The notes below the pieces were generated by a model. That model saw nothing but the letters and a program-made list of their open reading frames with translations. It did not search any database and was not told the origin of the DNA. From Candidatus Aegiribacteria sp. MLS_C (GTDB lineage Bacteria > Fermentibacterota > Fermentibacteria > Fermentibacterales > JCC-6): DNA of 64,000 nt. Below are positions 1 to 64,000 of this stretch, piece by piece; position 1 is the first letter of the stretch, and every line of letters begins with the position of its first letter. The translations under genes and the position numbers were made by a program. Where the stretch lies: positions 186,001 through 250,000 of the forward strand of contig LQBI01000024.1 in NCBI GenBank assembly GCA_002030045.1, read 5' to 3'.

Positions 1-809
1 TTGATCTCCTGGCCGTCGGCGACCAGGTGGCTGTACTCGAGGAAAAGAGGGTCCTCCGGTGTACCGGAGTTCATGTAGCACGGGATCCTGCCCGTCGTGT
101 TCCCGACTATTAGGTCCTCCAGTCCGTCCCCGTCGAGATCTCCGAAGTCCGGGTAGGATGCGTACAGCTGGATCGGCTCGCCTCCGCAGGTCACGGTATC
201 GGTACCGCTGAAGAGGGGCTGTCCGGCGCTTCCCTCGTTCACATACAGGAAGAGGCCCGTCGGAACACCCTCCATTCTTCCCACCACCAGGTCGGTCAGA
301 CCGTCACCGTTCCAGTCCGTTGCGCTGGGTGCGGAATTCAGGCCCACGTGTATCGGTCTTCCGGCAACCGGGACCATAGGACCCTGCTCGAGGTATATGT
401 CCCCGAAGGACAGCCGCCTGAAGTAATAGACGTTGCCGAGCCTGTCACCGACCACGATGTCCAGGCGTCCATCGCCGTCCCAGTCCACAGCCTGCGGACT
501 GGTGGCTCCGGTGCATCAACCGTAGGGAACGGAGAGGTAGTCGGCCCCGTCAAGCAGGTACTGGAACCCCTGGAACTCAGGAGAACCGGGCGTTCCGGTA
601 TTGGCGTAGAACCTTATCCTGCCGTAATCGAACTGACCGCAGATCAGGTCCCTGAGACCGTCACCGTCCCAGTCCACCAGGAGGGGCGCTGCGTAGCCGC
701 CCACATCTATCCGGTCCCCCGAGCTGGTCAGCTCCCCGAAGTAGGTGAACTCCAGGGGCAGACTCATCGAACATGCCGCCATTATCAGCTGCGGGTACAC
801 GTACTTCAT
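1..809 (-). pseudogene. FG-GAP/VCBS repeat surface protein, 3' truncated by the window edge, with an in-frame TGA
   Basis: The product begins with a signal-peptide-like stretch (MKYVYPQLIMAACSMSLPL) and has repeated calcium-loop motifs of the form DWDGDGxxDLIxG, typical of extracellular beta-propeller (FG-GAP/VCBS) proteins. The ATG at 807-809 follows a good GGAGGG ribosome site. At 516-518 the frame meets a TGA, but the same frame then continues with further repeats (VDWDGDGRLDIVVG, DWNGDGLTDLVVG, DLDGDGLEDLIVG) to the edge of the window. Either the gene carries a nonsense mutation or base error, or the codon is read through. TGA ends most other genes here, so wholesale code reassignment is excluded. 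Repeat periodicity is preserved on both sides. The C-terminus lies outside the window. Confidence 0.75.
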
Positions 810-833
810 GGCTCTCCCTCCTTCCCGGTATCG

Positions 834-862
834 AAGATAGGTCCGTTTGCGGCGGCTGGCAA
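834..862 (-). promoter_or_regulatory. Sigma-70-like promoter of the FG-GAP gene
   Basis: On the minus strand TTGCCA (857-862) and TATCTT (834-839) are separated by 17 bases. The predicted transcript would start about 18 bases upstream of the ATG at 809, leaving just room for the GGAGGG ribosome site. Confidence 0.5.
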
Positions 863-945
863 CGATGGATCCGTTGCATCATTGACGAGGTTACCGGACG
901 GAAGCCCGCTGTCAGTATATTCACTCCTGAACCGAAGGGATGGAA

Positions 946-1962
946 ATGAAAGTTTTCTACGCCTCAACGAAGAACGGAGTCAGGTCCGCCGTGAGGGATA
1001 TGATCGAGGCGGCAGGTTTCATGAGCCTCCTTCCGCGGGGAGAGGATATCCTTGTCAAGGTCAACCTCACATGGGACTATCTGATGCCCGGCGTCGACAC
1101 CTCCCCATGGGTTGTGGAGGCCTTCGCCGAGGCCGTCGGAGACCATGTGGGCAGAATACACCTTGGCGAATCCAGCCAGATCCTCGTCGATGCGACCAGG
1201 GCATTCGAGGTGACGGGTATGAAGGCGGCGGCCAGGCGGAGGAACCTCGTATGGCACGACTTCTCCAGGGAGGAGTGGGTCAGCAGGGAGATTAACGGTC
1301 TGAGCTTCTCCATACCCGAGATCTGCACCAGGATGCCGGTCGTCTCGATACCTGTGGTCAAGACCCATTACAGGTCCGTCATCTCCGTGGCCCTTAAACA
1401 CCTGTACGGCTGCCTCGACGACAACAGGCACAACTACCACTACAGGCTGGCCGACTACGTGACGGCGGTGAACGCCGCGATACCGGTGCTCTTCACGATC
1501 GCAGACGGCACATTCTCTCTGGAGGGTAACGGACCCAAGCCCGGAATTCCGAAACAGACCGACTTCATCGCCGCATCCGAGGACAGGGTGGCTCTGGATT
1601 ATTCCGTGTCCCGGGTCATGGGCCTGGACCCTCTATCGGTGGAGACCACGCTGAAGGCTTACGGGACCGCGGGAAGCATCGAGAACGTCATCGACGTCTG
1701 CCTGCCCCCCCTTGAAACCCCCCCCTCCTTCAGTTTCGTGAAGGCGGCGCCCAATTTCGTCGCGAAGATCGAAGGTATCCTCAGGGGCAGGCGGAAACGG
1801 GAACCGGGAACCGACGGGCCGCTGATAGGGATCATGAAGTACGGCGCCAGGAGATGGTACAACCTTGCCTACCACCTGCTGGGGCAGGGCAGGCAGGCTC
1901 GAGGTATCATTCAGGAAAGCTACTACGGCCCCCAGTGGAGGGGCCTGCGGGAACCGGAGTGA
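946..1962 (+). CDS. DUF362 domain protein
   Basis: The 338-residue product matches the DUF362 family: an N-terminal VKVNLTWD block, a central VKTHYRSVISVALKHLYG block and the later GNGPKPG and AASEDRVALDYSVSRVMGLDP segments. DUF362 proteins are often linked to iron-sulfur proteins and anaerobic metabolism, but their reaction is unknown. The first ATG (940) touches the GAAGGG ribosome site, so the ATG at 946, six bases downstream of it, is the better start. The stop is followed within two bases by the radical SAM gene, making this the first gene of a five-gene operon. There is no ferredoxin domain within this copy. Confidence 0.85.
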   Translation: MKVFYASTKNGVRSAVRDMIEAAGFMSLLPRGEDILVKVNLTWDYLMPGVDTSPWVVEAFAEAVGDHVGRIHLGESSQILVDATRAFEVTGMKAAARRRNLVWHDFSREEWVSREINGLSFSIPEICTRMPVVSIPVVKTHYRSVISVALKHLYGCLDDNRHNYHYRLADYVTAVNAAIPVLFTIADGTFSLEGNGPKPGIPKQTDFIAASEDRVALDYSVSRVMGLDPLSVETTLKAYGTAGSIENVIDVCLPPLETPPSFSFVKAAPNFVAKIEGILRGRRKREPGTDGPLIGIMKYGARRWYNLAYHLLGQGRQARGIIQESYYGPQWRGLREPE

Positions 1963-1963
1963 G

Positions 1964-3025
1964 ATGGACCTGAGAGGGCAGATAGGAATGGGGATCGACG
2001 CCGCGCTTGGGATCCTCGGACGCAGGAGACCGGTGAACGTTATGGTCTCCATAACCGACAGATGCTGCAGCCGGTGCAGGTACTGTCAGATACCGGAACA
2101 GGGAAGACCGGACCTCACCACGGAACAGTGGAAAGACCTGTTCGAACAGATGGCCGCCGCCGGAACACGCAGGATCGGCGTATGGGGCGGAGAACCTCTC
2201 ATGAGGAAGGACATCTGCGAGCTGTGCTCGCATGCAAGGTCGCTGGGGATCTACGTCAGTCTCGATTCCAACGGCTACCTCATCCCTTCCAGACCGGAGA
2301 TACTCCGGGAGATAGACCACCTGGTCCTTGCCTACGACGGACCCCGGGAAGCTCACGATGCCAACAGGGAACCCGGAAGCCACGACAAGGCCATCAAGGC
2401 TCTCGAGACGGCCTCGGGAAGGATAAGGCTCTGGACCATCACCGTATTGACCCGCAACAATATATCCTATCTTGACCATATCATGGATACCGCACTGGAG
2501 TACGGTTTCCTCACAACCTTCCAGACACTCCACCACAACGAGAAGCTCGGCGGCGACACCTCGGGCATGATGCCGTCCAGGGAGGAATACTCCGACGCCT
2601 ACCGCAGGCTCCTCTCCATGAAGGAGGCGGGCGCCCCCATTGCCAACTCCAGCAGATATCTCAGAAGCCTCGCTCAGTGGCCCGATTTCTCCGTAACCAG
2701 GATGAAGGAGCCGTTCCACGGCGTCCGCTGCAGTGCGGGACGCATGTACTGCAACGTGGACGCGGACGGAAGGGTCTACCCCTGTTCTCTCCTGATAGGC
2801 CTCTACCCTCCCTCCCTGAACGCTCTTGAAGTGGGGTTCGAGAAAGCCTTCAGGGCTGCCTCCTCCCTTCCTTGCCAGGCCTGCACCGCCAGCTGCTACA
2901 CCGAGTACAACTACCTGTACGGGCTCAGTCCCTCTGTCGCCCTTCAGTGGCACAGATCCGTGTCGAGGACCGACAGGATAATGATGGAGAAACGTATCGA
3001 AAGGGAACTGGACGAACCAAACTGA
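1964..3025 (+). CDS. Radical SAM protein with SPASM-like C-terminus
   Basis: 353 residues. The N-terminal half has the [4Fe-4S] AdoMet motif CCSRCRYC (CX3CX2C, residues near 25-35) and a GGEPL glycine-rich AdoMet-binding strand. The C-terminal part carries further cysteines in the order expected of a SPASM/twitch auxiliary cluster domain (CSAGRMYCNVDADGRVYPC and LPCQACTASCY). SPASM enzymes modify peptides or small molecules, or act as molybdopterin-type synthases; the substrate here cannot be told. The start is the ATG two bases after the DUF362 stop, preceded by GGAG. An in-frame upstream ATG lies inside DUF362 and is not needed. It shares an operon with acyl-CoA-synthetase-like subunits. 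Confidence 0.85.
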   Translation: MDLRGQIGMGIDAALGILGRRRPVNVMVSITDRCCSRCRYCQIPEQGRPDLTTEQWKDLFEQMAAAGTRRIGVWGGEPLMRKDICELCSHARSLGIYVSLDSNGYLIPSRPEILREIDHLVLAYDGPREAHDANREPGSHDKAIKALETASGRIRLWTITVLTRNNISYLDHIMDTALEYGFLTTFQTLHHNEKLGGDTSGMMPSREEYSDAYRRLLSMKEAGAPIANSSRYLRSLAQWPDFSVTRMKEPFHGVRCSAGRMYCNVDADGRVYPCSLLIGLYPPSLNALEVGFEKAFRAASSLPCQACTASCYTEYNYLYGLSPSVALQWHRSVSRTDRIMMEKRIERELDEPN

Positions 3026-3039
3026 AACGGGAGCGAGTT

Positions 3040-4539
3040 ATGCCAGCTTTACCCGAATACAGAACAAGAAAGCTTCTCGAGCGGTACGGTATACCGCTGG
3101 TCCGCGGTGTATTCATCGCCCCCGGGCAGGACGTCCCCGCGGCCCTTCCCGGAATGCCCGTCTACGTCAAGGCCCAGGTCCCCGGCGCCACCGGCAGGAA
3201 GAGCAGCGGACTGGTCAGAAGGGCCGACTCCATGGAGCATCTCCCCTCCGTACTGGCGGACGTCCTCGAGAGCGGATCAGCCGGCCGGTACGAGGGGACA
3301 CTTATAACCGAAGGGCTTGACCTGAAGGCCGAGTACTACGCGGGATGCACCCTGGACCTCGGGTCCAGGGACAGGCCTCCGGGAGGAATGCTTCTTTTCA
3401 GCGCTTCCGGCGGCTCGGGTGTCGAGGACAGGTCCTCCGGACTCCTGAGGATGCCATTCTCCCTTCTGGACCCTCCTTCTTCCGAGGATATAGGTGAAGT
3501 GCTTCCGGGAACAGGCCCGGTCGTCGACAGGCGGACCCTGGCCGGTGTACTGTCCGGAATGATCGATACCTTCATAGGGTACAGGCTGACGGTCCTCGAG
3601 ATAAACCCCCTCGGCCTGCTCGATGACGGTTCCCCGGTGGTGGTCGACTGTCGGGCCGAGTTCGAGAAGAGCGCCGTAGCCGAGGAGGACAGGGAAATCT
3701 TCTTTCCCGGGGACCTTCCCCGTTACGATGACTCCACTCGCCTCGAGAAGATCGTGGAACTGATAAACAGGGACGATCCCTCCGGCACCGGCTTCTTCCG
3801 TCAGAACCGCGAAACACCTCCTGAAGGGTCCATCAGGGTGGCCACCAACCTCTGCGGAGGCGGAGGAAAGATGCTATGGGAGATGACCACCGGAGCAAGG
3901 ACAGACATCTTCACCATGAACGAATCCGATACTTCCGGCGGGCTCTCCGCCTTCAAGAGCTACAGGATCCTCAGAGTCATACTGGCTCAGGATGGCGCTC
4001 GAGTACTGCTTCTGACCGGCTCCGGAATGGCCTTCCAGAACCAGCACCATCTGGCGGCGGCGGTATGGAAGGCCCTTCGCGAGAGCCGGACACCCCTTCC
4101 ATCACTGGTCAGGTTCGGAGGCACCGACGAGGACAGGGCACGGGAGCTGTTCGAACGGGTCCGTGACTCGCTCCCGGTGCCGGTGCTGACCTTTCCCCCC
4201 GAGGTGTTCCCCAACGCCATGGTAGAGATGATCGACGGGCTCGCTTCCACCGGGATCCGTGAACGGGTGTCCAGTGAGCCCCCCGGATCTTACGGGACTT
4301 CGATCGTTGTGGAAAACCCTCCGGGAGAAATACGCTTCTATTCGGAAAGGTGGGTATCGAAAGATGCGCCGCCATCGGTAAGGGCCTGTCCCACCGGTTT
4401 CCTGCGCTGGAACGGGGAAGGGATCGAGGCCGATCCCGATGCCCGGTGCATCGGCTGTCTCATGTGTGAGACCGCAGCGCTGCTGGAAGGAAACGGGGAG
4501 ATACTGGTACACCTTGCAATGCCGGGGGAGGTTGACTGA
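3040..4539 (+). CDS. Succinyl-CoA ligase beta-like ATP-grasp protein with a C-terminal iron-sulfur motif
   Basis: 499 residues. Residues 1-380 follow the SucC plan: an ATP-grasp lid and base (YVKAQV, SASGGSGVEDRS corresponding to the EGGxxIE loop, LEINPLGLLDDG), then the CoA-ligase domain (NLCGGGGKMLWEMTTGA). The family makes acyl-CoA from an acid with ATP or GTP, or the reverse. Unusually there is an extension of about 90 residues ending in ACPTG and CIGCLMCE, enough cysteines for one [4Fe-4S] cluster. SucC normally has about 390 residues and no such cluster. The ATG is 14 bases after the radical SAM stop, with GGGAG upstream. The stop overlaps the alpha-subunit start as TGATG. The true substrate is unknown. 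Confidence 0.8.
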   Translation: MPALPEYRTRKLLERYGIPLVRGVFIAPGQDVPAALPGMPVYVKAQVPGATGRKSSGLVRRADSMEHLPSVLADVLESGSAGRYEGTLITEGLDLKAEYYAGCTLDLGSRDRPPGGMLLFSASGGSGVEDRSSGLLRMPFSLLDPPSSEDIGEVLPGTGPVVDRRTLAGVLSGMIDTFIGYRLTVLEINPLGLLDDGSPVVVDCRAEFEKSAVAEEDREIFFPGDLPRYDDSTRLEKIVELINRDDPSGTGFFRQNRETPPEGSIRVATNLCGGGGKMLWEMTTGARTDIFTMNESDTSGGLSAFKSYRILRVILAQDGARVLLLTGSGMAFQNQHHLAAAVWKALRESRTPLPSLVRFGGTDEDRARELFERVRDSLPVPVLTFPPEVFPNAMVEMIDGLASTGIRERVSSEPPGSYGTSIVVENPPGEIRFYSERWVSKDAPPSVRACPTGFLRWNGEGIEADPDARCIGCLMCETAALLEGNGEILVHLAMPGEVD

Positions 4540-5501
4540 TGCCGGGAATACTCGAACACTTGGCGGGAGTCGAGTGGCCCAGGACGATGGTGTTCGGAAT
4601 AACGGGCAGGCAGGGACAGAGCAGGACAAGGATGATGGTCAGGTACGGGACGGAGGTCCTTGCCGGTTGCACTCCCGGCAAGGGAGGCCAGGAAGTGGAC
4701 GGAATACCGGTGTTCGACTCCGCAGCCGAGGCGGTGGAGGCGTTCCCGGAACTGAACTCCGCGGTGTTCTTCGTCCCGGCCGGAGCGGTCAGGTCTGCAG
4801 CCATGGAAGCGATCGATGCCGGCCTCAGGTTCCTCGTTCTCACGGCTGACGGCGTTCCCCTGCATGACGAGATAGCCATCAGGGAATACTCCTCTGGATC
4901 CGGTTCCGTCTGTCTCGGCCCCAATACGGTCGGTCTCCTGGATACGGAGGGGTATCTCTTCGGCCTCATTGGCGGAAGCGCCGACTGGGCGAAGAAGAAC
5001 TACCTCCCCGGATGCGTGGGGGTCATATCCAGGTCAGGAGGCCTCTCCCAGCTCCTCGGAGCCTTCCACTGCAGGCCGAACCTCCCGGGTCCCAGGGAGG
5101 ACGGGACCTACGGGCCCCTCTGGGGCGACGATTATCCCGGTGTGAGCGCGGTGGTCTGTGTCGGAGGCGACCCGGTTCCGGGTATCACCATGCTGGATGC
5201 GGCGCTGGCCTTCCAGAAGGACCCCAGGACAGGGGTTATGGCGGTCTACGGCGAGACCGGTACCACCCAGGAGAACGACCTGGCGAAAGCGGTTGCCGGC
5301 GGTGAAATAACCAAACCGGTGGTGGTCTTCCTCGGAGGCAAGTACACGAAGGCGGGAGTGGCGCAGAGCCATGCCGGAGCAATGATAAGGAACGACAGCG
5401 AGACCTGGGAGGCCAAGCACAGGGCCCTCACCGACGCCGGAATACGCGTGGTGGAAAGGCCGGATGCAGTGTTCGGGGCTGTCCTTAAGGCCCTGGAATG
5501 A
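4539..5501 (+). CDS. Succinyl-CoA ligase alpha-like subunit
   Basis: 320 residues with a CoA-binding Rossmann start (VFGITGRQGQSRTRMM, close to the SucD GxTGxQG loop) and the phosphohistidine segment AGVAQSHAGAMI, whose histidine is the phosphorylated residue in SucD. It would pair with the preceding beta-like subunit to form an ATP-dependent acyl-CoA ligase. The start ATG shares one base with the stop of that gene, indicating coupled translation. Compared with SucD there is a longer insert between the CoA-binding and ligase domains (GPREDGTYGPLWGDDY). Family assignment is firm; whether succinate is the substrate is not. Confidence 0.88.
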   Translation: MPGILEHLAGVEWPRTMVFGITGRQGQSRTRMMVRYGTEVLAGCTPGKGGQEVDGIPVFDSAAEAVEAFPELNSAVFFVPAGAVRSAAMEAIDAGLRFLVLTADGVPLHDEIAIREYSSGSGSVCLGPNTVGLLDTEGYLFGLIGGSADWAKKNYLPGCVGVISRSGGLSQLLGAFHCRPNLPGPREDGTYGPLWGDDYPGVSAVVCVGGDPVPGITMLDAALAFQKDPRTGVMAVYGETGTTQENDLAKAVAGGEITKPVVVFLGGKYTKAGVAQSHAGAMIRNDSETWEAKHRALTDAGIRVVERPDAVFGAVLKALE

Positions 5502-5532
5502 CAGCAAAACCGGAATGCGGTGGTCTCGAAGC

Positions 5533-6666
5533 ATGAAGTACAGGAAATTCGGAACTTCGGACTGGAAGGTCTCTGCCCTGGGATTCGGCATCATGAGGAT
5601 GCCCCACCATGAGGGTGACGAGTCCAGGCTGCTCGAAGAGGAATGCAGGTCCATGGTCCGCCACGCAATAGACAGTGGCGTGAACTACATCGACACCGCC
5701 TACAACTATCACGGGGGCGGAAGCGAACAGTTCCTGGGAAGGGCCCTGGACGGCGGCTACAGGGACAGGGTCCGCCTGGCCACCAAGCTCCCCTGCTGGA
5801 TGATAGAGAGCGGGGCCGACTTCGACAGGATCTTCGACGAACAGCTGGAGAGGCTGAAGACGGATCGCATCGACTACTACCTGCTCCACGGGCTGCAGAG
5901 GGACTGGTGGGACCAGCTAAAGGACTACGGTTACAGGGAATGGGCGGAAAGGCGTATCGCGGACGGCAGGATAGGGCACGCGGCCTTCTCCTTCCACGAC
6001 AGGCTGCCCCTGTTCAAACGCATAGTCGACGAATGGGACCTGTGGTCCATGGCCCTCGTGATGTACAACTACATGGATGTCCAGTACCAGGCCGGGGCCG
6101 AGGGGGTGAAGTACGCATTCGACCGCGGACTGGCCGTTGTGGCGATGGAACCCCTGAGGGGAGGTCTCCTCGCCGGGAAGCCCCCGGCTTCCGTGAAACG
6201 AGTCTTCGATCGTTCAGGCATTTCCAGGACCCCGGCGGACTGGGCCCTCCAGTGGCTCTGGGACCAGCCGGAGGTTTCCTGCGTTCTCAGCGGTATGAGC
6301 AGCATGGAACAGCTGAGGCAGAACATCGCCAGTGCGGAGAGGTCCGGCGTGGGAACACTCTCCGACCAGGAACGCGACCTCCTGGCTGCGGTAAGGGAAG
6401 AATATTCGTCGAAGAAACCCGTCGACTGCACCGGCTGCAGGTACTGCATGCCGTGCCCGGAGGGTGTCGCAATACCGCACATACTGAGCATCTACAATCT
6501 GGGCAGGATGTACGAGGCGGAAGATACCGCCAGGTGGCACTACAGCTTCGTCGGTGAGGAGAACCGCCCCGGCGCCTGCACCGAATGCGGACAGTGCATG
6601 GAGAAATGCCCTCAGCACCTGGACATCGTAGAACTCCTCAGGACGGCCCACACCTGCCTGGCCTGA
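5533..6666 (+). CDS. Aldo/keto reductase with C-terminal 4Fe-4S domain
   Basis: 377 residues. The N-terminal part is an aldo/keto reductase TIM barrel (MKYRKFGTSDWKVSALGFG start, DTAYNYHGG with the catalytic Tyr, ATKLP, LQWLWDQPEVSCVLSGM). The C-terminus has two cysteine groups, CTGCRYCMPC and CTECGQCMEKCP, as in the COG1453 family of iron-sulfur aldo/keto reductases. The start at 5533 is chosen because homologues begin MKYRxFG; the ribosome site is weak, and an in-frame ATG at 5515 is the alternative. It is the last gene of the 946-6666 operon and ends 44 bases from a convergent gene. Confidence 0.88.
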   Translation: MKYRKFGTSDWKVSALGFGIMRMPHHEGDESRLLEEECRSMVRHAIDSGVNYIDTAYNYHGGGSEQFLGRALDGGYRDRVRLATKLPCWMIESGADFDRIFDEQLERLKTDRIDYYLLHGLQRDWWDQLKDYGYREWAERRIADGRIGHAAFSFHDRLPLFKRIVDEWDLWSMALVMYNYMDVQYQAGAEGVKYAFDRGLAVVAMEPLRGGLLAGKPPASVKRVFDRSGISRTPADWALQWLWDQPEVSCVLSGMSSMEQLRQNIASAERSGVGTLSDQERDLLAAVREEYSSKKPVDCTGCRYCMPCPEGVAIPHILSIYNLGRMYEAEDTARWHYSFVGEENRPGACTECGQCMEKCPQHLDIVELLRTAHTCLA

Positions 6667-6709
6667 AACCGGCCCGGCTTTCGAGTCCTCATCTGAAGCC
6701 AGGATGGTC

Positions 6710-8134
6710 TCAGTAATACCTGCTTCTGAAATAGGTGACCACGCTTCGGAGGTACTCACCTGCAGTGAGCCTGTAGGGGAACTCCCTCTGCTTTATGCAG
6801 TAGCCCTTCCAAAGCTTGTCCATCAGGTCGTAGAGACGGTCCAGGGGCAGTGTTACCAGTTCATCGACAGCGTCCCGCAGCATCGGGAACTCTATGTCCA
6901 GGGCGAACAGCTTCCTAAGTCTCTCCCTCTCGGGCCTGTCCGGAATGTCGAGTATGCTGCAGTTGAAGAATGAATCGGGGGCTGAGTCCGCATCCTCGGC
7001 TCTCATGAACCCCTCCTCCACGCAGAACCTGCCGATGGCGGTCCTCGGATACGGCTGGAGCAGCGTTGCGAAAGCGAAATCCGGGTGGATCACGCAGTTG
7101 AGGTCCAGGGTCTCCAGGTCGTCTTCCATGGTGCCGGTGGGTATGCCCAGTATGTTTTGCGTCACCAGCACTATGCCCGCCTCCTTGACCGCGCTGCATG
7201 CCTCCAGGATGGTCTCCCTGCTCATATTTCGGTTGAGGATGCCGTTCCGCAGCCTGTCCGAGGCGAATTCGATGGCCATCTTGACGCTCACGCAGCCGGC
7301 TTCCCTGAGCCTGGCGGCTATCTCGCGGTCCACCAGGTTGGCTCTCAGATGGCAGTGGAAGGGCAGGCCGACCCTTCTCCGGTACTCCCGGCAGAAATCC
7401 AGCACCCAGTCCCTGTCCAGTACGAATATGTCGTCCTGGAAGACTATCATCTGCAGCTTCGGGTTGTTGATCCTAAGGTCCTCCAACTCCTGAAGGACGT
7501 TCTCGACGCTGCGCCTTCTGCACATTCGCCCCAGGCCCGAGTAGAGTTCCTTGTAGGCGTGGTTGAAGCAGTAGCTGCAGTCGTACGGGCATCCCCTGCC
7601 CGTGATCGCGAAGACAGCTTTGCGGTTCAGCCTTTCCGAATAGCGGTCCAGAAGCTCCCTGTCGGGAAATGGGATCGAATCCAGGTCTTCCCTGAGGGGA
7701 AGCAGCGGGTTGTGGACGATGACGCCGTCCCTTCTGAAGACCAGGTTTCCGACGCTGTCCAGGCCGCGTCCTCCTTCAAGGGCCTCCAGGAGCTGTATGA
7801 AGGAGTCCTCTGCCTCTCCCCTGATGATGAAGTCCAGTTCCGCGGATTCCTCCAGGACCTCGGGGAAGAAGGTGGGATGCGCGCCTCCCATGACGGTCAG
7901 GGCGTCCACGGACCGCCCTATCTCCCTGACGGCCTCCAGGTACTTCCTGTGGAATCCCGTTGTGCATCCGAAGGCTACGAGGTCAGGAGCGAAGCCGCGG
8001 GCGACCTCCAGCAGGTCACGTTCGTTCAGGACCGCCGCCATTACACTGTGCCCCGCCTGTCTCGCCATGGACGATACGTAGGATACGCCGAGAGGCACGG
8101 TGATCAGGTCGTGGACCAGGAAGAGCACCTTCAA
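6710..8134 (-). CDS. B12-binding domain radical SAM protein
   Basis: 474 residues. A cobalamin-binding-like Rossmann domain fills the first ~150 residues (MGGAHPTFFPEVL, IIRGEAEDSF). A radical SAM domain with CPYDCSYC (CX3CX2C) follows, then a mixed C-terminal region. Members include anaerobic cyclases, methylases and hopanoid or lipid-modifying enzymes; the substrate is unknown. The reading frame begins with TTG (8132-8134, giving MKVLFLVHDLI), which matches the usual N-terminus of the family. It lies 40 bases downstream of the M1 peptidase gene and is probably cotranscribed. Confidence 0.85.
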   Translation of the reverse strand: MKVLFLVHDLITVPLGVSYVSSMARQAGHSVMAAVLNERDLLEVARGFAPDLVAFGCTTGFHRKYLEAVREIGRSVDALTVMGGAHPTFFPEVLEESAELDFIIRGEAEDSFIQLLEALEGGRGLDSVGNLVFRRDGVIVHNPLLPLREDLDSIPFPDRELLDRYSERLNRKAVFAITGRGCPYDCSYCFNHAYKELYSGLGRMCRRRSVENVLQELEDLRINNPKLQMIVFQDDIFVLDRDWVLDFCREYRRRVGLPFHCHLRANLVDREIAARLREAGCVSVKMAIEFASDRLRNGILNRNMSRETILEACSAVKEAGIVLVTQNILGIPTGTMEDDLETLDLNCVIHPDFAFATLLQPYPRTAIGRFCVEEGFMRAEDADSAPDSFFNCSILDIPDRPERERLRKLFALDIEFPMLRDAVDELVTLPLDRLYDLMDKLWKGYCIKQREFPYRLTAGEYLRSVVTYFRSRYY

Positions 8135-8174
8135 TTATGCCGCCTGCCCTCAGGATATTCCTTCAGGGACCGCG

Positions 8175-10085
8175 TCACCGGACCAGCAGCTTGGCCGTCT
8201 GTCTCAGGCCTCCCTCTCCTCGAACGGTTACCAGGTACAGGCCGGAAGGTACGCCGGAAAGATCGAGGACCCTTTCGGAACCGGTCAGTTCCCAGCTGGA
8301 GAGCATGCGTCCGGCAAGGTCGAACAGGGATGCTTCCATTGAGCCGTCCATGCCGCTCCAGATCACCTCCGTCGAGAAGTGCGCCGGATTCGGCGCCAGC
8401 CTCAGGGTTCCCACGCCTCCAGGCGGGAGCTGCGGCCCGTCACCCGTGCCCAGCAGATGGGTGGAGAGCACCTTGTTGCCGGGATCGAAAACAACGGACT
8501 GCGGCTGGAAGGGTACGCTGAATACCTGGCTCTGCACCGCCTGGTCGTTCCACATGACCACCAGGGAGTCCTGCGACGACCCGTGAATACTGAACTCCAG
8601 GGGCATGGTGAATATCGTCGGAGTGGTCTGGACCTGCTGCAGATCGACCGTGACGTCCCACCCGGAACCCGACTGCTCCCATTCGTAATCGAGGTCGTAG
8701 ACCGGGTAGCCCCACCCGTGGACCCATGTGTCGAAGAACCAGTCTATGTCCTCCCCGGTAATGTTCTCGACATGGTCCCTGAGATCGTTCGTGGTGGCGG
8801 TATGGTAGGCGTGATGATCGAAGTATTCCGCCAGTGCCGCAAAGAAATCATCGTCGCCGATGACATGCCTCAGCATGTGAAGCACGCTGGCGCCCTTCTC
8901 GTAGGTCGTGTAGCTCCAGAGTTCTCCCGGCGTGGAGGGTGCGCTGAGCGGAAAGGTCTCCCCGCTGTACAGGTAGGGTTTCATTATGTTGTTCAGGATG
9001 TACTGGTCGTAGCTGGACTGCCCGTAATACTCCATCCATACGGCCTCGCTGTACGTGGCGAATCCCTCCGAGAGCCACACGTCCGACCATTCCTCCTCCG
9101 TGACGCAGTTCCCCCACCAGTGGTGGCTCATTTCGTGTGCCAGGAGCCAGTCGTATGTGGTGGAGCCGTTTATGGCGAAAGCTATGTGGTAGACCTGTGT
9201 GAGGTGTTCCATGTCACCTCCCGGGGTCTCCACATAGCTGAACTTTGTCTGCCATGGATAGGGGGCGTACAGGGACTGGAACCGGTCCATCATGAGATCC
9301 ACGTTCTGGAAGCTTCCCAGGGCGTCGTCTATCTCCCACGGGTATACGAAGTAGTAGATCCAGTCGTAGGTTGAATCCTGGAGCACCGTGTATTCCGAGA
9401 CCGCAAAGGCGGCAAGGTATGTAGACATCGGCTGAGGCTGCAGCCAGTGGTAGGATGCGGTGGCATCCGTGGAGTTTACCGTCTTCGAGACAAGGTCTCC
9501 GTTGGCAACTGCGTACAGGGTGTCCGGCACCGTCACGGTAAATTCGACCGAGGCCTTGTCCGAAGGATGGTCCCAGCACGGGAAGATAACCCTTCCCAGC
9601 GAAGGGGGAAGCGTGGATATGCCGACACCCATGTGGTAGAAGACATAGGACTGGAAATAGAACCCGCCGAACCCCCCCGGTCCCTCGTTCCAGGGTGTGC
9701 CGGAGTACTCGACCCTCACGGTGGCGGTGTCGCCGGGGTCCATGGGCGTAGCGAACTCGACCTCGAGTGAATCATCGTACTGAGTCCATGAGATCGGCCC
9801 CGTGCCGTCCCAGGTCACTCCTGTGACGGCCAGCTGCAGCAGGTCGAGCCTTATTCGATCCAGTCCGGCCATTTCCGGAGTGAACGTCACGAATGTGGTG
9901 CATTCCAGTATCTCCGTCTGCGGGAACACCTGGACCCTGACATCGTAGTGCATTACGTCGAAATCGTGTGCAGCATCAGAGTATCGGAGGATTCCTGTCC
10001 CGTATGGATCGAGGGGTCTGTCCATCGCTCTCATGTCAGGCCCGGGCAGAGGCGCCGCCAGCATTATCATCAGTAGAGGGAACAT
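8175..10085 (-). CDS. Secreted M1-family metallopeptidase with T9SS-type C-terminal domain
   Basis: 636 residues. A signal peptide (MFPLLMIMLAAPLPG) precedes an M1 aminopeptidase fold. The substrate-binding GxMEN motif appears as GDMEH. The zinc motif HEMSH near residue 316 is followed 18 residues later by the third ligand Glu (WLSEGFATYSE). The last ~75 residues (LAPNPAHFSTEVIW, ASLFDLAGRMLSSWEL, VPSGLYLVTVRG) look like a type IX secretion sorting domain, so the enzyme is probably exported to the cell surface or medium to degrade peptides. It lies between the kinase and radical SAM genes in a minus-strand run. Confidence 0.9.
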   Translation of the reverse strand: MFPLLMIMLAAPLPGPDMRAMDRPLDPYGTGILRYSDAAHDFDVMHYDVRVQVFPQTEILECTTFVTFTPEMAGLDRIRLDLLQLAVTGVTWDGTGPISWTQYDDSLEVEFATPMDPGDTATVRVEYSGTPWNEGPGGFGGFYFQSYVFYHMGVGISTLPPSLGRVIFPCWDHPSDKASVEFTVTVPDTLYAVANGDLVSKTVNSTDATASYHWLQPQPMSTYLAAFAVSEYTVLQDSTYDWIYYFVYPWEIDDALGSFQNVDLMMDRFQSLYAPYPWQTKFSYVETPGGDMEHLTQVYHIAFAINGSTTYDWLLAHEMSHHWWGNCVTEEEWSDVWLSEGFATYSEAVWMEYYGQSSYDQYILNNIMKPYLYSGETFPLSAPSTPGELWSYTTYEKGASVLHMLRHVIGDDDFFAALAEYFDHHAYHTATTNDLRDHVENITGEDIDWFFDTWVHGWGYPVYDLDYEWEQSGSGWDVTVDLQQVQTTPTIFTMPLEFSIHGSSQDSLVVMWNDQAVQSQVFSVPFQPQSVVFDPGNKVLSTHLLGTGDGPQLPPGGVGTLRLAPNPAHFSTEVIWSGMDGSMEASLFDLAGRMLSSWELTGSERVLDLSGVPSGLYLVTVRGEGGLRQTAKLLVR

Positions 10086-10135
10086 GGTGTCTCCTTACGA
10101 TCCGTCTTTTCGGGAAAACCCGTCCGGCATGGTTA

Positions 10136-11722
10136 TTACCAGTTCTTTTCCGAGAAGATCGAGTTTCCTATGAACTCCCTCAGCAGGCTTGTTATAGGCA
10201 CGATGCTCTCATCTATCGTCCTCACGCAGTCAAGGATGTCCAGCAGCTTTACCGCCTTATGGTACGCCGGTGATTGCTCGGGAACCTTTTCCAGCAGCGG
10301 TTCTGCGTACTTCTTTAGAACAGGCAGCTCGTAGGGCAGGGAAGAGTTGAACATGGCGTCCGCGTCCTCCTGGAATGGGAAGATGTTTCTCCTCTCCCCT
10401 CTCTTGACCGAAGCCCATACCAGAATGGTCTCCTCTGCGCTGTACCCTCTCTGTGTACTGTCCCTTACCATTCTCCTGATCAATCGGCTGTCCGATGTGG
10501 ACATTCTGGTCAGTCTGTCAATGTTGAGCTGTGTCAGGGCGGATGCGTAGATACGGAATTTCCTGTCAGGACCTATTCCGGGGGTCAGTGCATCGTTCAG
10601 CCCGTGTATTCCCTCCACTATCAGGAAGTCCATCGGGCCCAGCAATACTGGTACGACGTCGTCCCGCCTTATTCCATCACGGAAGTCGAACACCGGAGTA
10701 AGCACCTCCTCGCCTTCCAGAAGCCTTTCCAGGTGGCTGCCGAAAAGCACTGTGTCAATTGCCTCCAGGCACTCGAAATCCGGTTTGCCGTCCCTGTCCC
10801 TGGGAGTGTCCGACCTGTGCCTGAAGTAGTTGTCGACATTCAGCAGCCTGGCGCCGAACCCCCGTGCCACGAGGTATGTCCTCAGCAGCCTGGCGAATGT
10901 CGTCTTCCCGCTGGATGATGGTCCCGCAATGGTGACGATCCTTCTCTCAGGGAAATCCTCCTTCAGGTGCTGTACTATCTGGACCATCCTGTAGGTCTGG
11001 TAGAAGTGGCTCATTATCACCAGCTGCTTCCCGCCGTCCTCCTCGATCCTCATGTTCAGATGATCTATGTCCGGGACCCCCATCCTGGCGATATGCTTCT
11101 CCTCCATGTCGAACTCCCTGTTCAGCTTCCTCCTCGGAACCCAGGGTTCTATCTCCGGCCATGACGCCGAACCCGGAAATCTAAGTACGAAGTCCCTATC
11201 CAGCGGTTTCAACTCCCACTTCGTGAGCCAGGATGTGTCCGGGACCGAGGGACCCATGGCGAAGGCGCAACTGTCGAGCAGCCTGTTGCCCCTTATGGCC
11301 CTTCCCCCCGAGCTCCACTTCACAAGATCGAGGAATTCTTCCGGAAGGTGGCCGCAGTCATTCGGATCGTACTTGACCGTTGCTATCTCCAGCGACTCCT
11401 CCACGATCCTCTCAAGTTCCCGTGTCAACCTTCCCACGACTTCCTCAGAGGTCATCTGAGGCCTGTTCAAGAGTCTGCACCTGTATCCCAGCGAGATGGA
11501 GTGCTCCACCCACAGTGTGGATTCCGGGAACTGCCTCTTCACCGCCAGGTCCAGAGCCAGTATCAGTCCCCTCCTGTATATCTCCCTGCCCTCTCCGGAA
11601 GCAGACTCCACAGTACTCACGGAGGTTCCCGCGGGAATCCCGTCGGAAAGGGATATGATCCTGCCGTTGGAGAGCCTGTAGGCTATTGTCCTGCCTATGA
11701 TGGTATCAGAATCCTGTTTCAC
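10136..11722 (-). CDS. Uridine-kinase-like nucleoside kinase with long N-terminal domain
   Basis: 528 residues. The C-terminal half is a P-loop kinase of the uridine kinase/phosphoribulokinase type (Walker A GPSSSGKTTF near residue 270, NVDNYFRHR, DFLIVEGIHGLN, RLIRRMVRDSTQRGYSAEET). The N-terminal ~250 residues resemble the threonyl-tRNA-synthetase-related domain fused to nucleoside kinases in many anaerobes. It presumably phosphorylates a nucleoside with ATP or GTP in the cytosol. The start is GTG (11720-11722) with GGAGG five bases upstream. Its promoter is recognisable just upstream. Confidence 0.85.
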   Translation of the reverse strand: MKQDSDTIIGRTIAYRLSNGRIISLSDGIPAGTSVSTVESASGEGREIYRRGLILALDLAVKRQFPESTLWVEHSISLGYRCRLLNRPQMTSEEVVGRLTRELERIVEESLEIATVKYDPNDCGHLPEEFLDLVKWSSGGRAIRGNRLLDSCAFAMGPSVPDTSWLTKWELKPLDRDFVLRFPGSASWPEIEPWVPRRKLNREFDMEEKHIARMGVPDIDHLNMRIEEDGGKQLVIMSHFYQTYRMVQIVQHLKEDFPERRIVTIAGPSSSGKTTFARLLRTYLVARGFGARLLNVDNYFRHRSDTPRDRDGKPDFECLEAIDTVLFGSHLERLLEGEEVLTPVFDFRDGIRRDDVVPVLLGPMDFLIVEGIHGLNDALTPGIGPDRKFRIYASALTQLNIDRLTRMSTSDSRLIRRMVRDSTQRGYSAEETILVWASVKRGERRNIFPFQEDADAMFNSSLPYELPVLKKYAEPLLEKVPEQSPAYHKAVKLLDILDCVRTIDESIVPITSLLREFIGNSIFSEKNW

Positions 11723-11764
11723 TTGACCTCCAGGGTTTGCCGTATCCGCACCAGCAGCTGGACA

Positions 11765-11793
11765 AAGATAAACCCCGCCGCCCCGCTAGTAAA
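11765..11793 (-). promoter_or_regulatory. Promoter of the kinase-peptidase-radical SAM run
   Basis: On the minus strand TTTACT (11788-11793) and TATCTT (11765-11770) are 17 bases apart, placing the start of transcription about 36 bases before the kinase GTG start. Confidence 0.5.
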
Positions 11794-12500
11794 GCAAAGC
11801 GCACCGCCGTTTCCCTCAGGAGCAGGAATGAGAATGCGCATCCTCGCACAATGCACCATGATATGGCGGGTTACGCCTTGCATGCCGGTCGCCTCGATGC
11901 AGGCTCCGCCACACCGGGCAGGGGTCGTCCCCGGAATGAATTGTCGTATTATTCAACTAACTCCAGGCGCCGCGTTAAACATCGCGGACTTAAGCAAGGT
12001 ACATGAGGGACTCCCGGGCTTCTACACTCGAACCTGAGACTCGAAATTAGTTTTAATACTATAATAAAATGATTCTATATGATGGTGGGAAGAACCCGCT
12101 GAATCTTCCCACCGTCATGCCCCCCGTAACGTATTATCAGGATCATCATTTCTTGCGATGGCGAGTTATGTCCTGTACCACTCCTGTATCCCTTACCATC
12201 GATGGAGGCCGGAGAAGCTTCGGAGGAATCATGTCGCTTTTTTTCGGCCAGTAACCTTTCTGCCTCCCCCCTGCCGAAGATGGGAGGCTGGTATGCCGGG
12301 ATCGGCGACCGAGGGGAACGAAGTGAAAAAGCAGAGAATGGCGGGGAACAAATGAAAGAAGCTGGGCGTATCAGGGTGCAGGACGCACACCGCGCCTTAC
12401 TTGACCCGAACGGGGCACTGAAGAATCTTACGGTCGACAAATGAACAGAATGATCGATTGAAATGGAAGAGATCCGTTAGAGAGATCGGAGAGGCAGGAC
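11794..12500. other. 707-bp intergenic region with no convincing gene
   Basis: Reading frames here are short, lack family features and have no ribosome sites. The notable content is an AT-rich patch around 12045-12080 holding a TATAAT (12060-12065), directly followed by a strong hairpin, listed separately. A second inverted repeat (GCCTCCC/GGGAGGC) lies near 12270-12300. A TTGACC at about 12402 could be the -35 element of the gene at 12501, but its -10 element is poor. No tRNA, RNase P, SRP or tmRNA core was recognised. Confidence 0.5.
12081..12116 (+). ncRNA. Candidate structured RNA: 13-bp hairpin directly downstream of a TATAAT box
   Basis: GATGGTGGGAAGA (12081-12093) and TCTTCCCACCGTC (12104-12116) pair over 13 positions with one G-U pair and a 10-base loop. 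A TATAAT at 12060-12065 would start transcription about 10 bases before the stem, although no good -35 element is seen. The next gene is nearly 400 bases away, so this could be the 5' end of a small RNA or a long leader. There is no T-run, so it is not an ordinary terminator on this strand. Confidence 0.3.
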
Positions 12501-12884
12501 ATGACAACTGCGATATTCTCATTCCTGATGGCGCTCACTGCGACCCCGCCTCCGCTGCTGGAGGCCGAGGACGTGCTGGCCAGGGGAGCCACGGCCATGT
12601 ACACCATAACCCTGGAAGAAGGTCTCGATTACTGGGTCCTGCTCTCCTGCGCCGAGGGAATGGACCTGGACGTCATAGTCGCATCGGACGAAATGGAATA
12701 CGACCGGTTCATCCAGCTCCCTTACTTCGAGGATTACGTCTACGCCAGGGAATTCGCGATCTCCGAGGGCGCAACCGACGGCGGGGAGGATTTCGTGATC
12801 ACTGCACCATATACCGGTACGGCCTACATTATCGTCCACGACATCGGAGAGACCGGCGGGGAATACGATCTCAGAGTATACTGA
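12501..12884 (+). CDS. Small secreted protein, function unknown
   Basis: 127 residues. A short hydrophobic N-terminus (MTTAIFSFLMALTATPPP) looks like a signal peptide. The remainder is acidic and beta-rich, with a pattern (YTITLEEGLDYWVLLSCAEGMD, ending TAYIIVHDIGETGGEYDLRVY) reminiscent of pre-peptidase C-terminal (PPC)-type beta-sandwich domains. That likeness is by eye only. The ATG follows GGAGAGG. Its 3' end lies inside the probable 5' end of xseA, so the two are likely cotranscribed and translationally coupled despite unrelated roles. Confidence 0.65.
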   Translation: MTTAIFSFLMALTATPPPLLEAEDVLARGATAMYTITLEEGLDYWVLLSCAEGMDLDVIVASDEMEYDRFIQLPYFEDYVYAREFAISEGATDGGEDFVITAPYTGTAYIIVHDIGETGGEYDLRVY

Positions 12885-14301
12885 GCAGTCCGGGGATTAT
12901 ACCGTACTCTCCCTGAACCGAAGGGCGGGAGAGTTCCTATCCGCCCTCTTCCCTGTACCGGTATGGGTCCGGGGGGAGATAGCCGAGGTTTCCAGGACCA
13001 ACGATCGCGGACACACCTATTTCAGGCTCTGCGAACCCTCTCCTGACGGTATGGGTCAGCCGCTTGCAGTGATAGACTGCGCCCTGTTCGCGGGAAACAG
13101 ACCGGATATCGTTAGGGAATTCGCCAGGGAGGGACAGGTCTTCCAGCTGCAGGAGGGCATGACCGTAAGGGTCCAGGGCAGGGTATCCATCTGGGACAGG
13201 GGAGGCCGATACCAGCTCATAGTAGAGGACGTGGATCCAGCCTGGTCCATGGGAGAACAGGCCAGAAAGCTGCGCAGGCTGGTCGACCGGCTCAGGGAAG
13301 AGGGAGTGCTGGAGGCCAATTCACAGCTTCCCCTCTCCCCGGCCCCGCTACGCGTGGGTCTCATCACTTCCAGAGATTCAGCAGCAGCCCACGATTTCCT
13401 GGAAGGTCTGCGCGACAGCCGTTTTCCCTTCGAGGTATTCGTGTCCTACGCCTCGATGCAGGGGCAGGACACCGCCCCCAGCGTCATCAGGGCCTTCAAC
13501 CGGCTCCTTGAGATCGGCGGACTCGATACCGTCGTCCTGACGAGAGGCGGCGGTTCTGCCACGGACCTGGCATGGTTCAACAACGAGCGGATAGCCGGCG
13601 TGATCTCGCAGGTCCCCTGGCCGGTGATAGCCGGTATCGGCCACGAGACTGATACCACACTGCCGGACTTCGTGTCCCATACAAGCGTGAAGACACCGAC
13701 CCAGTGCGCCGAGTTCCTCGTGAACCGGGTTTCCGACTTCGCGGACAGCATCGAGTCGCTGGTCGTCATCCTCCAAAGGAGCGTGACAAGGCAGCTCTCC
13801 GGAGCAAGGGAGGTCCTTTCCGTGAACGCCGCGGCCCTTCTCCGCACCGGGGTGATGGTGTTCAGGCTCGAGAGAAGGAGGATCTCCGGCCTGTACGATA
13901 TCCTGGCGAGGAATACTCTGGAAAAACTCCTTAGGTGCGGTTCCGTCCTCGAGGAACTGGTTCACAGGCTCTCCCGGCGGCAGGATGCCGGAGGTTTCGG
14001 CAGGCGTCGGAGGGAACTGCATGCTCTGCTCGCGCACCTGCTCTCTTCGGTCAGGCACAGGCTGGCCATGGCCTCTGCCAGGCTGGACGGGCTCAATGCC
14101 GCCCTGGAGGCTGGTGACCCGGCGAACCTCTACAGAAGGGGTTGGGCAACGGTCAGGAAGGAGAACGGGGAACTCCTGAGGTCCATAGGGAGTATCGAAT
14201 TGGGAAACAGGATAGAAGTGACCCTCAGGGACGGGTCCCTTCGGGCCCGGACCGATAGGATCATTCCGGAAGGAAGCAGGGATGATAAATGTAAGCAGTG
14301 A
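12868..14301 (+). CDS. xseA: Exodeoxyribonuclease VII large subunit; start codon unresolved
   Basis: The protein has the N-terminal OB fold (YTVLSLNRRAGEFL, VWVRGEIAEVS), the catalytic core (LITSRDSAAAHDF, VLTRGGGSATDLAWFN, GIGHETDTTLPDF) and the coiled-coil C-terminal region of XseA, which with XseB degrades single-stranded DNA to oligonucleotides. The OB-fold sequence starts near 12895, but between the in-frame stop at 12796-12798 and the ATG at 13051 there is no in-frame ATG, GTG or TTG. The ATG at 13051 would delete half the OB fold. The coordinate given uses ATC at 12868, which has CGGGGAA a few bases upstream; this is an inference. Translation may depend on coupling with the upstream gene. 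Confidence 0.85.
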   Translation: MSEYTEQSGDYTVLSLNRRAGEFLSALFPVPVWVRGEIAEVSRTNDRGHTYFRLCEPSPDGMGQPLAVIDCALFAGNRPDIVREFAREGQVFQLQEGMTVRVQGRVSIWDRGGRYQLIVEDVDPAWSMGEQARKLRRLVDRLREEGVLEANSQLPLSPAPLRVGLITSRDSAAAHDFLEGLRDSRFPFEVFVSYASMQGQDTAPSVIRAFNRLLEIGGLDTVVLTRGGGSATDLAWFNNERIAGVISQVPWPVIAGIGHETDTTLPDFVSHTSVKTPTQCAEFLVNRVSDFADSIESLVVILQRSVTRQLSGAREVLSVNAAALLRTGVMVFRLERRRISGLYDILARNTLEKLLRCGSVLEELVHRLSRRQDAGGFGRRRRELHALLAHLLSSVRHRLAMASARLDGLNAALEAGDPANLYRRGWATVRKENGELLRSIGSIELGNRIEVTLRDGSLRARTDRIIPEGSRDDKCKQ

Positions 14302-14512
14302 GAAGAAGACCACTTATGAGGAGGATCTGGAAGAACTTACAAGACTGGTTGACAGGATAGGCGAAGAGGATTGCCCTGTAGACCAGCTCGAGGAAAGGGT
14401 CCGCCGCGCCGCCGATCTCATCAGGAGCCTCAGGGAGAGGCTCTCCGCAACGGAGACCACGGTGAGGGAAGTCCTTGGGGGACTGGAGGATCACGAAGAA
14501 CGGGATCAGTAG
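14282..14512 (+). CDS. xseB: Exodeoxyribonuclease VII small subunit
   Basis: 76 residues, the normal size of XseB, mostly helical with the family pattern TYEEDLEELTRLVDRIGEED...LEERVRRAADLIRSLRERL. It binds the C-terminal coiled coil of XseA to form the active exonuclease. The start overlaps the 3' end of xseA by 20 bases, so the subunits are translationally coupled. The 3' end overlaps the convergent glycosyltransferase gene by 7 bases. Confidence 0.92.
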   Translation: MINVSSEKKTTYEEDLEELTRLVDRIGEEDCPVDQLEERVRRAADLIRSLRERLSATETTVREVLGGLEDHEERDQ

Positions 14513-15519
14513 AGTCCAAGAGAGATCAGTACCTTCTCAGCAACTATCGAAGGGTCCGGACCCTCCGGGTCGAAGAACACCTCAGATCCTTCCGACAGTG
14601 GCGCGAACCTGTCCATGTTGGCTTCCCTGAACAGCGCCTTCACAGGTACGGACAGGGCGGAAGCCACGTGCATCGGCCCGCCGTCAGCACTGATGAACAC
14701 CCTGAGACCTGCAAGCCTTTCAAGAAGCCCCTCCATGGTCAGCCGGGGCATGATCGCGACAGGGAACCGCTGGCTCAGCCTCGAAGCCTTCCGCCGTTCA
14801 TCATCGGTCCCCCAGTACATCTCCAGCATCGTCCTTCCGGAAAGCAGGGAGACGAGTTCCTCCATTCTGTCCTCAGGATAAGCCTTTTCTCCGCTGGCTC
14901 CCACATGCATTCCCACCGCGTCCCTCTTCCGGAAACTGCCGGGCGGCCTCAGTACCGGAGGGGACCATTCGGGCCAGCGGTCCCAGAGGCTTCCCAGGTG
15001 GTGCAGGGCCCTGCTCTCGTGCCATCGCAGAGAAGGTTCGGATACGGTCTCGGTATACCAGGCGGGTGAGTCACCCGCATCGGTGCTGATGGTGCACGAT
15101 GCTCCCGCCAGCACAGCGGAAACCGCCCCGGAGAGTGAAAAGGAATGGGGGTGTGCGGCATCAATGGCGACATCGTAGTCCCGTCCCCTCAGATGCCCGA
15201 TCAGTCTTATGAACCTCGATGGATCAAGGATCTGGCCCCTCTTGTCCACTCCGATGACGCGGTATCCCTGCAGTTCCAGGATACTCGAGAACCTGTCGCT
15301 TGCCAGGACTTCGATGTCCGCCTCGGGAAACCTCACGCGCAGACTTCGGAGCAGGGGTTCCATGAGCACGAGGTTGCCCAGCCTGCTGTCCGTCCTGATA
15401 ACCAGTATTCGACGGGGTTCGGGAGGAATTATCCCATCCCCCGCGGACACCAGGGGTCCCAGGAGGGAAGCCGCCCTCCTTCCCCAGCGTTCAAGTCCCT
15501 TCACGACGCCGGTGGTCAT
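14506..15519 (-). CDS. Glycosyltransferase family 9 (heptosyltransferase-like)
   Basis: 337 residues with the GT9 plan: ILVIRTDSRLGNLVLMEPLL at the N-terminus, a DYDVAIDAAHPHSFSLSG segment, and the donor-site motif ISADGGPMHVASAL near the C-terminus. GT9 enzymes transfer heptose or related sugars to the lipopolysaccharide core at the inner face of the inner membrane, which would imply a didermal envelope. The acceptor cannot be told. The ATG (15517-15519) overlaps the miaB stop by four bases (ATGA), so the two genes are coupled. Confidence 0.85.
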   Translation of the reverse strand: MTTGVVKGLERWGRRAASLLGPLVSAGDGIIPPEPRRILVIRTDSRLGNLVLMEPLLRSLRVRFPEADIEVLASDRFSSILELQGYRVIGVDKRGQILDPSRFIRLIGHLRGRDYDVAIDAAHPHSFSLSGAVSAVLAGASCTISTDAGDSPAWYTETVSEPSLRWHESRALHHLGSLWDRWPEWSPPVLRPPGSFRKRDAVGMHVGASGEKAYPEDRMEELVSLLSGRTMLEMYWGTDDERRKASRLSQRFPVAIMPRLTMEGLLERLAGLRVFISADGGPMHVASALSVPVKALFREANMDRFAPLSEGSEVFFDPEGPDPSIVAEKVLISLGLY

Positions 15520-16811
15520 CGATCCTCCACGGGTTCTCCGAAATGGGTCCAGCCGTCGGCTCGGGCTATTCTGACCTCGACGACGGAACCCGGCGGGAAT
15601 TCGGTATCCTGGAGTACCACCATCCTGTTGCCGCCGGTCCTGGCTGCCTGCTGGCCCTCCCTCCTGGCGGGCCCAGTGACGAGGACCCGGACGGTCCGGC
15701 CGATCAGATCGCGGGACCTCTCCAGGGTTATCCTGCGCTGGATGTCCTGGAGCACCCCCAGCCTCCTCAGCCTCTCCTCCCCAGGGACACTTCCGTCCAT
15801 TCCGCAGGCGGCGGTCCCGGACCTCTCGCTGTACCTGAAGAGAAAGGCGTAATCGTACCTGATCCTCTCCATCATATCCACCGTCATGGAGAAATCCTCC
15901 TCGGTCTCGCCCGGGAAGCCTGCGATCATATCCGTGGAGAGGACTATCCCCGGCATCGCTTCCCTCAGGGCCTCTATCTTCTCCAGGTACTGAGCGGCGG
16001 TGTAGCCCCGCCTCATTCTTCCCAGGACGGCGTCGCTGCCCGACTGCAGAGGAAGGTGCAGCTGGCGGCAGATATTCCCGTGTGCCGCCATGACCGAAAC
16101 CGTATCGTCCACGAGATCCTTGGGATGGCTTGTGACGAACCTTATCCAGGTATCTCCCGCCGCTTCGGAAACCCTTTCCAGAAGCACGGGGAAACTGGTC
16201 TCCCCGTCTTTGTAGGAATTCACGTTCTGTCCCAGCAGCGTTATCTCTCTGTATCCTCTTTCCGAAAGGTCCCTCACCTCGGACACAACGGAGTCGGCTC
16301 TCCTGCTCCGCTCCCTTCCCCTGACATAGGGGACGATGCAGTAGGTGCAGAAGTTGTCGCATCCCCTCATGATAGTGACGAAGGCTCTGGGGAAGTCCCT
16401 TCTAACGGGCATGACACCCTCGTAGTCCTCCCTGCGGAATTCAACCATGCTGGTCCTGGCGGAACCCCTTATCAACCCGGGAAGCTGGAGGTAGCAGTCC
16501 GGGCCGACCACGAGGTCCAGGTCCGGAAACCTGTCCAGGAGTCCGCCACCGTGCTCCTGGGCAACGCATCCGCAGAGAACCAGCACCGGCCTGTGTCGGC
16601 TTCCTTTCCTCGAGATACCGCCGAGCTGCGCGGTGCGTCCCAGCACCCGTGTCTCCGCATGCTCGCGAACGGCACAGGACACTAGAAGGACAACGTCCGA
16701 TCCCTCCGGTGCTTCTGCGGGAAGGAAGCCGTCGGCTTCCAGGATGCCGGCGATTATCTCGGAATCGTGGACGTTCATCTGGCATCCGTATGTATCTATG
16801 TAGTAGCGCAT
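15516..16811 (-). CDS. miaB: tRNA-2-methylthio-N6-isopentenyladenosine synthase
   Basis: 431 residues with the MiaB order: an N-terminal UPF0004 domain whose three cysteines (YGCQMNVHDSE, VSCAVREHAE, LCGCVAQEHG) hold one [4Fe-4S] cluster, the radical SAM motif CDNFCTYCIVPYVRGRERSR for the second cluster, and a C-terminal TRAM RNA-binding domain. It methylthiolates i6A37 of tRNAs. Homologues start at MRYYIDTYGCQMN, supporting the ATG at 16809-16811, four bases after the upstream gene's stop. A longer in-frame extension upstream is just open frame. Confidence 0.92.
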   Translation of the reverse strand: MRYYIDTYGCQMNVHDSEIIAGILEADGFLPAEAPEGSDVVLLVSCAVREHAETRVLGRTAQLGGISRKGSRHRPVLVLCGCVAQEHGGGLLDRFPDLDLVVGPDCYLQLPGLIRGSARTSMVEFRREDYEGVMPVRRDFPRAFVTIMRGCDNFCTYCIVPYVRGRERSRRADSVVSEVRDLSERGYREITLLGQNVNSYKDGETSFPVLLERVSEAAGDTWIRFVTSHPKDLVDDTVSVMAAHGNICRQLHLPLQSGSDAVLGRMRRGYTAAQYLEKIEALREAMPGIVLSTDMIAGFPGETEEDFSMTVDMMERIRYDYAFLFRYSERSGTAACGMDGSVPGEERLRRLGVLQDIQRRITLERSRDLIGRTVRVLVTGPARREGQQAARTGGNRMVVLQDTEFPPGSVVEVRIARADGWTHFGEPVEDR

Positions 16812-16815
16812 TGTG

Positions 16816-17439
16816 TCAGCCCGGAAGTACCAGTTCCATCGCCAGGCCGGCGAAGACCGGTATTCTGAAGTTGTCATCCAGAGGGAGGTAGAAGAGTTCT
16901 GAAAGCGTTGCCACCAGCGACCCCACGATGAGAGTGACGGGAGTGAACCTCCATCCGAACTCCGGCGACGCCCAGAGAGCAAAAAGACTTATTAGCAGGC
17001 AGGTGTTGAACGCGGCAAGGCTGCCTTCCAGCGTCCTCTGGCCCACCAGCCTGATTCTTCCGAAGTGCTTGCCCACCAGAGCGGCCGCACTGTCCCCCAG
17101 GCTGAGGTACATCAGCGACACCACCGCTATCTCCTCGCGGAACACCAGGATGGTGAAGGCGGCCGAGGCCACCAGGATGGTGGATGCGGTCATGCCGCCC
17201 TGCAGCTCGTTCTTTCGGAGCACCTTGCCGAAGAAACGCATCATGAAGCTCTTGAATGGCCTGTAACGGGCCTTCAGGAAATCCAGGGCTAGAAGCACCA
17301 CCGCCAGGAGGGCAAGCGATCCCGATAGATAGAGCCTGCCGCTGACTGGATATGCGTTGTGAACGACTATGACGGCCATCGGAAAAACCGCGGACCCGAT
17401 GTGTATGGTTTTCCTTATCGATTCCTCAAAATGCGGCAT
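16816..17439 (-). CDS. Membrane CTP-dependent kinase-like protein (dolichol/phytol/diacylglycerol kinase family)
   Basis: 207 residues, mostly transmembrane helices. It carries the family signature LSLGDSAAALVGKHFGRIR and the start FEESIRKTIHIGSAVFP, as in SEC59/VTE5/CTP-dependent diacylglycerol kinases, which phosphorylate polyprenols, phytol or diacylglycerol with CTP at the membrane. Which lipid is used is unknown. The ATG has GAGGCG nearby. It sits between PorV-like and miaB genes in a tight minus-strand operon. Confidence 0.8.
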   Translation of the reverse strand: MPHFEESIRKTIHIGSAVFPMAVIVVHNAYPVSGRLYLSGSLALLAVVLLALDFLKARYRPFKSFMMRFFGKVLRKNELQGGMTASTILVASAAFTILVFREEIAVVSLMYLSLGDSAAALVGKHFGRIRLVGQRTLEGSLAAFNTCLLISLFALWASPEFGWRFTPVTLIVGSLVATLSELFYLPLDDNFRIPVFAGLAMELVLPG

Positions 17440-17468
17440 GGGAGCGCCTCACGCGTCCTGCGAGGAGA

Positions 17469-18548
17469 TCAGAAACCGGCTCCGAGGGAAACTCTGTGAG
17501 TGGCATCGAGGTCCTGGTGGCCCAGATACGCATAGTCCAGTCCGACCGGATGGTCCATGAGGCGGAAACTGAGACCGAGGCCGGCCGTCATGTTGCCCTC
17601 GGAGGAGCCTATCCTTAGAGCTACGAGGTCCTTCACCAGGAATTCCGCACCTAAATGTGTGTCCAGGCTGACGCCGCTGAAATTGTACTGGGCGGAATAC
17701 TCCCGGCCTTCGAAACGGAAGTCTCCATCGGCGGCGATGGTTGCTACAGTGGCGAACTTGCTGATAGGCCACTTCAGGGCAAGGCCCAGCTTGACGGTGG
17801 GCAGTACGCTCTCGCTGACGCCGTTGTTCCAGAAGAGATGGGTACCGGATATGTCCTGAAGGTTCACCCCGACGGAGAACGCGTCCGAAGGCTGGTACCT
17901 TGCTCCGATGTCGAGACCCAGACCGAAGGCGCTGTACCCCATCAGCCCTCTTCTTATGACCTTGGCGGATGCGCCTACTGAGAACTCCCCGCTCAGCATA
18001 CGTGACCAGGAGAGGTAGAGGGCCCAGTCCACTGCGCTGTCGTAGGTTATCAGGCTCTCGTCGTAGACTATCTCCTCGCCGGGATCCCACTCGCCGTTGC
18101 CCTCGGTCCCGTCGGGATTGGAGACGGGATCCCAGTCATCGTCGCCTGCGTCCCCCGGAACGCCGGTGCCGTCCTCCCCGAAGACCCCGTCGGAGCCCGT
18201 GTCGTACCATGGAAGGCTGTTGGTGTTGGGGATGTCGCTTATGCCGGTCCTGAAGAGGCTGGCACCCAGCCCGGTCTCGCCGTCGGACCTCCCGTAACCC
18301 AGATAATCGTACTTGACCAGACCGCCGAAACGTTCAGAATGCATGAACTGCGCCTGCTGCCCCCGCAGGAGATGCAGGCCGGCGGGATTCCAGTATCCCG
18401 AAGAAACGTCGTCCACCACTGCGCAGAAGGCTCCGCCCATGCCCAGTCCCCTGGCTCCGGCGCCTACGGAGAGGAACTCTCCCGCGTACTTGGCCGCGCC
18501 TGACACTGATACAGCAAGCAGCAGCGCCAGCAAGTATATGATCTTCAT
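17469..18548 (-). CDS. PorV/PorQ-family outer-membrane protein
   Basis: 359 residues. It has a signal peptide (MKIIYLLALLLAVSVSGAAK), then the PorV/PorQ hallmark AGEFLSVGAGARGLGMGGA and SGYWNPAGLH, followed by many amphipathic strands ending in an aromatic residue (VSLGAGF), as in outer-membrane beta-barrels of the UPF0164 family. PorV and PorQ act in type IX secretion, and the presence here agrees with sorting domains seen on several proteins in this window. A roughly 50-residue aspartate/glycine-rich insert (DGVFGEDGTGVPGDAGDDDW) may be a calcium-binding surface loop. It lies 21 bases after the PilZ gene. Confidence 0.8.
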   Translation of the reverse strand: MKIIYLLALLLAVSVSGAAKYAGEFLSVGAGARGLGMGGAFCAVVDDVSSGYWNPAGLHLLRGQQAQFMHSERFGGLVKYDYLGYGRSDGETGLGASLFRTGISDIPNTNSLPWYDTGSDGVFGEDGTGVPGDAGDDDWDPVSNPDGTEGNGEWDPGEEIVYDESLITYDSAVDWALYLSWSRMLSGEFSVGASAKVIRRGLMGYSAFGLGLDIGARYQPSDAFSVGVNLQDISGTHLFWNNGVSESVLPTVKLGLALKWPISKFATVATIAADGDFRFEGREYSAQYNFSGVSLDTHLGAEFLVKDLVALRIGSSEGNMTAGLGLSFRLMDHPVGLDYAYLGHQDLDATHRVSLGAGF

Positions 18549-18569
18549 GTTACCAGCCCGTTCATGGTA

Positions 18570-18914
18570 TTACCCGGTGGATTCCATGTCGGAGGTGTAC
18601 TTTACGATTGTCCTGCGACCATCCTCCGTGATCCTGGTGAAGAATAGACCTATTCCGTAGGATCCGTCGGAGAGTTCCTCCTCCCTTATGACCACTGCCC
18701 GGGCAGGTATCTCGGGGCTTCCGTCTATCCTCAGGACAAGGTTGACCCTGGTCAGTTCGCCGAGGCTCCTTGAACTCACGCAGTAGATCCCCGAAGCGCT
18801 GATGTTTATGGCGGTCGCCGGAAGCATCGGCATGTCCTTCGGGCTGACGCTCAGCTCGCAGTCGACACTGGCCCTGGAGAACAGTCTCTTCTCGGAGAGG
18901 GGGTTTTCGTGCAC
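18570..18914 (-). CDS. PilZ domain protein
   Basis: 114 residues comprising a single PilZ domain: an RxxxR-type start (KRLFSRASVDC) and the NISASGIYC motif, where c-di-GMP is usually bound, followed by beta-barrel strands. A role as a c-di-GMP receptor controlling envelope or export functions is plausible from its place ahead of the PorV-like gene. In the RxxxR motif the spacing is R-L-F-S-R, so both arginines are present. It has a clear promoter upstream and is first in a five-gene minus-strand operon. Confidence 0.85.
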   Translation of the reverse strand: MHENPLSEKRLFSRASVDCELSVSPKDMPMLPATAINISASGIYCVSSRSLGELTRVNLVLRIDGSPEIPARAVVIREEELSDGSYGIGLFFTRITEDGRRTIVKYTSDMESTG

Positions 18915-18964
18915 TGTCGATCTGCCTTTCGATGCCGCATTAACCTTCGATCAGGATAATGCCA

Positions 18965-18993
18965 ATGCTACCCCTGAAGTTCCGGCGTGTCAA
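18965..18993 (-). promoter_or_regulatory. Promoter of the PilZ-PorV-miaB operon
   Basis: On the minus strand a perfect TTGACA (18988-18993) and TAGCAT (18965-18970) are 17 bases apart, giving a leader of about 44 bases to the PilZ ATG. Confidence 0.65.
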
Positions 18994-19296
18994 TGTTCAC
19001 CCCAGTCTGAAGGCACTCCGCGCCTTCTTCCGGCAGTGCTTTACTGAACGGCTCTATTCCGGTCCGCTCCCATTGGTTCCAGGCCAGTGAGCATACTTCC
19101 GATTCTGCGGCGGCAGGACAGCGGCACTTGCGGCCGGCGGATATTTTTCGATATTTCAGGTATTGTTCTGTTCACGGGGTGCTTCAGGACCTTCAGGAAG
19201 GTTGTCTGTAACAGGGTACGGTTCTACCGTCCAACCCTCGGTTCTTGTTCATGTCCTGGAGCGCAGTAAATAGTAGTTCTCAAACAGGAGGTGAAA
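18994..19296. other. Intergenic region between divergent genes
   Basis: No gene or RNA recognised. A weak plus-strand promoter for the gene at 19297 may lie here (TTGTCT near 19202, 17 bases, TACCGT). A T-rich patch lies at about 19142-19165. The strong AGGAGG ribosome site of the next gene is at 19286-19292. Confidence 0.4.
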
Positions 19297-19722
19297 ATGA
19301 GCTACCTCAGCGGTATTTGGCTGGTCGTACTGGGTATCCTTGCGGCGCCGAACCTCATCATATCCAGGAAGCCCGAGGCGAAGGAGATCATCGCAAAGAT
19401 GGTCCCCTACCAGGGCTGGTTCGGTGCTATATCCGCAGTCTATGGGGTCATCGACATAATCAGGTTCATCGGCCGGCTCGACTGGTTCGAGTACATTCCC
19501 GTCGGAATGATAACCTTCATCGCGGGCGCCGTGGTCACACTTGCCCTGGGTCTTCTTCTCGGCATAGGCGTGATCAAGTCCTTCGTGAGTTCCGACGAAG
19601 CCAAGGCCAAGATGGACGAGATGATAGCCAAGCTCGCTCCGAAGCAGGGAACCCTCGGGCTCCTGGGTATCATCATCGGTCTCTGGATCATAGTCTACCG
19701 TCTTCTGGACCTCGCTCTCTAG
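19297..19722 (+). CDS. Small integral membrane protein, unknown
   Basis: 141 residues with about four hydrophobic segments (LSGIWLVVLGILAAPNLII, MITFIAGAVVTLALGLLLG, LGLLGIIIGLWIIVYRLLD and a middle one) joined by lysine-rich cytosolic loops (SSDEAKAKMDEMIAKLAPKQ). Two similar motifs, IIAKMVPYQGWFG and MIAKLAPKQGTLG, suggest an internal duplication. No catalytic motif is visible. The ATG at 19297 is placed five bases from AGGAGG; the GTG at 19291 overlaps that site and is less likely. A terminator follows, so it is probably monocistronic. Confidence 0.7.
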   Translation: MSYLSGIWLVVLGILAAPNLIISRKPEAKEIIAKMVPYQGWFGAISAVYGVIDIIRFIGRLDWFEYIPVGMITFIAGAVVTLALGLLLGIGVIKSFVSSDEAKAKMDEMIAKLAPKQGTLGLLGIIIGLWIIVYRLLDLAL

Positions 19723-19743
19723 TTCTCAGGGACATGACACAGC

Positions 19744-19777
19744 CGGGAGCGGTCAACGACCGCTCCCGTTCTTTTTC
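19744..19777 (+). terminator. Rho-independent terminator
   Basis: A perfect 10-bp stem (CGGGAGCGGT / ACCGCTCCCG) with a five-base loop CAACG is followed by GTTCTTTTT. It ends the small membrane protein gene. Confidence 0.9.
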
Positions 19778-19810
19778 GGGCCTTCTCGTGCAGCGGCTGC
19801 AGGGAGTGTA

Positions 19811-19838
19811 TTGACAGACGGCGGCCATCGAGTAGCTT
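19811..19838 (+). promoter_or_regulatory. Promoter of mgtE-glgB operon
   Basis: TTGACA (19811-19816), a 16-base spacer and TAGCTT (19833-19838). It lies just after the terminator and about 40 bases before the mgtE start. Confidence 0.55.
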
Positions 19839-19877
19839 CAGTCTGATCACCGTCAAGAGCAATGAAGGGGGTGGAGA

Positions 19878-21230
19878 ATGCCGATAACGCAGCAGCAGGG
19901 CGACTACATCAGGAAGCTCATCGCCAGCGGCGCGCGGAGCAGGGCGGTGCTTGTGCTCAAGAAGATGCACCCGGCGGACATCGCCGACCTTTTCGGTACG
20001 CTGACCCCACCCGAAGCAACCATCCTGGTGGAACTCCTCTTCACGCAGAAAATGGCGGACAAGGTCCTTCTTGAACTGCCGGAAGGCATACTCCTCGAGG
20101 TTCTCGGCCGCATGGAGGATTCCAGGGCGGCGGAAATGCTCTCCCTCCTTGAATCCAACGACGCTCTGCTCTTCCTTCAGGCCCTTCCGGAGGATCGCAG
20201 GGACGAGATACTCCAGCTCCTGCCCCCTGTCCGGAAGCACCGAATAGAGCAGCTGCTCATCTATCCCGAGGATTCCGCCGGATACGTGATGAGCGACAGT
20301 TTCATGTCCATCAGCACCGAACTCACGGCCCAGCAGGCGGTGGAGGTAATCAGGGAGCAGAGCGAGGACGTGGACGTACCCTTCTACGTCTACGTTACCG
20401 GCGAGACGGGCAGGCTCACCGGGGTCGTCCCCCTACGCAGGCTGGTCACCTGCCCGCCTGACACCCCCGTCAGGAGCCTGATGATGGCGGACCCATTCAC
20501 GGTCAACGTGAATTCCGACCGCGAGGAAGCCGCCATTCTGGCCAGGAAGTACGACATCATGGCCATTCCGGTGGTGGACGACAACCACCGGCTGCTGGGG
20601 GTCATACCCGGCGACAGCCTGTTCGATGTAATGGAGGAGGAAGCCACCGAGGACATGTACAGGATGGCCGGCCTCTCGGAGGACGACAGGATATTCAGCC
20701 CGGTCTCCACCGCATTCCGCCAGCGATTCCCCTGGATATGGGTCAACCTGTTGACCGCCTTCGTGGCCTCGACTGTGGTCAGGGCCTTCCAGGGCACCAT
20801 AGAGTCAGTGGCCACCCTTGTGGCCTTCATGCCCATAGTCGCCGGAATGAGCGGCAACACCGGGAACCAGTCCCTGATCGTCATCACCAGGGGCATAGCC
20901 CTTGGAGAGATGGAATTCTCCTCCAGCCTCAGGGCCATCTTCAAGGAGGCCAGGGTCGGTGTCCTGCTGGGCCTGGTGGCGGGAACGATTGCCGCGGGCG
21001 TTGCCCTTGTCTTCCCGGGGAACACCGATCCCCTGCTCCTGGGCCTGGTGATTTTCATGGCCATAGTCGGCAACATGGGTCTCGCCGGGCTCCTGGGCGC
21101 CGCCATACCGCTGGTGCTGAGGTCCCTGGGCAGGGATCCTGCGCTGGGCAGCAACATCCTTCTGACCGCATTCACGGATTCCCTGGGCTACCTTCTGCTC
21201 CTCGGCCTGGGAATGCTCGTGATACTGTAG
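19878..21230 (+). CDS. mgtE: Magnesium transporter MgtE
   Basis: 450 residues, the normal MgtE length. The order is an N-terminal superhelical domain (residues 1-125, HPADIADLFGTL, LPEDRRDEILQLL), a CBS pair (130-255) and a membrane domain with five helices (from ~285) containing the pore signature GMSGNTGNQSL. MgtE carries Mg2+ inward through the inner membrane and is gated by Mg2+ bound at the CBS/N domains. The stop TAG overlaps the GTG start of glgB by one base. Confidence 0.95.
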   Translation: MPITQQQGDYIRKLIASGARSRAVLVLKKMHPADIADLFGTLTPPEATILVELLFTQKMADKVLLELPEGILLEVLGRMEDSRAAEMLSLLESNDALLFLQALPEDRRDEILQLLPPVRKHRIEQLLIYPEDSAGYVMSDSFMSISTELTAQQAVEVIREQSEDVDVPFYVYVTGETGRLTGVVPLRRLVTCPPDTPVRSLMMADPFTVNVNSDREEAAILARKYDIMAIPVVDDNHRLLGVIPGDSLFDVMEEEATEDMYRMAGLSEDDRIFSPVSTAFRQRFPWIWVNLLTAFVASTVVRAFQGTIESVATLVAFMPIVAGMSGNTGNQSLIVITRGIALGEMEFSSSLRAIFKEARVGVLLGLVAGTIAAGVALVFPGNTDPLLLGLVIFMAIVGNMGLAGLLGAAIPLVLRSLGRDPALGSNILLTAFTDSLGYLLLLGLGMLVIL

Positions 21231-23434
21231 TGATCCCCGCAACGATCCTTACCGGTGACGAGATCAGGAGAATCGAGGAAGCTACCCTTCCCGACCCCTT
21301 CATGTTACTCGGAATGCACCCCCTCGGACCGGAACACGGAAACCGGCTGGAGATCAGGGTCTTCTGTCCTCCCGCGGCGGGCATAGGGATAAGAGCGGAG
21401 GAGGGATCGCTGCTGGCCATGAAGAGGGTGACCGATTCCGGTCTCTTCGTCTGGGCTTCAAGAAATGCGGCGGACCCCTTCCCCTATACACTGGTAATAA
21501 GAACAGCGGATGGAGGCTGGGAGATGCCGGATCCCTACAGCTTCCTGCCACAGCTCGGCGAGCTGGACCTCCACCTCCTTGCAGAGGGGAACCACTACAG
21601 GCTCTACGAGAGACTCGGGGCAAGGTTGTGGACAGCGGGGAAAACACGGGGCGTGCTCTTCTCGGTATGGGCCCCCAACGCAGCCGCAGTGAGCGTGATC
21701 TCCAGCTTCAACGACTGGGACAGGCGGCGACACCCGATGAGGACCAGGGGCAGCTCCGGCGTATGGGAACTCTTCGTCCCCGGAGCGGCACCCGGAGACC
21801 TCTACAAGTATTCGATCCTCTCCACCGGGGGCTCACTGCTGGAGAAGTCCGACCCGCTGGGCCTCGCCATGGAGTTCAGGCCCAGGACCGCCTCCGTGGT
21901 CGCTGACATCGACTCCTTCCAGTGGACAGACCAGGAATGGATGGAGGCGAGGCGAGGAAGGGACCACCGCACCTCGCCCCTCTCCATATACGAGATGCAC
22001 GCCGGCTCCTGGAGGGGCACTTCGGACTGGAGGGATTTCACATCCTGGGAGGAACTGGCGGACCAGCTCATTCCCTACCTCACGGAATCCGGTTTCACTC
22101 ACGTGGAACTCATGCCCGTCATGGAGCATCCCTTCGACGGTTCATGGGGCTACCAGACGCTGGGTTACTTCGCGCCCACCAGCCGCCTCGGGTCCCCCCG
22201 GGACTTCCAGGGGTTCGTGGACAGGCTGCACGGGGCATCCATCGGTGTGATACTGGACTGGGCTCCGGCGCATTTTCCATCCGACCCGTCCGGTCTGGCG
22301 TATTTCGACGGCACCTGCCTGTACGAGCACCAGGACCCCAGGATGGGCCGGCATCCCGACTGGGATACCCTGGTCTTCAACTACGACCGCAGGGAGGTCA
22401 GGAACTTCCTTGTCGCCAGCGGCCTCTTCTGGCTGGACAGGTACCACATCGACGGCCTGCGGGTGGACGCGGTGGCATCCATGCTTTACCTCGACTACTC
22501 GAGGAACGAGGGTGAGTGGGTCCCCAACGTCCACGGCGGCAGGGAGAACCTTGGAGCCATCGAGTTCCTGAAGACTCTGAATTCCATCGCTTCCAGGGAT
22601 TTCCCGGGAGCTATGACCATTGCCGAGGAGAGCACCTCATGGCCGGGAGTAACGGCACCCCTCGACAAGGGCGGGCTGGGCTTCACCTTCAAGTGGAACA
22701 TGGGCTGGATGCACGATACTCTGAGTTTCTTCTCCAGGGAACCGGTGCACAGGAAGCACCACCTGGACGACCTGACCTTCTCGCTTCTCTACGCTTTCAG
22801 CGAGAGGTTCATACTTCCCTTCTCCCACGACGAGGTGGTGCACGGCAAGGCATCCCTCATCGGCAAGTGTCCCGGCGACCGGTGGCAGAAGTTCGCCAAT
22901 CTCAGGCTGCTTCTCGCTTACCAGTGGTGCCATCCCGGCAAGCAGCTGTTATTCATGGGCTCAGAGTTCGGACAGTGGAGGGAATGGGACCACGACTCGG
23001 AACTGGACTGGGAGCTGCTCCGGTACGGTGAGCACTCGGGACTCAGACTCCTGGTGGGGGACCTCAACCGTCTGCTCGCGTCGGACCCGGTCTTCAGCGG
23101 CAGCGACTGCGACCCGTCGGGCTTCCGCTGGATAGACTTCAGCGACACCCTTTCCACGGTGGTCTCCTTCCTCAGGTTCTCATCCGGCGGCGATCATGCT
23201 GTGTGTGTGTTCAACATGACACCTGTCGTCAGGGAGGGTTACACCCTGGGCGTGCCCGGCCCGGGAAGCTATTCGGAGGTGCTGAACACCGACTCCGAGT
23301 CCTACGGGGGATCGGGCTCCGGGAACCTGGGCCGGGTGGACAGCAGGGAACAGGGAATGCACGGTCTCCCCTGCTCGGTCAGCCTTACCCTTCCCCCGCT
23401 GGCTGCCCTGGTTCTCAGACCGGAAAGGAGGTAG
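21230..23434 (+). CDS. glgB: 1,4-alpha-glucan branching enzyme
   Basis: 734 residues, full GlgB length. It has an N-terminal extra beta domain, a CBM48 domain (VWAPNAAAVSVISSFNDWD) and a GH13 barrel with HVELMPVMEHPFDGSWGYQ, the nucleophile region DGLRVDAVASMLYLDY, the acid TIAEEST and the LPFSHDEVVHGK motif. It introduces alpha-1,6 branches in glycogen. The GTG start overlaps the mgtE stop (TAGTG). A longer in-frame extension overlaps mgtE and is not used. The C-terminal tail is slightly extended with a Gly/Ser-rich loop. Confidence 0.93.
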   Translation: MIPATILTGDEIRRIEEATLPDPFMLLGMHPLGPEHGNRLEIRVFCPPAAGIGIRAEEGSLLAMKRVTDSGLFVWASRNAADPFPYTLVIRTADGGWEMPDPYSFLPQLGELDLHLLAEGNHYRLYERLGARLWTAGKTRGVLFSVWAPNAAAVSVISSFNDWDRRRHPMRTRGSSGVWELFVPGAAPGDLYKYSILSTGGSLLEKSDPLGLAMEFRPRTASVVADIDSFQWTDQEWMEARRGRDHRTSPLSIYEMHAGSWRGTSDWRDFTSWEELADQLIPYLTESGFTHVELMPVMEHPFDGSWGYQTLGYFAPTSRLGSPRDFQGFVDRLHGASIGVILDWAPAHFPSDPSGLAYFDGTCLYEHQDPRMGRHPDWDTLVFNYDRREVRNFLVASGLFWLDRYHIDGLRVDAVASMLYLDYSRNEGEWVPNVHGGRENLGAIEFLKTLNSIASRDFPGAMTIAEESTSWPGVTAPLDKGGLGFTFKWNMGWMHDTLSFFSREPVHRKHHLDDLTFSLLYAFSERFILPFSHDEVVHGKASLIGKCPGDRWQKFANLRLLLAYQWCHPGKQLLFMGSEFGQWREWDHDSELDWELLRYGEHSGLRLLVGDLNRLLASDPVFSGSDCDPSGFRWIDFSDTLSTVVSFLRFSSGGDHAVCVFNMTPVVREGYTLGVPGPGSYSEVLNTDSESYGGSGSGNLGRVDSREQGMHGLPCSVSLTLPPLAALVLRPERR

Positions 23435-23438
23435 CCGA

Positions 23439-23900
23439 ATGCCGGTTTCCGAAGGAGAGGACTTCGTTTTCACCGCGGAAATGACCTATACCGGCGCAGC
23501 GGGTACTGGCAGAGGCTGTCTGCTTGGAAGCCGGGACCTCATCCTCCAGCTTCCCGTCCGGACCTTCACGGGAAGCGAAAGGACCATGGGCACCAGGGAC
23601 TGGTTCATCGAGGGCAGACCCGTGGTCGAGTACGTCAGGTCGCGACTGGAGGACCCGGCCATAGATGCTACGGGTCTGGACGGGCTCATGCGGGAACTGG
23701 CCTCCGCCGTCGAGGGAGCGGTACTGGTAGACCTATCCGTGGTCCGCCGCTTCAAAGTGAGGACCTCCCTCCTTTCAGGAGGCATCTACACAAGCCTCCG
23801 GGACAGCGGACCCGGCTGGAAGGGATTCCCTCTCAGGAAGGCGGACGCCGCCGGGTTCAGGGATTCCTACCGGGGCCATCCCGCCTCTGCGGGAGGCTGA
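23439..23900 (+). CDS. Hypothetical protein
   Basis: 153 residues, not recognised. The sequence mixes predicted strands and helices (FVFTAEMTYTGAAGTG, DWFIEGRPVVEYVRSRLEDP, LMRELASAVEGAVLVDLSVVRRF) and has no signal peptide or cysteine motif. The two halves could resemble a 6-pyruvoyl-tetrahydropterin-synthase or acyl-carrier-type fold, but this cannot be supported by eye. It has a strong GGAGG ribosome site four bases after the glgB stop, and the next gene begins immediately after its stop (TGAATG), so it is a real operon member. Confidence 0.6.
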   Translation: MPVSEGEDFVFTAEMTYTGAAGTGRGCLLGSRDLILQLPVRTFTGSERTMGTRDWFIEGRPVVEYVRSRLEDPAIDATGLDGLMRELASAVEGAVLVDLSVVRRFKVRTSLLSGGIYTSLRDSGPGWKGFPLRKADAAGFRDSYRGHPASAGG

Positions 23901-24224
23901 ATGAGACTGGACTACTCCATCGGACTTGTCAGAGCGGAACTCTATTTCAGGGGAGCCAGGACCCTGAAGGACAGGAGGTCCCACCTCCGCTCCCTCAGGG
24001 ACAGGCTCGAGAACATGGGTTTCTCAGTGGCACAGACCGGTCCTCCCGACATTGTATCAAGGACCTGGCTGGTGGCTGTGACCGCATCGGGATCCAGGTC
24101 AATGGTAGGCAGGAACCTGGACAGGGCGCGGGAGCTGCTTGACCAGCCGGTCTGGGAACTGGTGTTCCTGAGCCTGGATATCATGGGAGACGGAGAGACA
24201 CTTCCAGAATGGGAGACATCATGA
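23901..24224 (+). CDS. DUF503 (YlxP-like) protein
   Basis: 107 residues with the DUF503 pattern: [38 protein letters not shown], then a strand [24 protein letters not shown]. YlxP-type proteins are small alpha/beta proteins often found near ribosome-maturation genes; their function is unclear. Here the neighbours are metabolic. It begins directly after the preceding stop and overlaps the YjbQ gene by four bases. Confidence 0.8.
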
Positions 24225-24640
24225 GATCTCACAGGAAATATCTGTGGTTCGACACCCCTTCGCGGAGGGACTATATCAACATCACTCCCGACGTGGAAAG
24301 GGAACTCAGGGACAGCGGAATAAGGGAGGGGCTCTGTCTGGTCAACGCCATGCACATAACGGCCAGCGTCTACATAAACGACGACGAACCCGGGCTCCTT
24401 GCGGACTACGACCGCTGGCTGGAGGAACTTGCGCCGCACGAGCCTCTGTCCAGGTACAGGCACAACAATACGGGGGAGGACAACGGTGACGCTCACCTGA
24501 AGAGGCAGATCATGGGCAGGGAGGTGGTGGTTGCGGTCACCGACGGAAAGCTGGACCTTGGACCATGGGAACAGATCTTCTACGGCGAATTCGACGGGCG
24601 AAGGCGCAAGCGGGTGATGGTCAAGATAATCGGGGAATGA
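24221..24640 (+). CDS. YjbQ/UPF0047 family (secondary thiamine-phosphate synthase-like) protein
   Basis: 139 residues with the UPF0047 signature: [23 protein letters not shown] near the N-terminus, [20 protein letters not shown] in the middle, and [13 protein letters not shown] near the end. YjbQ has weak thiamine phosphate synthase activity and its true role is debated. The ATG at 24221 overlaps the DUF503 stop as ATGA and has GGGAGA upstream; the in-frame ATG at 24209 is less likely. Confidence 0.88.
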
Positions 24641-24657
24641 GCCGCACTGTGCGGCTC
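24639..24657 (+). terminator. Hairpin after the YjbQ gene, possible terminator
   Basis: GAGCCGCA (24639-24646) pairs with TGCGGCTC (24650-24657) around a three-base loop. The following bases (TGTTCC) make only a weak T-tract, so termination may be partial. Confidence 0.45.
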
Positions 24658-24694
24658 TGTTCCGTATGTAGCGTTTTCATGAAAGGACAGCGGC

Positions 24695-25417
24695 ATGAGA
24701 GTTCCAACAGCATTGCTGGCGGCCATAGCACTGATCACCGCGGCTCCCGTAGCCGGGCAGGAATACTGGGAGTATCCCGCAACCATCAGTTCGACCGGAT
24801 TGGGCACGGCATCTGCGGAGCCTGACGTGGCTTCCGTGACATTCGGTGTGAGCATCACCCGGTCGACCCCGGACGGTGCGGTGGACGAGGCCGGAAGGCT
24901 GATGGAATCCGCCATGGCAGCCGCCCGCAGTGAGGGGGTCAGGGGACAGGACATGCAGACCACCAGCTACAACCTCTGGGTGCAGGAGGTCTGGGACGAC
25001 TACGATTACGCTTACACCGGCGAGATGGAATACGTCGTCACGCACTACGTCCAGGCAGAGGTCACTGACATCAATTCAGTGGGCGACGTACTGGCGGCAG
25101 TGGTGGAGGCCGGGGCCAACTCCATAACCGGAGTCTACTTCCATGTGGAAGACACCGCGGCTCTCTACGAGGAGGCCCGGGTACTTGCGGCCCGCAACGC
25201 CGTGGAGAAGGCGGAACAGCTCGCGGAAGCCTTCGGTGTCGAGCTGGGAGAGCTCCAGTCCATCAGCGAATGGACCAACAGCAACTACGGTTACGGTTAC
25301 GACAGCGCCTACTACAACTACGGCGGAGGGGCAGGCTACACCGAATCCCCTCCCGTCACTCCCGGCGCCTACTCCATAACCGTCGAGGTATCCGCCACCT
25401 ACGAAATAGTCCAGTAG
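24695..25417 (+). CDS. SIMPL (DUF541) domain secreted protein
   Basis: 240 residues. A signal peptide (MRVPTALLAAIALITAAPVAGQ) is followed by the SIMPL pattern: ISSTGLGTASAEPDVASVTFGVS, a helix, TTSYNLWVQEVWDDYDY, ARNAVEKAEQLAEAFGVELGEL, and a terminal YSITVEVSATYEIVQ strand. These periplasmic or outer-membrane proteins oligomerise, and their role is unclear. A low-complexity Tyr/Gly stretch (NYGYGYDSAYYNYGGGAGY) near residue 200 is unusual but common in loops of this family. Confidence 0.85.
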   Translation: MRVPTALLAAIALITAAPVAGQEYWEYPATISSTGLGTASAEPDVASVTFGVSITRSTPDGAVDEAGRLMESAMAAARSEGVRGQDMQTTSYNLWVQEVWDDYDYAYTGEMEYVVTHYVQAEVTDINSVGDVLAAVVEAGANSITGVYFHVEDTAALYEEARVLAARNAVEKAEQLAEAFGVELGELQSISEWTNSNYGYGYDSAYYNYGGGAGYTESPPVTPGAYSITVEVSATYEIVQ

Positions 25418-25418
25418 C

Positions 25419-25925
25419 ATGGTGCGGGGAACCCTCCTTCTGCTGGCCCTGCTCTCCGGCGGTACTCCCCGGGAGGCTCTCGAGAATACCTGGGCTGCCG
25501 TACAGGAGGGTTCCCCGCGCATCTTCCTCGGTTCTCTGACTCCTGAGACCTCCAGCTCCATCCTTGACAGCTGCAGTGTCTATCTGGACTTGCTCAGGTC
25601 GTACAGCCGTGAACGGCTGGGTGAGATCTTCGCCTCGCTCCGCATCGAGGCCGCCCCGGACGAAGTGCTTCGCTGGGACTCACTGGCCGTCCTGGAGATG
25701 ATCATGTCCTCCCCCGGGCACCATGCCCTGGTCAACGATACGGATGTACTGGTGGACAGCGTGAGGACCATTGACAGCATGGCAGTGGTACACGTAACGG
25801 TGGTGCTGCCGGACGGCAGCCGGGAACCGGTGGTATTCCATACCGCCCTATCCCCTCTCGGCTGGCGCACAGGCGGACTGGAGCCCCTGATGGGAGAAAT
25901 ACTGGAGGCCGTGCTGGCCGAATAG
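25419..25925 (+). CDS. Hypothetical exported protein
   Basis: 168 residues. A short hydrophobic N-terminus (MVRGTLLLLALLSGG) suggests export. The body is helical first (YLDLLRSYSRERLGEIFASL) and then beta (MAVVHVTVVLPDGSREPVVFHTAL), a layout like NTF2-type or lumazine-binding-like domains, but no family was recognised. It starts two bases after the SIMPL gene's stop, so it is in the same operon. Confidence 0.6.
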   Translation: MVRGTLLLLALLSGGTPREALENTWAAVQEGSPRIFLGSLTPETSSSILDSCSVYLDLLRSYSRERLGEIFASLRIEAAPDEVLRWDSLAVLEMIMSSPGHHALVNDTDVLVDSVRTIDSMAVVHVTVVLPDGSREPVVFHTALSPLGWRTGGLEPLMGEILEAVLAE

Positions 25926-25964
25926 GTCTTCTGCAGTTCATTCATCATCGCTGATTCCAGGGTG

Positions 25965-25993
25965 ATGACAGACATGCCGCCTGTTCTTATATC
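25965..25993 (+). promoter_or_regulatory. Promoter of the nitrilase-like gene
   Basis: ATGACA (25965-25970), a 17-base spacer and TATATC (25988-25993). This gives a leader of about 55 bases containing a strong GAAGGAGG ribosome site for the ATG at 26055, and argues against the upstream ATG at 25962. Confidence 0.5.
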
Positions 25994-26054
25994 TATGAAG
26001 GAGAATGCCCCCGGGACAGCGAGAAACCCGCAGGTTCCCGAAGAAGGAGGCATC

Positions 26055-26921
26055 ATGCACGGGGAACGGGCGACCGGGAGTGCCAGGACTCTCAATGTGG
26101 CATCGGTGACGATGTCCTGTCACCAGGACCCGGCATCCAATCTCGAGAAGATATCCGCAACGGTACGGACCGTAATGGCGGAGCATCCCCACACGCAGCT
26201 GATGGTTTTCGGCGAGATGATACTCGGATGGTACGATCCCGCCGAGATGGCCGAGTATCACAGGGAGATCTCCATTCATGTCTCCCACGAAAGCCTGGGG
26301 ATGATATCCGACCTGGCATCGGCCTACGGTGTTTACATCTCCCTCGGTTTTTCCGAGAACGACGGGGGTTACCTCTACGATTCCCAGGTGCTGTTCGACC
26401 GTAAGGGCAACCCCAGGACGCTGCACCGCAAGAGCATCCTCAGTGATGCGGAATTCGCCTGCGGCTACCATGCAGGCGACGAACCGTTCACCATGACAGG
26501 GATCATGGGCAGGAAGACGGCCATGGTCATCGGTTCGGACCTGGCCAGGTTCTCGACGGTGAGGAAACTGGCTCTGAAACGGCCGGAACTGATCATCCTG
26601 GCCCTTGCCGACGACTCCGACCCCGACATGCTGATGGCAGGATTCAACGCACGCCTCTACGATGCATGGATAGTGTCCGCCAACAGGTTCGGCCTGGAGG
26701 ACGACCGCTTCTGGGACGGCCACGCAGCCATATCCGACCCCTGGGGGAGGCTCAGGGCGTCCTCATCCGGAAGGGGTTCCGTGCTCTACCACAGCATCCG
26801 TTTCCCGTCACGGAGCATTCCGGCGAGGTGTTCCAGGAAGCTGCTCACACGGCTCCCTCTCCCCTTCCTGCTCCTCTTCCGCTGGAAACGTATTCGAAGC
26901 TGGTTCTCCCCGTCCGGCTGA
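26055..26921 (+). CDS. Nitrilase-superfamily protein lacking the catalytic cysteine
   Basis: 288 residues with the carbon-nitrogen hydrolase fold. The catalytic Glu (MVFGEMILGWYDP) and Lys (LHRKSILSD) are in place. The third member, normally Cys in a strand of the form ICYDxRFP, falls at TAMVIGSDLARFS, where Gly and Ser replace Cys-Tyr. The usual amidase or nitrilase reaction therefore looks impossible, and a binding or regulatory role is likelier. The last ~30 residues are very basic and hydrophobic (LPLPFLLLFRWKRIRSW) and may touch the membrane. The start is set by GAAGGAGG upstream of 26055. Confidence 0.75.
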   Translation: MHGERATGSARTLNVASVTMSCHQDPASNLEKISATVRTVMAEHPHTQLMVFGEMILGWYDPAEMAEYHREISIHVSHESLGMISDLASAYGVYISLGFSENDGGYLYDSQVLFDRKGNPRTLHRKSILSDAEFACGYHAGDEPFTMTGIMGRKTAMVIGSDLARFSTVRKLALKRPELIILALADDSDPDMLMAGFNARLYDAWIVSANRFGLEDDRFWDGHAAISDPWGRLRASSSGRGSVLYHSIRFPSRSIPARCSRKLLTRLPLPFLLLFRWKRIRSWFSPSG

Positions 26922-27022
26922 AAACCCACCAACGGCCGTTCCCGGGTCTCCATTCATTCGACCCCTTATATTCGGCCGGAAAGCTTAACGATCGGCCTAC
27001 GGTACCATGCGGGAGGATCGAA

Positions 27023-27511
27023 ATGGGCATCGATGCCGCCATGAGACGTCTCGAACTTGTCAGGAAAAGCGTGGACCTGGTCCTTGGCAGGTATACAGCC
27101 GAACGCGGCTGTCCCTGCGATTACAGGCAGTTCGTCTACTGGGCGGGAAAGAACCAGGGGCCCGGGTGGCATGACACCGTTCAGAACTTCCTGGTCAAAG
27201 CGACACTGGAACTCGACTGCTTCGAGAAGACCGATTGCCAGAGCGGGAAATGGGGATACGAAGGTTCCTGGTTCTGCCGCAACTGCGGCGCTCTGTGGAG
27301 CCATATCTCGCTGGAATGGCGCATGCTTGCCTTCCATGAGCGGCTTTTCCGGCTCGGCGAGGAGGATCCGGACAGCCTCTACGATGGCATGATCTCCATG
27401 GATGTTGCCGCCACCGTCGGTCATGAACCGAATGGTCTGAAGCGCCTTTCGCTGGAACAGTGGGTGGAATTCATGCTGGACAGGAATGACAGCCCGGAAA
27501 AATGGGACTGA
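27023..27511 (+). CDS. Hypothetical protein with a CxxC pair
   Basis: 162 residues, not recognised. It has a GCPCDYRQFVYWAG segment, a DCFEKTDCQSG segment and a zinc-ribbon-like SWFCRNCGALW, then helices (LEWRMLAFHERLFRLGEED). Metal binding is an inference from six cysteines. The ATG has GGGAGG six bases upstream. The longer open frame that begins inside the preceding gene is not used. The last 10 bases overlap the acetyltransferase gene, implying cotranscription. Confidence 0.6.
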   Translation: MGIDAAMRRLELVRKSVDLVLGRYTAERGCPCDYRQFVYWAGKNQGPGWHDTVQNFLVKATLELDCFEKTDCQSGKWGYEGSWFCRNCGALWSHISLEWRMLAFHERLFRLGEEDPDSLYDGMISMDVAATVGHEPNGLKRLSLEQWVEFMLDRNDSPEKWD

Positions 27512-27996
27512 ACACCGCAGGGACCGGGACAGGGGACATTATCCTGCGGCACGCCGAGCCCGAGGACATTCCAGGGGTACGGAGTCTCTTCATGGAGTAC
27601 CGGGAATTCCTCGAAGAAGACCTGGGCTTCCAGCACTTCCAGGAGGAGCTTGACTCCCTTCCCGGGGAATACGCACCTCCAGTAGGAGCCCTCCTTGTAG
27701 CCGGACATGGAGGCCGGACAGCCGGCTGCGTGGCCATGAGAAGGGTGGACGGGAAAACCTGCGAGATGAAGCGGCTTTTCGTAAGACCGGCCTTCAGGGG
27801 ACACGGTATCGGCCGCGCCCTGGCGGAAGCCATCGTGAACGAGGCGAGAGCTGCGGGATACGCAACAATGGTCCTGGATACACTGGACAGGCTCCATGGT
27901 GCCATGAATCTGTACGAATCCATGGGATTCAGGCGCACAGGACCCTACTACATCAACCCCCTGGATGGAGTGGTCTACTGGAGAATGGACCTCTGA
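27502..27996 (+). CDS. GNAT family N-acetyltransferase
   Basis: 164 residues with the GNAT order: AEPEDIPGVRSLFMEYREFL, central strands AGCVAMRRVDGKTCEMKRLFV, the acetyl-CoA loop RPAFRGHGIGRALAEAIV and the final YESMGFRRTGPYY. It transfers an acetyl group from acetyl-CoA to an unknown amine. It overlaps the preceding gene by 10 bases. Confidence 0.85.
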   Translation: MGLNTAGTGTGDIILRHAEPEDIPGVRSLFMEYREFLEEDLGFQHFQEELDSLPGEYAPPVGALLVAGHGGRTAGCVAMRRVDGKTCEMKRLFVRPAFRGHGIGRALAEAIVNEARAAGYATMVLDTLDRLHGAMNLYESMGFRRTGPYYINPLDGVVYWRMDL

Positions 27997-28032
27997 ATCC
28001 CGAGTTACAATGAACCGGTGGAAAGTGACCTC

Positions 28033-28944
28033 ATGGAAGACGATTTCGACTTACTGCTCAAGGACGAAGTATCCTCCCACGCACTCGCCTCCGACATAGC
28101 CGGCGGTCACTGTTTCGGACATGCCGGCAAGAGGATCCCAAAGGGTTCCAATATCCTGTACGGGCTCGGGAGCGGCAGCATCCTGAAGGTATTCCGCAGG
28201 GAGGAGCGGGATTTCAGGGACAACGAGGCCCTGTGCCTGGAAAGGCTTTCCGGAAGGCTGCGAGTTGATGTCCCGGAACTTCAGGCCACCGGCGAGCACG
28301 ATGGCTACCCCTACCTGATCATGCGCAGGATGCTGGGGATCCCCCTGGATACAGTATACGACAGTATGGGCATCGCTGAACGGACCCTTGTGGCCGAAGC
28401 CGCGGGCGGACTGCTGAAGGAAATGCACTCGCTGCCGGTGAGCACTCTTGAAGGCTGTGTACCCGAATGGAGTACATTCATTGGATCGCAGAAGGACGAC
28501 CTGGCGGATAACCATGCCGGATATGGACTTGAGCATTCCAGGATCGCCGAGGTCCTGGAGTTCGTGGATGACATGGAGCCGGTTGAGGAGTACCAGGAAT
28601 TGGTTGTCTGCCATACCGAGATCATGCCGGATCACATGTTCATCTCCTCGGACAAGGGTTCTCCCCGCCTGACCGGTCTGATAGATTTCGAGCCCTCAAT
28701 GCTGGCCGTCCCCCAGTACGAACTGTGCGCGGTGGGCCTCTTTCTGTCCGGTGGCGACCCCGACCTCTACGGTTCCCTCATCGATTCGCTGGAACCCAAT
28801 TACGACCATTCCCCCTCCACCGTCATGAGAATGCTGCTGCTTCACAGGTACTCCAACATGAACCGTTTCATCGGCATGCTGCCGGAAAAACTCCGCGACG
28901 CCGACCTTATGACCATGGCGTACTTCTGGTTCGGTATCCGTTAA
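28033..28944 (+). CDS. Aminoglycoside-phosphotransferase-fold protein
   Basis: 303 residues with the APH/choline-kinase fold: a nucleotide-binding lobe (SILKVFRREERDFRDNEALCLERL, with the Lys of VFRR), the hinge PYLIMRRMLG, the catalytic loop VCHTEIMPDHMFIS and the metal Asp in GLIDFEPSML. In the catalytic loop the family consensus HxDxxxxN reads H-T-E-I-M-P-D-H, so Glu and His replace Asp and Asn. It may phosphorylate a small molecule poorly or act as a binding protein; it is not evidence of drug resistance. ATG 28033 has GGAAAG upstream and is preferred to GTG 28018. Confidence 0.7.
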   Translation: MEDDFDLLLKDEVSSHALASDIAGGHCFGHAGKRIPKGSNILYGLGSGSILKVFRREERDFRDNEALCLERLSGRLRVDVPELQATGEHDGYPYLIMRRMLGIPLDTVYDSMGIAERTLVAEAAGGLLKEMHSLPVSTLEGCVPEWSTFIGSQKDDLADNHAGYGLEHSRIAEVLEFVDDMEPVEEYQELVVCHTEIMPDHMFISSDKGSPRLTGLIDFEPSMLAVPQYELCAVGLFLSGGDPDLYGSLIDSLEPNYDHSPSTVMRMLLLHRYSNMNRFIGMLPEKLRDADLMTMAYFWFGIR

Positions 28945-29114
28945 GTGCATTATAGAAGCATTAGCGAACTAACGGACTAAAAGGGCATCCCTCCCCCCTT
29001 CTCTCGCTGGAAAACCCTTCATACTGCCGGGATGACCGAACTTCTTCCATTCCGCGGAACCCCTGAAGGACCGTCTTCCAGGTGATCCACTCCGGCGCGC
29101 ACTCTGCAGCGCCG

Positions 29115-29143
29115 TTGAACGCCGCGCCGTCTTCGAGTAAACT
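29115..29143 (+). promoter_or_regulatory. Promoter of the lamin-tail-domain gene, nearly leaderless
   Basis: TTGAAC (29115-29120), a 17-base spacer and TAAACT (29138-29143). Transcription would begin about 29150, within a few bases of the ATG at 29153, and there is no ribosome site before that ATG. Confidence 0.5.
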
Positions 29144-29152
29144 GTACGTGTT

Positions 29153-32100
29153 ATGGAAACGATACTGTTGATTCTGAACGTTCTGCTGGTCCGCGCCCCG
29201 GTGATAACTGAAGTCGCATCTAACCCGCTCATCGAGACCTCCGGCGAATTCATCGAGATATTCAACCCCGACATCAATCCCGTGATCATAGAAGGATACT
29301 CGGTGACCGACGGCGACGCGCTGGACTTCCTCATTCCATGGGACGAGAGCCTTCACGGTACGTTCCCTCACGCCGGCATGGTCCTGGGTACCGACACCAT
29401 TCCCGCCGAGGGCTTCGCCCTGCTCTTCGAACTGGACTACGCAGGTGACGGCTGTTACGACATCCCGCCTGGCACAGTCATACTGACCACCGGCGACCAT
29501 GCCCTTTGCAACGGTCTCTCGGCCTCGTCGGACCCGGTCACTCTGTTCGATGCCGGCGGCACCGCTGACAGCAATGCGGTCAGCACATACGGAACGCCCG
29601 TCCCTTCGGACATCTGGGAAGAGAGGGACGACGACGGTCTCGACGGAATACCCTTCGATCCCGGAGAGAACATTACCGTGGAGAGGTACCCCTGGAGTTC
29701 CCCCGACACGGAGGGGGCCTGGTTCGCCGGGCCCGAGGGGGGCACTCCCGGCGCCCATGCCCAGGCCCCTCCCGATACCCTGAACATCTCCTGCGACTCC
29801 CTGTGGACCGTCCCCGTGGACCCGCTGCCGGGCCAACCCTTCGAGATCCTCGCCCGATTCACCTGCTGGGGCAATGTTTCTCCGTCATCTGGAACCATCA
29901 CCATCTTCCTGGATGCCGAAGGCGACTCGATACCCGACGCCGGGGAGACCCTGGCCCAGTACCCGGCCACCTCCCTTCAACCCGGTGCCTCCATGACTTT
30001 CAGCGCCTTCACATCCCTTGAGCAGGGGTGGTACCTTCCCTCCGCCCTGTCGGAAGTCCCGGAGGACGAATACCCGCAGGACGATTTCCGGTCCGTCCCG
30101 GTGGCGGTTGGAGGCGGAATAGACCCCGTGGTCACAGAAGTGATGTGCAATCCCCTGGACGAGGACAGGGGCGAATACATCGAGATACACTTCCCCGGAC
30201 CCGGCATCTTCCCGCTGTGCGGGTGCCGGTTCACGGACGGCGACGCCGTGGACATCATCGTTCCCTGGGACCAGTTACCGCTGACGGACCCCGACGCGGT
30301 CTACTCGGAATACCTCCCCGGTGGCTTCTACGGCGTCGTCCTCGATCCAGAGTACGTCTCGGGCATGCAGGAATACGATCTGGCCGATTCAACCTACGTA
30401 TTCACCGTGGGCAACACCACCATCGGCAACGGGCTCACGGGAAACGACCCGATAACGCTCTACGACTTCGAGGGGACCGCACAGGCCAACGTCATGTCCA
30501 CCTACGGCACACCTCTCCTGAACGACGATCCTCTCATGTGCGACGACGACGGCCTCGACGGCATTCCCTTCGATCCCGGGGAATTCCACAGCGTGGAGAG
30601 GAAATCGCACGAGCTGCCGGATGAGGAGTACTGCTGGGCTGTTTCACCGGAGGGGGGAACACCGGGGGGCCCGGCAGTATTCTTCGATACTCTGGATGTT
30701 TCCGTCGATGCCATCCTGATAGAACCCGACACGCTCCAGCCCGGGCAGCCGGTGCAGATCTCGACGGTAGTGAGGAACACGGGCACGGCGACGGCCGCCG
30801 GGATCGAGCTGACCGTCTTTCTCGATTCCGACGCGGATTCCCTCCCGCAGCCGAACGAGATACTCCTGTCCCCGGTCATGGATTCACTTCTTCCCGGTCT
30901 CGAGGACACGATATCCGTCACGGTAACGGGACCGGAAGAGGGATACTACCTGGCGGCTGCAAGGGTCTATCTTCCCGGAGACTCGGATCCGGACAACGAC
31001 TTCGCGAACAGGAGCTTCAGGACAGGGGACGGGGTCCCGGTGATAATCACCGAGGTGCTCTGCAACCCGGAGAACGAGGATACCGACGAATTCGTGGAGG
31101 TCCACTATCCCGGTCCCGGGGTGTTCGATGTCACCGGATGCTCCTTCACCGACGGCGACGCACTGGACTGGCTCCAGACATGGGACCAGGGACTCGGGAC
31201 CATAAACGACCCCGAAGCGGTAATATCCCCCTACCTGCCCGCCGGCACATACGCGGTCATCCTCGACAGCGAGTACCCCCAGGGGACTCAGCCCTACGAC
31301 CTCCCTTCCGGTACCCGCGTCCTCACCACCGGGAACACAACCCTGGGAGACGGACTCACGGGCACCGACCCGGTAACCCTGTACGGCCATGAGGGAACAT
31401 CAATATCCAGCATCATGTCAACCTACGGCACTCCCCTTCTGAACGACGATCCTCTGCTCTGCGACGACGACGGTCTGGACGGAATACCCTTCGACCCGGG
31501 AGAGGGCCTCAGCGTCCACCGGATCGACCCCGCCCTTCCGGACGCGGAGGAGAACTGGTTCGCCCCCCCGACTGGGCCAACTCCCGGGGGGCCTCCCCCC
31601 TTCTTCCAGGAGGGAATGAACGCATGCGGGCTTCTCCTGGACTGCTTCCCGCCAATGGGCCATGGCGGAAAGGAAACGGATCTGATGGCAGAATTCGTCA
31701 ACACAGGCACCGACACCATTCCTTCGGGAACGATGCAGGTACTCTTCTTCGCGGACATCGACCAGAGCGGCACGCCTGCCCAGGGGGAGCTGATAGACAG
31801 CTTCCTGTGCGGTGCTCTGGCACCCGGCGACAGCCTCGTCGCCGACTGCGGATGGACCGCTCCGGAAGGCACGGTGGAACTTATTTCGGTCTCCGCCTGC
31901 CCCGGCGATTCCTTCCCCCAGGACGACACCCTCCGCTGCACATGGAACCTGGCAGGGCCTGTCGTGGTGAACGAGATAATGTACGCTCCCGCTCCGGGGG
32001 AGCCGGAGTGGATAGAAATATTGAACAGGTCGGAGGTACCGGTGGAGATAACGGGATGGACCACCGAGGACTCAAAGGACCGGGTTGTCTTCTGCCAGGA

Positions 32101-32773
32101 CAGCATGGTCCTGCAGCCGGATTCCTTCGCCCTTATAGTGCCGGACCCGGACGAGTTCCTGCAGTTCTGGCCCCAGGTAACCTGCCCCCTGCTCCAGCCG
32201 TCATCCTGGCCTGTGCTCAACAACACCACGCAGTCCGGAGAGGAATGGGCCGACATCATCATCATTCGTGACAGCCAGACGCAGTCAATAGACTACGTCC
32301 CCTACGACGACGACTGGGGCGCCTCCCAGGGCGCAAGCCTGGAGAGGATCGACCCTGACCAGCCGGGGTTCCCGGAAACCAACTGGACGGGGTGTTCGAC
32401 GACGGCCACCCCTGGAGAGACAAACAGCTGCTCTGGAGGAGGGGAAGGGCCGGGGAGGTATCTCCACTACTTCCCCGACCCCTTCTCCCCCGACGGCGAC
32501 GGCATGGACGACGTTCTGACAATAGAGATGCACTTCGGCCATTCCGAGAACGAGGTGACCCTGGAGGTATACAACGTGCAGGGCAGGCTCATTCTCAGGC
32601 TCCTCGACCGTGAAACCTGCGGCCCCTCCAGGACCGTTTTCTGGGACGGCACGGGAGAGGGCGGCTCCAGACTGCCCGTAGGAAGGTACATCATCTACCT
32701 CTCATCGAGAGCTGAAGACACCAGAGAATACCGCGAGGACTGCGGAGTTGTGGTCCTGGCCAGGCGCCTGTGA
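29153..32773 (+). CDS. Giant secreted lamin-tail-domain repeat protein
   Basis: 1206 residues. A short signal peptide (METILLILNVLLVRA) is followed by four lamin-tail domains starting near residues 16 (VITEVASNPLIE), 323 (VVTEVMCNPLDE), 628 (VIITEVLCNPENE) and 936 (VVVNEIMYAP). Each of the first three carries the same tail, STYGTPxxxDxxxxxDDDGLDGIPFDPGE. CARDB-like beta domains lie between them (LQPGQPVQISTVVRNTGT). The C-terminus (FPDPFSPDGDGMDD, VYNVQGRLILRLLD, LPVGRYIIYLSSR) is a gliding/FlgD-like or type IX sorting domain. It is probably a large surface adhesin or structural protein, the last host-like gene before the cassette array. Confidence 0.85.
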   Translation: METILLILNVLLVRAPVITEVASNPLIETSGEFIEIFNPDINPVIIEGYSVTDGDALDFLIPWDESLHGTFPHAGMVLGTDTIPAEGFALLFELDYAGDGCYDIPPGTVILTTGDHALCNGLSASSDPVTLFDAGGTADSNAVSTYGTPVPSDIWEERDDDGLDGIPFDPGENITVERYPWSSPDTEGAWFAGPEGGTPGAHAQAPPDTLNISCDSLWTVPVDPLPGQPFEILARFTCWGNVSPSSGTITIFLDAEGDSIPDAGETLAQYPATSLQPGASMTFSAFTSLEQGWYLPSALSEVPEDEYPQDDFRSVPVAVGGGIDPVVTEVMCNPLDEDRGEYIEIHFPGPGIFPLCGCRFTDGDAVDIIVPWDQLPLTDPDAVYSEYLPGGFYGVVLDPEYVSGMQEYDLADSTYVFTVGNTTIGNGLTGNDPITLYDFEGTAQANVMSTYGTPLLNDDPLMCDDDGLDGIPFDPGEFHSVERKSHELPDEEYCWAVSPEGGTPGGPAVFFDTLDVSVDAILIEPDTLQPGQPVQISTVVRNTGTATAAGIELTVFLDSDADSLPQPNEILLSPVMDSLLPGLEDTISVTVTGPEEGYYLAAARVYLPGDSDPDNDFANRSFRTGDGVPVIITEVLCNPENEDTDEFVEVHYPGPGVFDVTGCSFTDGDALDWLQTWDQGLGTINDPEAVISPYLPAGTYAVILDSEYPQGTQPYDLPSGTRVLTTGNTTLGDGLTGTDPVTLYGHEGTSISSIMSTYGTPLLNDDPLLCDDDGLDGIPFDPGEGLSVHRIDPALPDAEENWFAPPTGPTPGGPPPFFQEGMNACGLLLDCFPPMGHGGKETDLMAEFVNTGTDTIPSGTMQVLFFADIDQSGTPAQGELIDSFLCGALAPGDSLVADCGWTAPEGTVELISVSACPGDSFPQDDTLRCTWNLAGPVVVNEIMYAPAPGEPEWIEILNRSEVPVEITGWTTEDSKDRVVFCQDSMVLQPDSFALIVPDPDEFLQFWPQVTCPLLQPSSWPVLNNTTQSGEEWADIIIIRDSQTQSIDYVPYDDDWGASQGASLERIDPDQPGFPETNWTGCSTTATPGETNSCSGGGEGPGRYLHYFPDPFSPDGDGMDDVLTIEMHFGHSENEVTLEVYNVQGRLILRLLDRETCGPSRTVFWDGTGEGGSRLPVGRYIIYLSSRAEDTREYREDCGVVVLARRL

Positions 32774-32975
32774 AATCCATCAAAGGATTCCCGAATACCG
32801 GAACGAAACTCCCCAATCGAAAAGGCTCCCATGGGCATCAATGATAACCTGAACCCCTTGTTATGCTGCTGCGGCATAACATCGAGAATTCCGGTGTTAA
32901 CAAGCACAAGTGTATTGCCCTTGAACGTGTTATCGATATTGACTCGCATATATCAATGCTTTTATTCTCTGTCAG
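32774..32975. other. Boundary region between host-like sequence and the cassette array
   Basis: No gene. The sequence turns AT-rich. GTTATGC (32860-32866) and GCATAAC (32874-32880) form a perfect hairpin. With GATAACC (32843) and GTGTTAAC (32894) flanking it, this resembles a worn attC site, too degenerate to call. A second GTTATC lies near 32930. No attI site or integrase gene is visible. Confidence 0.4.
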
Positions 32976-33029
32976 CATAACCGGGCAACGGTGTTAACTT
33001 AACACGCTGCCGCATAATCATTGTTATGA
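32976..33029 (+). repeat. attC-like site 0, upstream of the methyltransferase cassette
   Basis: ATAAC (32977) and GTTAT (33023-33027) mark the ends. The centre is the hairpin GTGTTAA-C-TTAACAC, extended by GGCAACG against GCTGCC. The right arm carries about eight more bases than the left. The layout is that of an attC site, but the outer pairing is poor, so it may be degenerate or another recombination site. Confidence 0.45.
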
Positions 33030-33062
33030 AGAACCAGTTTGATTCTACCGGAAAGGACCATT

Positions 33063-34787
33063 ATGAAAAAACTCTACTATGGAGACAATCTGGATGTTCT
33101 CCGAAGAGAGATAGCTAGCAATTCTATTGATCTTATATACTTAGATCCACCTTTCAACTCTAAAAAATCCTACAATGTGTTATTCTCTGGACCTACCGGT
33201 GAAGCAAGAGCACAAATACAGGCGTTCGACGATACTTGGAAATGGACGCCAGAGACCGAGAGTATCTACATAGACATGCAAAACGGAAGCGTACCAGCAA
33301 GGGTTGCAGATGCGGCTCAAGCATTTCGCTCATTACTTGGTGAAAATGATGTTCTCGCATACTTAATAACAATGGCTCCAAGATTAGTTGAGCTGCATAG
33401 AGTACTAAAATCAGAAGGATCCCTCTTTCTACATTGTGATCCTGCAGCAAGCCACTATTTAAAAGTGCTACTGGATGCAGTATTTGGAGGGCGGCGATTC
33501 CGAAATGAAATCGTGTGGAAAAGAACTGGTGCCCATACAACCCCAAGAAGGTTCGAAACAATACATGATATATTGTTGTTTTATGCAAAGGGCGATAATG
33601 CATACTTTAATCCAATTAAAACACCTTACACTAAGGATCATGTTGATTCAAGATATACCGAAGACGAAAAAGGTAGGCTGAAATTCGTTACAGGCGGGAA
33701 CATCCTTTCAGGACCTGGTGCTACAAACGGCGACTCGGGCCAACCATGGAAAGGTTTTGATCCATCAAGCAAGGGTCGGCACTGGGCAGTACCAGGTTAT
33801 CTTGCAGAGCAGATGCCAGAGGGATTCTCTGAATTGTCGGTAAGAGAAAGACTGGATGCTCTCTATGATGCCGATCTAATTGAAATAAAGAAAGGAGCTG
33901 AATGGCCGCATCCGGTTAAATACCTTGCGGATGATGATGGTAAATTTCTATCAGATATCTGGGCATACCAACCAGGTACAGAAGGCGTACTATACGGTAC
34001 AGACCAAGGAATTGACGCAGATGTGCAATGGATCGGTCCAACAGATCCAGAAGATCTTGGATATCAGACTCAGAAACCGGAAGGTCTCTTGGATAGGATT
34101 ATTAGCTCAACATGCCCGCCTGAAGGGATTGTGCTTGATCCATTCTGTGGTTGTGGAACCACAATTGCTTCCGCACAAAGGCTTGGTCGGAATTGGATTG
34201 GGATTGATATCACCTACCTAGCTATTGATTTAATCGAGAAAAGACTCGTTGCCCAGTACGGTGATAACATATCCGATGAATACGAGATCTTTGGTATTCC
34301 GAGAGACATGGATGGAGCAATGACTCTCTTCAACTCAAATCCATTTGACTTTGAGAGATGGGCAGTTTCTATTGTAAATGGCCAGCCTAATGAAAAGCAA
34401 GTCGGTGATAGAGGTATAGATGGGATCGTGAGATTCCCACTTGATGTTGCTGGACGAAAGAGCGCGAAAGCAATTGTCTCTGTCAAAGGCGGAAAGTCAC
34501 TCAACCCAGGAATGGTTAGAGATCTAATGGGTACAGTAGATGCAACACAACAAGCAGAGATAGGTATTCTAATCTGCTTAGAAAATCCCACAAAAGGTAT
34601 GCTTGATGCTGCGGCAAGAGCTGGGGTCTACGAATGGCCCTTAACAAGAGAGCGTTATCCAAAGGCTCAAGTCATAACAATAGAAGAGTTACTAGATGGC
34701 AAAAGACCACATATGCCTCCAACATTGCTCCCATACATTAAGGCTCAGAAATTTGAAGATCCGAGTGGGCAGATGAAGTTGCTATAG
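33063..34787 (+). CDS. Cassette-borne DNA methyltransferase with Mrr-like C-terminal domain
   Basis: 574 residues. Motif IV (YLDPPF, residues 27-31) comes before motif I (DPFCGCGTT, near 360), the beta-class order of N6-adenine or N4-cytosine methyltransferases, including type III Mod-like enzymes. Residues ~415-560 (DRGIDGIVRF, AIVSVKGGKSLNPGMVRDLMGTVD, GILICLENPTKGM) resemble the Mrr-type restriction-endonuclease fold often fused to such enzymes; Ser stands in the usual Gln/Glu position before VK, so cleavage is uncertain. ATG 33063 has AAAGGA upstream. The gene fills one cassette of about 1.84 kb between sites 0 and A. AT-rich codon use differs sharply from flanking genes, indicating transfer. 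Confidence 0.88.
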   Translation: MKKLYYGDNLDVLRREIASNSIDLIYLDPPFNSKKSYNVLFSGPTGEARAQIQAFDDTWKWTPETESIYIDMQNGSVPARVADAAQAFRSLLGENDVLAYLITMAPRLVELHRVLKSEGSLFLHCDPAASHYLKVLLDAVFGGRRFRNEIVWKRTGAHTTPRRFETIHDILLFYAKGDNAYFNPIKTPYTKDHVDSRYTEDEKGRLKFVTGGNILSGPGATNGDSGQPWKGFDPSSKGRHWAVPGYLAEQMPEGFSELSVRERLDALYDADLIEIKKGAEWPHPVKYLADDDGKFLSDIWAYQPGTEGVLYGTDQGIDADVQWIGPTDPEDLGYQTQKPEGLLDRIISSTCPPEGIVLDPFCGCGTTIASAQRLGRNWIGIDITYLAIDLIEKRLVAQYGDNISDEYEIFGIPRDMDGAMTLFNSNPFDFERWAVSIVNGQPNEKQVGDRGIDGIVRFPLDVAGRKSAKAIVSVKGGKSLNPGMVRDLMGTVDATQQAEIGILICLENPTKGMLDAAARAGVYEWPLTRERYPKAQVITIEELLDGKRPHMPPTLLPYIKAQKFEDPSGQMKLL

Positions 34788-34791
34788 GAAT

Positions 34792-34868
34792 CATAACCAC
34801 AGCGTGAACCAGACGCCTGTAAGAGTTCGGGGTAAATGCTAACGGCGCTGGTTACGCTGATTGTTATC
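34792..34868 (+). repeat. attC site A
   Basis: The left arm ATAACCACAGCGTGAACCAG (34793-34812) pairs with the right arm CTGGTTACGCTGATTGTTAT (34848-34867): 12 paired positions with one extra C on the left, an unpaired spacer, then a 5-bp outer pair. Ends AAC/GTT and the extrahelical base are attC hallmarks. The predicted crossover is after the G at 34863. Confidence 0.85.
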
Positions 34869-34881
34869 TAGAAAGAAGACC

Positions 34882-35787
34882 ATGAATCAACTGCCACAGA
34901 TGCTTTGTCCCGAGTGCTTAAGACCCATGGAGAATAACGGAAGTACAGTAAAACCAACAGCAAAGTACAAAGACTGTATTCGAAAGTGTCAAGCCTGTGG
35001 TATTGGTTACTCGAATTCAGTAGCAAAACCTTCACTGATTTTCGAAGATCCTAGAAAGAACATTCCTGGTTTTGTGGACAGCTCAGATTTTCTCAAAATC
35101 CTGGAGAAATCCAATAACCGAAGGAATATCAGTAACAAGAAGTGCAAAGCGGGATTCTCAACATCAGAGGACGCAGTTACTTATACCTTCGTTAAATCCT
35201 TTTCTCAAGCTGATTCAATCGAGCGAATGATGAAAGTACTCGGACTTGAGATGAACAGCAACCATGTTGATTTGTTTCTATGGGGATGTCCTATTTCAAA
35301 AGGCACGGACATTACATTGATTAATAGGATGAATTCTTTGCTAAGTAATGAGTTTGCGGAGAGGGCAAATTCTCTCACAGAGCCAGACATTATTCTGAGC
35401 GTTGAGGGCTACGGTATTGTCATTATTGAAGTGAAGTTGCACAGTTCTAACGAAGTTAAAGCAACTGAAAAGTTAAGCAATTATCTGGATCGCAGCTTCT
35501 ATACTAATGTAGCAAAGGCAAAGTCCTCTCAGCATTATGAGCTAGTTAGAAACTGGTCAATTGGTAACGCCTTATCCGAGGGTTGCAACTTCACACTTAT
35601 CAATTTAGGCAAAGAATCATTGTTTACAGACCGAAATGCATCAAAGCTACAGCTGTTTAAGGAATCACTAAACTGTAATAAGAGGCGCCAGTTTGCTCAG
35701 GTATCCTGGGAAGAAATTCTGAACAGATTAGAAGAGAGGGATTCTCAGTTAAAAGAATATCTGAAGAGGAAAACAAAGTATAGATAA
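34882..35787 (+). CDS. Cassette-borne zinc-ribbon PD-(D/E)XK nuclease-like protein
   Basis: 301 residues. The N-terminus has a zinc-ribbon pattern (CPECLRPM and CQACGIGY). The centre contains TEPDIILSVEGYGIVIIEVKL, the P-D...E-x-K arrangement of the PD-(D/E)XK nuclease superfamily, preceded by a helix with a possible extra acidic residue (STSEDAVTYTF). It could be a restriction or repair nuclease; no known restriction enzyme was recognised. ATG 34882 follows AAAGAAG. It directly follows the methyltransferase cassette, so the two may act as a restriction-modification pair, which is an inference. The stop codon lies inside attC site B. Confidence 0.7.
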   Translation: MNQLPQMLCPECLRPMENNGSTVKPTAKYKDCIRKCQACGIGYSNSVAKPSLIFEDPRKNIPGFVDSSDFLKILEKSNNRRNISNKKCKAGFSTSEDAVTYTFVKSFSQADSIERMMKVLGLEMNSNHVDLFLWGCPISKGTDITLINRMNSLLSNEFAERANSLTEPDIILSVEGYGIVIIEVKLHSSNEVKATEKLSNYLDRSFYTNVAKAKSSQHYELVRNWSIGNALSEGCNFTLINLGKESLFTDRNASKLQLFKESLNCNKRRQFAQVSWEEILNRLEERDSQLKEYLKRKTKYR

Positions 35788-35858
35788 CCACAGCATGAAC
35801 CAGAAGCCTGCAAGGAAATGGGTAAGGTTAACGGCTCTGGTTACGCTGATTGTTGTGC
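35784..35858 (+). repeat. attC site B
   Basis: Nearly identical in arms to site A: ATAACCACAGCATGAACCAG (35784-35803) against CTGGTTACGCTGATTGTTGT (35837-35856), with the same extra base and spacer; the centre differs. It overlaps the stop codon of the nuclease-like gene. The predicted crossover is near 35853. Confidence 0.85.
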
Positions 35859-35897
35859 GTATAAATGCTATAGACACTTAACGCTAGTGGAGGAAGA

Positions 35898-36659
35898 ATG
35901 TCAGATGAAATGAAGGGGAAAGTGGCGCTGATTACCGGTGGTAGTTCTGGAATCGGTAAAGCAGCTGCCTTTGCGTTTGCCAACGAGGGAGCACAGGTAG
36001 TAATCGCCAGCAGATCAGAGGATACTGGAGAGAAAGCTGCCAGCGATATAAGACAATCCGGTGGAAATGCGAAATGGATTAGGGCAGACGTAACGCAGGA
36101 AGACCAAGTTAAGACATTGGTAACACTGATATTAGAGGAGTATGGCAGGCTTGATTATGCCTTCAATAACGCAGGATCAGGTGGAAAAGGCGGTTGGACT
36201 ACTGAGATAGAGGAAGAGGACTGGGATAAGACAATATCAGGCTTTCTGAAGAGTGTATGGCTGTGCATGAAACACGAACTACCAGCAATGCTTGATAACG
36301 GACAAGGTTCGATAGTGAATAATTCATCTGTAGACGGTAAACGAGGTTTCCGTTGGGACCCCGTTTACTCAGCTGCGAAGCATGGAGTGATTGGGTTAAC
36401 AAAATCATCTGCATTGCAGTATGCCCAGCAAGGAATCCGTATTAACGCAATCTGCCCTGGATGGATAATAACCCCTCCAGTTGAGAAGATACTAGAGCAT
36501 AATCCCGAAGCAGGGAATGGTATGCTTCTTCACCAGCCAATTGGAAGATTCGGTAAACCTGAGGAAGTAGCTCAGGCAGTTGTCTGGCTGTGTTCAGACA
36601 AGTCATCATTGATTACAGGCACAGTGCTTCCAATTGATGGAGGCTATCTAGCGATATAA
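35898..36659 (+). CDS. Cassette-borne short-chain dehydrogenase/reductase
   Basis: 253 residues, a classical SDR: the TGGSSGIG cofactor loop, NNAG, catalytic Ser in IVNNSSVDG, YSAAK (Tyr-Lys), and the PGWIITP tail. It oxidises or reduces an alcohol/ketone with NAD(P); the substrate is unknown. The ATG follows GGAGGAAG. It occupies one cassette (~0.88 kb) between sites B and C. A TATAAA immediately after site B (about 35860) might be a -10 element serving it. Confidence 0.9.
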   Translation: MSDEMKGKVALITGGSSGIGKAAAFAFANEGAQVVIASRSEDTGEKAASDIRQSGGNAKWIRADVTQEDQVKTLVTLILEEYGRLDYAFNNAGSGGKGGWTTEIEEEDWDKTISGFLKSVWLCMKHELPAMLDNGQGSIVNNSSVDGKRGFRWDPVYSAAKHGVIGLTKSSALQYAQQGIRINAICPGWIITPPVEKILEHNPEAGNGMLLHQPIGRFGKPEEVAQAVVWLCSDKSSLITGTVLPIDGGYLAI

Positions 36660-36667
36660 ACCGCACG

Positions 36668-36741
36668 GCAACAGAATGCAGCAGAACAGCGTTTGGGAGT
36701 TTAACCTGGGTTTTTGCAGTCTGCTGATTCAGAGCGTTCAA
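36668..36741 (+). repeat. attC site C
   Basis: The left arm AACAGAATGCAGCAGAACAG (from 36670) pairs with GCAGTCTGCTGATTCAGAGC plus GTT (ending 36738) through AGCAG/CTGCTG, ATGC/GAT and AAC/GTT, with extra bases on the left arm. The right arm is shared with sites D and E. Confidence 0.8.
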
Positions 36742-37140
36742 TAGAAAAGATAGAAGTCATATCAAACCGGACAGAGATTATCAAGGTAGATAATCATCAT
36801 TTTAATGATGATATTACAGTCGGTCTTTTCGACAATTTGCAATCCTTAAGCGAATCTCCGAAAATCAGGTATTCTAATGCTTTGCTGATGCATCAAAAGC
36901 AGACTAACCAATTCCGACTAATTGGGTACATTGTCCGAATATAGAAATAATAAAATAATTCACACACTCATGTAACTTGTTATTAAATTTTTAAAAGGTT
37001 ATCATTGTAGTATGTGTGAAGAGTTAATTCTTTCACTGTGAAATCAATCTGGGCTATGAAACAAGTCTAACTAACATCGTGTTACATCCTGTCAATAAGT
37101 TTACTTCTTTCGAGCTTATGATATTCGGAAGGAGAAAGTC
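36742..37140. other. AT-rich leader region of the FG-GAP cassette
   Basis: No convincing gene; a 76-codon frame (36714-36944) begins inside attC C with TTG and has no ribosome site. The palindrome ATCATCATT-TT-AATGATGAT lies at 36793-36812. A good promoter is at 36977-37005. The cassette thus carries its own expression signal. Confidence 0.5.
36977..37005 (+). promoter_or_regulatory. Cassette-internal promoter
   Basis: TTGTTA (36977-36982), a 17-base AT-rich spacer and TATCAT (37000-37005). The leader to the ATG at 37141 would be about 130 bases. Confidence 0.6.
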
Positions 37141-38994
37141 ATGTGTTCACGGGTTATTTTCCTTGCTACTTATCTGGTTATGTTCGCGCCCTTTGAAGTT
37201 TACGCAGGTACCGCAACCCAGACTGACTGGTCCGGCGGTGACGGAATCTTCGGACCGGTTATAGACTGGGGCAATGAGTTCTATTCTGATACAGACATTG
37301 AATGCTACAACAGTCCTTTCAATATTGTTCTCCAGAAAACAATGGCTCTGACTCCTCTGGAACATACCGTTTGCGGGGATTTCGTTATGCCTGCGGGAGT
37401 GTACTCTGCTGATGTCAACGGAGACGGCTATATGGATGTTCTCGGAGTATCCGTTGCTGCTAGTAATATTACCTGGTGGGAGAATCTGGATAGCTCGGGC
37501 ACAAGCTGGGCTGAACACATTGTTGATGGAGATTTCGATGGTGCCCGATCAGTGTATTCCGCTGATGTCAACGGAGACGGCTATATGGACGTCCTCGGAG
37601 CAGGCTGGACAGCCAACGACATCACCTGGTGGGAGAGTATTGACGGCTCGGGAACAAGCTGGACGGAACACATCGTAGATGGGGAATTCCATACCGCCGC
37701 CTCAGTGTATTCCGCTGATGTCAACGGAGACGGTTACATGGATGTCCTTGGAGCATCTTACAATGGCTCTTTGATCTCTTGGTGGGAGAATCTGGACGGT
37801 TCGGGTACCAGTTGGACGGAACATATTGTTGATGGGGCTATCAACAGTGCTATTTCAGTATGTGCTGCAGATGTCAACGGAGACGGCTACATGGATGTTC
37901 TCGGAGTTTCTCAAAATTCATCCTATGTTGCCTGGTGGGAGAATGTGGACGGCTCGGGCACAAGCTGGGCTGAACATACAGTTGACGCGTCTTTCGGGGG
38001 TGCCTATTGGGTATCCTTCGCGGATGTCAACGGGGACAGTTACATGGATGTTCTGGGAGCTGCCGCTGATGATGACGAAATCACCTGGTGGGAGAACGTT
38101 GACGGCTCGGGCACAAGCTGGATGGAACATATCGTAGATGATAATTTTGATTATGCCTCATCAGTATACTCCGTGGATGTCAACAGAGACGGCTACATGG
38201 ATGTCCTGGGCTCAGCTCAATATGCCAACGACATCACCTGGTGGGAGAACACTGACGGCTCGGGCACTAGCTGGACGGAACATACCGTAGATGGTGACTT
38301 CGGTGGTCCTTTCTCAGTGTTTTCCGCTGATATCAACGGAGACGGCTGGCTGGATGTCCTCGGAGCTGCATATCTTGATAACGACATAACCTGGTGGGAT
38401 CTGACCGAATATCTCCCTGATGGTTCGCTTGAATCCAGCGTGCTAAATGTACAGGAAAGCCCAGACTGGCAGACAATTGACTGGACCTGTACCGAGCCTG
38501 CCGGGACAAGTGTTGCTGTGCAGGTGAGGGCTTCGAACAATTCTTCCAGCATGGGAGCCTGGTCGGATACACTTACAGCTCCCTGTACCCTGGAAGGAAT
38601 CCTGTCCGACGAAGACAACTATTTCCAGTACAGACTCATACTGAGCACCACCGATTCGTTTCTTTCTCCCGTGCTTCACGATGTAGCTGTAGGCTGGGAG
38701 CCGTTCACCGGAACGCATGAAGGATCCCGGGTAGAGGTTTCCACATACTCTCTATACGGCGCGCAGCCAAATCCGGCACTGGGTCATGCAACGCTGGTCT
38801 TTTCGCTGCCTGTTGATTCAAAAGCTGAACTGACAGTATACGACCTGACCGGGCGAGTGGTTTACTCCATTAATGGTGTGTACAGTACAGGCGTGCACGA
38901 GGTGATACTCGAAGGTCTTGCAAGTGGTGTGTACATGGCCCTTATGACCTCGGAAGAATTTGTGGCAACGCTCCAATTCGTTGTGATCGATTAG
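37141..38994 (+). CDS. Cassette-borne FG-GAP repeat protein with T9SS-type sorting domain
   Basis: 617 residues. A signal peptide (MCSRVIFLATYLVMFAPFEVYA) is followed, from about residue 88, by seven 51-residue FG-GAP units (SADVNGDGYMDVLG, ITWWENxDGSGTSW, EHIVDG), i.e. a seven-bladed beta-propeller with Ca-binding DxNxDG loops. A beta domain follows, then the last ~85 residues (AQPNPALGHATLVFSLP, LTVYDLTGRVVYS, LASGVYMALM), a classic type IX secretion sorting domain. It should be exported by the host T9SS and displayed on the surface, perhaps for adhesion. GGAGAAAG precedes the ATG. It occupies a ~2.5-kb cassette between sites C and D. Confidence 0.88.
   Translation: MCSRVIFLATYLVMFAPFEVYAGTATQTDWSGGDGIFGPVIDWGNEFYSDTDIECYNSPFNIVLQKTMALTPLEHTVCGDFVMPAGVYSADVNGDGYMDVLGVSVAASNITWWENLDSSGTSWAEHIVDGDFDGARSVYSADVNGDGYMDVLGAGWTANDITWWESIDGSGTSWTEHIVDGEFHTAASVYSADVNGDGYMDVLGASYNGSLISWWENLDGSGTSWTEHIVDGAINSAISVCAADVNGDGYMDVLGVSQNSSYVAWWENVDGSGTSWAEHTVDASFGGAYWVSFADVNGDSYMDVLGAAADDDEITWWENVDGSGTSWMEHIVDDNFDYASSVYSVDVNRDGYMDVLGSAQYANDITWWENTDGSGTSWTEHTVDGDFGGPFSVFSADINGDGWLDVLGAAYLDNDITWWDLTEYLPDGSLESSVLNVQESPDWQTIDWTCTEPAGTSVAVQVRASNNSSSMGAWSDTLTAPCTLEGILSDEDNYFQYRLILSTTDSFLSPVLHDVAVGWEPFTGTHEGSRVEVSTYSLYGAQPNPALGHATLVFSLPVDSKAELTVYDLTGRVVYSINGVYSTGVHEVILEGLASGVYMALMTSEEFVATLQFVVID
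37399..38400 (+). repeat. Seven tandem 153-bp repeats inside the FG-GAP gene
   Basis: The block GAT(G/A)TCAACGGAGACGG or close variants recurs at 37411, 37564, 37717, 37870, 38023, 38176 and 38329, always exactly 153 bases apart. Units differ by substitutions but not by indels, so the array expanded by unequal exchange and has been kept in frame. Confidence 0.9.
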
Positions 38995-39144
38995 CACCGG
39001 CGATCCCGTAGAGTTCAACGAGCTTCACACTCTTCTGGCCTCAACTGCCAACTGGGAAAGCTTGTTAGCATTTTAAACGCAATGAAGTGAAGCTATAGAA
39101 CATTTGCAGTATGCACATCTGGAGTATTACTTTGCGGATAAAAT
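38995..39144. other. Spacer after the FG-GAP gene
   Basis: Contains no gene. It is the 3' tail of the cassette before attC D. Confidence 0.5.
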
Positions 39145-39222
39145 TGAACAAGCAAATGCAGCAGAACTGCGTCAGAACTATTGAAACTCAGGTTTTTGCA
39201 GTCTGCTGATTTAAGCGTTCAG
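39145..39222 (+). repeat. attC site D
   Basis: The left arm AACAAGCAAATGCAGCAGAA (39147-39166) continuing CTGCG pairs with TTGCAGTCTGCTGATTTAAG continuing CGTT (to 39219). CTGCTG, ATTT, GCAGT and GTT/AAC all pair, with single extra bases on the left arm only, as in attC sites. It is closely similar to sites C and E. Confidence 0.85.
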
Positions 39223-39494
39223 TCGACCGCAGTCGGAAAAGAAATAAACGGAAAATGAATATGAAAACGCTGCAGGAAAAGATAAACAAGTATGCGGAAA
39301 GCGGTCGACTGAATGGGCCGCGTATTACCACACGCTAGTTCATCCGCCTGCGGCGTCTGAACAAGCGTATGCAGCAGTCATTGAATCCGAACAAAATGAA
39401 AGCAAGGCTTATACCTCCGCCGCCGGGAAACTCATCCCGGCTCAATTGCTGATCTTTTGCTTGTGGATCCATGTTTTTCTAGTCGTTGAATGAT
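39223..39494. other. Region between attC D and hicB with a degenerate attC-like palindrome
   Basis: A 27-codon frame at 39255-39338 (MNMKTLQEKINKYAESGRLN...) may be a truncated cassette gene. From 39358 to 39467 ACAAGC pairs with GCTTGT, and CAGCA(GTC)ATTG with CAATTGCTG, around an inner CCGGGA/TCCCGG hairpin. This has the layout of a larger, worn attC without a proper GTT end. Confidence 0.4.
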
Positions 39495-39854
39495 CTAGGC
39501 TTTCTCGTTCTTTTCGTAGTGAACCCGTGCGTCTCGCAGAAGATGTACACAATGGGTATTAAGGCTTTCTCCATGGCGCAGGGCGTCTATGGTAAGTTCT
39601 TTGTGTAGATCCTTGCCGACTCGAAGAACAAACTTGCCCGAGTAATCTTTGCCAGCGGTTTCAGCAGGAAGGGTTGCACCGTCTTGCCCGTATATCTCGA
39701 TCCACTCTTCTACTACCTGGCAGAGTTCGCGATATACCTTAGCTTCATCGTCTCCATGAACACCTCCAAGCATAAGCCCGGGACATGTGCCGATGTAGCA
39801 ATGATCTTCTTCCGACCACTCGACAATCTTGAGATATCGGTCACTCGTTTTCAT
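39495..39854 (-). CDS. hicB: HicB-family antitoxin
   Basis: 119 residues. The N-terminal domain (YLKIVEWSEEDHCYIGTCPGLMLGGVHGD) is the HicB partial RNase H-like fold. The C-terminal part (FVLRVGKDLHKELTIDALRHGESLNTHCVHLL) is a ribbon-helix-helix-type DNA-binding domain like those of HicB/Arc. It should neutralise HicA and repress the operon. The start overlaps the hicA stop by four bases. The module lies on the minus strand, against the direction of most cassette genes, as is common for toxin-antitoxin cassettes. Confidence 0.88.
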   Translation of the reverse strand: MKTSDRYLKIVEWSEEDHCYIGTCPGLMLGGVHGDDEAKVYRELCQVVEEWIEIYGQDGATLPAETAGKDYSGKFVLRVGKDLHKELTIDALRHGESLNTHCVHLLRDARVHYEKNEKA

Positions 39855-40045
39855 TCCATCACCTCGCGGATTGCTTTCTCTACCTCGCGCTCCTGATACT
39901 TCTTTGCGTCCTGCGAAAGGTAACCGCTTATTGTTATCTTCGCTCCCTTGGGGTGAGTGAAGTTTCGATGGCTACCTTTTCCGCCGCGGTTTATAAAACC
40001 CGCATTCTTCAGGTCGCGAATCAACTCTCTTACTTTCCTCGGCAT
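39851..40045 (-). CDS. hicA: HicA-family mRNA interferase toxin
   Basis: 64 residues, the normal HicA size, with a dsRBD-like fold: VRELIRDLKNAGF, then the catalytic-His segment GGKGSHRNFTHPKGAKITISG. HicA cleaves mRNA independently of ribosomes and is held in check by HicB. The ATG (40043-40045) has no ribosome site and lies about 7 bases from a -10 element, so the mRNA may be leaderless. Confidence 0.88.
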   Translation of the reverse strand: MPRKVRELIRDLKNAGFINRGGKGSHRNFTHPKGAKITISGYLSQDAKKYQEREVEKAIREVME

Positions 40046-40051
40046 ATCTAT

Positions 40052-40081
40052 ATAGTACTACAATGATACTACAAATGTCAA
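40052..40081 (-). promoter_or_regulatory. hicAB promoter with direct-repeat operator
   Basis: On the minus strand a perfect TTGACA (40076-40081), an 18-base spacer and TACTAT (40052-40057). Inside the spacer the octamer TTGTAGTA occurs twice, three bases apart, a likely HicB operator. Transcription would begin at or within a base or two of the hicA ATG. Confidence 0.65.
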
Positions 40082-40305
40082 TGGATCAGCCTAAGACAGA
40101 GCTGTATTCAGCAATCATCAGATCCTTTGGCAATACAACCCCTGCGAAGATTACAGGCATAAACGAGTATACCGAACAGAACCGAACATACCGAACCAAT
40201 CCAAGCATATCCGCCCGCGAAAGTGTTCATCCAGAGATATTGTGTATTGAAATCGGGCTGATTATCATCAATCCAACTGGCTGGGAGTATAACCAGATCC
40301 CGAAC
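40082..40305. other. Spacer upstream of hicA
   Basis: No gene with support in either direction. It is the upstream side of the hicAB promoter and the tail of the cassette before attC E. Confidence 0.45.
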
Positions 40306-40384
40306 ACAACAACAAAATGCAGTAGAACTGCGCAGCGGTGCCTGAAGGTTATGCTTTTGCAGTCTACTGATTTTGAGTGTTAAA
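40306..40384 (+). repeat. attC site E
   Basis: The left arm AACAACAAAATGCAGTAGAA (40308-40327) continuing CTGCG pairs with TTGCAGTCTACTGATTTTGA continuing GTGTT (to 40381): GCAGT, CTACTG, ATTTTG and GTT pair, with extra bases on the left only. A compensatory change relative to sites C and D (CTACTG/CAGTAG instead of CTGCTG/CAGCAG) shows that the pairing is maintained by selection. Confidence 0.88.
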
Positions 40385-40396
40385 AAGCCAAGTAAT

Positions 40397-40474
40397 TTGC
40401 CAATCATTGTAGGGGCTATTTTGTTCCTGATTGGTTTTATTATCGTATTACTAAACTATATCGTAGGAGGGTAA
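40397..40474 (+). CDS. Possible single-span membrane peptide
   Basis: A TTG-initiated frame of 25 residues, PIIVGAILFLIGFIIVLLNY then IVGG, is one continuous hydrophobic helix. An alternative TTG at 40373 would add SVKKPSNL but lies inside attC E, upstream of the crossover. There is no good ribosome site. Its 3' end contains the GGAGGG ribosome site of the next gene, so it may act as a coupling leader. Low certainty. Confidence 0.35.
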   Translation: MPIIVGAILFLIGFIIVLLNYIVGG

Positions 40475-40477
40475 CAA

Positions 40478-40750
40478 ATGGAATCGATACAAGAGGTGCA
40501 TCTGTTCATTGAAGGTGGTGGAGATCAGAGACTTGTTAATGAGATTATTCAAGCACTACACCCTGAATTTCTTAGGATACCTGGCCTGAGAATACACAAG
40601 CATGATGTTGCAAATTGGCCAGAGGAGCCTTTTGTCTATGCAGCAATCAGTTTGAAGACACAACACGGAATCAAGTTGACGACATCCAATTGCCTCACAC
40701 AAGATGGATCAGCGTACGGAAAGAAATTGTACCTGATTATGGTCAGATAG
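40478..40750 (+). CDS. Cassette-borne small protein, unknown
   Basis: 90 residues, not recognised. It has an acidic-aromatic N-terminus (MESIQEVHLFIEGGGDQRLVNEIIQALHP) and later polar strands (AAISLKTQHGIKLTTSNC). A strong GGAGGG ribosome site supports translation. It lies in a short cassette between sites E and F. The N-terminal half is compatible with a small alpha/beta fold, but no function is proposed. Confidence 0.65.
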   Translation: MESIQEVHLFIEGGGDQRLVNEIIQALHPEFLRIPGLRIHKHDVANWPEEPFVYAAISLKTQHGIKLTTSNCLTQDGSAYGKKLYLIMVR

Positions 40751-40765
40751 TAGGTTGCCATAACC

Positions 40766-40841
40766 AGGGACAACCCTGCCTTACACTCGGTCGGGAACTC
40801 CGCTGCGCTCCTTTCCCGCCGGTGAAGGCAACATTAAGTAG
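40766..40841 (+). repeat. attC-like site F, degenerate end
   Basis: GCCTTACACTCGG(T)CGGGAA pairs with TTCCCGCCGGTGAAGGC over most positions, with an extra T on the left and a central CTCCGCTGCGCTCC loop also found in site G. The expected GTT at the right end reads ATT (ATTAAGT), so the site may be inactive. Confidence 0.6.
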
Positions 40842-40875
40842 AAGAATATGGATGAAGGAACAAAATACAGAGTGA

Positions 40876-41407
40876 TTACTCAAGGTTTGGCACAAAGTCA
40901 CAGAGATATGTGACCAGAATCGGGAAGAGGTCTTCATGACGATGATTATACCTGAACTCCTGTTCCTTCAGGTAGAGCGGGAAATTTTTGTGTGAGACAC
41001 CATGATGCTTTATAAGACGCTCCTTGGCAAAACTCCAGAACCCTTCGAGACCGTTGATGTAGACACGCCCCCGGGAGAACTCCTTTCCGTGGTCAACCTT
41101 GAGATGCCTGTAACCGCAGAACATCAGGCTGTCATATATCTGGAAGCGATCGTTGTATACAATGCTTCCCCGGCGGACCTTCTTCAAAGTCAGACCGAGC
41201 ACGGTCTCGGCCCTGACAGCAGGCTCCGTTCTGCTCACAGTCCTCGCGGAATTCGTATTCGAACTGTTCCAGAGCATCATCGTTGGAATCGTGGCTTATC
41301 CTGCCGAAACCCAGTGCACCCTCTGCTAACACGACGAAGTCTTCGCCCCAGTGGTGGAGTATGGGAACTGTCCGGAGGTGCTTGGGCGCCTCCGGTCTCC
41401 ACCTCAC
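40876..41407 (-). pseudogene. Decayed ISXO2/IS1595-like transposase
   Basis: The C-terminal part is clear: VLGLTLKKVRRGSIVYNDRF, YRHLKVDHGKEF and NGLEGFWSFAKERLIKHHG followed by FRYNHR, the ISXO2-type DDE/N transposase core. The upstream part (AEGALGFGRISHDSNDDALEQ) sits in a different frame, and the N-terminal zinc-ribbon domain is missing, so the gene is broken by at least one frameshift and truncated. No terminal inverted repeats were found. It begins about 35 bases after attC-like site F. Confidence 0.75.
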
Positions 41408-41796
41408 CTGCTGAAGACAGGACTATCGCAGATGATAGAAGAAGAACAACAACCGGTCGCTTCATTTCCATTGAGGACTCCTCGACGGTCGACCGTCATG
41501 CTGACAGATGCTGACCTCCCCTTTGGGAATGGCCCGTTCAGGCTTCCCCGATCCGCAATCCGGAATTTATTGAGCACCCGCGGGATTGCCATCTTTCCCG
41601 GCGACTCAGCTCCTTTGCCGAATGATAACCGAGCGGTTTCGACCGGTCAGAGAGAAGTGGACCGTCAAGGCGCACACAGTGATCCTGCCGCATCGCGCCG
41701 GAGGCCGGTGAGGTATGTGCGGTTATCGTATTGTCCGGGGCTTCTGCCACCGCCCCGACCGGATGCACCCGCAGGACGGATTCCGGGAAATACCCG
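41408..41796. other. 389-bp region without a recognised gene
   Basis: Open frames here show no family features or ribosome sites. A perfect 14-bp palindrome GACGGTCGACCGTC lies at 41484-41497. GC content rises back to the host level toward the transporter gene, so the first array segment probably ends near here. Confidence 0.45.
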
Positions 41797-42798
41797 TTAG
41801 AAACTGCTCAGGGCTATGCTGAGCCAGAGGGGCAGCGTCAGGAGGGCTGCGAGGTGGACCGCCAGCTGCAGCCCTGAGACCAGTTTCCACCTGCCTCCGT
41901 ACCTTCTCGCGACAAGCGCGTGGTTCGTGGCGGGAGGAGCCGCGGCGACCAGTACCAGGATCGTGGCAGCAAGCGGTTCTACCGGAAGGTTCCTCAGCAC
42001 CGCATACACCGCCAGGGGGACCGCGATGAGCCTTATCAGGACAAGTGGTACCGTGTACCTGGAGGGTATCCCGCGAATGCTCCCGGCTCCAGCGATCATG
42101 CCGCCCAGTATGATCATTGCCATGGGCGAGAGCATTCGGCTCACGAACTCCAGTACGGACATGATCGTCTCAACGGGAGCCATGCCTCCCTGGATCCCCC
42201 TCGCCGATTCACGCACCCCCGGTATGAAACTGATGAGGATACCAGCGAAGAACGAGACTATGGGGGGATTGAATATCCGTTTCAGCCTCTCTGCCGCGGT
42301 CAGGTCGGCTGACCTTCCGAGCAGCTTCACACCCGCGGTCCACATTATCGCGATGGACGGTAGTGAGACCATTGAGATGTACATGACGGCCTGATCGTGC
42401 ATGTGCCCTGGAGTCACGGCCAGGATGACGGGCAGCGGTAGATAGAGACTGTTGGATATCATCATCATGGCCACCACCGACCGGTCGGCCTGCGGGTCTC
42501 CTCCGGGCAGGATCCTGTAGAGCATCGTCCCCGCCGCCCAGGAGAGGACTATCCAGGCGGTGGAGAAGAGAACGAGCACGAGCCCCTCCTCCAGTATCTC
42601 CAGTGAGAAGGATCGGGCCATGGCCAGCACGAAGGTGCAGGGGATCACCACGTCGATCAGGAACCTCACCAGATCCGAGAGGGTGTCTTCACGGATCCAT
42701 TTCCGCCGGACCATCAGGAACCCCAGCAGCACCAGGAGCGCCATCTGCCCTATCACGTCGATTGATGTGTACAGACCCTGAAGGAATGATTCCGACAT
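41797..42798 (-). CDS. AEC (auxin efflux carrier) family transporter
   Basis: 333 residues, about ten transmembrane helices, with AEC features: VIGQMALLVLLGFLMVRRKWI at the N-terminus, FLIDVVIPCTFVLAM, a central MMISNSLYLPLPVI and AAAPPATNHALVARRYGG in place of the usual final Asn/Pro-rich motif. AEC carriers move organic acids or similar anions across the inner membrane. Codon use is host-like, unlike the cassettes on either side, so it may be an original chromosomal gene caught between two cassette clusters. GGGTG precedes the ATG. Confidence 0.85.
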   Translation of the reverse strand: MSESFLQGLYTSIDVIGQMALLVLLGFLMVRRKWIREDTLSDLVRFLIDVVIPCTFVLAMARSFSLEILEEGLVLVLFSTAWIVLSWAAGTMLYRILPGGDPQADRSVVAMMMISNSLYLPLPVILAVTPGHMHDQAVMYISMVSLPSIAIMWTAGVKLLGRSADLTAAERLKRIFNPPIVSFFAGILISFIPGVRESARGIQGGMAPVETIMSVLEFVSRMLSPMAMIILGGMIAGAGSIRGIPSRYTVPLVLIRLIAVPLAVYAVLRNLPVEPLAATILVLVAAAPPATNHALVARRYGGRWKLVSGLQLAVHLAALLTLPLWLSIALSSF

Positions 42799-43242
42799 CT
42801 TACACCCGTTCAGCTTTGTTCATTTGGCCTGAACTCTCCCTGTAAGGAACTCCGGGTTTCTCGCCGGGATACCGGTGGATCCGACATTGCCCTCCTCCAG
42901 GACGCCGTTCCATACGCGATCCGGCAATGACCGGCTGATGGCATCACCACCTCGGCCGCACTGAAGAGAAATGCCTTCGGAAGCGACGCTGGTCCTGAGG
43001 ACCAGTGCATACTAACAGGGTAGCGGCGTCAAGACCAGCGGCGACCTGACCTGTTGAGCCGTGACCTTCCAGGCTCCTTCCTGTTCGAAGTAATCTGGAT
43101 AGCCTAATCAAGGGGTTGGATTCCGGGAATTCTAATTGTCGCCAAGCGGGAGTATTAAGTGTCGCTGATCACTTGTCATCCAGCAAAGGGCCAGCATATA
43201 TCTGGAAGAAGGTGTTAAGGACCAGGTAGCGCTAACGACTGG
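42799..43242. other. Intergenic region upstream of attC H
   Basis: No gene seen. CTAACAGG (about 43010) and CCTGTTGAG (about 43050) form a loose palindrome, and a GTGTTAAGG lies near 43211; both could be worn recombination sites but are too weak to call. Confidence 0.4.
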
Positions 43243-43299
43243 ACTAACCTGATACAGCCGCTCCGGGACGGGTCTCGGTAATGCCTGTGCAGGTTATTC
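43243..43299 (+). repeat. attC-like site H
   Basis: CTAACCTGATACAG (43244-43257) pairs with CTGTGCAGGTTAT (43285-43297): TAACCTG/CAGGTTA and ACAG/CTGT with an unpaired spacer of two against one bases. It has AAC/GTT ends and is 57 bp long. It ends 28 bases before the permease start. Confidence 0.65.
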
Positions 43300-43326
43300 G
43301 GAGCGTCAGGCGGATTGAGAAGAAGA

Positions 43327-45159
43327 ATGACTGCACAGCAATGGATCATACTGGGAATCCTTACCGTAACGATGGCCTTGTTCATCTGGAATCGCTGGCG
43401 GTACGATGTAGTGTCGCTGATGGCACTGCTGGTGGTCACTGTTACTGGAATCGTTCCGCCCGATGAGGTTTTTTCGGGGTTTGGCCATCCGGCGGTTATC
43501 ACCGTTGTGGCGGTGCTTGTGGTGAGCAAGGCGCTGTTCAATGCCGGCGTGATTGATCTGATCGCGCGTCAACTGGGACGGGTCGGCGACCGGCCGACGG
43601 TTCAGGTGGCGGCCCTGACGGGACTGGTGACGGTGTTTTCGGGGTTTATGAACAATGTCGGGGCGCTTGCGCTGCTGATGCCGGTGGCGACCTGGATGTC
43701 GCGCAATAGCGGTCGCTCACCGTCGCTGCTGCTGATGCCGCTGGCCTTCGGGTCGCTCTTGGGCGGGATGCTGACACTGATCGGGACACCGCCCAATATG
43801 ATTATCGCTGCGTATCGAGCCAATGTTGCCGAGACGCAGTTCGGGATGTTCGATTTTTTGCCGGTTGGCGTCAGCGTCGCCTTTGTCGGGGTGGTCTTCA
43901 TCGCGCTGGTCGGCTGGCGGCTGATTCCCAAAAAACAGGATAGTGTCGCATCCGGGGAGCTGTTTGAGGTCAGCGAATATATCAGCGAGTTGCGCGTTCC
44001 CGAAGAATCCAAGTTTGTCGGGTTTCCGCTGCACGATCTGCTCTCGGTGATGCCGAACAAGGAGGATATTACGATTGTCGGTCTGGTGCGTAACGACAAG
44101 CGTTTTTTGGCGCCGTCGATGTATCGCGTCCTCAGAGCCGACGACATCCTGATGGTCGAGACTGATTCGGACAGCCTCAAGAATTTGATCGACGACGGCG
44201 GGCTGGAGTTCATCGAGGGCGACAAGAACGATGAAAAAGACGAAGAAGGGGAAGAAGAAGAAGAGGACGAAAAAGAAAAACCCGACAAGTCGATTGAATC
44301 CGACGACGTCAGTGTTCTCGAGGCCATTGTCGCACCCGAATCGCTGCTGATCGGGAAGACCGCCTCCAGTCTGTTACTGCGTGAACGTTACGGGGTCAAC
44401 GTCATCGCCGTCGCCCGTCGCGGAAAGCGTCTTCAGGAACGACTGGGGCGCATTCGATTCCAGGTCGCAGACATACTGCTGCTTCAGGGCGGGGCCAATT
44501 CGCTGCCGTCCACGTTATCGGAGTTGGGCTGTTTGCCCCTGGCCGAGCGCGGACTGCGCATCGGAAAGCCGCGCAAGGTGCTGCTGCCGGTCGGCATTTT
44601 CGCGGTTGCGATGACGCTGGTGGCGATAAATGTGCTGCCCGCCCAGATCTCCCTGACCTGTGCGGCGGTGGTGATGATCGTTGCCGGGCTGCTGTCGCCG
44701 ACCGACGCGTACAAAAGTATTGACTGGCCGGTGGTGGTGCTGCTGGGGGCGATGATTCCCATCGGTAACGCCTTTGAAACCACCGGCAGCGCGGACTTGA
44801 TCGCCAGTCAGCTGCACGGCATCGCACAGGCCGCCACGCCGGCGGCGATGCTGGCGATCCTGATGGTAGGAACGATGCTGTTGAGCAATATTGTCAACAA
44901 TGCAGCGGCGGCTATTCTGATGGCACCGATTGCCGCCGGCCTGTCCCACGCCATCGGCGCCAATGCAGACCCGTTTTTGATGTGTGTGGCGGTCGGCGCT
45001 TCCTGTGCGTTTCTGACGCCCATCGGCCACCAGTCCAACGCGATGGTCATGGCGCCGGGCGGGTACAGGTTCAGCGACTACTGGCGAATGGGTCTGCCCG
45101 TCTCCGTTCTGGTGGTGGTCGTGGGTGTCCCGACGATTCTTCTGTTCTGGCCCTTATAG
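43327..45159 (+). CDS. SLC13-family permease with two RCK_C (TrkA_C) domains
   Basis: 610 residues. Two membrane halves carry the SLC13/ArsB-like signatures FMNNVGALALLMPVA, GTPPNMIIAAYR, LLSNIVNNAAAAILMAP and TPIGHQSNAMVM. Between them are two RCK_C domains (FVGFPLHDLL and LIGKTASSLLLRERYGV) joined by a highly acidic linker near residue 300 (KDEEGEEEEEDEKEK). Such proteins carry dicarboxylates, sulfate or similar anions with Na+. The start is ATG 43327, with a TTG alternative at 43315. Flanked by attC-like sites H and I it is probably a cassette. Its codon choice (CGC, GTC, TTT) differs from host genes, suggesting another donor. Confidence 0.88.
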   Translation: MTAQQWIILGILTVTMALFIWNRWRYDVVSLMALLVVTVTGIVPPDEVFSGFGHPAVITVVAVLVVSKALFNAGVIDLIARQLGRVGDRPTVQVAALTGLVTVFSGFMNNVGALALLMPVATWMSRNSGRSPSLLLMPLAFGSLLGGMLTLIGTPPNMIIAAYRANVAETQFGMFDFLPVGVSVAFVGVVFIALVGWRLIPKKQDSVASGELFEVSEYISELRVPEESKFVGFPLHDLLSVMPNKEDITIVGLVRNDKRFLAPSMYRVLRADDILMVETDSDSLKNLIDDGGLEFIEGDKNDEKDEEGEEEEEDEKEKPDKSIESDDVSVLEAIVAPESLLIGKTASSLLLRERYGVNVIAVARRGKRLQERLGRIRFQVADILLLQGGANSLPSTLSELGCLPLAERGLRIGKPRKVLLPVGIFAVAMTLVAINVLPAQISLTCAAVVMIVAGLLSPTDAYKSIDWPVVVLLGAMIPIGNAFETTGSADLIASQLHGIAQAATPAAMLAILMVGTMLLSNIVNNAAAAILMAPIAAGLSHAIGANADPFLMCVAVGASCAFLTPIGHQSNAMVMAPGGYRFSDYWRMGLPVSVLVVVVGVPTILLFWPL

Positions 45160-45198
45160 CCGTGTGTCTGTTGAACAATGATTCAGAAGGACCGCCCG

Positions 45199-45253
45199 AT
45201 AGCAGCATGAAGCGGACGGCGCCAGGCGCCGCCGCTGATGCTGAGCGTTGACG
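45199..45253 (+). repeat. attC-like site I
   Basis: CAGCATGAAGCGGACGGCGCC (from 45203; one unit longer than shown pairs fully) folds on GGCGCCGCCGCTGATGCTG (45225-45243), with extra bases only on the left arm, followed by AGCGTTGAC. The GCTGAT...AGCGTT right arm matches sites C and D. The outer left end is not clear. Confidence 0.6.
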
Positions 45254-46297
45254 AGATGGAAACGGCGGGTCAGGTCCGAATCAGTGTGAGATTCATGAGC
45301 CTTTTCCGGAACGGGATCGGGGACATCCTCGGATGATGTCTTCGATTCCATCCAGTCCCAGTACTCCTCCATATCGAAGTATTCTCTGCCTTCCGTCCAA
45401 GCAACGTCCTGTTCGACCAGCAGCGCTCCGATAAACCCGAACGCCGATGCCTGATTGGGAAAAATCCTGATTGCTCTCTCCCTCCTGCGGATCTCCTGGT
45501 TCAATCTCTCAATTGAATTAGTCGTTCTGAGTCTCTTGCGGTACTTCTCCGGAAGAGCCATGACCGCAGGAGCATCATCAAGGCGCTCTTCGAGTTTCGA
45601 TACAGCCTTCGGCGCTGTTATTCCAAACCTGTCGAAAACATCACCGGCAAGCTCCCTGGCCGTCTCCTCGTCCGGAGCATCGAAGACAGGGCGTATCCTG
45701 TTCTTGAGCTCCTTCTTACGACGCTTGGGCGCGCTGTCCAGAATGTTCTTCATCAGGTGTGTCTGACAAGCCGCCAGCTGCTTCCGGGCAGCTGACTCCT
45801 TATGGCTTTTACAAGGCCTGCGTGGTTGTCTGACACAACAGGGTCCGCTCCGCTGAGACTTCTGCCGACAAGCCACCTCAGGAACTCCTCCCAGGATACC
45901 TCGCTCTTCGGGAACTCCATCCCCCGCATCTCCTCAACGACCTCCTCACCCTGAGGGTGCTTACCCCGTTGATCACCATCTCGATAATGGCCAGCAGGAA
46001 GGCCTGCTCGCTGCGCTGAAGCCTGCAGAACGTCTCCGTATCGAACTGGCCGTCACGAAGCCGTGGCACCTGCAGCTCCAGCCTGCCGAACCCGGTCTTG
46101 ATAAACCTCGACCGGTAACCACTCCTGTAGGCCGTTAGGCTCTCAGAACGCTTGTGCTTCACAGCCCCGACCTGTTAAGCCGCCTGCTGGTCAAGGACCT
46201 GATTGGCCACCTTCTCCATCAGCCGGCCGACTCCTTCGTCGGAACTGAACAGGCCTTGCACATCTTCCGAATCAAGTGTAATGTTGTATTGGGTCAT
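45254..46297 (-). pseudogene. Decayed IS256-family (Mutator-type) transposase
   Basis: Starts at ATG 46295-46297 with MTQYNITLDSEDVQGLFSSD, is interrupted by an in-frame TAA at 46175-46177, and continues in the same frame with YRSGYRSRFIKTGFGRLELQ and VPRLRDGQFDTETF. The catalytic segment PVVSDNHAGLVKAI follows in another frame, and the C-terminal part (CQTHLMKNILD, KRLRTTNSIERLNQEIRRR) in yet another. At least one nonsense mutation and two frameshifts make it inactive. No clear terminal inverted repeats were seen. It lies inside the cassette region between sites I and G. Confidence 0.8.
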
Positions 46298-46467
46298 CGG
46301 ACATCCCTTCCTAGTTGGTAGAACAAAGTAGGAGCAATAAGGGATTAGGGTGACCCATTCCTCCTTCCTGGGCAACCCCGGGGAAAGTGCACACCATATC
46401 GGATACAACCTTGGCGGCATCATTCTTCATGATTTTCAATGCATTGTTCTCAAAACAATGAAGGGGT
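46298..46467. other. Spacer with a small inverted repeat
   Basis: CATTGTT-CTCAA-AACAATG (46442-46460) is a 7-bp hairpin near the IS256 remnant, possibly an IS end or the start of a cassette tail. No gene is seen. Confidence 0.4.
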
Positions 46468-46541
46468 CTGACAACCGCATCGACTCGGACAGGCAATTCC
46501 GCTGCGCTCCATTTCCAGACGGTTATGCGAAGCGTTGTCTT
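46468..46541 (+). repeat. attC-like site G, right end of the array
   Basis: GACAAC-CGCAT (from 46470) pairs with ATGCG-AAGC-GTTGTC (to 46539). The centre, TTCCGCTGCGCTCC, is shared with site F. The right arm has four extra bases. Host-like sequence resumes about 100 bases further. Confidence 0.6.
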
Positions 46542-46646
46542 CAGAAAGGAATACTAGCATATAGCGTTATGCGTTATCGCACGTACTCATGATACGCAGC
46601 TTCAAGTGCCGGGAAACCGAACAACTATTCAATCGGGAAAGACCTG

Positions 46647-47609
46647 TCAGAGGAACTTGTCCCTGAGCTTCTCCAGCATGTCGGCTGTCATCGAGTCCAG
46701 GTCCCATTCAGGCTTCCAGCCCCACTCTTCGCGTGCGGCGCTGTCGTCCACGCTCATGGGCCAGGTGTCGGCGATGGCCTGGCGGTAGTCCGGCTCGTAA
46801 TCCACGCTGAAACCGGGTATGTGCTTCCTTATGCTGCCGGCTATGTCGCCTGCGGTTACCGACAGGGCTCCAACGTTGAAGTCGCTGTGGTGAACCAGTG
46901 AGCCGAAATCCGCCTCTGCAAGGTCCAGGGTGGCCTTGATGCAGTCGGGCATGTACATCATGGGGAGCATGGTGTCTTCCCTGACGAAACAGGTGTAGCG
47001 TCCCTCCTGGACCGCCTTGTAGTAGATGTCCACCGCGTAGTCAGTGGTGCCTCCGCCGGGAAGCGTCTCCGAGGAGATGATGCCGGGGTACCGGAGCCCT
47101 CTGACGTCGAGGCCGTACTTCCTGACGTAGTAGTCGCAGACCAGCTCCCCGGATACCTTGGTTACCCCGTACATGGTCTTGGGGCGGAGCACGGTCTCCT
47201 GCGGAGTATCCTTCCTGGGTGTCTCCGGTCCGAAGGCTGCTATCGAACTGGGTATTATGACCCTGCTTATTTCGTGCTTCCGGGCGGCTTCCAGAACGTT
47301 GATGGTACCGTCCATGTTGACCTTCCAGCAGAGCTGGGGGTTCTGCTCACCGGTGGCGGAGAGTATCGCGGCCATGTGGAATACGGCGTCGATGTCCAGT
47401 TCGATGACGGTTTTCTCCACCGCATCGGCGTCCGTGACATCCAGCAGTGTCCAGGGCCCCCCCTCCATCACAGTGCTGTCCTTAACCGTCTTGATGTCGG
47501 AAGCTATAACGTTGTCCCTGCCGTAGCGGTCTCGGAGTTCAGCAGTCAGTTCCGAGCCTATCTGGCCCAGGGCGCCGGTAACCAGTATCCTCTTGAAGTC
47601 CTTGGTCAT
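46647..47609 (-). CDS. SDR-type L-threonine 3-dehydrogenase-like NAD-dependent epimerase/dehydratase
   Basis: 320 residues of the extended SDR (epimerase) type: cofactor loop VTGALGQIGSELTAEL, VFHMAAILSATGE, active-site Ser in IIPSSIAAFG and YGVTK (Tyr-Lys), then RYPGIISSETLPGGGTTDYA, typical of SDR-type threonine dehydrogenases. It would oxidise L-threonine to 2-amino-3-ketobutyrate with NAD. The kbl gene at 54833 supplies the next step, supporting this assignment over a sugar epimerase. GAAAGG precedes the ATG. First host-like gene after the array. Confidence 0.8.
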   Translation of the reverse strand: MTKDFKRILVTGALGQIGSELTAELRDRYGRDNVIASDIKTVKDSTVMEGGPWTLLDVTDADAVEKTVIELDIDAVFHMAAILSATGEQNPQLCWKVNMDGTINVLEAARKHEISRVIIPSSIAAFGPETPRKDTPQETVLRPKTMYGVTKVSGELVCDYYVRKYGLDVRGLRYPGIISSETLPGGGTTDYAVDIYYKAVQEGRYTCFVREDTMLPMMYMPDCIKATLDLAEADFGSLVHHSDFNVGALSVTAGDIAGSIRKHIPGFSVDYEPDYRQAIADTWPMSVDDSAAREEWGWKPEWDLDSMTADMLEKLRDKFL

Positions 47610-47654
47610 GGCTGGCCTTTCGGGGAAGCTATTGTCAGTTTTCCATCAGCCTGG

Positions 47655-47683
47655 AAATTACCAAATCGGAAAGCCCGCTGCAA
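47655..47683 (-). promoter_or_regulatory. Candidate promoter of the threonine dehydrogenase gene
   Basis: On the minus strand TTGCAG (47678-47683), 17 bases, TAATTT (47655-47660); about 40 bases of leader. Confidence 0.4.
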
Positions 47684-47687
47684 GGTG

Positions 47688-49364
47688 TCAGCGGTGTATC
47701 GGCACCACGCCTTTGATGACCGTGCCCACGGTTATCCTGTCCAGGTACTCGGTGTTCATGACCCTCCCGAAGGCCGTGTACCTCCCGTCCAGCCTCCCGT
47801 GAGAGTCCAGCATTATGAAGAACTGGCTTCCGGCGGTATTGAGCCCCGCATCGGCCATGCCAATCGTTCCCCTGGCGTAGTGGCTGGGACTTCTCTCGTT
47901 GGGAAGGCAGTAGCCGGGGCCTCCGGCACCGTTGCCCTCGGGGCAGCCGGCCTGCGCGACAAAACCGGGGATTACCCTGTGAAAAGCCACTCCATCGTAG
48001 AAACCCGTCTCCGCCAGATGGACGAAGTTCCTGCATGCCAGCGGGGCCGTTGCGGGCCACAGCTTGATGAGGTAGTCGCCGTCGGAGGTACTGAGCATCA
48101 CCTTCTCGGGAATGGGGCTTTCTAGATCGAAGGGAAGCCGGTACCTCACCCATACGTCCCCGTCCTCGGGAGCATCCGCTGCCCCCGTAAGGCTGTTGCG
48201 GAGGAATCCGGTGTACTCGTCTACGGCGAGCGTGTCCGAGTAGGTGTCTCTCTGTTCCTCTATCCTCGCGACGGCGGCCAGGGCCCCCGTGGTGTCAGCT
48301 GTATCGGTGAGATGCCAGGCCCACGAGACAGGGACCAGCCAGTAGGTATCGGACATCCACTCCTCCTCCATCTCCGCCGTTACAGGAAGGGAATCGGACA
48401 GCCATGCGGTCTGGGCCGCGGCCCTTCTGCCCGGTTCCGCGTGCTCCATGAGCTCCCTCAGCAGAAGACTGTCCTCTGCTCCCAGGTTCTCCGCCGCCAT
48501 ATGGCCCACGGGGCCATCTATAAGGGCGAGCTCCCGCAGCGTCGCATTACCCGCCGGGTTGCCGGTCTCTTCGAGGCCGATGGCAGCCCTGAGCCTCACG
48601 AAAGGAACGGGGTCCCAGAGGAGCTGTTCCAGTGCCTCAGGATCGACCCGTCCGGCGGCTGCGTACCGAACCGCCCAAAGCGGGTCCTGCATGAGTTCAG
48701 CTGCCTCCTCAGCAGGGGAGCAGGATGCGGCATATATACGCAGGAGCGGCGGGTCGATGATCTCCGTATAGAAGACCTCCTCCCTGCCTATCTCGACGAA
48801 GTACCTGGCCACGGCGGTCCGGCCCGCCCCGGCCAGACGGTCTGCAGTGAGTTCGCCAGTGGCGTCTATGCCCAGTCTGCCAAGGACCTGGAGGATGAGG
48901 GACCTTGATTCCCGCGGTACCTCGTCCCATACGGAAACCGCAAGTTGCAGTACAGCTTCCAGGTCCGGGACCTCTTCCTCCTCGGACAATGTGTGTAGAA
49001 TTCGGCGCATGAAGGCGTCCAGAAGTCCGTGGTCGGCGGAGACGGCCACAGGGTCCGGCTGGGTCCACTGATCGCCGTACTCGATCAGCAGCGGTGTCAT
49101 TCCCGAAGAAAACGGTGTACCAATCATCGATGCAGCCCATACTATGGTGACCGAATCGGAGGGCTGCCGCCATATGAGGGACTGTACGAACTCACCGCCG
49201 TCCATCCATTCGGGCAGGTGGCCGCTCCTTGCCATGAAGACGAGTACGTCCACGGGATTCTCCTCGAGAGCGGCCGAGAAGGAGACCGAATCAGGAGGCC
49301 GGGCCTCCGTGTACCAGCCGCCTGCGGAAGCCAGAAGCGCCAGGGCGATGCATGGGCCGGTCAC
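47688..49364 (-). CDS. Exported HEAT-like repeat protein fused to a cyclophilin-type peptidyl-prolyl isomerase
   Basis: 558 residues. A short hydrophobic start (GTG; TGPCIALALLASAGG) is followed by ~350 residues of helical repeats resembling HEAT repeats (DPLWAVRYAAAGRVDPEALEQ, DPVPFVRLRAAIGLEE). The last ~160 residues are a cyclophilin domain (GVAFHRVIPGFVAQAG, GTIGMADAGLNTAGSQFFI, AFGRVM). The catalytic Arg of FHR and the QFF motif are present, so it should be an active proline isomerase, probably folding exported proteins. The GTG overlaps the DUF2007 stop by four bases. Confidence 0.85.
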   Translation of the reverse strand: MTGPCIALALLASAGGWYTEARPPDSVSFSAALEENPVDVLVFMARSGHLPEWMDGGEFVQSLIWRQPSDSVTIVWAASMIGTPFSSGMTPLLIEYGDQWTQPDPVAVSADHGLLDAFMRRILHTLSEEEEVPDLEAVLQLAVSVWDEVPRESRSLILQVLGRLGIDATGELTADRLAGAGRTAVARYFVEIGREEVFYTEIIDPPLLRIYAASCSPAEEAAELMQDPLWAVRYAAAGRVDPEALEQLLWDPVPFVRLRAAIGLEETGNPAGNATLRELALIDGPVGHMAAENLGAEDSLLLRELMEHAEPGRRAAAQTAWLSDSLPVTAEMEEEWMSDTYWLVPVSWAWHLTDTADTTGALAAVARIEEQRDTYSDTLAVDEYTGFLRNSLTGAADAPEDGDVWVRYRLPFDLESPIPEKVMLSTSDGDYLIKLWPATAPLACRNFVHLAETGFYDGVAFHRVIPGFVAQAGCPEGNGAGGPGYCLPNERSPSHYARGTIGMADAGLNTAGSQFFIMLDSHGRLDGRYTAFGRVMNTEYLDRITVGTVIKGVVPIHR

Positions 49365-49663
49365 AGGTCCATGTCCTCGTCAGCGTATTCTTCGCAGTCG
49401 AGCTCCTGGCTCCTGTCGCATGAATCCAGATACTCGACTATCAGCTGTTCGGCCTTCTCACGATCCTCCTCCATGACCATCACGTATCCCCAGACAGGGT
49501 TCCAGACTTTCGCTATGCCGTCGTACATGGGTATCTGCCTGCTCCGTATCGCGGCATCTATGCCCTGGCTCTCGAGGAAAGCCTGAATGGTGATTGCCTC
49601 AAGCTCGTTCCTGGCCTCCAGGACCGAGACCAGTCTGCTCCCTTCGCTACCGTTCTCTGTCAT
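49361..49663 (-). CDS. DUF2007 (putative signal-transducing) protein
   Basis: 100 residues. The DUF2007 pattern is clear: LVSVLEARNELEAITIQAFLESQGIDAAIRSRQIP, then VWGYVMVMEEDREKAEQLI. It is a small ferredoxin-like fold related to PII-type regulators; the role is unknown. An acidic tail (CEEYADEDMDL) ends it. It is cotranscribed with the isomerase and diverges from thiC. Confidence 0.8.
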   Translation of the reverse strand: MTENGSEGSRLVSVLEARNELEAITIQAFLESQGIDAAIRSRQIPMYDGIAKVWNPVWGYVMVMEEDREKAEQLIVEYLDSCDRSQELDCEEYADEDMDL

Positions 49664-49709
49664 GCGTCACCTCCGGCAGGAAAATAATGAAAATGGGGAG
49701 GGAGTGCAC

Positions 49710-49737
49710 TTGACTTCACAGCCAAACGGTTAAGAAT
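49710..49737 (+). promoter_or_regulatory. Candidate promoter of the TPP riboswitch/thiC transcript
   Basis: TTGACT (49710-49715), a 16-base spacer and AAGAAT (49732-49737), just before the riboswitch. The -10 element is weak. Confidence 0.4.
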
Positions 49738-49754
49738 AGACTGTGGGAAGCGTA

Positions 49755-49831
49755 TGCGAAGGGGTGCCCCGAAGGAGGGCTGAGAACAGACCCTAGGAAC
49801 CTGATCTGGTTAGCACCAGCGGAGGGAGAAC
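49755..49831 (+). promoter_or_regulatory. TPP riboswitch (THI element)
   Basis: Contains the conserved blocks GGGGTGCC, GGCTGAGA, ACCCT, GAACCTGATCTGGTTAG and CACCAGCGGAGGGA in the correct order. It binds thiamine pyrophosphate and would lower thiC expression when thiamine is plentiful. There is no clear T-run before thiC, and the AAAGGA ribosome site lies 10-15 bases downstream, so translational control is likelier than termination. Confidence 0.93.
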
Positions 49832-49843
49832 GGAAAAAGGACG

Positions 49844-51142
49844 ATGTACACACTCATAGAAGCAGCGACTAAAGGGCAGTCGACGGATCTGGTCAGAAGA
49901 GTAGCCGAGCTGGAAGGGGTTCCGGAGGACCTGCTGGTACGTGGGCTTGCGGATGGTACACTGGTAATACCGGCAAACACCACCAGGGAGATCAGGAGAC
50001 CGGTGGCCATTGGACGAGGTGTCACGGTCAAGATAAACGCCAACATAGGCAGTTCCGAGGACCTCGAGTCGATCGACAACGAGATCGAGAAGCTCATGGT
50101 AGCCGTCTCCCACGGAGCTCATACCGTGATGGACCTTTCCACCGGACCCCGATGGCGGTCGATACTCACCAGGATACTCAAGAGGAGCCCCGTTCCCCTG
50201 GGAACGGTACCGCTTTACCAGATCTTCGGTGAAGCCATGAGAAGCGGCAGGGACGTGGCGGATGTCACCGAGGAGGAGATGTTCTCGGCGGTGGAGGACC
50301 ACTGCCGTATGGGCGTCGATTACCTCACCCTGCACTGCGGAGTGACCAGGAGGGCGCTAGAACTGCTCAAGGCGCAGGGAAGGAAACTGGGTATCGTCTC
50401 CAGGGGCGGTTCTCTCCTGGCCGAGTGGATGAGCAAGAACCGCAGGGAGAACCCTTTCTACGAGCACTTCGACAGGCTTATCGAGATACTGCACGGATAC
50501 GATGCAACATTCTCTCTGGGGGACGGGCTTCGGCCGGGATGCCTGGCGGATGCGTCCGACCATGCTCAGATAGAGGAGCTGATATCCCTGGGGGAACTCC
50601 AGCGCCGTTCCCACAGTGCCGGGGTCCAGGTGATGATAGAGGGTCCCGGACACGTTCCCATGGACAGGATCGAGGAAAACGTCAGGATGCAGAAGAGCCT
50701 CTGCAACGGAGCACCCTTCTACGTTCTCGGCCCCATAGTAACTGACATAGCTCCCGGGTACGACCATATAACCTCCGCAATCGGTGGGGCCATGGCGGCA
50801 TGGTTCGGCGCGGACTTCCTGTGCTACGTGACTCCCGCTGAGCATCTGAGGCTTCCCGATGCGGACGACGTCCGGGTAGGTGTTATCTCCGCCAGGATAG
50901 CGGCGCATGCCGCGGATATAGCCAGGGGTATTCCCGGCGCCAGGAACTCCGACGACATGATGGCCGAGGCCAGGGAGAACTTCGACTGGGAGGCCCAGTA
51001 CGGACTTGCAATGGATCCGGTCACCGCCCGTCGGGAAAGGGACGAGGCCCTTCCGTCGGACGGCGATGTCTGCTCCATGTGCGGACATCTGTGTGCTCTG
51101 AAGACTTCCAAGAGGGCTTTCGAGGATGATCGGGGGGAATGA
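49844..51142 (+). CDS. thiC: Phosphomethylpyrimidine synthase
   Basis: 432 residues, the short ThiC form of anaerobes. Landmarks: INANIGSSEDLESIDNEIEK, MDLSTGPRW, the VPLYQIFGEA strand, MIEGPGHVPMD, and the C-terminal radical SAM cluster motif CSMCGHLC (CX2CX3C, one residue shorter than the CX2CX4C of proteobacterial ThiC). It converts aminoimidazole ribotide to HMP phosphate for thiamine. It is under a TPP riboswitch and followed 4 bases later by a sulfatase-like gene. Confidence 0.95.
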   Translation: MYTLIEAATKGQSTDLVRRVAELEGVPEDLLVRGLADGTLVIPANTTREIRRPVAIGRGVTVKINANIGSSEDLESIDNEIEKLMVAVSHGAHTVMDLSTGPRWRSILTRILKRSPVPLGTVPLYQIFGEAMRSGRDVADVTEEEMFSAVEDHCRMGVDYLTLHCGVTRRALELLKAQGRKLGIVSRGGSLLAEWMSKNRRENPFYEHFDRLIEILHGYDATFSLGDGLRPGCLADASDHAQIEELISLGELQRRSHSAGVQVMIEGPGHVPMDRIEENVRMQKSLCNGAPFYVLGPIVTDIAPGYDHITSAIGGAMAAWFGADFLCYVTPAEHLRLPDADDVRVGVISARIAAHAADIARGIPGARNSDDMMAEARENFDWEAQYGLAMDPVTARRERDEALPSDGDVCSMCGHLCALKTSKRAFEDDRGE

Positions 51143-51146
51143 GCTT

Positions 51147-52502
51147 ATGAGGAAGCCTGTAACCTTTGTCGCCGCAGCCGCGATAGCTTCACTGCTGGTA
51201 ATAGTATCCGGGTGCGGCGGTAGCGATGAGAGAACCGGTCCGCCGGACGTGGTGATGGTAATCGTTGATGCCGTAAGGACCGATCATCTTTCACTGAATG
51301 GATACCATCGTCCCACCACTCCGGTCATGGACAGTCTTGCCGGAGAAGGGAGCGTGTGGGGCAGGATGCAGGCCCAGAGCTGCTGGAACATGCCCGGAGT
51401 GGCATCAGTGCTTACCGGCCTGCCCCAGAGGTCGATTGCCGTCGGGTATTCAGAAGACAGGCTTTACGGCATCGACCAGTCGCTGATGACCATTCCGAAC
51501 ATCCTGAAACGCAGTGCCCGGTACCAGACCGCCGGGTTCTTCAATTCAGGCGTCTTCGGTGAGGAATACGGGTTCCATATCGGATTCGACCACTTCGACA
51601 GCAGGGGCGTCCTGGGCAAGGACCAGCTCAGGGATGCCGGTCAGACCGTCTCGGATTTCCTGGAATGGTACGAAAGTGCCCGCGATGATGAAAGACCGCT
51701 GTTCGCTGTCATCCACTTCCAGGACCTGCATCTTCCCTACTCCCCGCCGGCGGGCTACGATGAACTCTACGCCGACCCCAAGTTCGACCCGCTCTTCAAC
51801 TGCAGATGGGGACGCCGGAGCCAGGTGGATGACGTGAACTCGGGAAGGGTGGCACCTACTGCCGAGCAGCTGGGAATACTCATCGGTCTCTACGACGGTG
51901 AGCTCGAGTACGTGGACTCCTGCATTGGGACCCTGGTCCGGGCTCTGAGGGAACGCAACGCCGCGGAGAACACGGTCTTCCTGGTGGTAGGGTCCCACGG
52001 CGAGGAGTTCATGGACCACGGGTGTCTCGGTCATGGTCATACTCTTTTCCAGGAGCTTCTCAGCGTCCCGCTGGTGATGTGCGGACCGGGAATACCCTCG
52101 GAAGTGCAGTGGCAGGTGGCGGCCCATATGGACCTGCTCCCAACGGTCCTCGGGCTGGCCGGCCTGGAAGAACCCATGTGGGCGGAGGGCCGCGACCTTC
52201 TTTCCGATTCCTCCAGTTCCGACTCCAGGTACGTTCCTGCCGGCGGTCTGCTCTGGTCGGACAGGGACCTTCTAGCCCTCAGGTACGAGGAGAGAGTGAT
52301 AATAGGCAATCCCGTTACCATGGAGGCATCACTGTACGACCTGGAGACGGACCCCACGGAGACCTCTCCGATCACTCCCTCAAGGGATAGCAGGGACCAG
52401 CTCTACTATCACTGGTCAATACCTCCCAGGGGCGATCCACTGCCTGCAGGACCCGAGGGCGGTTCACCGGGAATGCTGAGGGACCTGGGCTATATCAATT
52501 GA
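51147..52502 (+). CDS. Sulfatase-like (alkaline phosphatase superfamily) lipoprotein
   Basis: 451 residues. A lipobox (LLVIVSGC) follows the signal segment, then the sulfatase fold: PPDVVMVIVDAVRTDHLSLNGY with the first metal Asp, the nucleophile region AQSCWNMPGVASVLTG, FAVIHFQDLHLPYSPP, and the metal site VGSHGEEFMDHG. The nucleophile loop has Ser-Cys but not the CxPxR signal for formylglycine conversion, so it may be a phosphoglycerol/phosphoethanolamine transferase or hydrolase rather than a true sulfatase. The start at 51147 gives a proper signal peptide; GGGGGG lies upstream. Confidence 0.8.
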   Translation: MRKPVTFVAAAAIASLLVIVSGCGGSDERTGPPDVVMVIVDAVRTDHLSLNGYHRPTTPVMDSLAGEGSVWGRMQAQSCWNMPGVASVLTGLPQRSIAVGYSEDRLYGIDQSLMTIPNILKRSARYQTAGFFNSGVFGEEYGFHIGFDHFDSRGVLGKDQLRDAGQTVSDFLEWYESARDDERPLFAVIHFQDLHLPYSPPAGYDELYADPKFDPLFNCRWGRRSQVDDVNSGRVAPTAEQLGILIGLYDGELEYVDSCIGTLVRALRERNAAENTVFLVVGSHGEEFMDHGCLGHGHTLFQELLSVPLVMCGPGIPSEVQWQVAAHMDLLPTVLGLAGLEEPMWAEGRDLLSDSSSSDSRYVPAGGLLWSDRDLLALRYEERVIIGNPVTMEASLYDLETDPTETSPITPSRDSRDQLYYHWSIPPRGDPLPAGPEGGSPGMLRDLGYIN

Positions 52503-52509
52503 GGCCTGC

Positions 52510-52538
52510 TTGATTGCGCGTCTCCGTGGTGCTATTAT
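52510..52538 (+). promoter_or_regulatory. Promoter of the small cytosolic gene at 52563
   Basis: TTGATT (52510-52515), a 17-base spacer and TATTAT (52533-52538). Transcription would start about 52545, just before the GGAGG ribosome site; this fixes the TTG at 52563 as start. Confidence 0.6.
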
Positions 52539-52562
52539 CCCTGGAATGGAGTGGAGGTACGG

Positions 52563-52886
52563 TTGAAGCACCTTATGATACCCGCTTCCTGGAAGAGCGC
52601 TGCGGCCATGCGGAAGACCATCGAGGATAAGGAAAAGGAGAACTGGAGCGTCGTTGCCCTGGGCGACATATCCGGTGCCAACACGCTTATTCTCGCCGAC
52701 GACGGCCACAGGTACGAACACCAGGTTATTCAGATATTCTGGAGCCTCAGGAGCAGGGTCCAGGACATCATCGCCGAGAAGCAGGAGGAGGGATGGAAGG
52801 TCGCCACTGTTGGAGCATGTCTGGGAAGCACCCTCATGATCCTGAAGAGGGTCGTGGATACAGCGGAGAAAGACCGGGAGTCCTAA
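52563..52886 (+). CDS. Small hypothetical protein
   Basis: 107 residues, starting with TTG preceded by GGAGG. It has no signal peptide. Two halves look alike, each with a helix then a strand: KTIEDKEKENWSVVALGDISGANTLIL and IIAEKQEEGWKVATVGACLGSTLMIL, i.e. an internal duplication of a DUF4177-like unit (xxGWxxxx). The function is unknown. It has its own promoter and converges on the MFS gene, overlapping it by 4 bases. Confidence 0.65.
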   Translation: MKHLMIPASWKSAAAMRKTIEDKEKENWSVVALGDISGANTLILADDGHRYEHQVIQIFWSLRSRVQDIIAEKQEEGWKVATVGACLGSTLMILKRVVDTAEKDRES

Positions 52887-54121
52887 TCTGACCTTTCCCT
52901 CGATATCCTCAAAGGTACCATGAGAATGAGCATCATAACTCCGGCTGCGGCTATCATAGGTCCTATGCCTGTCCTGTCGGCGACGTAACCGAACAGAGGG
53001 GCCAGAACGGCCATCATAAGTGTCTTTGCCAGTGACTCCACTGACAGACCTACCGACATCACCCTGTTGTGGACCATGTCGCTTATGAGGCTTACGCACA
53101 GCGGCCTCCTGAGGTTCTGCACGGCGTAGAGCGCAACGTATGCGATTATCGTGACCGCGAAAAGGCCCAGTCCCTGGAACAGCCCGGCTGCTGCAACAAG
53201 CAGTGCGCCGGCGGCCCATGTTATATCCAGTGCTCTCCGCGGCCCCCTGAACCGCCTGCCGAAGCCTCCGGATCCTCTGGATACCGAGCTTGCGAGCAGG
53301 AAGAGCACCGAATAGACCGCACCCGCAAGTAGCGCGGTCCGCCTGTCCACGGCGAGGGCCGTGAGGAACGGCAATCCCAGAGCTGCAGCCCTCAAGACCG
53401 GCTGGAGATACTCCTTGAGAACCTTGAAGAATGAATCGAAGGCTGCGGAGTTCAGTATGCTCCTCCTTGCAGCGGGATCGCGGAGCATTCTGATGGAATG
53501 CCCAATGCTCTCCCTTATTCCGGGTCTTTTCTCCCCCCTGTCCAGACCTGCCCAGTTCAGCCTGGATGGATACGACGCCAGGTTCAGCATGTTCAGAAGG
53601 CAGGGAAGCGCTGCGGCGATGAAAACGTACCTGTAACCGCCCGTGAAGAAGACCAGTGCGGCTGCGATCAGGGCGTTGAGCGAGGAGCCAAGCAGAGAAG
53701 CGGACCTGGTTGCTCCGTAGTAATCCGGTTTCCACTCCTCCTGGCCTGTTATTCTCAGGTACTCTAGGATCATCGCCTTGTGGGTGCCTGTCCTGAAGGC
53801 CTCGCCGCAGGCGAAGAGCACCATTGCCCCGGCGGCCGCAGCGTAAGATCTGAAAAGGAAGAAGACCACGAAACTGACAATGTACGCCAGCATGGAGAAG
53901 ACCATGGAGGTCTTCCTTCCACCGATATCGGCTACGAACCCCGTCGGGACCTCGAGGAGGACCGTGGAAAGCTCCCTGATGGAGAACAGCACGCCTATCT
54001 GCAGGAAGGTCAGGCCGATCTCCCTGAAATAGAGTATTATGAACGGTTCGAAGAACCTGAGGTTCTTCAGGAATCCGTACATGGAGAACCGGTAGAACTG
54101 CCGGTCCCTGAGAAAGCTCAA
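52883..54121 (-). CDS. MFS transporter
   Basis: 412 residues with about twelve transmembrane segments. The MFS loop motif appears as GFVADIGGRKTSM, with TGFVAD preceding. The N-terminus FLKNLRFFEPFIILYFREIGLTFLQIG resembles putative drug or metabolite efflux carriers. The substrate is unknown. The start is TTG (54119-54121) with GCGGGGG upstream. A basic loop (RGSGGFGRRFRGPRR) joins the halves. It lies 12 bases downstream of the HTH gene. Confidence 0.85.
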   Translation of the reverse strand: MSFLRDRQFYRFSMYGFLKNLRFFEPFIILYFREIGLTFLQIGVLFSIRELSTVLLEVPTGFVADIGGRKTSMVFSMLAYIVSFVVFFLFRSYAAAAGAMVLFACGEAFRTGTHKAMILEYLRITGQEEWKPDYYGATRSASLLGSSLNALIAAALVFFTGGYRYVFIAAALPCLLNMLNLASYPSRLNWAGLDRGEKRPGIRESIGHSIRMLRDPAARRSILNSAAFDSFFKVLKEYLQPVLRAAALGLPFLTALAVDRRTALLAGAVYSVLFLLASSVSRGSGGFGRRFRGPRRALDITWAAGALLVAAAGLFQGLGLFAVTIIAYVALYAVQNLRRPLCVSLISDMVHNRVMSVGLSVESLAKTLMMAVLAPLFGYVADRTGIGPMIAAAGVMMLILMVPLRISRERSD

Positions 54122-54133
54122 CCCCCGCTTTCC

Positions 54134-54784
54134 CTACCAGTCGAGGCCCAGGCCGGAGAAGAGGTCAGGTTCGCCATCCAGCTCCTTGCCCGCGGGTTCT
54201 GTCGGCATCATGTCCTCGGGACTACCCAGGATGTAGACCGCAGCAGGGGCTAACACCCAGTCGGTCTCCGGTATGGACCCCGTTATGCCTTTGACGCTCT
54301 CCGGCTTCATCAGGACGGTCTCCAGAGAGGTGCCGGTCATGATCTCCAACCTCTCAAGATCTTCCTGGAGCGAATCGGGAACATCTTCGGCGACGATCAT
54401 CAACCGTGTCTTCCCGTGGCGTGTTTCCGCCGCGGATCCATCCACCACGGCGACTTGAATACTGCGACGGTGATCCCTCAGAACAACCTCGAGGGCAGCA
54501 CCTGTGTCCGTTACAGCTCTGAGCAGAGCTTCGAGTTCCCCTGCCGCCGGGCAGTCCTCCGCCAGACTGAACAGGACCCTGACACCTTCCCGTCTTCTGC
54601 TCACGAGCCCTGCGGAAACGAGGTTGCCGAGTTCGCGCTGAACGCCTCCCCTGCCCGTACGGAGCAGAGATACAAGTTCGAGCAGGTAGAAAGACGTGGA
54701 GGGATTGAAGAGGAAGACGGAAAGCAACTCCCTCCTGATCCTGCCGAAGAGGGCCTCGTCCACCGGTCTGCGGTCTTTACTCAT
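54134..54784 (-). CDS. ArsR-like helix-turn-helix protein with degenerate nucleotidyltransferase-like domain
   Basis: 216 residues. Residues 10-80 form a winged helix (LLSVFLFNPSTSFYLLELVSLL, VQRELGNLVSAGLVSRRREG). Then a region like minimal nucleotidyltransferases (SIQVAVVDGSAAETRHGKTRLMIVAE) retains Gly-Ser but lacks the paired Asp residues, so it is probably inactive. Proteins of this layout act as regulators. It is placed directly upstream of the MFS gene and may control it. A TTGACA sits about 40 bases upstream of the ATG, with no good -10. Confidence 0.7.
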   Translation of the reverse strand: MSKDRRPVDEALFGRIRRELLSVFLFNPSTSFYLLELVSLLRTGRGGVQRELGNLVSAGLVSRRREGVRVLFSLAEDCPAAGELEALLRAVTDTGAALEVVLRDHRRSIQVAVVDGSAAETRHGKTRLMIVAEDVPDSLQEDLERLEIMTGTSLETVLMKPESVKGITGSIPETDWVLAPAAVYILGSPEDMMPTEPAGKELDGEPDLFSGLGLDW

Positions 54785-54832
54785 ATAGGGTATCTGTATA
54801 GAGGTCAGTGGCTTGTCAATAGGCCCGTTCCG

Positions 54833-56035
54833 TCATACTACACCCAGTTCTTCCCCCGTCTCCCTGAATGCCCCGATGCACCTGTCCACTTGTTCGGTGG
54901 TATGGGCCGCCGAGAGCTGCACTCGAATCCTGGACTCACCTCTTGGAACCACCGGGTAGAAGAACCCGATGGCGTAGATACCCTTTGCAAGCAGCCTGTC
55001 CGCAAACTCCTGCGCGAGGGCGGCGTCGTCCCGAAGGTGTCCGAAGAGAACGGGCACGATAGGGTGGTCTCCTTCCCGTATGCGGAACCCCGCCTCTTTC
55101 ATGCCTCTCCTGAACCTTCTCTGGTTCTCTCGGAGCCTGTCCCTCTCGCTGCTGGAGCCCTCTATGATGTCCAGAACCGCCAGGGTCGTCCCGGTGATCA
55201 CTGGAGCCAGGGTGTTCGAGAAGAGGTAGGGCCTTGACCTCTGTCGAAGCATCTCTATGATTTCCGACGGCCCGGATGTGAATCCTCCCGACGCTCCTCC
55301 GAGTGCCTTGCCGAAGGTCGACGTGACTATGTCGACCCTGTCGGTGACCCCATGGTACTCCAGGGTCCCTCTCCCGGTATCCCCGATGAAGCCCGTGGCA
55401 TGGGAATCGTCCACTATCACGAGCGCGCCGTACTTCTCTGCGAGGTCGCATATGGCGGGAAGCGGCGCTATGTCACCGTCCATGGAGAAGACCCCGTCGG
55501 TCACCACAGCCTTCGTCCTGCAACCCCTGGCGGTAATTAGTGCCTCCTCCAGGTCCTCCATGTCCGCGTGAGCGTACCTGAACCTCTTGGCTTTGCAGAG
55601 CCTTATTCCGTCGATGATCGAGGCGTGGTTGAGCTGGTCAGAGATGATGGCGTCATTATCTGTTAGCAGTGGCTCGAAGAGACCCCCGTTGGCGTCGAAA
55701 CAGCTGGAATAGAGGATGGTGTCTTCCTTGGACAGAAATCCCGATACCCTTCCTTCAAGCTCCCTGTGCAGGTCCTGCGTCCCGCAGATGAACCTCACCG
55801 AGGAAAGCCCGAATCCCCGTTCCTGGAGGATACTGCAGGCTCTGTCCACTAGACGCTGGTCCCCCGAGAGTCCCAGGTAATTGTTGGCGCAGAAGTTCAG
55901 GACCTCCCCGGTGGTCATCACCCCCACCCTTGTGCCCTGCCTTGTGGTGATGATCCTTTCCTTCTTGAACGTGCCGGATTCCCTGGCCCTCTCCAGGTTC
56001 TCCAGAAGAAGCGATCTCAGTTCGTCCGTATACAT
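54833..56035 (-). CDS. kbl: Glycine C-acetyltransferase (2-amino-3-ketobutyrate CoA ligase)
   Basis: 400 residues, matching KBL length. Key parts: NFCANNYLGLSGDQRL near residue 45, SSCFDANGGLFEPLL, DDSHATGFIGDTGRGT, the PLP lysine in TSTFGKALGGASGG and PVVPRGESRIRVQLSAAHT. With the dehydrogenase at 46647 it would split threonine to glycine and acetyl-CoA. The ATG at 56035 has GAAGGG six bases upstream; the GTG at 56050 is an alternative. A hairpin ACTACCT-TTTC-AGGTAGT lies just upstream. Confidence 0.92.
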   Translation of the reverse strand: MYTDELRSLLLENLERARESGTFKKERIITTRQGTRVGVMTTGEVLNFCANNYLGLSGDQRLVDRACSILQERGFGLSSVRFICGTQDLHRELEGRVSGFLSKEDTILYSSCFDANGGLFEPLLTDNDAIISDQLNHASIIDGIRLCKAKRFRYAHADMEDLEEALITARGCRTKAVVTDGVFSMDGDIAPLPAICDLAEKYGALVIVDDSHATGFIGDTGRGTLEYHGVTDRVDIVTSTFGKALGGASGGFTSGPSEIIEMLRQRSRPYLFSNTLAPVITGTTLAVLDIIEGSSSERDRLRENQRRFRRGMKEAGFRIREGDHPIVPVLFGHLRDDAALAQEFADRLLAKGIYAIGFFYPVVPRGESRIRVQLSAAHTTEQVDRCIGAFRETGEELGVV

Positions 56036-56119
56036 GCTGCCGCCCTTCACAGGCTGGTTCCAATGGTCAGACGGGATGCAAACATACTACCTGAAAAGGT
56101 AGTTGGCATGGAAAGGGGA

Positions 56120-56686
56120 TCACCGGCTAACGGTGAGCATCAGACGGTCCGACGAGGTGAAGACCGCTCCTTCCATGCGAAGCAGGGCCAGCTTCATCCG
56201 CGTGCCTCCCTGGTAGCCTCCCGGACTTCCGTCGGACTTCACGGTCCTGTGGCATGGGATGATGACGGGGAAAGGATTCGCCGATAGAACCCTGCCTACG
56301 GCCCTGTACATGCCTGAATGGCCGGATTCCTCCGCCAGTCTGGAATAGCTCCACACTTCTCCCCTCGGAATGCGGCTCTCGGTGAGGAGCACGCTCCTCT
56401 GGAAGTCGCTGCATACCGAGAGATCGGCAATTGAAAGGTTGAATTCCGCGGCCCCTCCTTCCAGGGTGTGGCAAATCCTTCCCGCCAGCCCAGTCGTCAC
56501 TGGATCGGAACCGGGCACCGGACAGCCGCGACAGGCAGCTGCCGCCACACCGGCGGATAGCCCCGGGGAACTGAGGAAGACCCTCCTCACCTTCGTCGAT
56601 CCGCTCTCTTCGGACCAGACCAGTGCAACCTCGCCGAAGGCCGTCCCGAAAGCATGCACGAAGGGACCTGAACGGGACCTACTCAT
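56120..56686 (-). CDS. Methylated-DNA-protein cysteine methyltransferase
   Basis: 188 residues. The C-terminal domain holds the acceptor cysteine in IPCHRTV, preceded by IPRGEVWSYSRLAEESGH and YRAVGRVLSANPFPV, all canonical for O6-alkylguanine alkyltransferases. The N-terminal domain is variable. It repairs O6-methylguanine by taking the alkyl group on cysteine. It overlaps the upstream S41-like gene by 8 bases. Confidence 0.93.
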   Translation of the reverse strand: MSRSRSGPFVHAFGTAFGEVALVWSEESGSTKVRRVFLSSPGLSAGVAAAACRGCPVPGSDPVTTGLAGRICHTLEGGAAEFNLSIADLSVCSDFQRSVLLTESRIPRGEVWSYSRLAEESGHSGMYRAVGRVLSANPFPVIIPCHRTVKSDGSPGGYQGGTRMKLALLRMEGAVFTSSDRLMLTVSR

Positions 56687-57959
56687 TCTCCGGGTCTGTG
56701 ACGCCGGAGCGCGTATGGCTGCCGATCAGGTCAAGTATGCGGTTGGAACCGTGAAAGAGCATATCCGGCGTTAGTGGCACCTCGAAGTCCGGGGTCATGG
56801 TCCTTCCCGGACTGTCAACCGTCTCGAAGTACTTGGTGGGATATGATACGGTCAGACCCGAGTAGGGCAGTACAGCAGTCCTGACCTCACCAAGGTGATT
56901 GGGGGAACCTCCGGTCCTCTCGCCGTACACCGTCACGCCGGGTATGGCGGCTATCTCCTGGGCATTCAGTATTCCGGAGGAATATGTCCATCTTCCCACG
57001 ATGAGGCTTGTTCTCGGTCCTCCGGATACCGGGAGTCCTCTCAGCCACTGTATTAGGGGCGTCGCCACGAGGGAGTTGCCCCCGCCGTTCCTTCGGAGGT
57101 CCACCACCAGGTCGGCGACACGGTTGACCCGAAGCGTTGAATCCAGCTGTTCCACGAATCGTTCCATGGGATACCCCTGCATAAGACCGCATGAATTATA
57201 GGCGCAGTAGAGCATTCTGCGATCAGGAAGGTAACGGAACCAGTAGCAGTCGTCCGAGGATAGCCAAATGGGAAGCTCCACTCCCGGAGCAGTGTTGAAG
57301 TAGAGCATGTTCGAATAGGTAAAATCCATAGGTGCAAGGGAAAGCTTGGTGGTGTCCCCTGAGTCTCTTATGAAAACAAAATCCGTGGTTCCCTCCGGGT
57401 TCCCGTATCCCAGTGCCGACATACAGGTGGATAGCATCATGAACCGCTCCGCGCTGGTCCTCGTCGCAGTCTCGTTCGTTGAGGAAAACAGTCCGGCCAT
57501 GGCGGCTGCAGCCTCCTCCGCCTGCCGGCCGTCGTAGCCCGTGAGCCTCGAACCGATCAGTTCCGCAAAGGAAGTGTCCGCTGCGGTAACGAAGATGCCC
57601 TCTTCCAGCCATATTACCGACAGGGGAAATGCCCGTATCTCGCACTGGTCCCAGAAAGCTATGCCCGTATGACTGCACTCCATGGACGCAAGCACACCGG
57701 TCAGCCCGAGGGCCGCCTCCATGTCCCCGATGCTGTCGATACGGGCTTCGAGCCGTTCGAGCCTGACCAACAGGCTCTCCCGTGGCTGGTACATGAAAAG
57801 GTCGTAGTGAAGAAGGGGAAGTGAATCCCTGATCCAAGCCATGTCCGTACGCCAGCCCTCGGCAGCGTCCGCCGGCTGCTGACGATCCCCGCAGGAAGGC
57901 AGCGCCGCCGCACCAACGGAAAGCATCGCAAGCATCATGGTCATTTTATACTTGCTCAA
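56679..57959 (-). CDS. S41-like peptidase lipoprotein
   Basis: 426 residues. A signal with a possible lipobox (ALPSC) precedes an S41-family core: DLVVDLRRNGGGNSLVATPLIQ, the nucleophile region GRWTYSSGILNAQEIAA and YGERTGGSPNHLGEV. The N-terminal half resembles the helical domain of Tricorn-core/S41 proteins. No PDZ domain is evident. The start is TTG (57957-57959), with a nearby in-frame ATG as alternative. It is probably anchored in an envelope membrane and acts on peptides. Confidence 0.8.
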   Translation of the reverse strand: MSKYKMTMMLAMLSVGAAALPSCGDRQQPADAAEGWRTDMAWIRDSLPLLHYDLFMYQPRESLLVRLERLEARIDSIGDMEAALGLTGVLASMECSHTGIAFWDQCEIRAFPLSVIWLEEGIFVTAADTSFAELIGSRLTGYDGRQAEEAAAAMAGLFSSTNETATRTSAERFMMLSTCMSALGYGNPEGTTDFVFIRDSGDTTKLSLAPMDFTYSNMLYFNTAPGVELPIWLSSDDCYWFRYLPDRRMLYCAYNSCGLMQGYPMERFVEQLDSTLRVNRVADLVVDLRRNGGGNSLVATPLIQWLRGLPVSGGPRTSLIVGRWTYSSGILNAQEIAAIPGVTVYGERTGGSPNHLGEVRTAVLPYSGLTVSYPTKYFETVDSPGRTMTPDFEVPLTPDMLFHGSNRILDLIGSHTRSGVTDPENE

Positions 57960-57983
57960 GAATTAAAATGCCTCCGTCCCCGA

Positions 57984-59381
57984 TTATTTCCAGTCGTTGG
58001 ATAAAACGGCTTTTATGTCGTCCCAGAGCTGGCCCATTCTGATGTCCCTCCAGAACCGCTTCCAGATGTAGGAGGGTCTGAAGTAGAACTTCCTGTGGAA
58101 AAGGGAATAGTACCTCTGTATCGTATCCCAGTCCAGGTTCTCGTGCTTCCAGACCTCCGAGGTGGAATGGAAATTGTACTTCCTCCAGTCCTCGGAGAGG
58201 ATCCTTCCATCCATCTTCACCTGTCTGTAGAGGGCCGAAGAGGGGAACGGCAGGGTCATGGAAGCCTTGGCGTAGGTCAGGGGAAGGCTCCGGGCGAAGG
58301 ATATGCTCCTGTTCATGGTCTCCACCGTATCTCCCGGAAGTCCCATCATGAAGAAACCCACGGTCTCGAGTCCCGAGGCGTGCGCCATCTCTACAGCCTG
58401 TCGAATGCGCTCCGGCGACTGCCTCTTGTTCACCCCGGCAAGTATCTCCGGCACACCGCTCTCTATTCCGAAGGAGATCTGGTAGCAGCCCGCCTCCCTA
58501 GCGAGCTTGAAGAACTCCAGGTCCACGTCCGCCACGTTGACTCCCGTGGGAAGGGCCCAGGGCGCGGGGAACTCCTCCTCGATAAGGAGCCTGCAGGTCT
58601 CCTTGGCCCTTTCGATATCGGCGGTGAAATTGTCGTCCTTGATGTGGATGTCATTGAAGCCCAGTTCCAGCATGCGGAACATCTCGTCCACCACCCTGCG
58701 CGAGGTCTTGGACCTCACGTTATGCCCGAAGATCCTCTGACTGCAGAATGTGCAGAAATGATTGCACCCCCTGTTGGTCTCCATGTACCCTACCGGATTC
58801 TTCCTGCTGGCTATGTGGGGCGATCTGTAGCGGCTCAGGTCGTGCAGCTGCCAGGCCGGCAGCGGAAGCGAATCGAGGTCCTCTATGAGTTCCCTGGGAG
58901 GAGTCTCGGTGTAGTCGCTCCCCCTTCCGAAGGCGATGCCCATTATGCTTCCGGGATCCTTCCCGGCGGCTATCTCCCCCAGTGTCCTCTCCCCCTCCCC
59001 CATGACGACCAGGTCGAAACCGCCCTCTTCCAGGGATTCCCTGGGAAGGCTGGTGGCATGAATGCCACCCGCCACCGTAATACAATCCGGAAGTTCCGAG
59101 TGGGCGATCCCCGCCAGTTCCGCCGCCTCGTGGAAAAGTGGAGTGGTGAAGGTGATCCCCACGATGTCGGGACGGAACTCACGAAGCAGCGCGCGGTAGG
59201 CGCCGAAGGGATCCATCTCCACCATCAGGTCCGCTATCCTGGCCTCGTGCCCGTCCCTCAGCAGCTCGCCGGCCAGAGTGGCAAGGGTGATGAAGGGAGC
59301 GCTCGTGATAGCCACCCTTATCTTGCTGCTGTAGTAGACCTCGACGGCCGACGGAGGGTTGACGAGAAGTACGCGGCTCAA
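57984..59381 (-). CDS. B12-binding domain radical SAM protein
   Basis: 465 residues. A cobalamin-binding-type N-terminal domain (VLLVNPPS start, GGIHATSLPRESLEEGGFD, MGEGERTL), a radical SAM domain with CNHFCTFC (CX3CX2C), then a C-terminal helical domain. The product is unknown. The start TTG (59379-59381) has GGAGG four bases upstream. It is the second of two similar genes in tandem, 25 bases apart. Confidence 0.85.
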   Translation of the reverse strand: MSRVLLVNPPSAVEVYYSSKIRVAITSAPFITLATLAGELLRDGHEARIADLMVEMDPFGAYRALLREFRPDIVGITFTTPLFHEAAELAGIAHSELPDCITVAGGIHATSLPRESLEEGGFDLVVMGEGERTLGEIAAGKDPGSIMGIAFGRGSDYTETPPRELIEDLDSLPLPAWQLHDLSRYRSPHIASRKNPVGYMETNRGCNHFCTFCSQRIFGHNVRSKTSRRVVDEMFRMLELGFNDIHIKDDNFTADIERAKETCRLLIEEEFPAPWALPTGVNVADVDLEFFKLAREAGCYQISFGIESGVPEILAGVNKRQSPERIRQAVEMAHASGLETVGFFMMGLPGDTVETMNRSISFARSLPLTYAKASMTLPFPSSALYRQVKMDGRILSEDWRKYNFHSTSEVWKHENLDWDTIQRYYSLFHRKFYFRPSYIWKRFWRDIRMGQLWDDIKAVLSNDWK

Positions 59382-59406
59382 CTGGCCTCCATGACGATGA
59401 TGCGCA

Positions 59407-60783
59407 TCAGACCCTCCTGGCCTTGATCAGTGTTCTCCTGATGTTCCTGGGTCCCAGTGCGGTCCTGAGGGTCCGGAAAACCCTCGACGGGTGAAGGTAG
59501 AACCTCCAGAAAGCCCGCTTTTTCAGCCTCTCTATCTCCGAGGGCCGGAAGCCCTCCAGCTGGTAGACCGACCTCTGGAAGCAGTCGAACTCGGTGTAGT
59601 CCTCCCTGACAAGATGCTTCGTCCTCTCCCACAGCTCGGTGTGAGGAAAAGGGGTCGTTATGTCGAATACGGCATCGTCGAAGGGTTCCCTGGTGGCGAA
59701 CCTGATAGTCTCCTCCATCTCCTCCCTGGTCTCTCCCGGAGCCCCGAGCATGAAGTAGCCCTGCACCCTGATACCCCTTTCCCTGGCCATTGCCAGGGCT
59801 CGCCTGACCCCCTCGACCGTTATTCCCTTGTCGTAAATGTCGTCCAGAACTCTCTGTGAGGCGGATTCCACTCCCATGTTGATCTTTGCCAGTCCGGCCT
59901 CCACCATGTGGTCCAGCAGGTCCTCCTTCAGCAGGTCGGCTCTCACGTTGCAGCACCACCTGAGTCCCAGGCCGCTTCCCGTGAGTCCGTCACATACCGT
60001 GTGCACCCATTCGGCGTCCACTATGAAGGTGGAGTCCTCGAACATGAACGCATCTATTGAATAATCCGCCACCAGGGCTTCGAGTTCGGAGATGATGGAG
60101 GAAGCCGTCCTCTTCCGCATCCTCTTGCCGAAGATCTCGCTCAGGGTGGGCTGGCAGAAGGTGCAGGTGAACGGACACCCCCTGGTGGCCATGACCGACG
60201 TGCCCCTGAGATCGGGGTCAACCCTGTCCATGGAGTACCAGGTGGAGAAGTACTTCTCCATGTCGAATACCGAACGGTCCGGGAGGGGAAGCGTGTCAAG
60301 GTCCTCGGTAAGCAGGAGACCCGGAGCCCTGTGCAGCTTCCCGTCGCGAATCATGCTGAATCCGGGTATCCTCGAGGGATCCTCCCCGTCAAGGAGCCTG
60401 GCCCATGCCATCTCGGCCTCCCCGGAATAGACCAGGTCGGCCCCGGTCCTGGCCAGCGTGTCCTCCGGCAGGACAGTGGCGTGGGGTCCTCCGGCGATCA
60501 GCAGGACTTCAGGGAGCACATCCCTGCATATCGAAGCCGCCGCGGACGCATCCGCCAGCTGAGGGGTCATGAGGGAAATGCCCACGGTATCCGGTCTGTA
60601 GTTCGCGAGCTCCCGTCTCATCTCCCTGAAGGGATCCTTCATGAAGGACATGTCGAATACCCTGACATCCCTGCCCCTCTGACGGGACACCGCCGCCAGC
60701 ATGCCCAGCCCTATGGGCGGCTGTCCGGACGGGTACCGTGTCTCCGGGAAAACAAAGAGGATTCTCTCCATTGCTCTGCTCAT
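59407..60783 (-). CDS. B12-binding domain radical SAM protein
   Basis: 458 residues with the same plan as its downstream neighbour: ILFVFPETRYPSGQPPIGLGML, a B12-type domain (AGGPHATVLPEDTLARTGAD, YSGEAEMAW), then MATRGCPFTCTFCQ (CX3CX2C), and a similar C-terminal region. The pair probably arose by duplication and may act on one pathway. ATG 60783 has GGAGAG eight bases upstream and a promoter further up. The open frame continues upstream without stops but carries no recognisable domain. Confidence 0.85.
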   Translation of the reverse strand: MSRAMERILFVFPETRYPSGQPPIGLGMLAAVSRQRGRDVRVFDMSFMKDPFREMRRELANYRPDTVGISLMTPQLADASAAASICRDVLPEVLLIAGGPHATVLPEDTLARTGADLVYSGEAEMAWARLLDGEDPSRIPGFSMIRDGKLHRAPGLLLTEDLDTLPLPDRSVFDMEKYFSTWYSMDRVDPDLRGTSVMATRGCPFTCTFCQPTLSEIFGKRMRKRTASSIISELEALVADYSIDAFMFEDSTFIVDAEWVHTVCDGLTGSGLGLRWCCNVRADLLKEDLLDHMVEAGLAKINMGVESASQRVLDDIYDKGITVEGVRRALAMARERGIRVQGYFMLGAPGETREEMEETIRFATREPFDDAVFDITTPFPHTELWERTKHLVREDYTEFDCFQRSVYQLEGFRPSEIERLKKRAFWRFYLHPSRVFRTLRTALGPRNIRRTLIKARRV

Positions 60784-60834
60784 CAGGGTGACTCTCCTTA
60801 GATGGCTCGAGGATCCCGCAGCCAGCGATGGTGG

Positions 60835-60864
60835 ATGATAGGAGAAGCCGGTACCGCAAGTCAA
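60835..60864 (-). promoter_or_regulatory. Promoter of the tandem B12-radical SAM genes
   Basis: On the minus strand TTGACT (60859-60864), an 18-base spacer and TATCAT (60835-60840), giving a leader of about 45 bases. Confidence 0.6.
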
Positions 60865-61128
60865 GCTGGAACCGGGAATTCCCGGCAGCAGGGGGGCCTG
60901 GGTCCTGAACAGCGTCCAGCCGGCGAACTGCGGGAAGAACTGCCGACCGCTGCCCCATGGCCTGGCTGATGTCTCCGATATCTTCCTTCTGCATCGAGCC
61001 GTCCCGTATCGGGCAGCTTCCATGCTTCCGTGCCGACGGTCCTTTCCCGTGCGCCGTACTGAGGATGGACCGGCACTGTTCATTCATTCGATTCACGCCC
61101 TGAATGGAGGGCGAAGGGTCTCAGCAGG
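60865..61128. other. Intergenic region, nothing recognised
   Basis: Open frames extend through this GC-rich stretch on the minus strand but show no domain, ribosome site or signal peptide. Confidence 0.4.
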
Positions 61129-61653
61129 TCATTCCTCGGGTCTACCGACGTCCCTGAGTTCGTGGATCGACCTTTTCAGCTCTCTCATGAGCCTCCGTAT
61201 CTCGTACCTCTGCCGCAGGTCGCTGTCGTCGGCAAGGAGGCTCAGGGTAGAATCGGCATGCTTGAGCCTGTCCGAGAGCATCCCTGCCAGAGTGCAGCCC
61301 ACGTGTATAGCCAGATCCGGATCACTCCTGTGAAGCTCCCTGAAGGACTCCCTGCTCATCACGTACAGCTCTCCCGGAGCCACGCAGGTGACCGTGGCCG
61401 ACCTTATGCCGCTCTTGAAGAAAGCCATCTCACCGAAGACGTCGCCTGATCCCAGGGCCGCCAGGACGAATTCCTCCCCCTTCGAGTCGCTGACCACGAA
61501 ACGGCCGCTCCTGATCACGTAGAGGTCGTTGCTGAACGAACCCTGGTCGATTATCACCTCCTGCTCTTCCGTCGTACGGAATTCACAGGCATCTACGAAG
61601 TTCTTCTCCTTCAGGAAGTCCACCGGCTTGAACAGATTGTCTTCGCGGTCCAT
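61129..61653 (-). CDS. Cyclic-nucleotide-binding domain protein
   Basis: 174 residues. A cNMP-binding beta-roll spans residues 20-130 (DQGSFSNDLYVIRSGRFVV, GSGDVFGEMAFFKSGIRSATV, with the phosphate-binding FGEMAFF...RSATV cassette). A C-terminal helical coiled coil follows (DLRQRYEIRRLMRELKRSIHEL) in place of a DNA-binding domain. It may regulate a partner by cAMP or another ligand. AAGGA precedes the ATG. It lies 16 bases after the hydrogenase maturation protease and probably belongs to the hydrogenase operon. Confidence 0.85.
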   Translation of the reverse strand: MDREDNLFKPVDFLKEKNFVDACEFRTTEEQEVIIDQGSFSNDLYVIRSGRFVVSDSKGEEFVLAALGSGDVFGEMAFFKSGIRSATVTCVAPGELYVMSRESFRELHRSDPDLAIHVGCTLAGMLSDRLKHADSTLSLLADDSDLRQRYEIRRLMRELKRSIHELRDVGRPEE

Positions 61654-61669
61654 GCAGCAGTCCTTTCAG

Positions 61670-62200
61670 CTATTCTATCCTGTCCATCCTGGCGAAAACG
61701 GGTGGAGCCTTCACCGAATGGTCACGGGCATCTATTCTTCGGGACAGTATCCCAACCATCTCCTCCACGGCGCGGGAGACTTCCGGTGAGAGACCTTCCC
61801 CGAGAATTTCAGGCATTTCTATGGTCACTCCCCAGATGCTCCACTCCAGGTCATTCAGGCCCCGGAGTTCCGAGAGGTGTCCTACTACCGTGGGCAGGTC
61901 CATGTGATGAAGCGAGGCCGGGTACGCCCTGAGGGCGCTGTTCCTGCCCAGTTCGACCAGCATCCCCGAGGGTCTGCCGGCCACGGCGTCCAGGAAGATG
62001 AACCTGCCGCTCAGGGGGAGGAGTTCCCAGAGTTCCAGGGGATCGGTCTCCAGGCTGTGGATGAACACATCTCCCCTGTCACCGTGCATCTCCCTCAACC
62101 GTGCCGCAGCAACGTTCCCCGCGCCGTCGTCACCGGCAAGTGTATTGCCTACTCCAACGATGCAGAGGTCGTACCTCCCCTCCCGGGCACGCGGACCCAT
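61670..62200 (-). CDS. Hydrogenase maturation protease
   Basis: 176 residues of the HyaD/HoxW/FrxA family: LCIVGVGNTLAGDDGAGNVAA with the Ni-sensing acid, FIHSLETDPLELWELLPLSG, FLDAVAG (second ligand Asp) and LHHMDLPTVVGHL (His). It trims the C-terminus of a [NiFe] hydrogenase large subunit after nickel insertion. The ATG shares one base with the stop of the ferredoxin-like gene (TAATG). Confidence 0.9.
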   Translation of the reverse strand: MGPRAREGRYDLCIVGVGNTLAGDDGAGNVAAARLREMHGDRGDVFIHSLETDPLELWELLPLSGRFIFLDAVAGRPSGMLVELGRNSALRAYPASLHHMDLPTVVGHLSELRGLNDLEWSIWGVTIEMPEILGEGLSPEVSRAVEEMVGILSRRIDARDHSVKAPPVFARMDRIE

Positions 62201-62922
62201 TATTTCGTGTACACCTCGACCTTGTAGGTACACTGGCTGTCGCCCGGAATCGACTCCTTGAGCTTCAGACGAGCGCTGCCCATCTTTCCCAGGTATCCGG
62301 CCAGGTAGTTGTAGAAGAGTACGCACAGGTCTCCGCCCAGCTCTATGCCCTCCTCCTTGCAGAGTTCCCTTATGAAACACGTCCCGACCTTGATGTCCAG
62401 TCCCGATGAACCGTCATAGTCCGGTTTCAGGTCCCATGCGGGAGCGAACTGCTTCACCGCCATGTCCAGGGCTTCCTGGAAATCCTCGGGGACCCTGTAC
62501 CTCGGAAGCTGCGTCGCCAGTGTCATTCCGGCCATGGTGCCCACAGCCGGAAGACTGCCACCCAGTGTCTGCCTGAAGACGGACGCCACGGAAAGGAGCC
62601 TAATTCCCAGGTCCTCCAGTGCGGCTTTCCTGTGCTCGTCGTCCGATGGAGCGTGAAGCAGCGGGATATCAATCCCCAGCCTGGAGGCCAGGCGTATGTT
62701 CTCCTCGTCATGGTAGTGGTCCTCGGAGTGGACGATGTCCTCGTGGGTTATGGCCGATGCCGGGCAGATCTGGCTGCAGCTCAGACATCCGAAGCACTCC
62801 TTCTCCCTCACGACCCTGGGGATACGTTTCTCCTCGTCGAACTCGAAGACGTCGGTGGGACATTCGTCGACGCAGAGAGAGCATCCGACGCAAGCTTCCT
62901 CGTCGATCGCTATCCTGATCAT
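62200..62922 (-). CDS. Hydrogenase-associated 2x[4Fe-4S] ferredoxin with C-terminal ligand-binding-like domain
   Basis: 240 residues. The first ~70 form a ferredoxin with CVGCSLCVDECP and CFGCLSCSQICP. The remaining ~170 are unusual for a hydrogenase electron carrier: a helical middle, then VGTCFIRELCKEEGIELGGD, then LCVLFYNYLAGYLGK and KLKESIPGDSQCTYKVEV, which resemble by eye a V4R/hydrocarbon-binding domain. The ATG at 62922 overlaps the large-subunit stop by four bases (ATGA). A longer frame upstream overlaps the hydrogenase gene and is not used. Confidence 0.8.
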   Translation of the reverse strand: MIRIAIDEEACVGCSLCVDECPTDVFEFDEEKRIPRVVREKECFGCLSCSQICPASAITHEDIVHSEDHYHDEENIRLASRLGIDIPLLHAPSDDEHRKAALEDLGIRLLSVASVFRQTLGGSLPAVGTMAGMTLATQLPRYRVPEDFQEALDMAVKQFAPAWDLKPDYDGSSGLDIKVGTCFIRELCKEEGIELGGDLCVLFYNYLAGYLGKMGSARLKLKESIPGDSQCTYKVEVYTK

Positions 62923-64000
62923 CCCTCTGCCCCCCTTCTCACGGTACTGAAGACCTTCCCGTCCTTTCTGAACTCCAGCTCCATCGGCATGCAGCCGGCG
63001 GCGTGGGTGGCGCAGGCAAGACAGGGATCGAAACACCTGAGGGCGAACTCCGCACTGTTCATGATGAGGTTCTCGTCCCCGGTCGGTTTGTAGTGCTTCG
63101 CAAGCGCCGTGATGGCATGATCGATTGCGTCGTAGTTGTTCTGAGTGGCGACGATGAGGTTGGCAGACAGTATCTTTCCATTGTCGTCAGCCTCGTAGTC
63201 GTGTATCAGGACTCCCCTGGGCGCTTCGATCATTCCGGTGAAACGGCCTCCTCCGGGCCCGGCTTCCACCCTTATGGGGCCGTCGCCGAGTTCGCTTCCG
63301 CAGATATCGGCGATTCTCTCTGCACAGTACATCATCTCTATCAGCCTCGCCCTGAGGTAGTCTATCGCCGAGAGCCTCGGGCTTCCGCCGGCCTTGAACT
63401 CCTCCAGGAGCCTGTCCGCTTCGGGCGTCGAGAAGTGTTCGTTGACGTTGAGCCTGGCCAGCGGACCAACGAAGTACTTCTTCTCCTCGCTCCCCGCCTT
63501 CAGCCTGACGGAGCGCATGTAGGAGCCCTGCATGGGGTGCTCGACCAGGTTGTCCGCGTACTCCACTGCGGTGAAGGTCCTCTCCTCTTTCCCGGAGGGA
63601 TCCACCACCCTGCAGACGTTCTCCATGAAGGTCACCCTGCCTCCGTCGGTGAGGGCCATGGAATGGAAGGGTACCTCGGCGACCTCGTTTATTTCAGCGA
63701 TGTTCTCCAGTTTCTTCAGCAGGACGTCGGACAGCTCCTTGATCAGACCGGCAGCCTCTACGCCCCACTGGCCCATCTTCACAACCTCTTCCGACTCCGG
63801 TCTGGAAGCCTGTCCCCCAGGGACCGAGGTGACCGGGTGCACACCCCTGCCGCCAACTATCTCAACGGTCTTCTGGCCGATGCTCCTGAGGCGCAGGATC
63901 TTCTTGACTATCTCCGGTGCCATTTTCAGAAGGGCAAGAACGTTGCGGTCCTGGGGTTTCGCCCCGATGCCCACCAGCACGTCGGGTCCAGTCAGAACGA
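62919..64000 (-). CDS. [NiFe] hydrogenase large subunit, 5' part beyond the window
   Basis: The C-terminal ~360 residues are present, with the nickel-ligand motif FDPCLACATH at the end (DPCxxC) and a 20-plus-residue tail (AAGCMPMELEFRKDGK and beyond), and the conserved GGRGVHPVTSVPGG and EAPRGVLIHDYEADDNG segments. It is of the bidirectional, cytosolic group-3 type (F420-nonreducing or sulfhydrogenase-like). The frame runs to the window edge; the N-terminal RxCGxC half is not visible. The order large subunit, ferredoxin, protease, cNMP protein suggests one operon. Confidence 0.9.
   Translation of the reverse strand, partial: VLTGPDVLVGIGAKPQDRNVLALLKMAPEIVKKILRLRSIGQKTVEIVGGRGVHPVTSVPGGQASRPESEEVVKMGQWGVEAAGLIKELSDVLLKKLENIAEINEVAEVPFHSMALTDGGRVTFMENVCRVVDPSGKEERTFTAVEYADNLVEHPMQGSYMRSVRLKAGSEEKKYFVGPLARLNVNEHFSTPEADRLLEEFKAGGSPRLSAIDYLRARLIEMMYCAERIADICGSELGDGPIRVEAGPGGGRFTGMIEAPRGVLIHDYEADDNGKILSANLIVATQNNYDAIDHAITALAKHYKPTGDENLIMNSAEFALRCFDPCLACATHAAGCMPMELEFRKDGKVFSTVRRGAEG

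Follow-up and report, generated by a model that had tools for sequence, protein, structure and literature searches.

The window, a stretch of 64,000 nucleotides from a member of Candidatus Fermentibacteria (Aegiribacteria), anaerobes of an uncultured phylum, contains a run of five genes that code for a DUF362 protein, a radical SAM protein, the two subunits of an acyl-CoA ligase-like enzyme, here called LigB and LigA (together LigBA), and an aldo/keto reductase (Table 1). The five genes, their order, the common strand and four cysteines in LigB, all contained in the original prediction, were confirmed by the open reading frame coordinates and an alignment. The gaps, given there as 1-31 bases, are 1, 14, -1 and 31 bases in gene order, so that the range is correct for three junctions but not for LigB and LigA, which overlap in a TGATG. 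Scans for promoters and terminators gave no excess over shuffled sequences.

Table 1. Genes and sub-regions at the locus (positions in the window)
Feature	Position	Strand	Product size and basis
DUF362 protein	946..1962	+	338 aa; Pfam PF04015 E 6.7e-30
Radical SAM protein, SPASM-like cysteine-rich C-terminus	1964..3025	+	353 aa; PF04055 E 8.2e-20
LigB, ATP-grasp acyl-CoA ligase beta-like subunit	3040..4539	+	499 aa; PF08442 E 2.3e-8
LigB, ferredoxin-like C-terminal extension	4255..4536	+	residues ~406-499; Cys conservation, 6cz7_B profile match
LigA, CoA-binding phosphohistidine-type alpha-like subunit	4539..5501	+	320 aa; PF02629, PF13607, PF00549
LigA, region gap-poor versus ATP-citrate lyase alpha	4917..5183	+	GPxTVG ... 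SRSGG ... YPG; phmmer
Aldo/keto reductase, C-terminal 2x[4Fe-4S] motif	5533..6666	+	377 aa; PF00248 E 5.4e-33, PF13187 E 2.2e-9

Conservation of the locus and its accessory genes

The apparent operon consists of three units, which are the DUF362 and radical SAM genes, the LigB and LigA genes, and an optional reductase gene. The order of the first four genes is kept throughout the Fermentibacterota, and to this extent the same order recurs across genomes, but of the roughly 20 loci that offer space for the reductase, only 6 have it 3' of LigA (eight cysteines are invariant in the five copies aligned). DUF362 is absent or broken at four loci (L022, L031, L037, L038), the DUF362-radical SAM pair is present without the ligase in three genomes (G004, G025, G028), and LigBA is found without that pair in members of three other phyla (Phycisphaerae, Myxococcota, Riflebacteria). 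The five genes had been thought to act together in one anaerobic pathway that couples the formation of acyl-CoA directly to electron transfer. The tight packing on one strand speaks for this, and so do the motifs for Fe-S clusters or radical chemistry that three of the five products carry, but as the genes do not stay together across genomes, one obligate pathway is rejected, and as the conserved functional partner of the ligase is a lyase encoded elsewhere, any such five-gene pathway has become very improbable. What stands of the predicted link of acyl-CoA formation or breakdown to electron transfer is that a thioester would be made and then broken, which the lyase partners support well, whereas a direct tie to electron transfer is at most hypothetical.

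DUF362 and the radical SAM gene are an accessory pair, and their products, like the reductase, would have a separate task. The AF2 model of the DUF362 protein (pLDDT 73) matches malate racemase (7s91/6d6z) with a VIA-align Z of 16.2, the next unrelated row being at Z 5.8, and 224 residues are aligned on 7s91 with an rmsd of 4.0. A LarA/malate-racemase-like fold, as in hydroxy-acid racemases, is thus predicted, and DUF362 and LarA/DUF2088 belong to the same Pfam clan CL0471 (PMC11770544). The sole PDB sequence match, the VopV repeat protein, comprises 61 residues and was judged to be due to chance. The radical SAM protein matches no NCBIfam equivalog above cut-off, and its orthologues occur in ligase-free genomes too.

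The ligase pair and its iron-sulfur extension

Judged by the sequences, LigBA is a distinct ligase family far from SucCD, with which, as with the malate thiokinase MtkAB, it shares by description the domain make-up, the phosphohistidine and the ATP-grasp. No curated NCBIfam model matches the pair above cut-off, with 53.6 bits for LigB in TIGR01016 (cut-off 375.55) and 195.7 bits for LigA in TIGR01019 (cut-off 353.2), and in the tree of alpha subunits LigA forms a clade on a long branch apart from SucD (support 100/100). LigBA is not the only SucCD of its genome, as an ordinary SucCD is encoded at G000:C2:166371 beside fumarase and malic enzyme, and an ordinary SucD was found elsewhere in all LigBA hosts tested (G000, G040, G041, G042, G043).

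In LigA, the histidine H278 in QSHAGAM and the SRSGG motif are invariant. The gap-poor region aligns in phmmer over its whole length to Methanothrix ACLY-B (6hxi_B), whereas SucD shows a gap of six residues and has SRSGT in place of SRSGG, and the loops GPxTVG, SRSGG and YPG are thus of the ATP-citrate lyase (ACLY, AclAB) rather than of the SucD type. Such an ACLY-type loop is not expected of a succinyl-CoA synthetase isoform coupled via its ferredoxin domain to 2-oxoglutarate:ferredoxin oxidoreductase, a reading for which it speaks that SucC and SucD are the closest curated families and that the LigBA cluster of a Phycisphaerae member (L019) opens with a 2-oxoacid:ferredoxin oxidoreductase that lacks its ferredoxin subunit. 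The low scores, the long branch, the ordinary SucD in every host tested and the co-occurrence with a CitE-type lyase, which would be left without a reason, also stand against it, and an isoform of this kind is quite improbable.

LigB has the motifs SG..S....Y and GS...F.N, as in ACLY, and a distant sequence similarity to CcsA of the Hydrogenobacter citryl-CoA synthetase (E 3e-9). Its AF2 model (pLDDT 82.6) matches SucC, ACLY beta and CcsA with Z 26.0, 25.9 and 25.8 (Foldseek, VIA-align), values that do not separate the three, and the extension is covered by none among the structure matches listed. Overall, LigB is in sequence and fold no closer to CcsA/ACLY than to SucC, which counts against citrate as the substrate.

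The predicted extension of about 90 residues with ACPTG and CIGCLMCE is present (about 95 residues), and the alignment shows ordinary SucC without it. Its cysteines C450, C470, C473 and C476 are invariant in 27 of 27 aligned LigB homologues, in the CP ... CxxCxxC order of [4Fe-4S] ferredoxin ligands, and the motif is therefore not due to chance. The LigB profile matches the ferredoxin subunit 6cz7_B over residues 419-475, and the divergent members L036 and L037 retain an 8-Cys dicluster ferredoxin pattern. The extension thus probably binds one [4Fe-4S] cluster, and two in the deepest members, and may serve a redox role, by which the ferredoxin pool or a partner enzyme would gate or dock the ligase. 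Searches of Pfam, NCBIfam, PDB and the literature did not reveal the extension as a trait of a described family, nor did the literature searches find a described Fe-S-fused ligase of the LigB kind.

Lyase partners and the activated acid

In one member each of the Myxococcota (L018) and the Phycisphaerae (L019), IDH-like, HD, two aconitase-like and citryl-CoA-lyase-like genes stand in a row with LigBA at the end. The best solved match of the Myxococcota lyase is the Hydrogenobacter citryl-CoA lyase 6hxp (E 8e-34), as compared with E 9e-18 for the best citrate synthase. G040-G042 contain LigBA and this citryl-CoA lyase and lack a CitD-CitE fusion (CitDE), the Riflebacteria genome G043 has LigBA together with CitDE, and the presence of aconitase-family proteins does not track LigBA. 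The citryl-CoA lyase of the other phyla is absent from Fermentibacterota, where also no citrate-synthase-family protein was found, and the latter again counts against citrate.

The candidate partner in Fermentibacterota is CitDE (PF06857 over cut-off; TIGR01588 228 bits), which in G000 is encoded at C34:73338-74537. Of the Fermentibacterota genomes, 24 are at least 90% complete, and in these LigB and CitDE are present together in 18, jointly missing in 6 and discordant in none (Fisher 7e-6 with the tree ignored, the pattern spanning only about 3-5 independent losses); the whole sample comprised 42 genomes, and its five discordant ones are 61-80% complete. The lack of LigBA in G015 may be an assembly gap, as the radical SAM gene is cut there by the contig end. 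The radical SAM gene does not pass this co-occurrence test. In Fermentibacterota, CitDE is not adjacent to LigBA, which counts against the pairing, but altogether the adjacent lyases in L018 and L019, the lyase in G040 and the co-occurrence with CitDE suggest by genomic association that LigBA has a citryl-CoA lyase as its dedicated partner.

In ordinary bacterial citrate lyase, CitF is the citrate-activating subunit, and Ser14 of CitD is the site for the phosphoribosyl-dephospho-CoA group. CitF (PF04223) is absent in 24 of 24 Fermentibacterota searched and was found in G030, G032, G035 and controls; in these three genomes it lies near a CitDE of 36-48% identity, and LigBA is absent. In each of the 14 fusions that were aligned with E. 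coli CitD, the position of Ser14 is taken by Lys or Arg, so that the prosthetic group cannot be attached there. The genome search for CitG was negative, in the CitF-bearing genomes as well, and is thus uninformative with regard to the prosthetic-group chemistry.

We consider it somewhat better than an even guess, from the sequences and gene associations, that LigBA makes the CoA thioester of a hydroxy acid, most likely citryl-CoA, and that a separate lyase cleaves it to acetyl-CoA and oxaloacetate. LigBA would be a two-subunit ADP-forming acyl-CoA ligase, in which ATP phosphorylates H278 of LigA and the acyl phosphate is then handed to CoA, and it would do the job of the Hydrogenobacter citryl-CoA synthetase. 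The retro-Claisen cleavage would be carried out by CitDE in Fermentibacterota and probably also in Riflebacteria, and by the citryl-CoA lyase encoded beside LigBA in Phycisphaerae and Myxococcota. If CitDE is the partner and LigBA activates citrate, LigBA would therefore replace CitF in Fermentibacterota.

The acid may be another one. We take the citrate contacts of human ACLY to be G309, N346, F347, T348 and R379, of which R379 presumably grips citrate. LigB retains G309 and F347, but N346 is replaced by A, T348 by Q and R379 by F, the last in all LigB aligned, and because three of these five contacts differ, with ACLY as the only comparator, LigBA may act on a smaller acid than citrate. Also the racemase-like DUF362 neighbour fits citrate poorly, because citrate is prochiral. 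Citramalate or malate could then be converted by LigBA to citramalyl-CoA or malyl-CoA, as by MtkAB, and by CitDE to acetyl-CoA and pyruvate or glyoxylate, and DUF362 would act at the stereocentre of the hydroxy acid; the best PDB matches of CitDE are malyl-CoA lyases (E 9e-46), it resembles CLYBL too, and LeuCD-type aconitase-family genes could serve citramalate as well. But the best curated model of CitDE is CitE, and it carries the CitE signature DTVYxDxxNExG and not DGPFGDF of malyl-CoA lyases, in the Phycisphaerae and Myxococcota clusters the partner is of the citryl-CoA lyase type and is accompanied by IDH-like and aconitase-like genes, and DUF362 and LigBA each occur without the other, so that citramalate or malate appears rather unlikely.

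Relation to known citrate-cleaving systems and significance

CcsAB and the citryl-CoA lyase of Hydrogenobacter thermophilus were reportedly described by Aoshima et al. in 2004. Like this system (PDB 6HXQ, 6HXP; PMC3665934, PMC9802188), LigBA is a two-subunit SucCD-like ligase of ATP-grasp and phosphohistidine type (Pfam domains, H278, the fold match to CcsA) with a putative separate lyase, which in Myxococcota is closest to that of Hydrogenobacter. It differs by the ferredoxin domain on LigB and by the proposed use of CitDE, which is no citrate-synthase relative, in Fermentibacterota, and its citrate-contact residues deviate in part from those of ACLY. From ATP-citrate lyase it differs by these replaced contacts, by the added Fe-S domain and by LigA, which ends after the ligase domain and has no fused citryl-CoA-lyase domain. 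With CitDEF citrate lyase only the CitD-CitE part is shared, whereas CitF and CitG are absent, Ser14 is replaced, and citrate would be ATP-activated on free CoA. A much bolder proposal, which we regard as unlikely at present, is a third route to ATP-driven citrate cleavage by a redox-gated Fe-S citryl-CoA synthetase with a CitF-less, ACP-degenerate CitDE (or citryl-CoA lyase), in which the cluster reads the ferredoxin pool and citrate is split only with reduced ferredoxin, as would fit half of a reductive TCA cycle that has gone unnoticed in presumed plain fermenters.

The reductive TCA cycle is diagnosed by its citrate cleavage step, for which genome surveys look to ACLY or to CcsAB with citryl-CoA lyase (PMC9802188). 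The LigBA family, which scores just as a weak succinyl-CoA ligase, would escape such surveys. A citrate-splitting capacity would then be hidden in Fermentibacterota and some Planctomycetota, Myxococcota and Riflebacteria, and an ATP/CoA ligase that carries a ferredoxin domain would be chemically unusual and would offer a case in which the redox control of a non-redox enzyme can be tested.

The locus and its modules

The five genes at 946-6666, spaced by 1, 14, -1 and 31 bases in a Candidatus Fermentibacteria (Aegiribacteria) genome of 2.98 Mb (G000), the nearest named relatives of which all belong to that group, had been proposed as an operon for an anaerobic pathway that may tie acyl-CoA formation or breakdown to electron transfer. 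Their coordinates could be reproduced exactly and the families agree with Pfam and NCBIfam, where no curated model passes its cut-off with the ligase pair LigB (beta-like) and LigA (alpha-like): LigB scores 53.6 bits with the SucC model (cut-off 375.6) and LigA 195.7 bits with the SucD model (cut-off 353.2).

Features of the window
Feature	Position	Strand	Remark
DUF362	946-1962	+	Pfam/NCBIfam family check
Radical SAM (rSAM)	1964-3025	+	Pfam/NCBIfam family check
LigB	3040-4539	+	no curated model above cut-off
LigA	4539-5501	+	no curated model above cut-off
Fe-S aldo/keto reductase	5533-6666	+	Pfam/NCBIfam family check
B12-binding radical SAM	6710-8134	-	convergent with the five genes; homologue adjoins the locus in L009, L011, L013
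Low-GC stretch	32800-41500		GC 0.43-0.51 against about 0.60; likely a mobile island
DNA methylase	33039-34787		in low-GC stretch
Restriction-endonuclease-like gene (weak)	34861-35787		in low-GC stretch
IS-like transposase fragment	40876-41280		in low-GC stretch
Permease of the CitMHS (citrate transporter) family, TrkA_C domains present	43315-45159		about 37 kb from ligase

Of 42 Fermentibacterota genomes, 30 encode a LigB homologue (51-71% identity), and among named records LigB also occurs in Phycisphaerae (L017, L019), Myxococcota (L018) and Riflebacteria (L024). When the five genes were mapped across all loci, the usual order in Fermentibacterota was DUF362-rSAM-LigB-LigA. The reductase lies 3' of LigA only in the window and in L009, L010, L013, L016 and L039, and is missing from 14 loci with enough room for it; L022, L037 and L038 lack DUF362, and L031 has a broken copy, all genomes being metagenome-assembled and absences based on similarity searches. 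DUF362-rSAM also occurs without the ligase (G004, G025, G028), and the ligase loci outside Fermentibacterota have neither DUF362 nor rSAM. As the genes thus come apart, the locus consists of three modules and does not form a single obligate operon.

The ferredoxin-like extension of LigB

The cysteines noted originally in the C-terminal extension are conserved: C450, C470, C473 and C476, arranged CP...CxxCxxC, are invariant in 27 of 27 aligned LigB. In L036 and L037 the pattern is CxxCx4Cx3CP...CxxCxxCx3C, the 8-cysteine motif of 2[4Fe-4S] ferredoxin, and one further relic cysteine is kept in L017-L019, L021 and L030, which suggests that the form with one cluster is a pared-down dicluster ferredoxin. 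The family profile matches ferredoxin subunits of respiratory enzymes (residues 419-475), and the AF2 model is confident in the extension (block pLDDT 84-93, residues 421-490), which none of the solved structures listed in the fold search spans. The extension probably binds an Fe-S cluster.

Lyases that accompany the ligase

In Myxococcota (L018), genes for IDH-like, HD-domain, LeuCD-fused aconitase-like, LeuC, LeuD and citryl-CoA-lyase-like proteins precede the ligase, and Phycisphaerae L019 repeats this row with a two-subunit 2-oxoacid:ferredoxin oxidoreductase upstream. In L057 the Phycisphaerae oxidoreductase (10127-11251 and 8784-10241, minus strand) has no ferredoxin subunit in its cluster, yet the terminal ligase carries a ferredoxin domain. 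The lyase beside LigBA has Hydrogenobacter citryl-CoA lyase as its best PDB match (E 8e-34), whereas citrate synthases match far more weakly (E 9e-18). Riflebacteria G040-G042 have LigBA and citryl-CoA lyase without CitDE, a CitD-CitE fusion; G043 has LigBA and CitDE (40%), the check for CitF, the citrate-activating subunit, covering the 17 kb read.

Fermentibacterota, in which no citryl-CoA-lyase-like or citrate-synthase-family protein was found, encode a fusion of about 400 aa with a CitD-like carrier and a CitE-like lyase domain. Among 24 genomes at least 90% complete, 18 have both LigB and CitDE, 6 neither, and none is discordant (co-occurrence set of 42 genomes; Fisher 7e-6 with the tree ignored, independent losses perhaps three to five). 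The five discordant genomes of the 42 (G002, G012, G013, G046, G050) are 61-80% complete, the ligase absence in G015 may be a contig break, and rSAM, used as control, departs from the pattern. CitF is absent from 24 of 24 Fermentibacterota searched. G030, G032 and G035 have no FeS-type LigB, and their CitDE fusions (36-48% identical) are located with CitF, in G035 as aconitase-CitDE-CitF. The CitD Ser14 position is Lys or Arg in every fusion, which argues for free CoA thioesters over a carrier-bound thioester. The fusions near CitF (L099-L101) likewise lack Ser14 and their genomes lack CitG, suggesting that these citrate lyases, too, may act on free CoA thioesters. In L080 (G000:C34, about 69000-79000) and L084 (G006:C26), the genes around CitDE are conserved and encode two secreted ferredoxin-type proteins, a TFIIB-type zinc ribbon protein and two membrane proteins, one DsbD-like and the other Fer4_5 (NapH-like).

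The acid that is probably activated

As the simplest account, which we hold to be somewhat favoured, the acid is citrate: LigBA would make citryl-CoA at the cost of ATP, and a separate lyase would cleave it as in Hydrogenobacter, CitDE taking the second step in Fermentibacterota, so that LigBA and CitF would be alternative routes for charging citrate. LigA keeps the invariant phosphohistidine motif QSHAGAM. In a tree, a long branch with full support parts it from SucD, and LigA of Phycisphaerae, Myxococcota and Riflebacteria falls in one clade; ordinary SucD is also encoded in G000 and G040-G043. LigA aligns with the alpha subunit of Methanothrix ATP-citrate lyase (ACLY), with no large gap, through GPxTVG...SRSGG...YPG, whereas SucD has a six-residue gap there and SRSGT, and LigB has SG..S....Y and GS...F.N as in ACLY. 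Human ACLY contacts citrate through G309, N346, F347, T348 and R379; LigB keeps two of these residues and replaces three, including R379 by F. This counts against citrate, as do the lack of a citrate-synthase relative in Fermentibacterota and the DUF362 neighbour, the model of which matches LarA/malate and lactate racemases (Z 16.2, 9% identity) and which would suit malate or citramalate. That the same two steps act on such a smaller hydroxy acid is rather unlikely. DUF362 is placed in the same Pfam clan, CL0471, as DUF2088 (PMC11770544), and the modelled fold is suggestive of a hydroxy-acid-related function. The LigB model resembles SucC (Z 26.0), Chlorobium ACLY beta (25.9) and the citryl-CoA synthetase subunit CcsA (25.8) almost equally, so structure alone does not settle the substrate.

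The Fe-S domain of LigB may serve as redox gate or docking site, given the oxidoreductase adjoining the Phycisphaerae ligase cluster and the ferredoxin-type proteins near CitDE in Fermentibacterota, and this domain is the new element of the scheme.

Follow-up and report, generated by a model that had tools for sequence, protein, structure and literature searches.

The window analysed here is a stretch of 64,000 nucleotides (64 kb) from Candidatus Aegiribacteria sp. MLS_C (G000:C24:186001-250000), whose 2.98 Mb genome is assembled in 35 contigs and is 97.65% complete. An earlier note, made from the letters alone, had assigned the DNA to an FCB-like candidate phylum, which is refined here to Fermentibacterota, genus Candidatus Aegiribacteria; Candidatus Sabulitectum is another genus of the same family. 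Within the window, two ordinary host genes are separated by a large insertion (Table 1). The left host gene ends at 32773, and the right one, which encodes an epimerase, spans 46647-47609. Nineteen genomes of the genus were searched for this gene pair, and in eight of them (G007, G008, G010, G013, G014, G016, G020 and G021) the two genes lie on one contig, 34-129 bp apart. These species-level empty sites are the comparison for the insertion at 32774-46640. Because the flanking genes are directly adjacent in eight congeners, the 13.9 kb is taken to have been gained here; loss of the same 13.9 kb in all eight is less likely. The same intergenic spot holds 5.2 kb in G012 and 2 kb in G011, in both cases without attC sites. 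The G012 segment consists of FG-GAP and other secreted-protein genes; two genes are seen there (G012:C8, L182:1539-6361), one for an FG-GAP/type IX tail protein and one for a 988 aa protein. This spot, filled both in the window and in G012, may be prone to insertion. A search against Rfam gave no match inside the array; a TPP riboswitch is found at 49750-49846 on the + strand.

Table 1. Features of the insertion and its leader, in window positions; cassette borders are set with the junction taken as falling between G and TT.
Feature	Position	Strand	Remarks
Whole insertion	32774-46640		Between two ordinary host genes; 13.9 kb
Leader segment	32903-32998	+	96 bp, 100% identical to contig C31 (L050:9344-9439)
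attI-like core ATAATCATTGTTA	33014-33026	+	Cassette junction (G, TT) after 33023; directly 5′ of cassette 1
Cassette 1	33024-34863	+	N6/N4 DNA methyltransferase with C-terminal nuclease-like domain; ORF 33063-34787
attC site B	34791-34869	+	R1 E 5.4e-8; R2 E 1.8e-6; bottom-strand fold z -4.4
Cassette 2	34864-35852	+	Restriction-endonuclease-like; ORF 34882-35787; Pfam REase-ARP E 5e-6, just below cut-off
attC site C	35782-35858	+	R1 E 5.9e-6; R2 E 0.015; fold z -1.7
Cassette 3	35853-36736	+	Short-chain dehydrogenase; ORF 35898-36659
attC site D	36663-36742 (R1 match 36669-36736)	+	R1 E 1.3e-7; R2 E 0.0014; fold z -0.7
Cassette 4	36737-39217	+	FG-GAP repeat protein with type IX secretion sorting tail; ORF 37141-38994
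attC site E	39143-39223	+	R1 E 3.9e-11; R2 E 3.3e-6; fold z -2.2
Cassette 5	39218-40379	+	Reversed toxin-antitoxin pair: HicA 39851-40045 (-), HicB 39495-39854 (-)
attC site F	40304-40385	+	R1 E 7.4e-9; R2 E 1.8e-6; fold z -2.6
Cassette 6	40380-~40838	+	90 aa protein, family unknown; ORF 40478-40750; ends in hairpin 40765-40838
Degenerate attC-like hairpin	40765-40838	+	ATT replaces GTT; called on fold (z -2.7) and sequence
IS1595-family transposase remnant	40876-41407	-	ORF pieces
AEC-type membrane transporter	41797-42798	-	60% GC
Probable degenerate attC	43230-43311	+	GTC replaces GTT; R1 E 9e-4; R2 E 1
CitMHS/TrkA-C transporter gene, possible cassette	43315-45159	+	
IS256-family transposase remnant	45154-46423	-	ORF pieces
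Candidate degenerate GC-rich attC	45197-45253	+	R2 E 0.09 (45205-45246); fold z -4.6
Candidate last attC	46466-46540	+	R1 E 0.15; R2 E 0.11; fold z about 0

The left part of the insertion is a series of six cassettes. The earlier note had described single-gene units of 0.5-2.5 kb; the units do carry a single gene or a gene pair, and their size is 0.9-2.5 kb. Its statement that they lie mostly in one orientation is corrected for the HicAB pair, which stands on the - strand. Cassette GC content is 40-48%, a foreign composition against the mean of 60.0% outside (sd 2.1%, 1 kb windows), so that the AT-richness claimed for the array holds here, but not in its right half. Searches of the 41 other phylum genomes gave no homologue of the cassette 1 methyltransferase at E <= 1e-40, nor of the products of cassettes 2 and 6 at the thresholds used. 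With PADLOC, cassette 1 matched methyltransferases alone, and the remaining cassettes had no match. The cassette 6 protein has a 56% identical paralogue at G000:C9:13471-13731, its sole relative found in the phylum.

An attC covariance search had been proposed for these palindromes, and an equivalent check was made with models trained on IntI-linked sites, which score the array. The first model, R1, was built from an alignment of 15 AAC...GTT sites that lie beside IntI genes of congeners and includes no window sequence. In this alignment 94.2% of cells are paired, and covariation is 0.494, compared with 0.166 in shuffled alignments and about 0 when the alignment is slid. The second, R2, was trained on 51 R1-recognised sites beside IntI, all from other phyla, 44 of which lie on the strand opposite IntI. 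In canonical integrons attC sites are mostly found on the strand opposite IntI. Run on the window with filters off, R1 gives six matches below E 0.001, all on the + strand: five strong sites (B to F) and a weaker one at 43230. R2 recovers the same five at E 1.8e-6 to 0.015 and, over 64 kb on both strands, finds nothing else at E <= 1 except three weak sites (45205 and 46466 at about 0.1, 43230 at 1), all of them within the insert and on the + strand. The hairpin at 40765-40838 is scored by neither model.

The five strong sites stand just 3′ of cassette genes, at distances of 1.0 kb from B to C, 0.9 kb from C to D, 2.5 kb from D to E and 1.2 kb from E to F. The sequence does show the features given in the earlier note: AAC...GTT at the ends, arms of two paired blocks each, and extra bases confined to the left arm. 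Sites B, C, E and F combine these ends and blocks with extrahelical left-arm bases and a variable centre; in site D the left spacer is shortened. When folded, the bottom strands of B, E and F show bulges of one base, confined to one side; the folds of C and D are less distinct. The sharing of arms between sites with differing centres is likewise borne out, as is the compensatory change, which lies at 40304 (site F), where CAGCAG/CTGCTG has become CAGTAG/CTACTG; covariation in these columns is also seen in relatives. The sequence of site B is close to that of an attC of the G012:C169 array, which adjoins an intI gene. The nine to eleven sites of the earlier note come down to five strong ones, one intermediate (43230) and a further two or three that are weak (45205, 46466 and 40765-40838). 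The sites at 43230, 45205 and 46466 are probably degenerate attCs, and in all five to nine attCs are supported in the array.

Imperfect, intergenic palindromes are also what dispersed REP/BIME-type repeats would look like, and such a distribution had been named in advance as grounds for giving up the integron interpretation. The genome-wide distribution of R1 matches refutes it, leaving repeats unrelated to integrons with a vanishingly small probability. Across all 2.98 Mb, R1 has no more than 11 matches at E <= 1, and these are clustered instead of dispersed: this array accounts for six and two further cassette spots for three, so that nine fall at three cassette spots. In addition, the IntI-linked sites of congeners match the same model, and the extra bases occur on one arm only. 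The identity of the array's units as integron cassettes is close to certain.

No integrase was found with them. Neither the curated IntI model nor an alignment built from IntIs of the phylum has a match in the window, beside the array included, in agreement with the earlier note. The search for IntI was extended to the whole genome, as had been suggested: with the curated model the best tyrosine recombinase reaches 86 bits, where the cut-off is 265, and the phylum alignment finds no better match. The genome's own tyrosine recombinases are Xer-like and lack the IntI-specific insertion domain. The best reading of the locus, supported by the five sites that both models score and by the missing IntI, is the one originally proposed, an integron cassette array without an integrase (CALIN). 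Contig C18 starts inside or near another cassette run (L049:760-2200), with attC sites at 760 and 2117; given this run and an assembly in 35 contigs, an intI gene may lie in an assembly gap. The C18 run carries a family 2 glycosyltransferase gene between its two attCs.

The 5′ edge of the array bears on its origin. The leftmost palindrome, site A (32976-33027), had been counted as an attC, and a clear attI had been reported absent. Both statements are probably wrong. Site A is scored on the + strand by neither R1 nor R2, and the region holds the core ATAATCATTGTTA directly 5′ of cassette 1. With up to one mismatch allowed, this is the only match to the core in 64 kb, where 0.05 would be expected. 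Eleven congener intI loci with enough upstream sequence contain the core AATMATTGTT 421-456 nt before the IntI domain, where it marks the start of the first cassette, and the same core is seen in three more Fermentibacterota loci (L054, L055 and L056). The window core matches the attI of G008 at 14 of 14 bases. Outside the 13 bp core the similarity of the leader to congeneric attI regions is not clear (nhmmer E 0.3), and a Blast comparison of the leader with the sequences upstream of intI matched the core alone. A TTGAC motif at 32939 lies 77 nt 5′ of the core, a distance of 69-71 nt in most congeners.

The leader is duplicated in the genome. Its copy on contig C31 is followed by a BrnT/BrnA cassette with an attC (L050:10072-10153, E 4.6e-9). 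The left host gene's 3′ end is repeated there as well, about 95% identical, and the sequence in between is poorly conserved. The C31 copy and the window part ways at GTGTTAAC (32998), upstream of the core, a break that a simple attI model does not account for. The site A region is nevertheless probably an attI remnant, a call that draws on the core, on its position and on the duplicated leader, a leader otherwise not recognisably homologous to attI regions. It is rather improbable that leader and core make up a stand-alone docking site, duplicated in the window and on C31 without intI, and, jointly with this, that the site received its cassettes through trans-acting integrases of other elements. 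If true, docking sites and integrases would be separate modules in Fermentibacterota.

In the literature CALINs are traced to off-target insertion, to loss of intI or to rearrangement (PMC8618304). Off-target insertion would mean that an IntI elsewhere, formerly present or lying in an unassembled gap, put the cassettes at a non-attI site, and that the array never owned intI or attI. It agrees with the lack of an intI remnant adjoining the array and with C31, a single cassette behind an identical leader, as scattered insertions might give. Off-target insertion is nevertheless unlikely: the 13 bp attI core sits precisely at the 5′ boundary of cassette 1, and this, like the row of six cassettes, is better accounted for by an attI-driven origin.

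The right half of the insertion (40837-46640) has a GC content of 53-60%, richer than the cassettes, and weak sites lie between its genes. With its degenerate attCs and IS fragments it looks like an older, decayed part of the array. The IS1595 and IS256 remnants could also suggest that a fragment of a larger integron was moved in by transposition or homologous recombination, minus its intI end, and the left-junction copy on C31, which takes in the left host gene's 3′ end, indicates that a rearrangement took place. Yet the IS remnants lie within the decayed right half instead of at both edges, and the left edge is an attI-like core, not an IS end. A transferred fragment is an unlikely explanation.

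The presence of an attI-like core at the array edge favours loss of intI, and the insert is probably a chromosomal integron remnant from which this gene has disappeared. The cassettes would have entered singly at an attI at 33014-33026, by attI x attC recombination carried out by an IntI of the kind still present in congeners. The intI gene, whose place would be immediately left of attI on the - strand, would then have been lost. Such an array would probably take up and release cassettes only with an IntI acting in trans, and a candidate leader promoter (TTGAC at 32939) may drive expression of the first ones.

CALINs are defined in IntegronFinder by a minimum of two attC sites lying no more than 4 kb apart and have a mean of almost 6 attC sites each (PMC9024848). 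They are about as frequent in RefSeq as complete integrons, although draft genomes overstate their number (PMC9024848). The array shares with published CALINs its clustered attCs less than 4 kb apart, its one-gene or toxin-antitoxin cassettes and the lack of an adjoining intI. It differs in its host phylum, in the probable attI remnant at its 5′ edge and in the empty sites of congeners. The complete integron of a congener, G012:C169 (L037), has the same attC arm families, an attC very close to site B and the attI core, but its intI gene is divergent to at least 11 attCs, whereas the window has no intI. Integrons and CALINs of archaeal metagenome-assembled genomes (PMC9668308) are likewise mostly CALINs from uncultured lineages; they belong to another domain of life, and the activity of archaeal attC sites was tested by experiment. 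Another comparison is offered by the Delta-attI-type cassettes of mobile integrons (PMC12901181), in which pieces of attI are found away from intI, like the leader copy on C31. Recombination is proven at those mobile-integron sites, whereas here it is inferred only.

CALINs as such are already known, and the new part is the host phylum. Fermentibacterota is absent from the 14 integron-bearing phyla listed in a 2021 review (PMC8618304). A literature search, outside which most subscription papers fell, found no published integron report for Fermentibacterota, which leaves novelty unproven. Among 42 Fermentibacterota genomes, 21 have an IntI over the curated cut-off (NCBIfam TIGR02249), and arrays of AAC...GTT palindromes lie upstream of the phylum's intI genes on the opposite strand. 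R1 finds attC matches at E <= 0.001 in 36 of the 42, with 1 to 42 in each; the median is 12 sites in genomes with IntI (E <= 1e-40) and 2 in those without. Several genomes, the source genome included, have attC sites and no IntI that could be found. These uncultured bacteria thus form a sizeable cassette reservoir. One genus offers empty and filled sites, a probable attI remnant and complete integrons, in which the origin of CALINs by intI loss or by off-target insertion can be tested.

Most IntIs of the phylum have an N-terminal extension of about 90-100 aa with the motif WQIRQALDAV before the SAM-like domain (L037:12582-13835, L036:6831-8186 and others). A Pfam scan of L037 gave no domain for this extension; the long form is also found in Nitrospirota, Desulfobacterota, Kiritimatiellota and others. 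A near-palindrome, GTRTACATATGTTTAC, is conserved 5′ of intI in six loci (L035, L036, L037, L041, L044 and L048) and may be a SOS/LexA-type operator. A second, shorter IntI type (~345 aa, >470 bits) is encoded in G029:C113 and G032:C126 (L029 and L030). Its nearest attC lies downstream on the same strand as intI, unlike in the other loci, and the G029 copy contains an internal stop.
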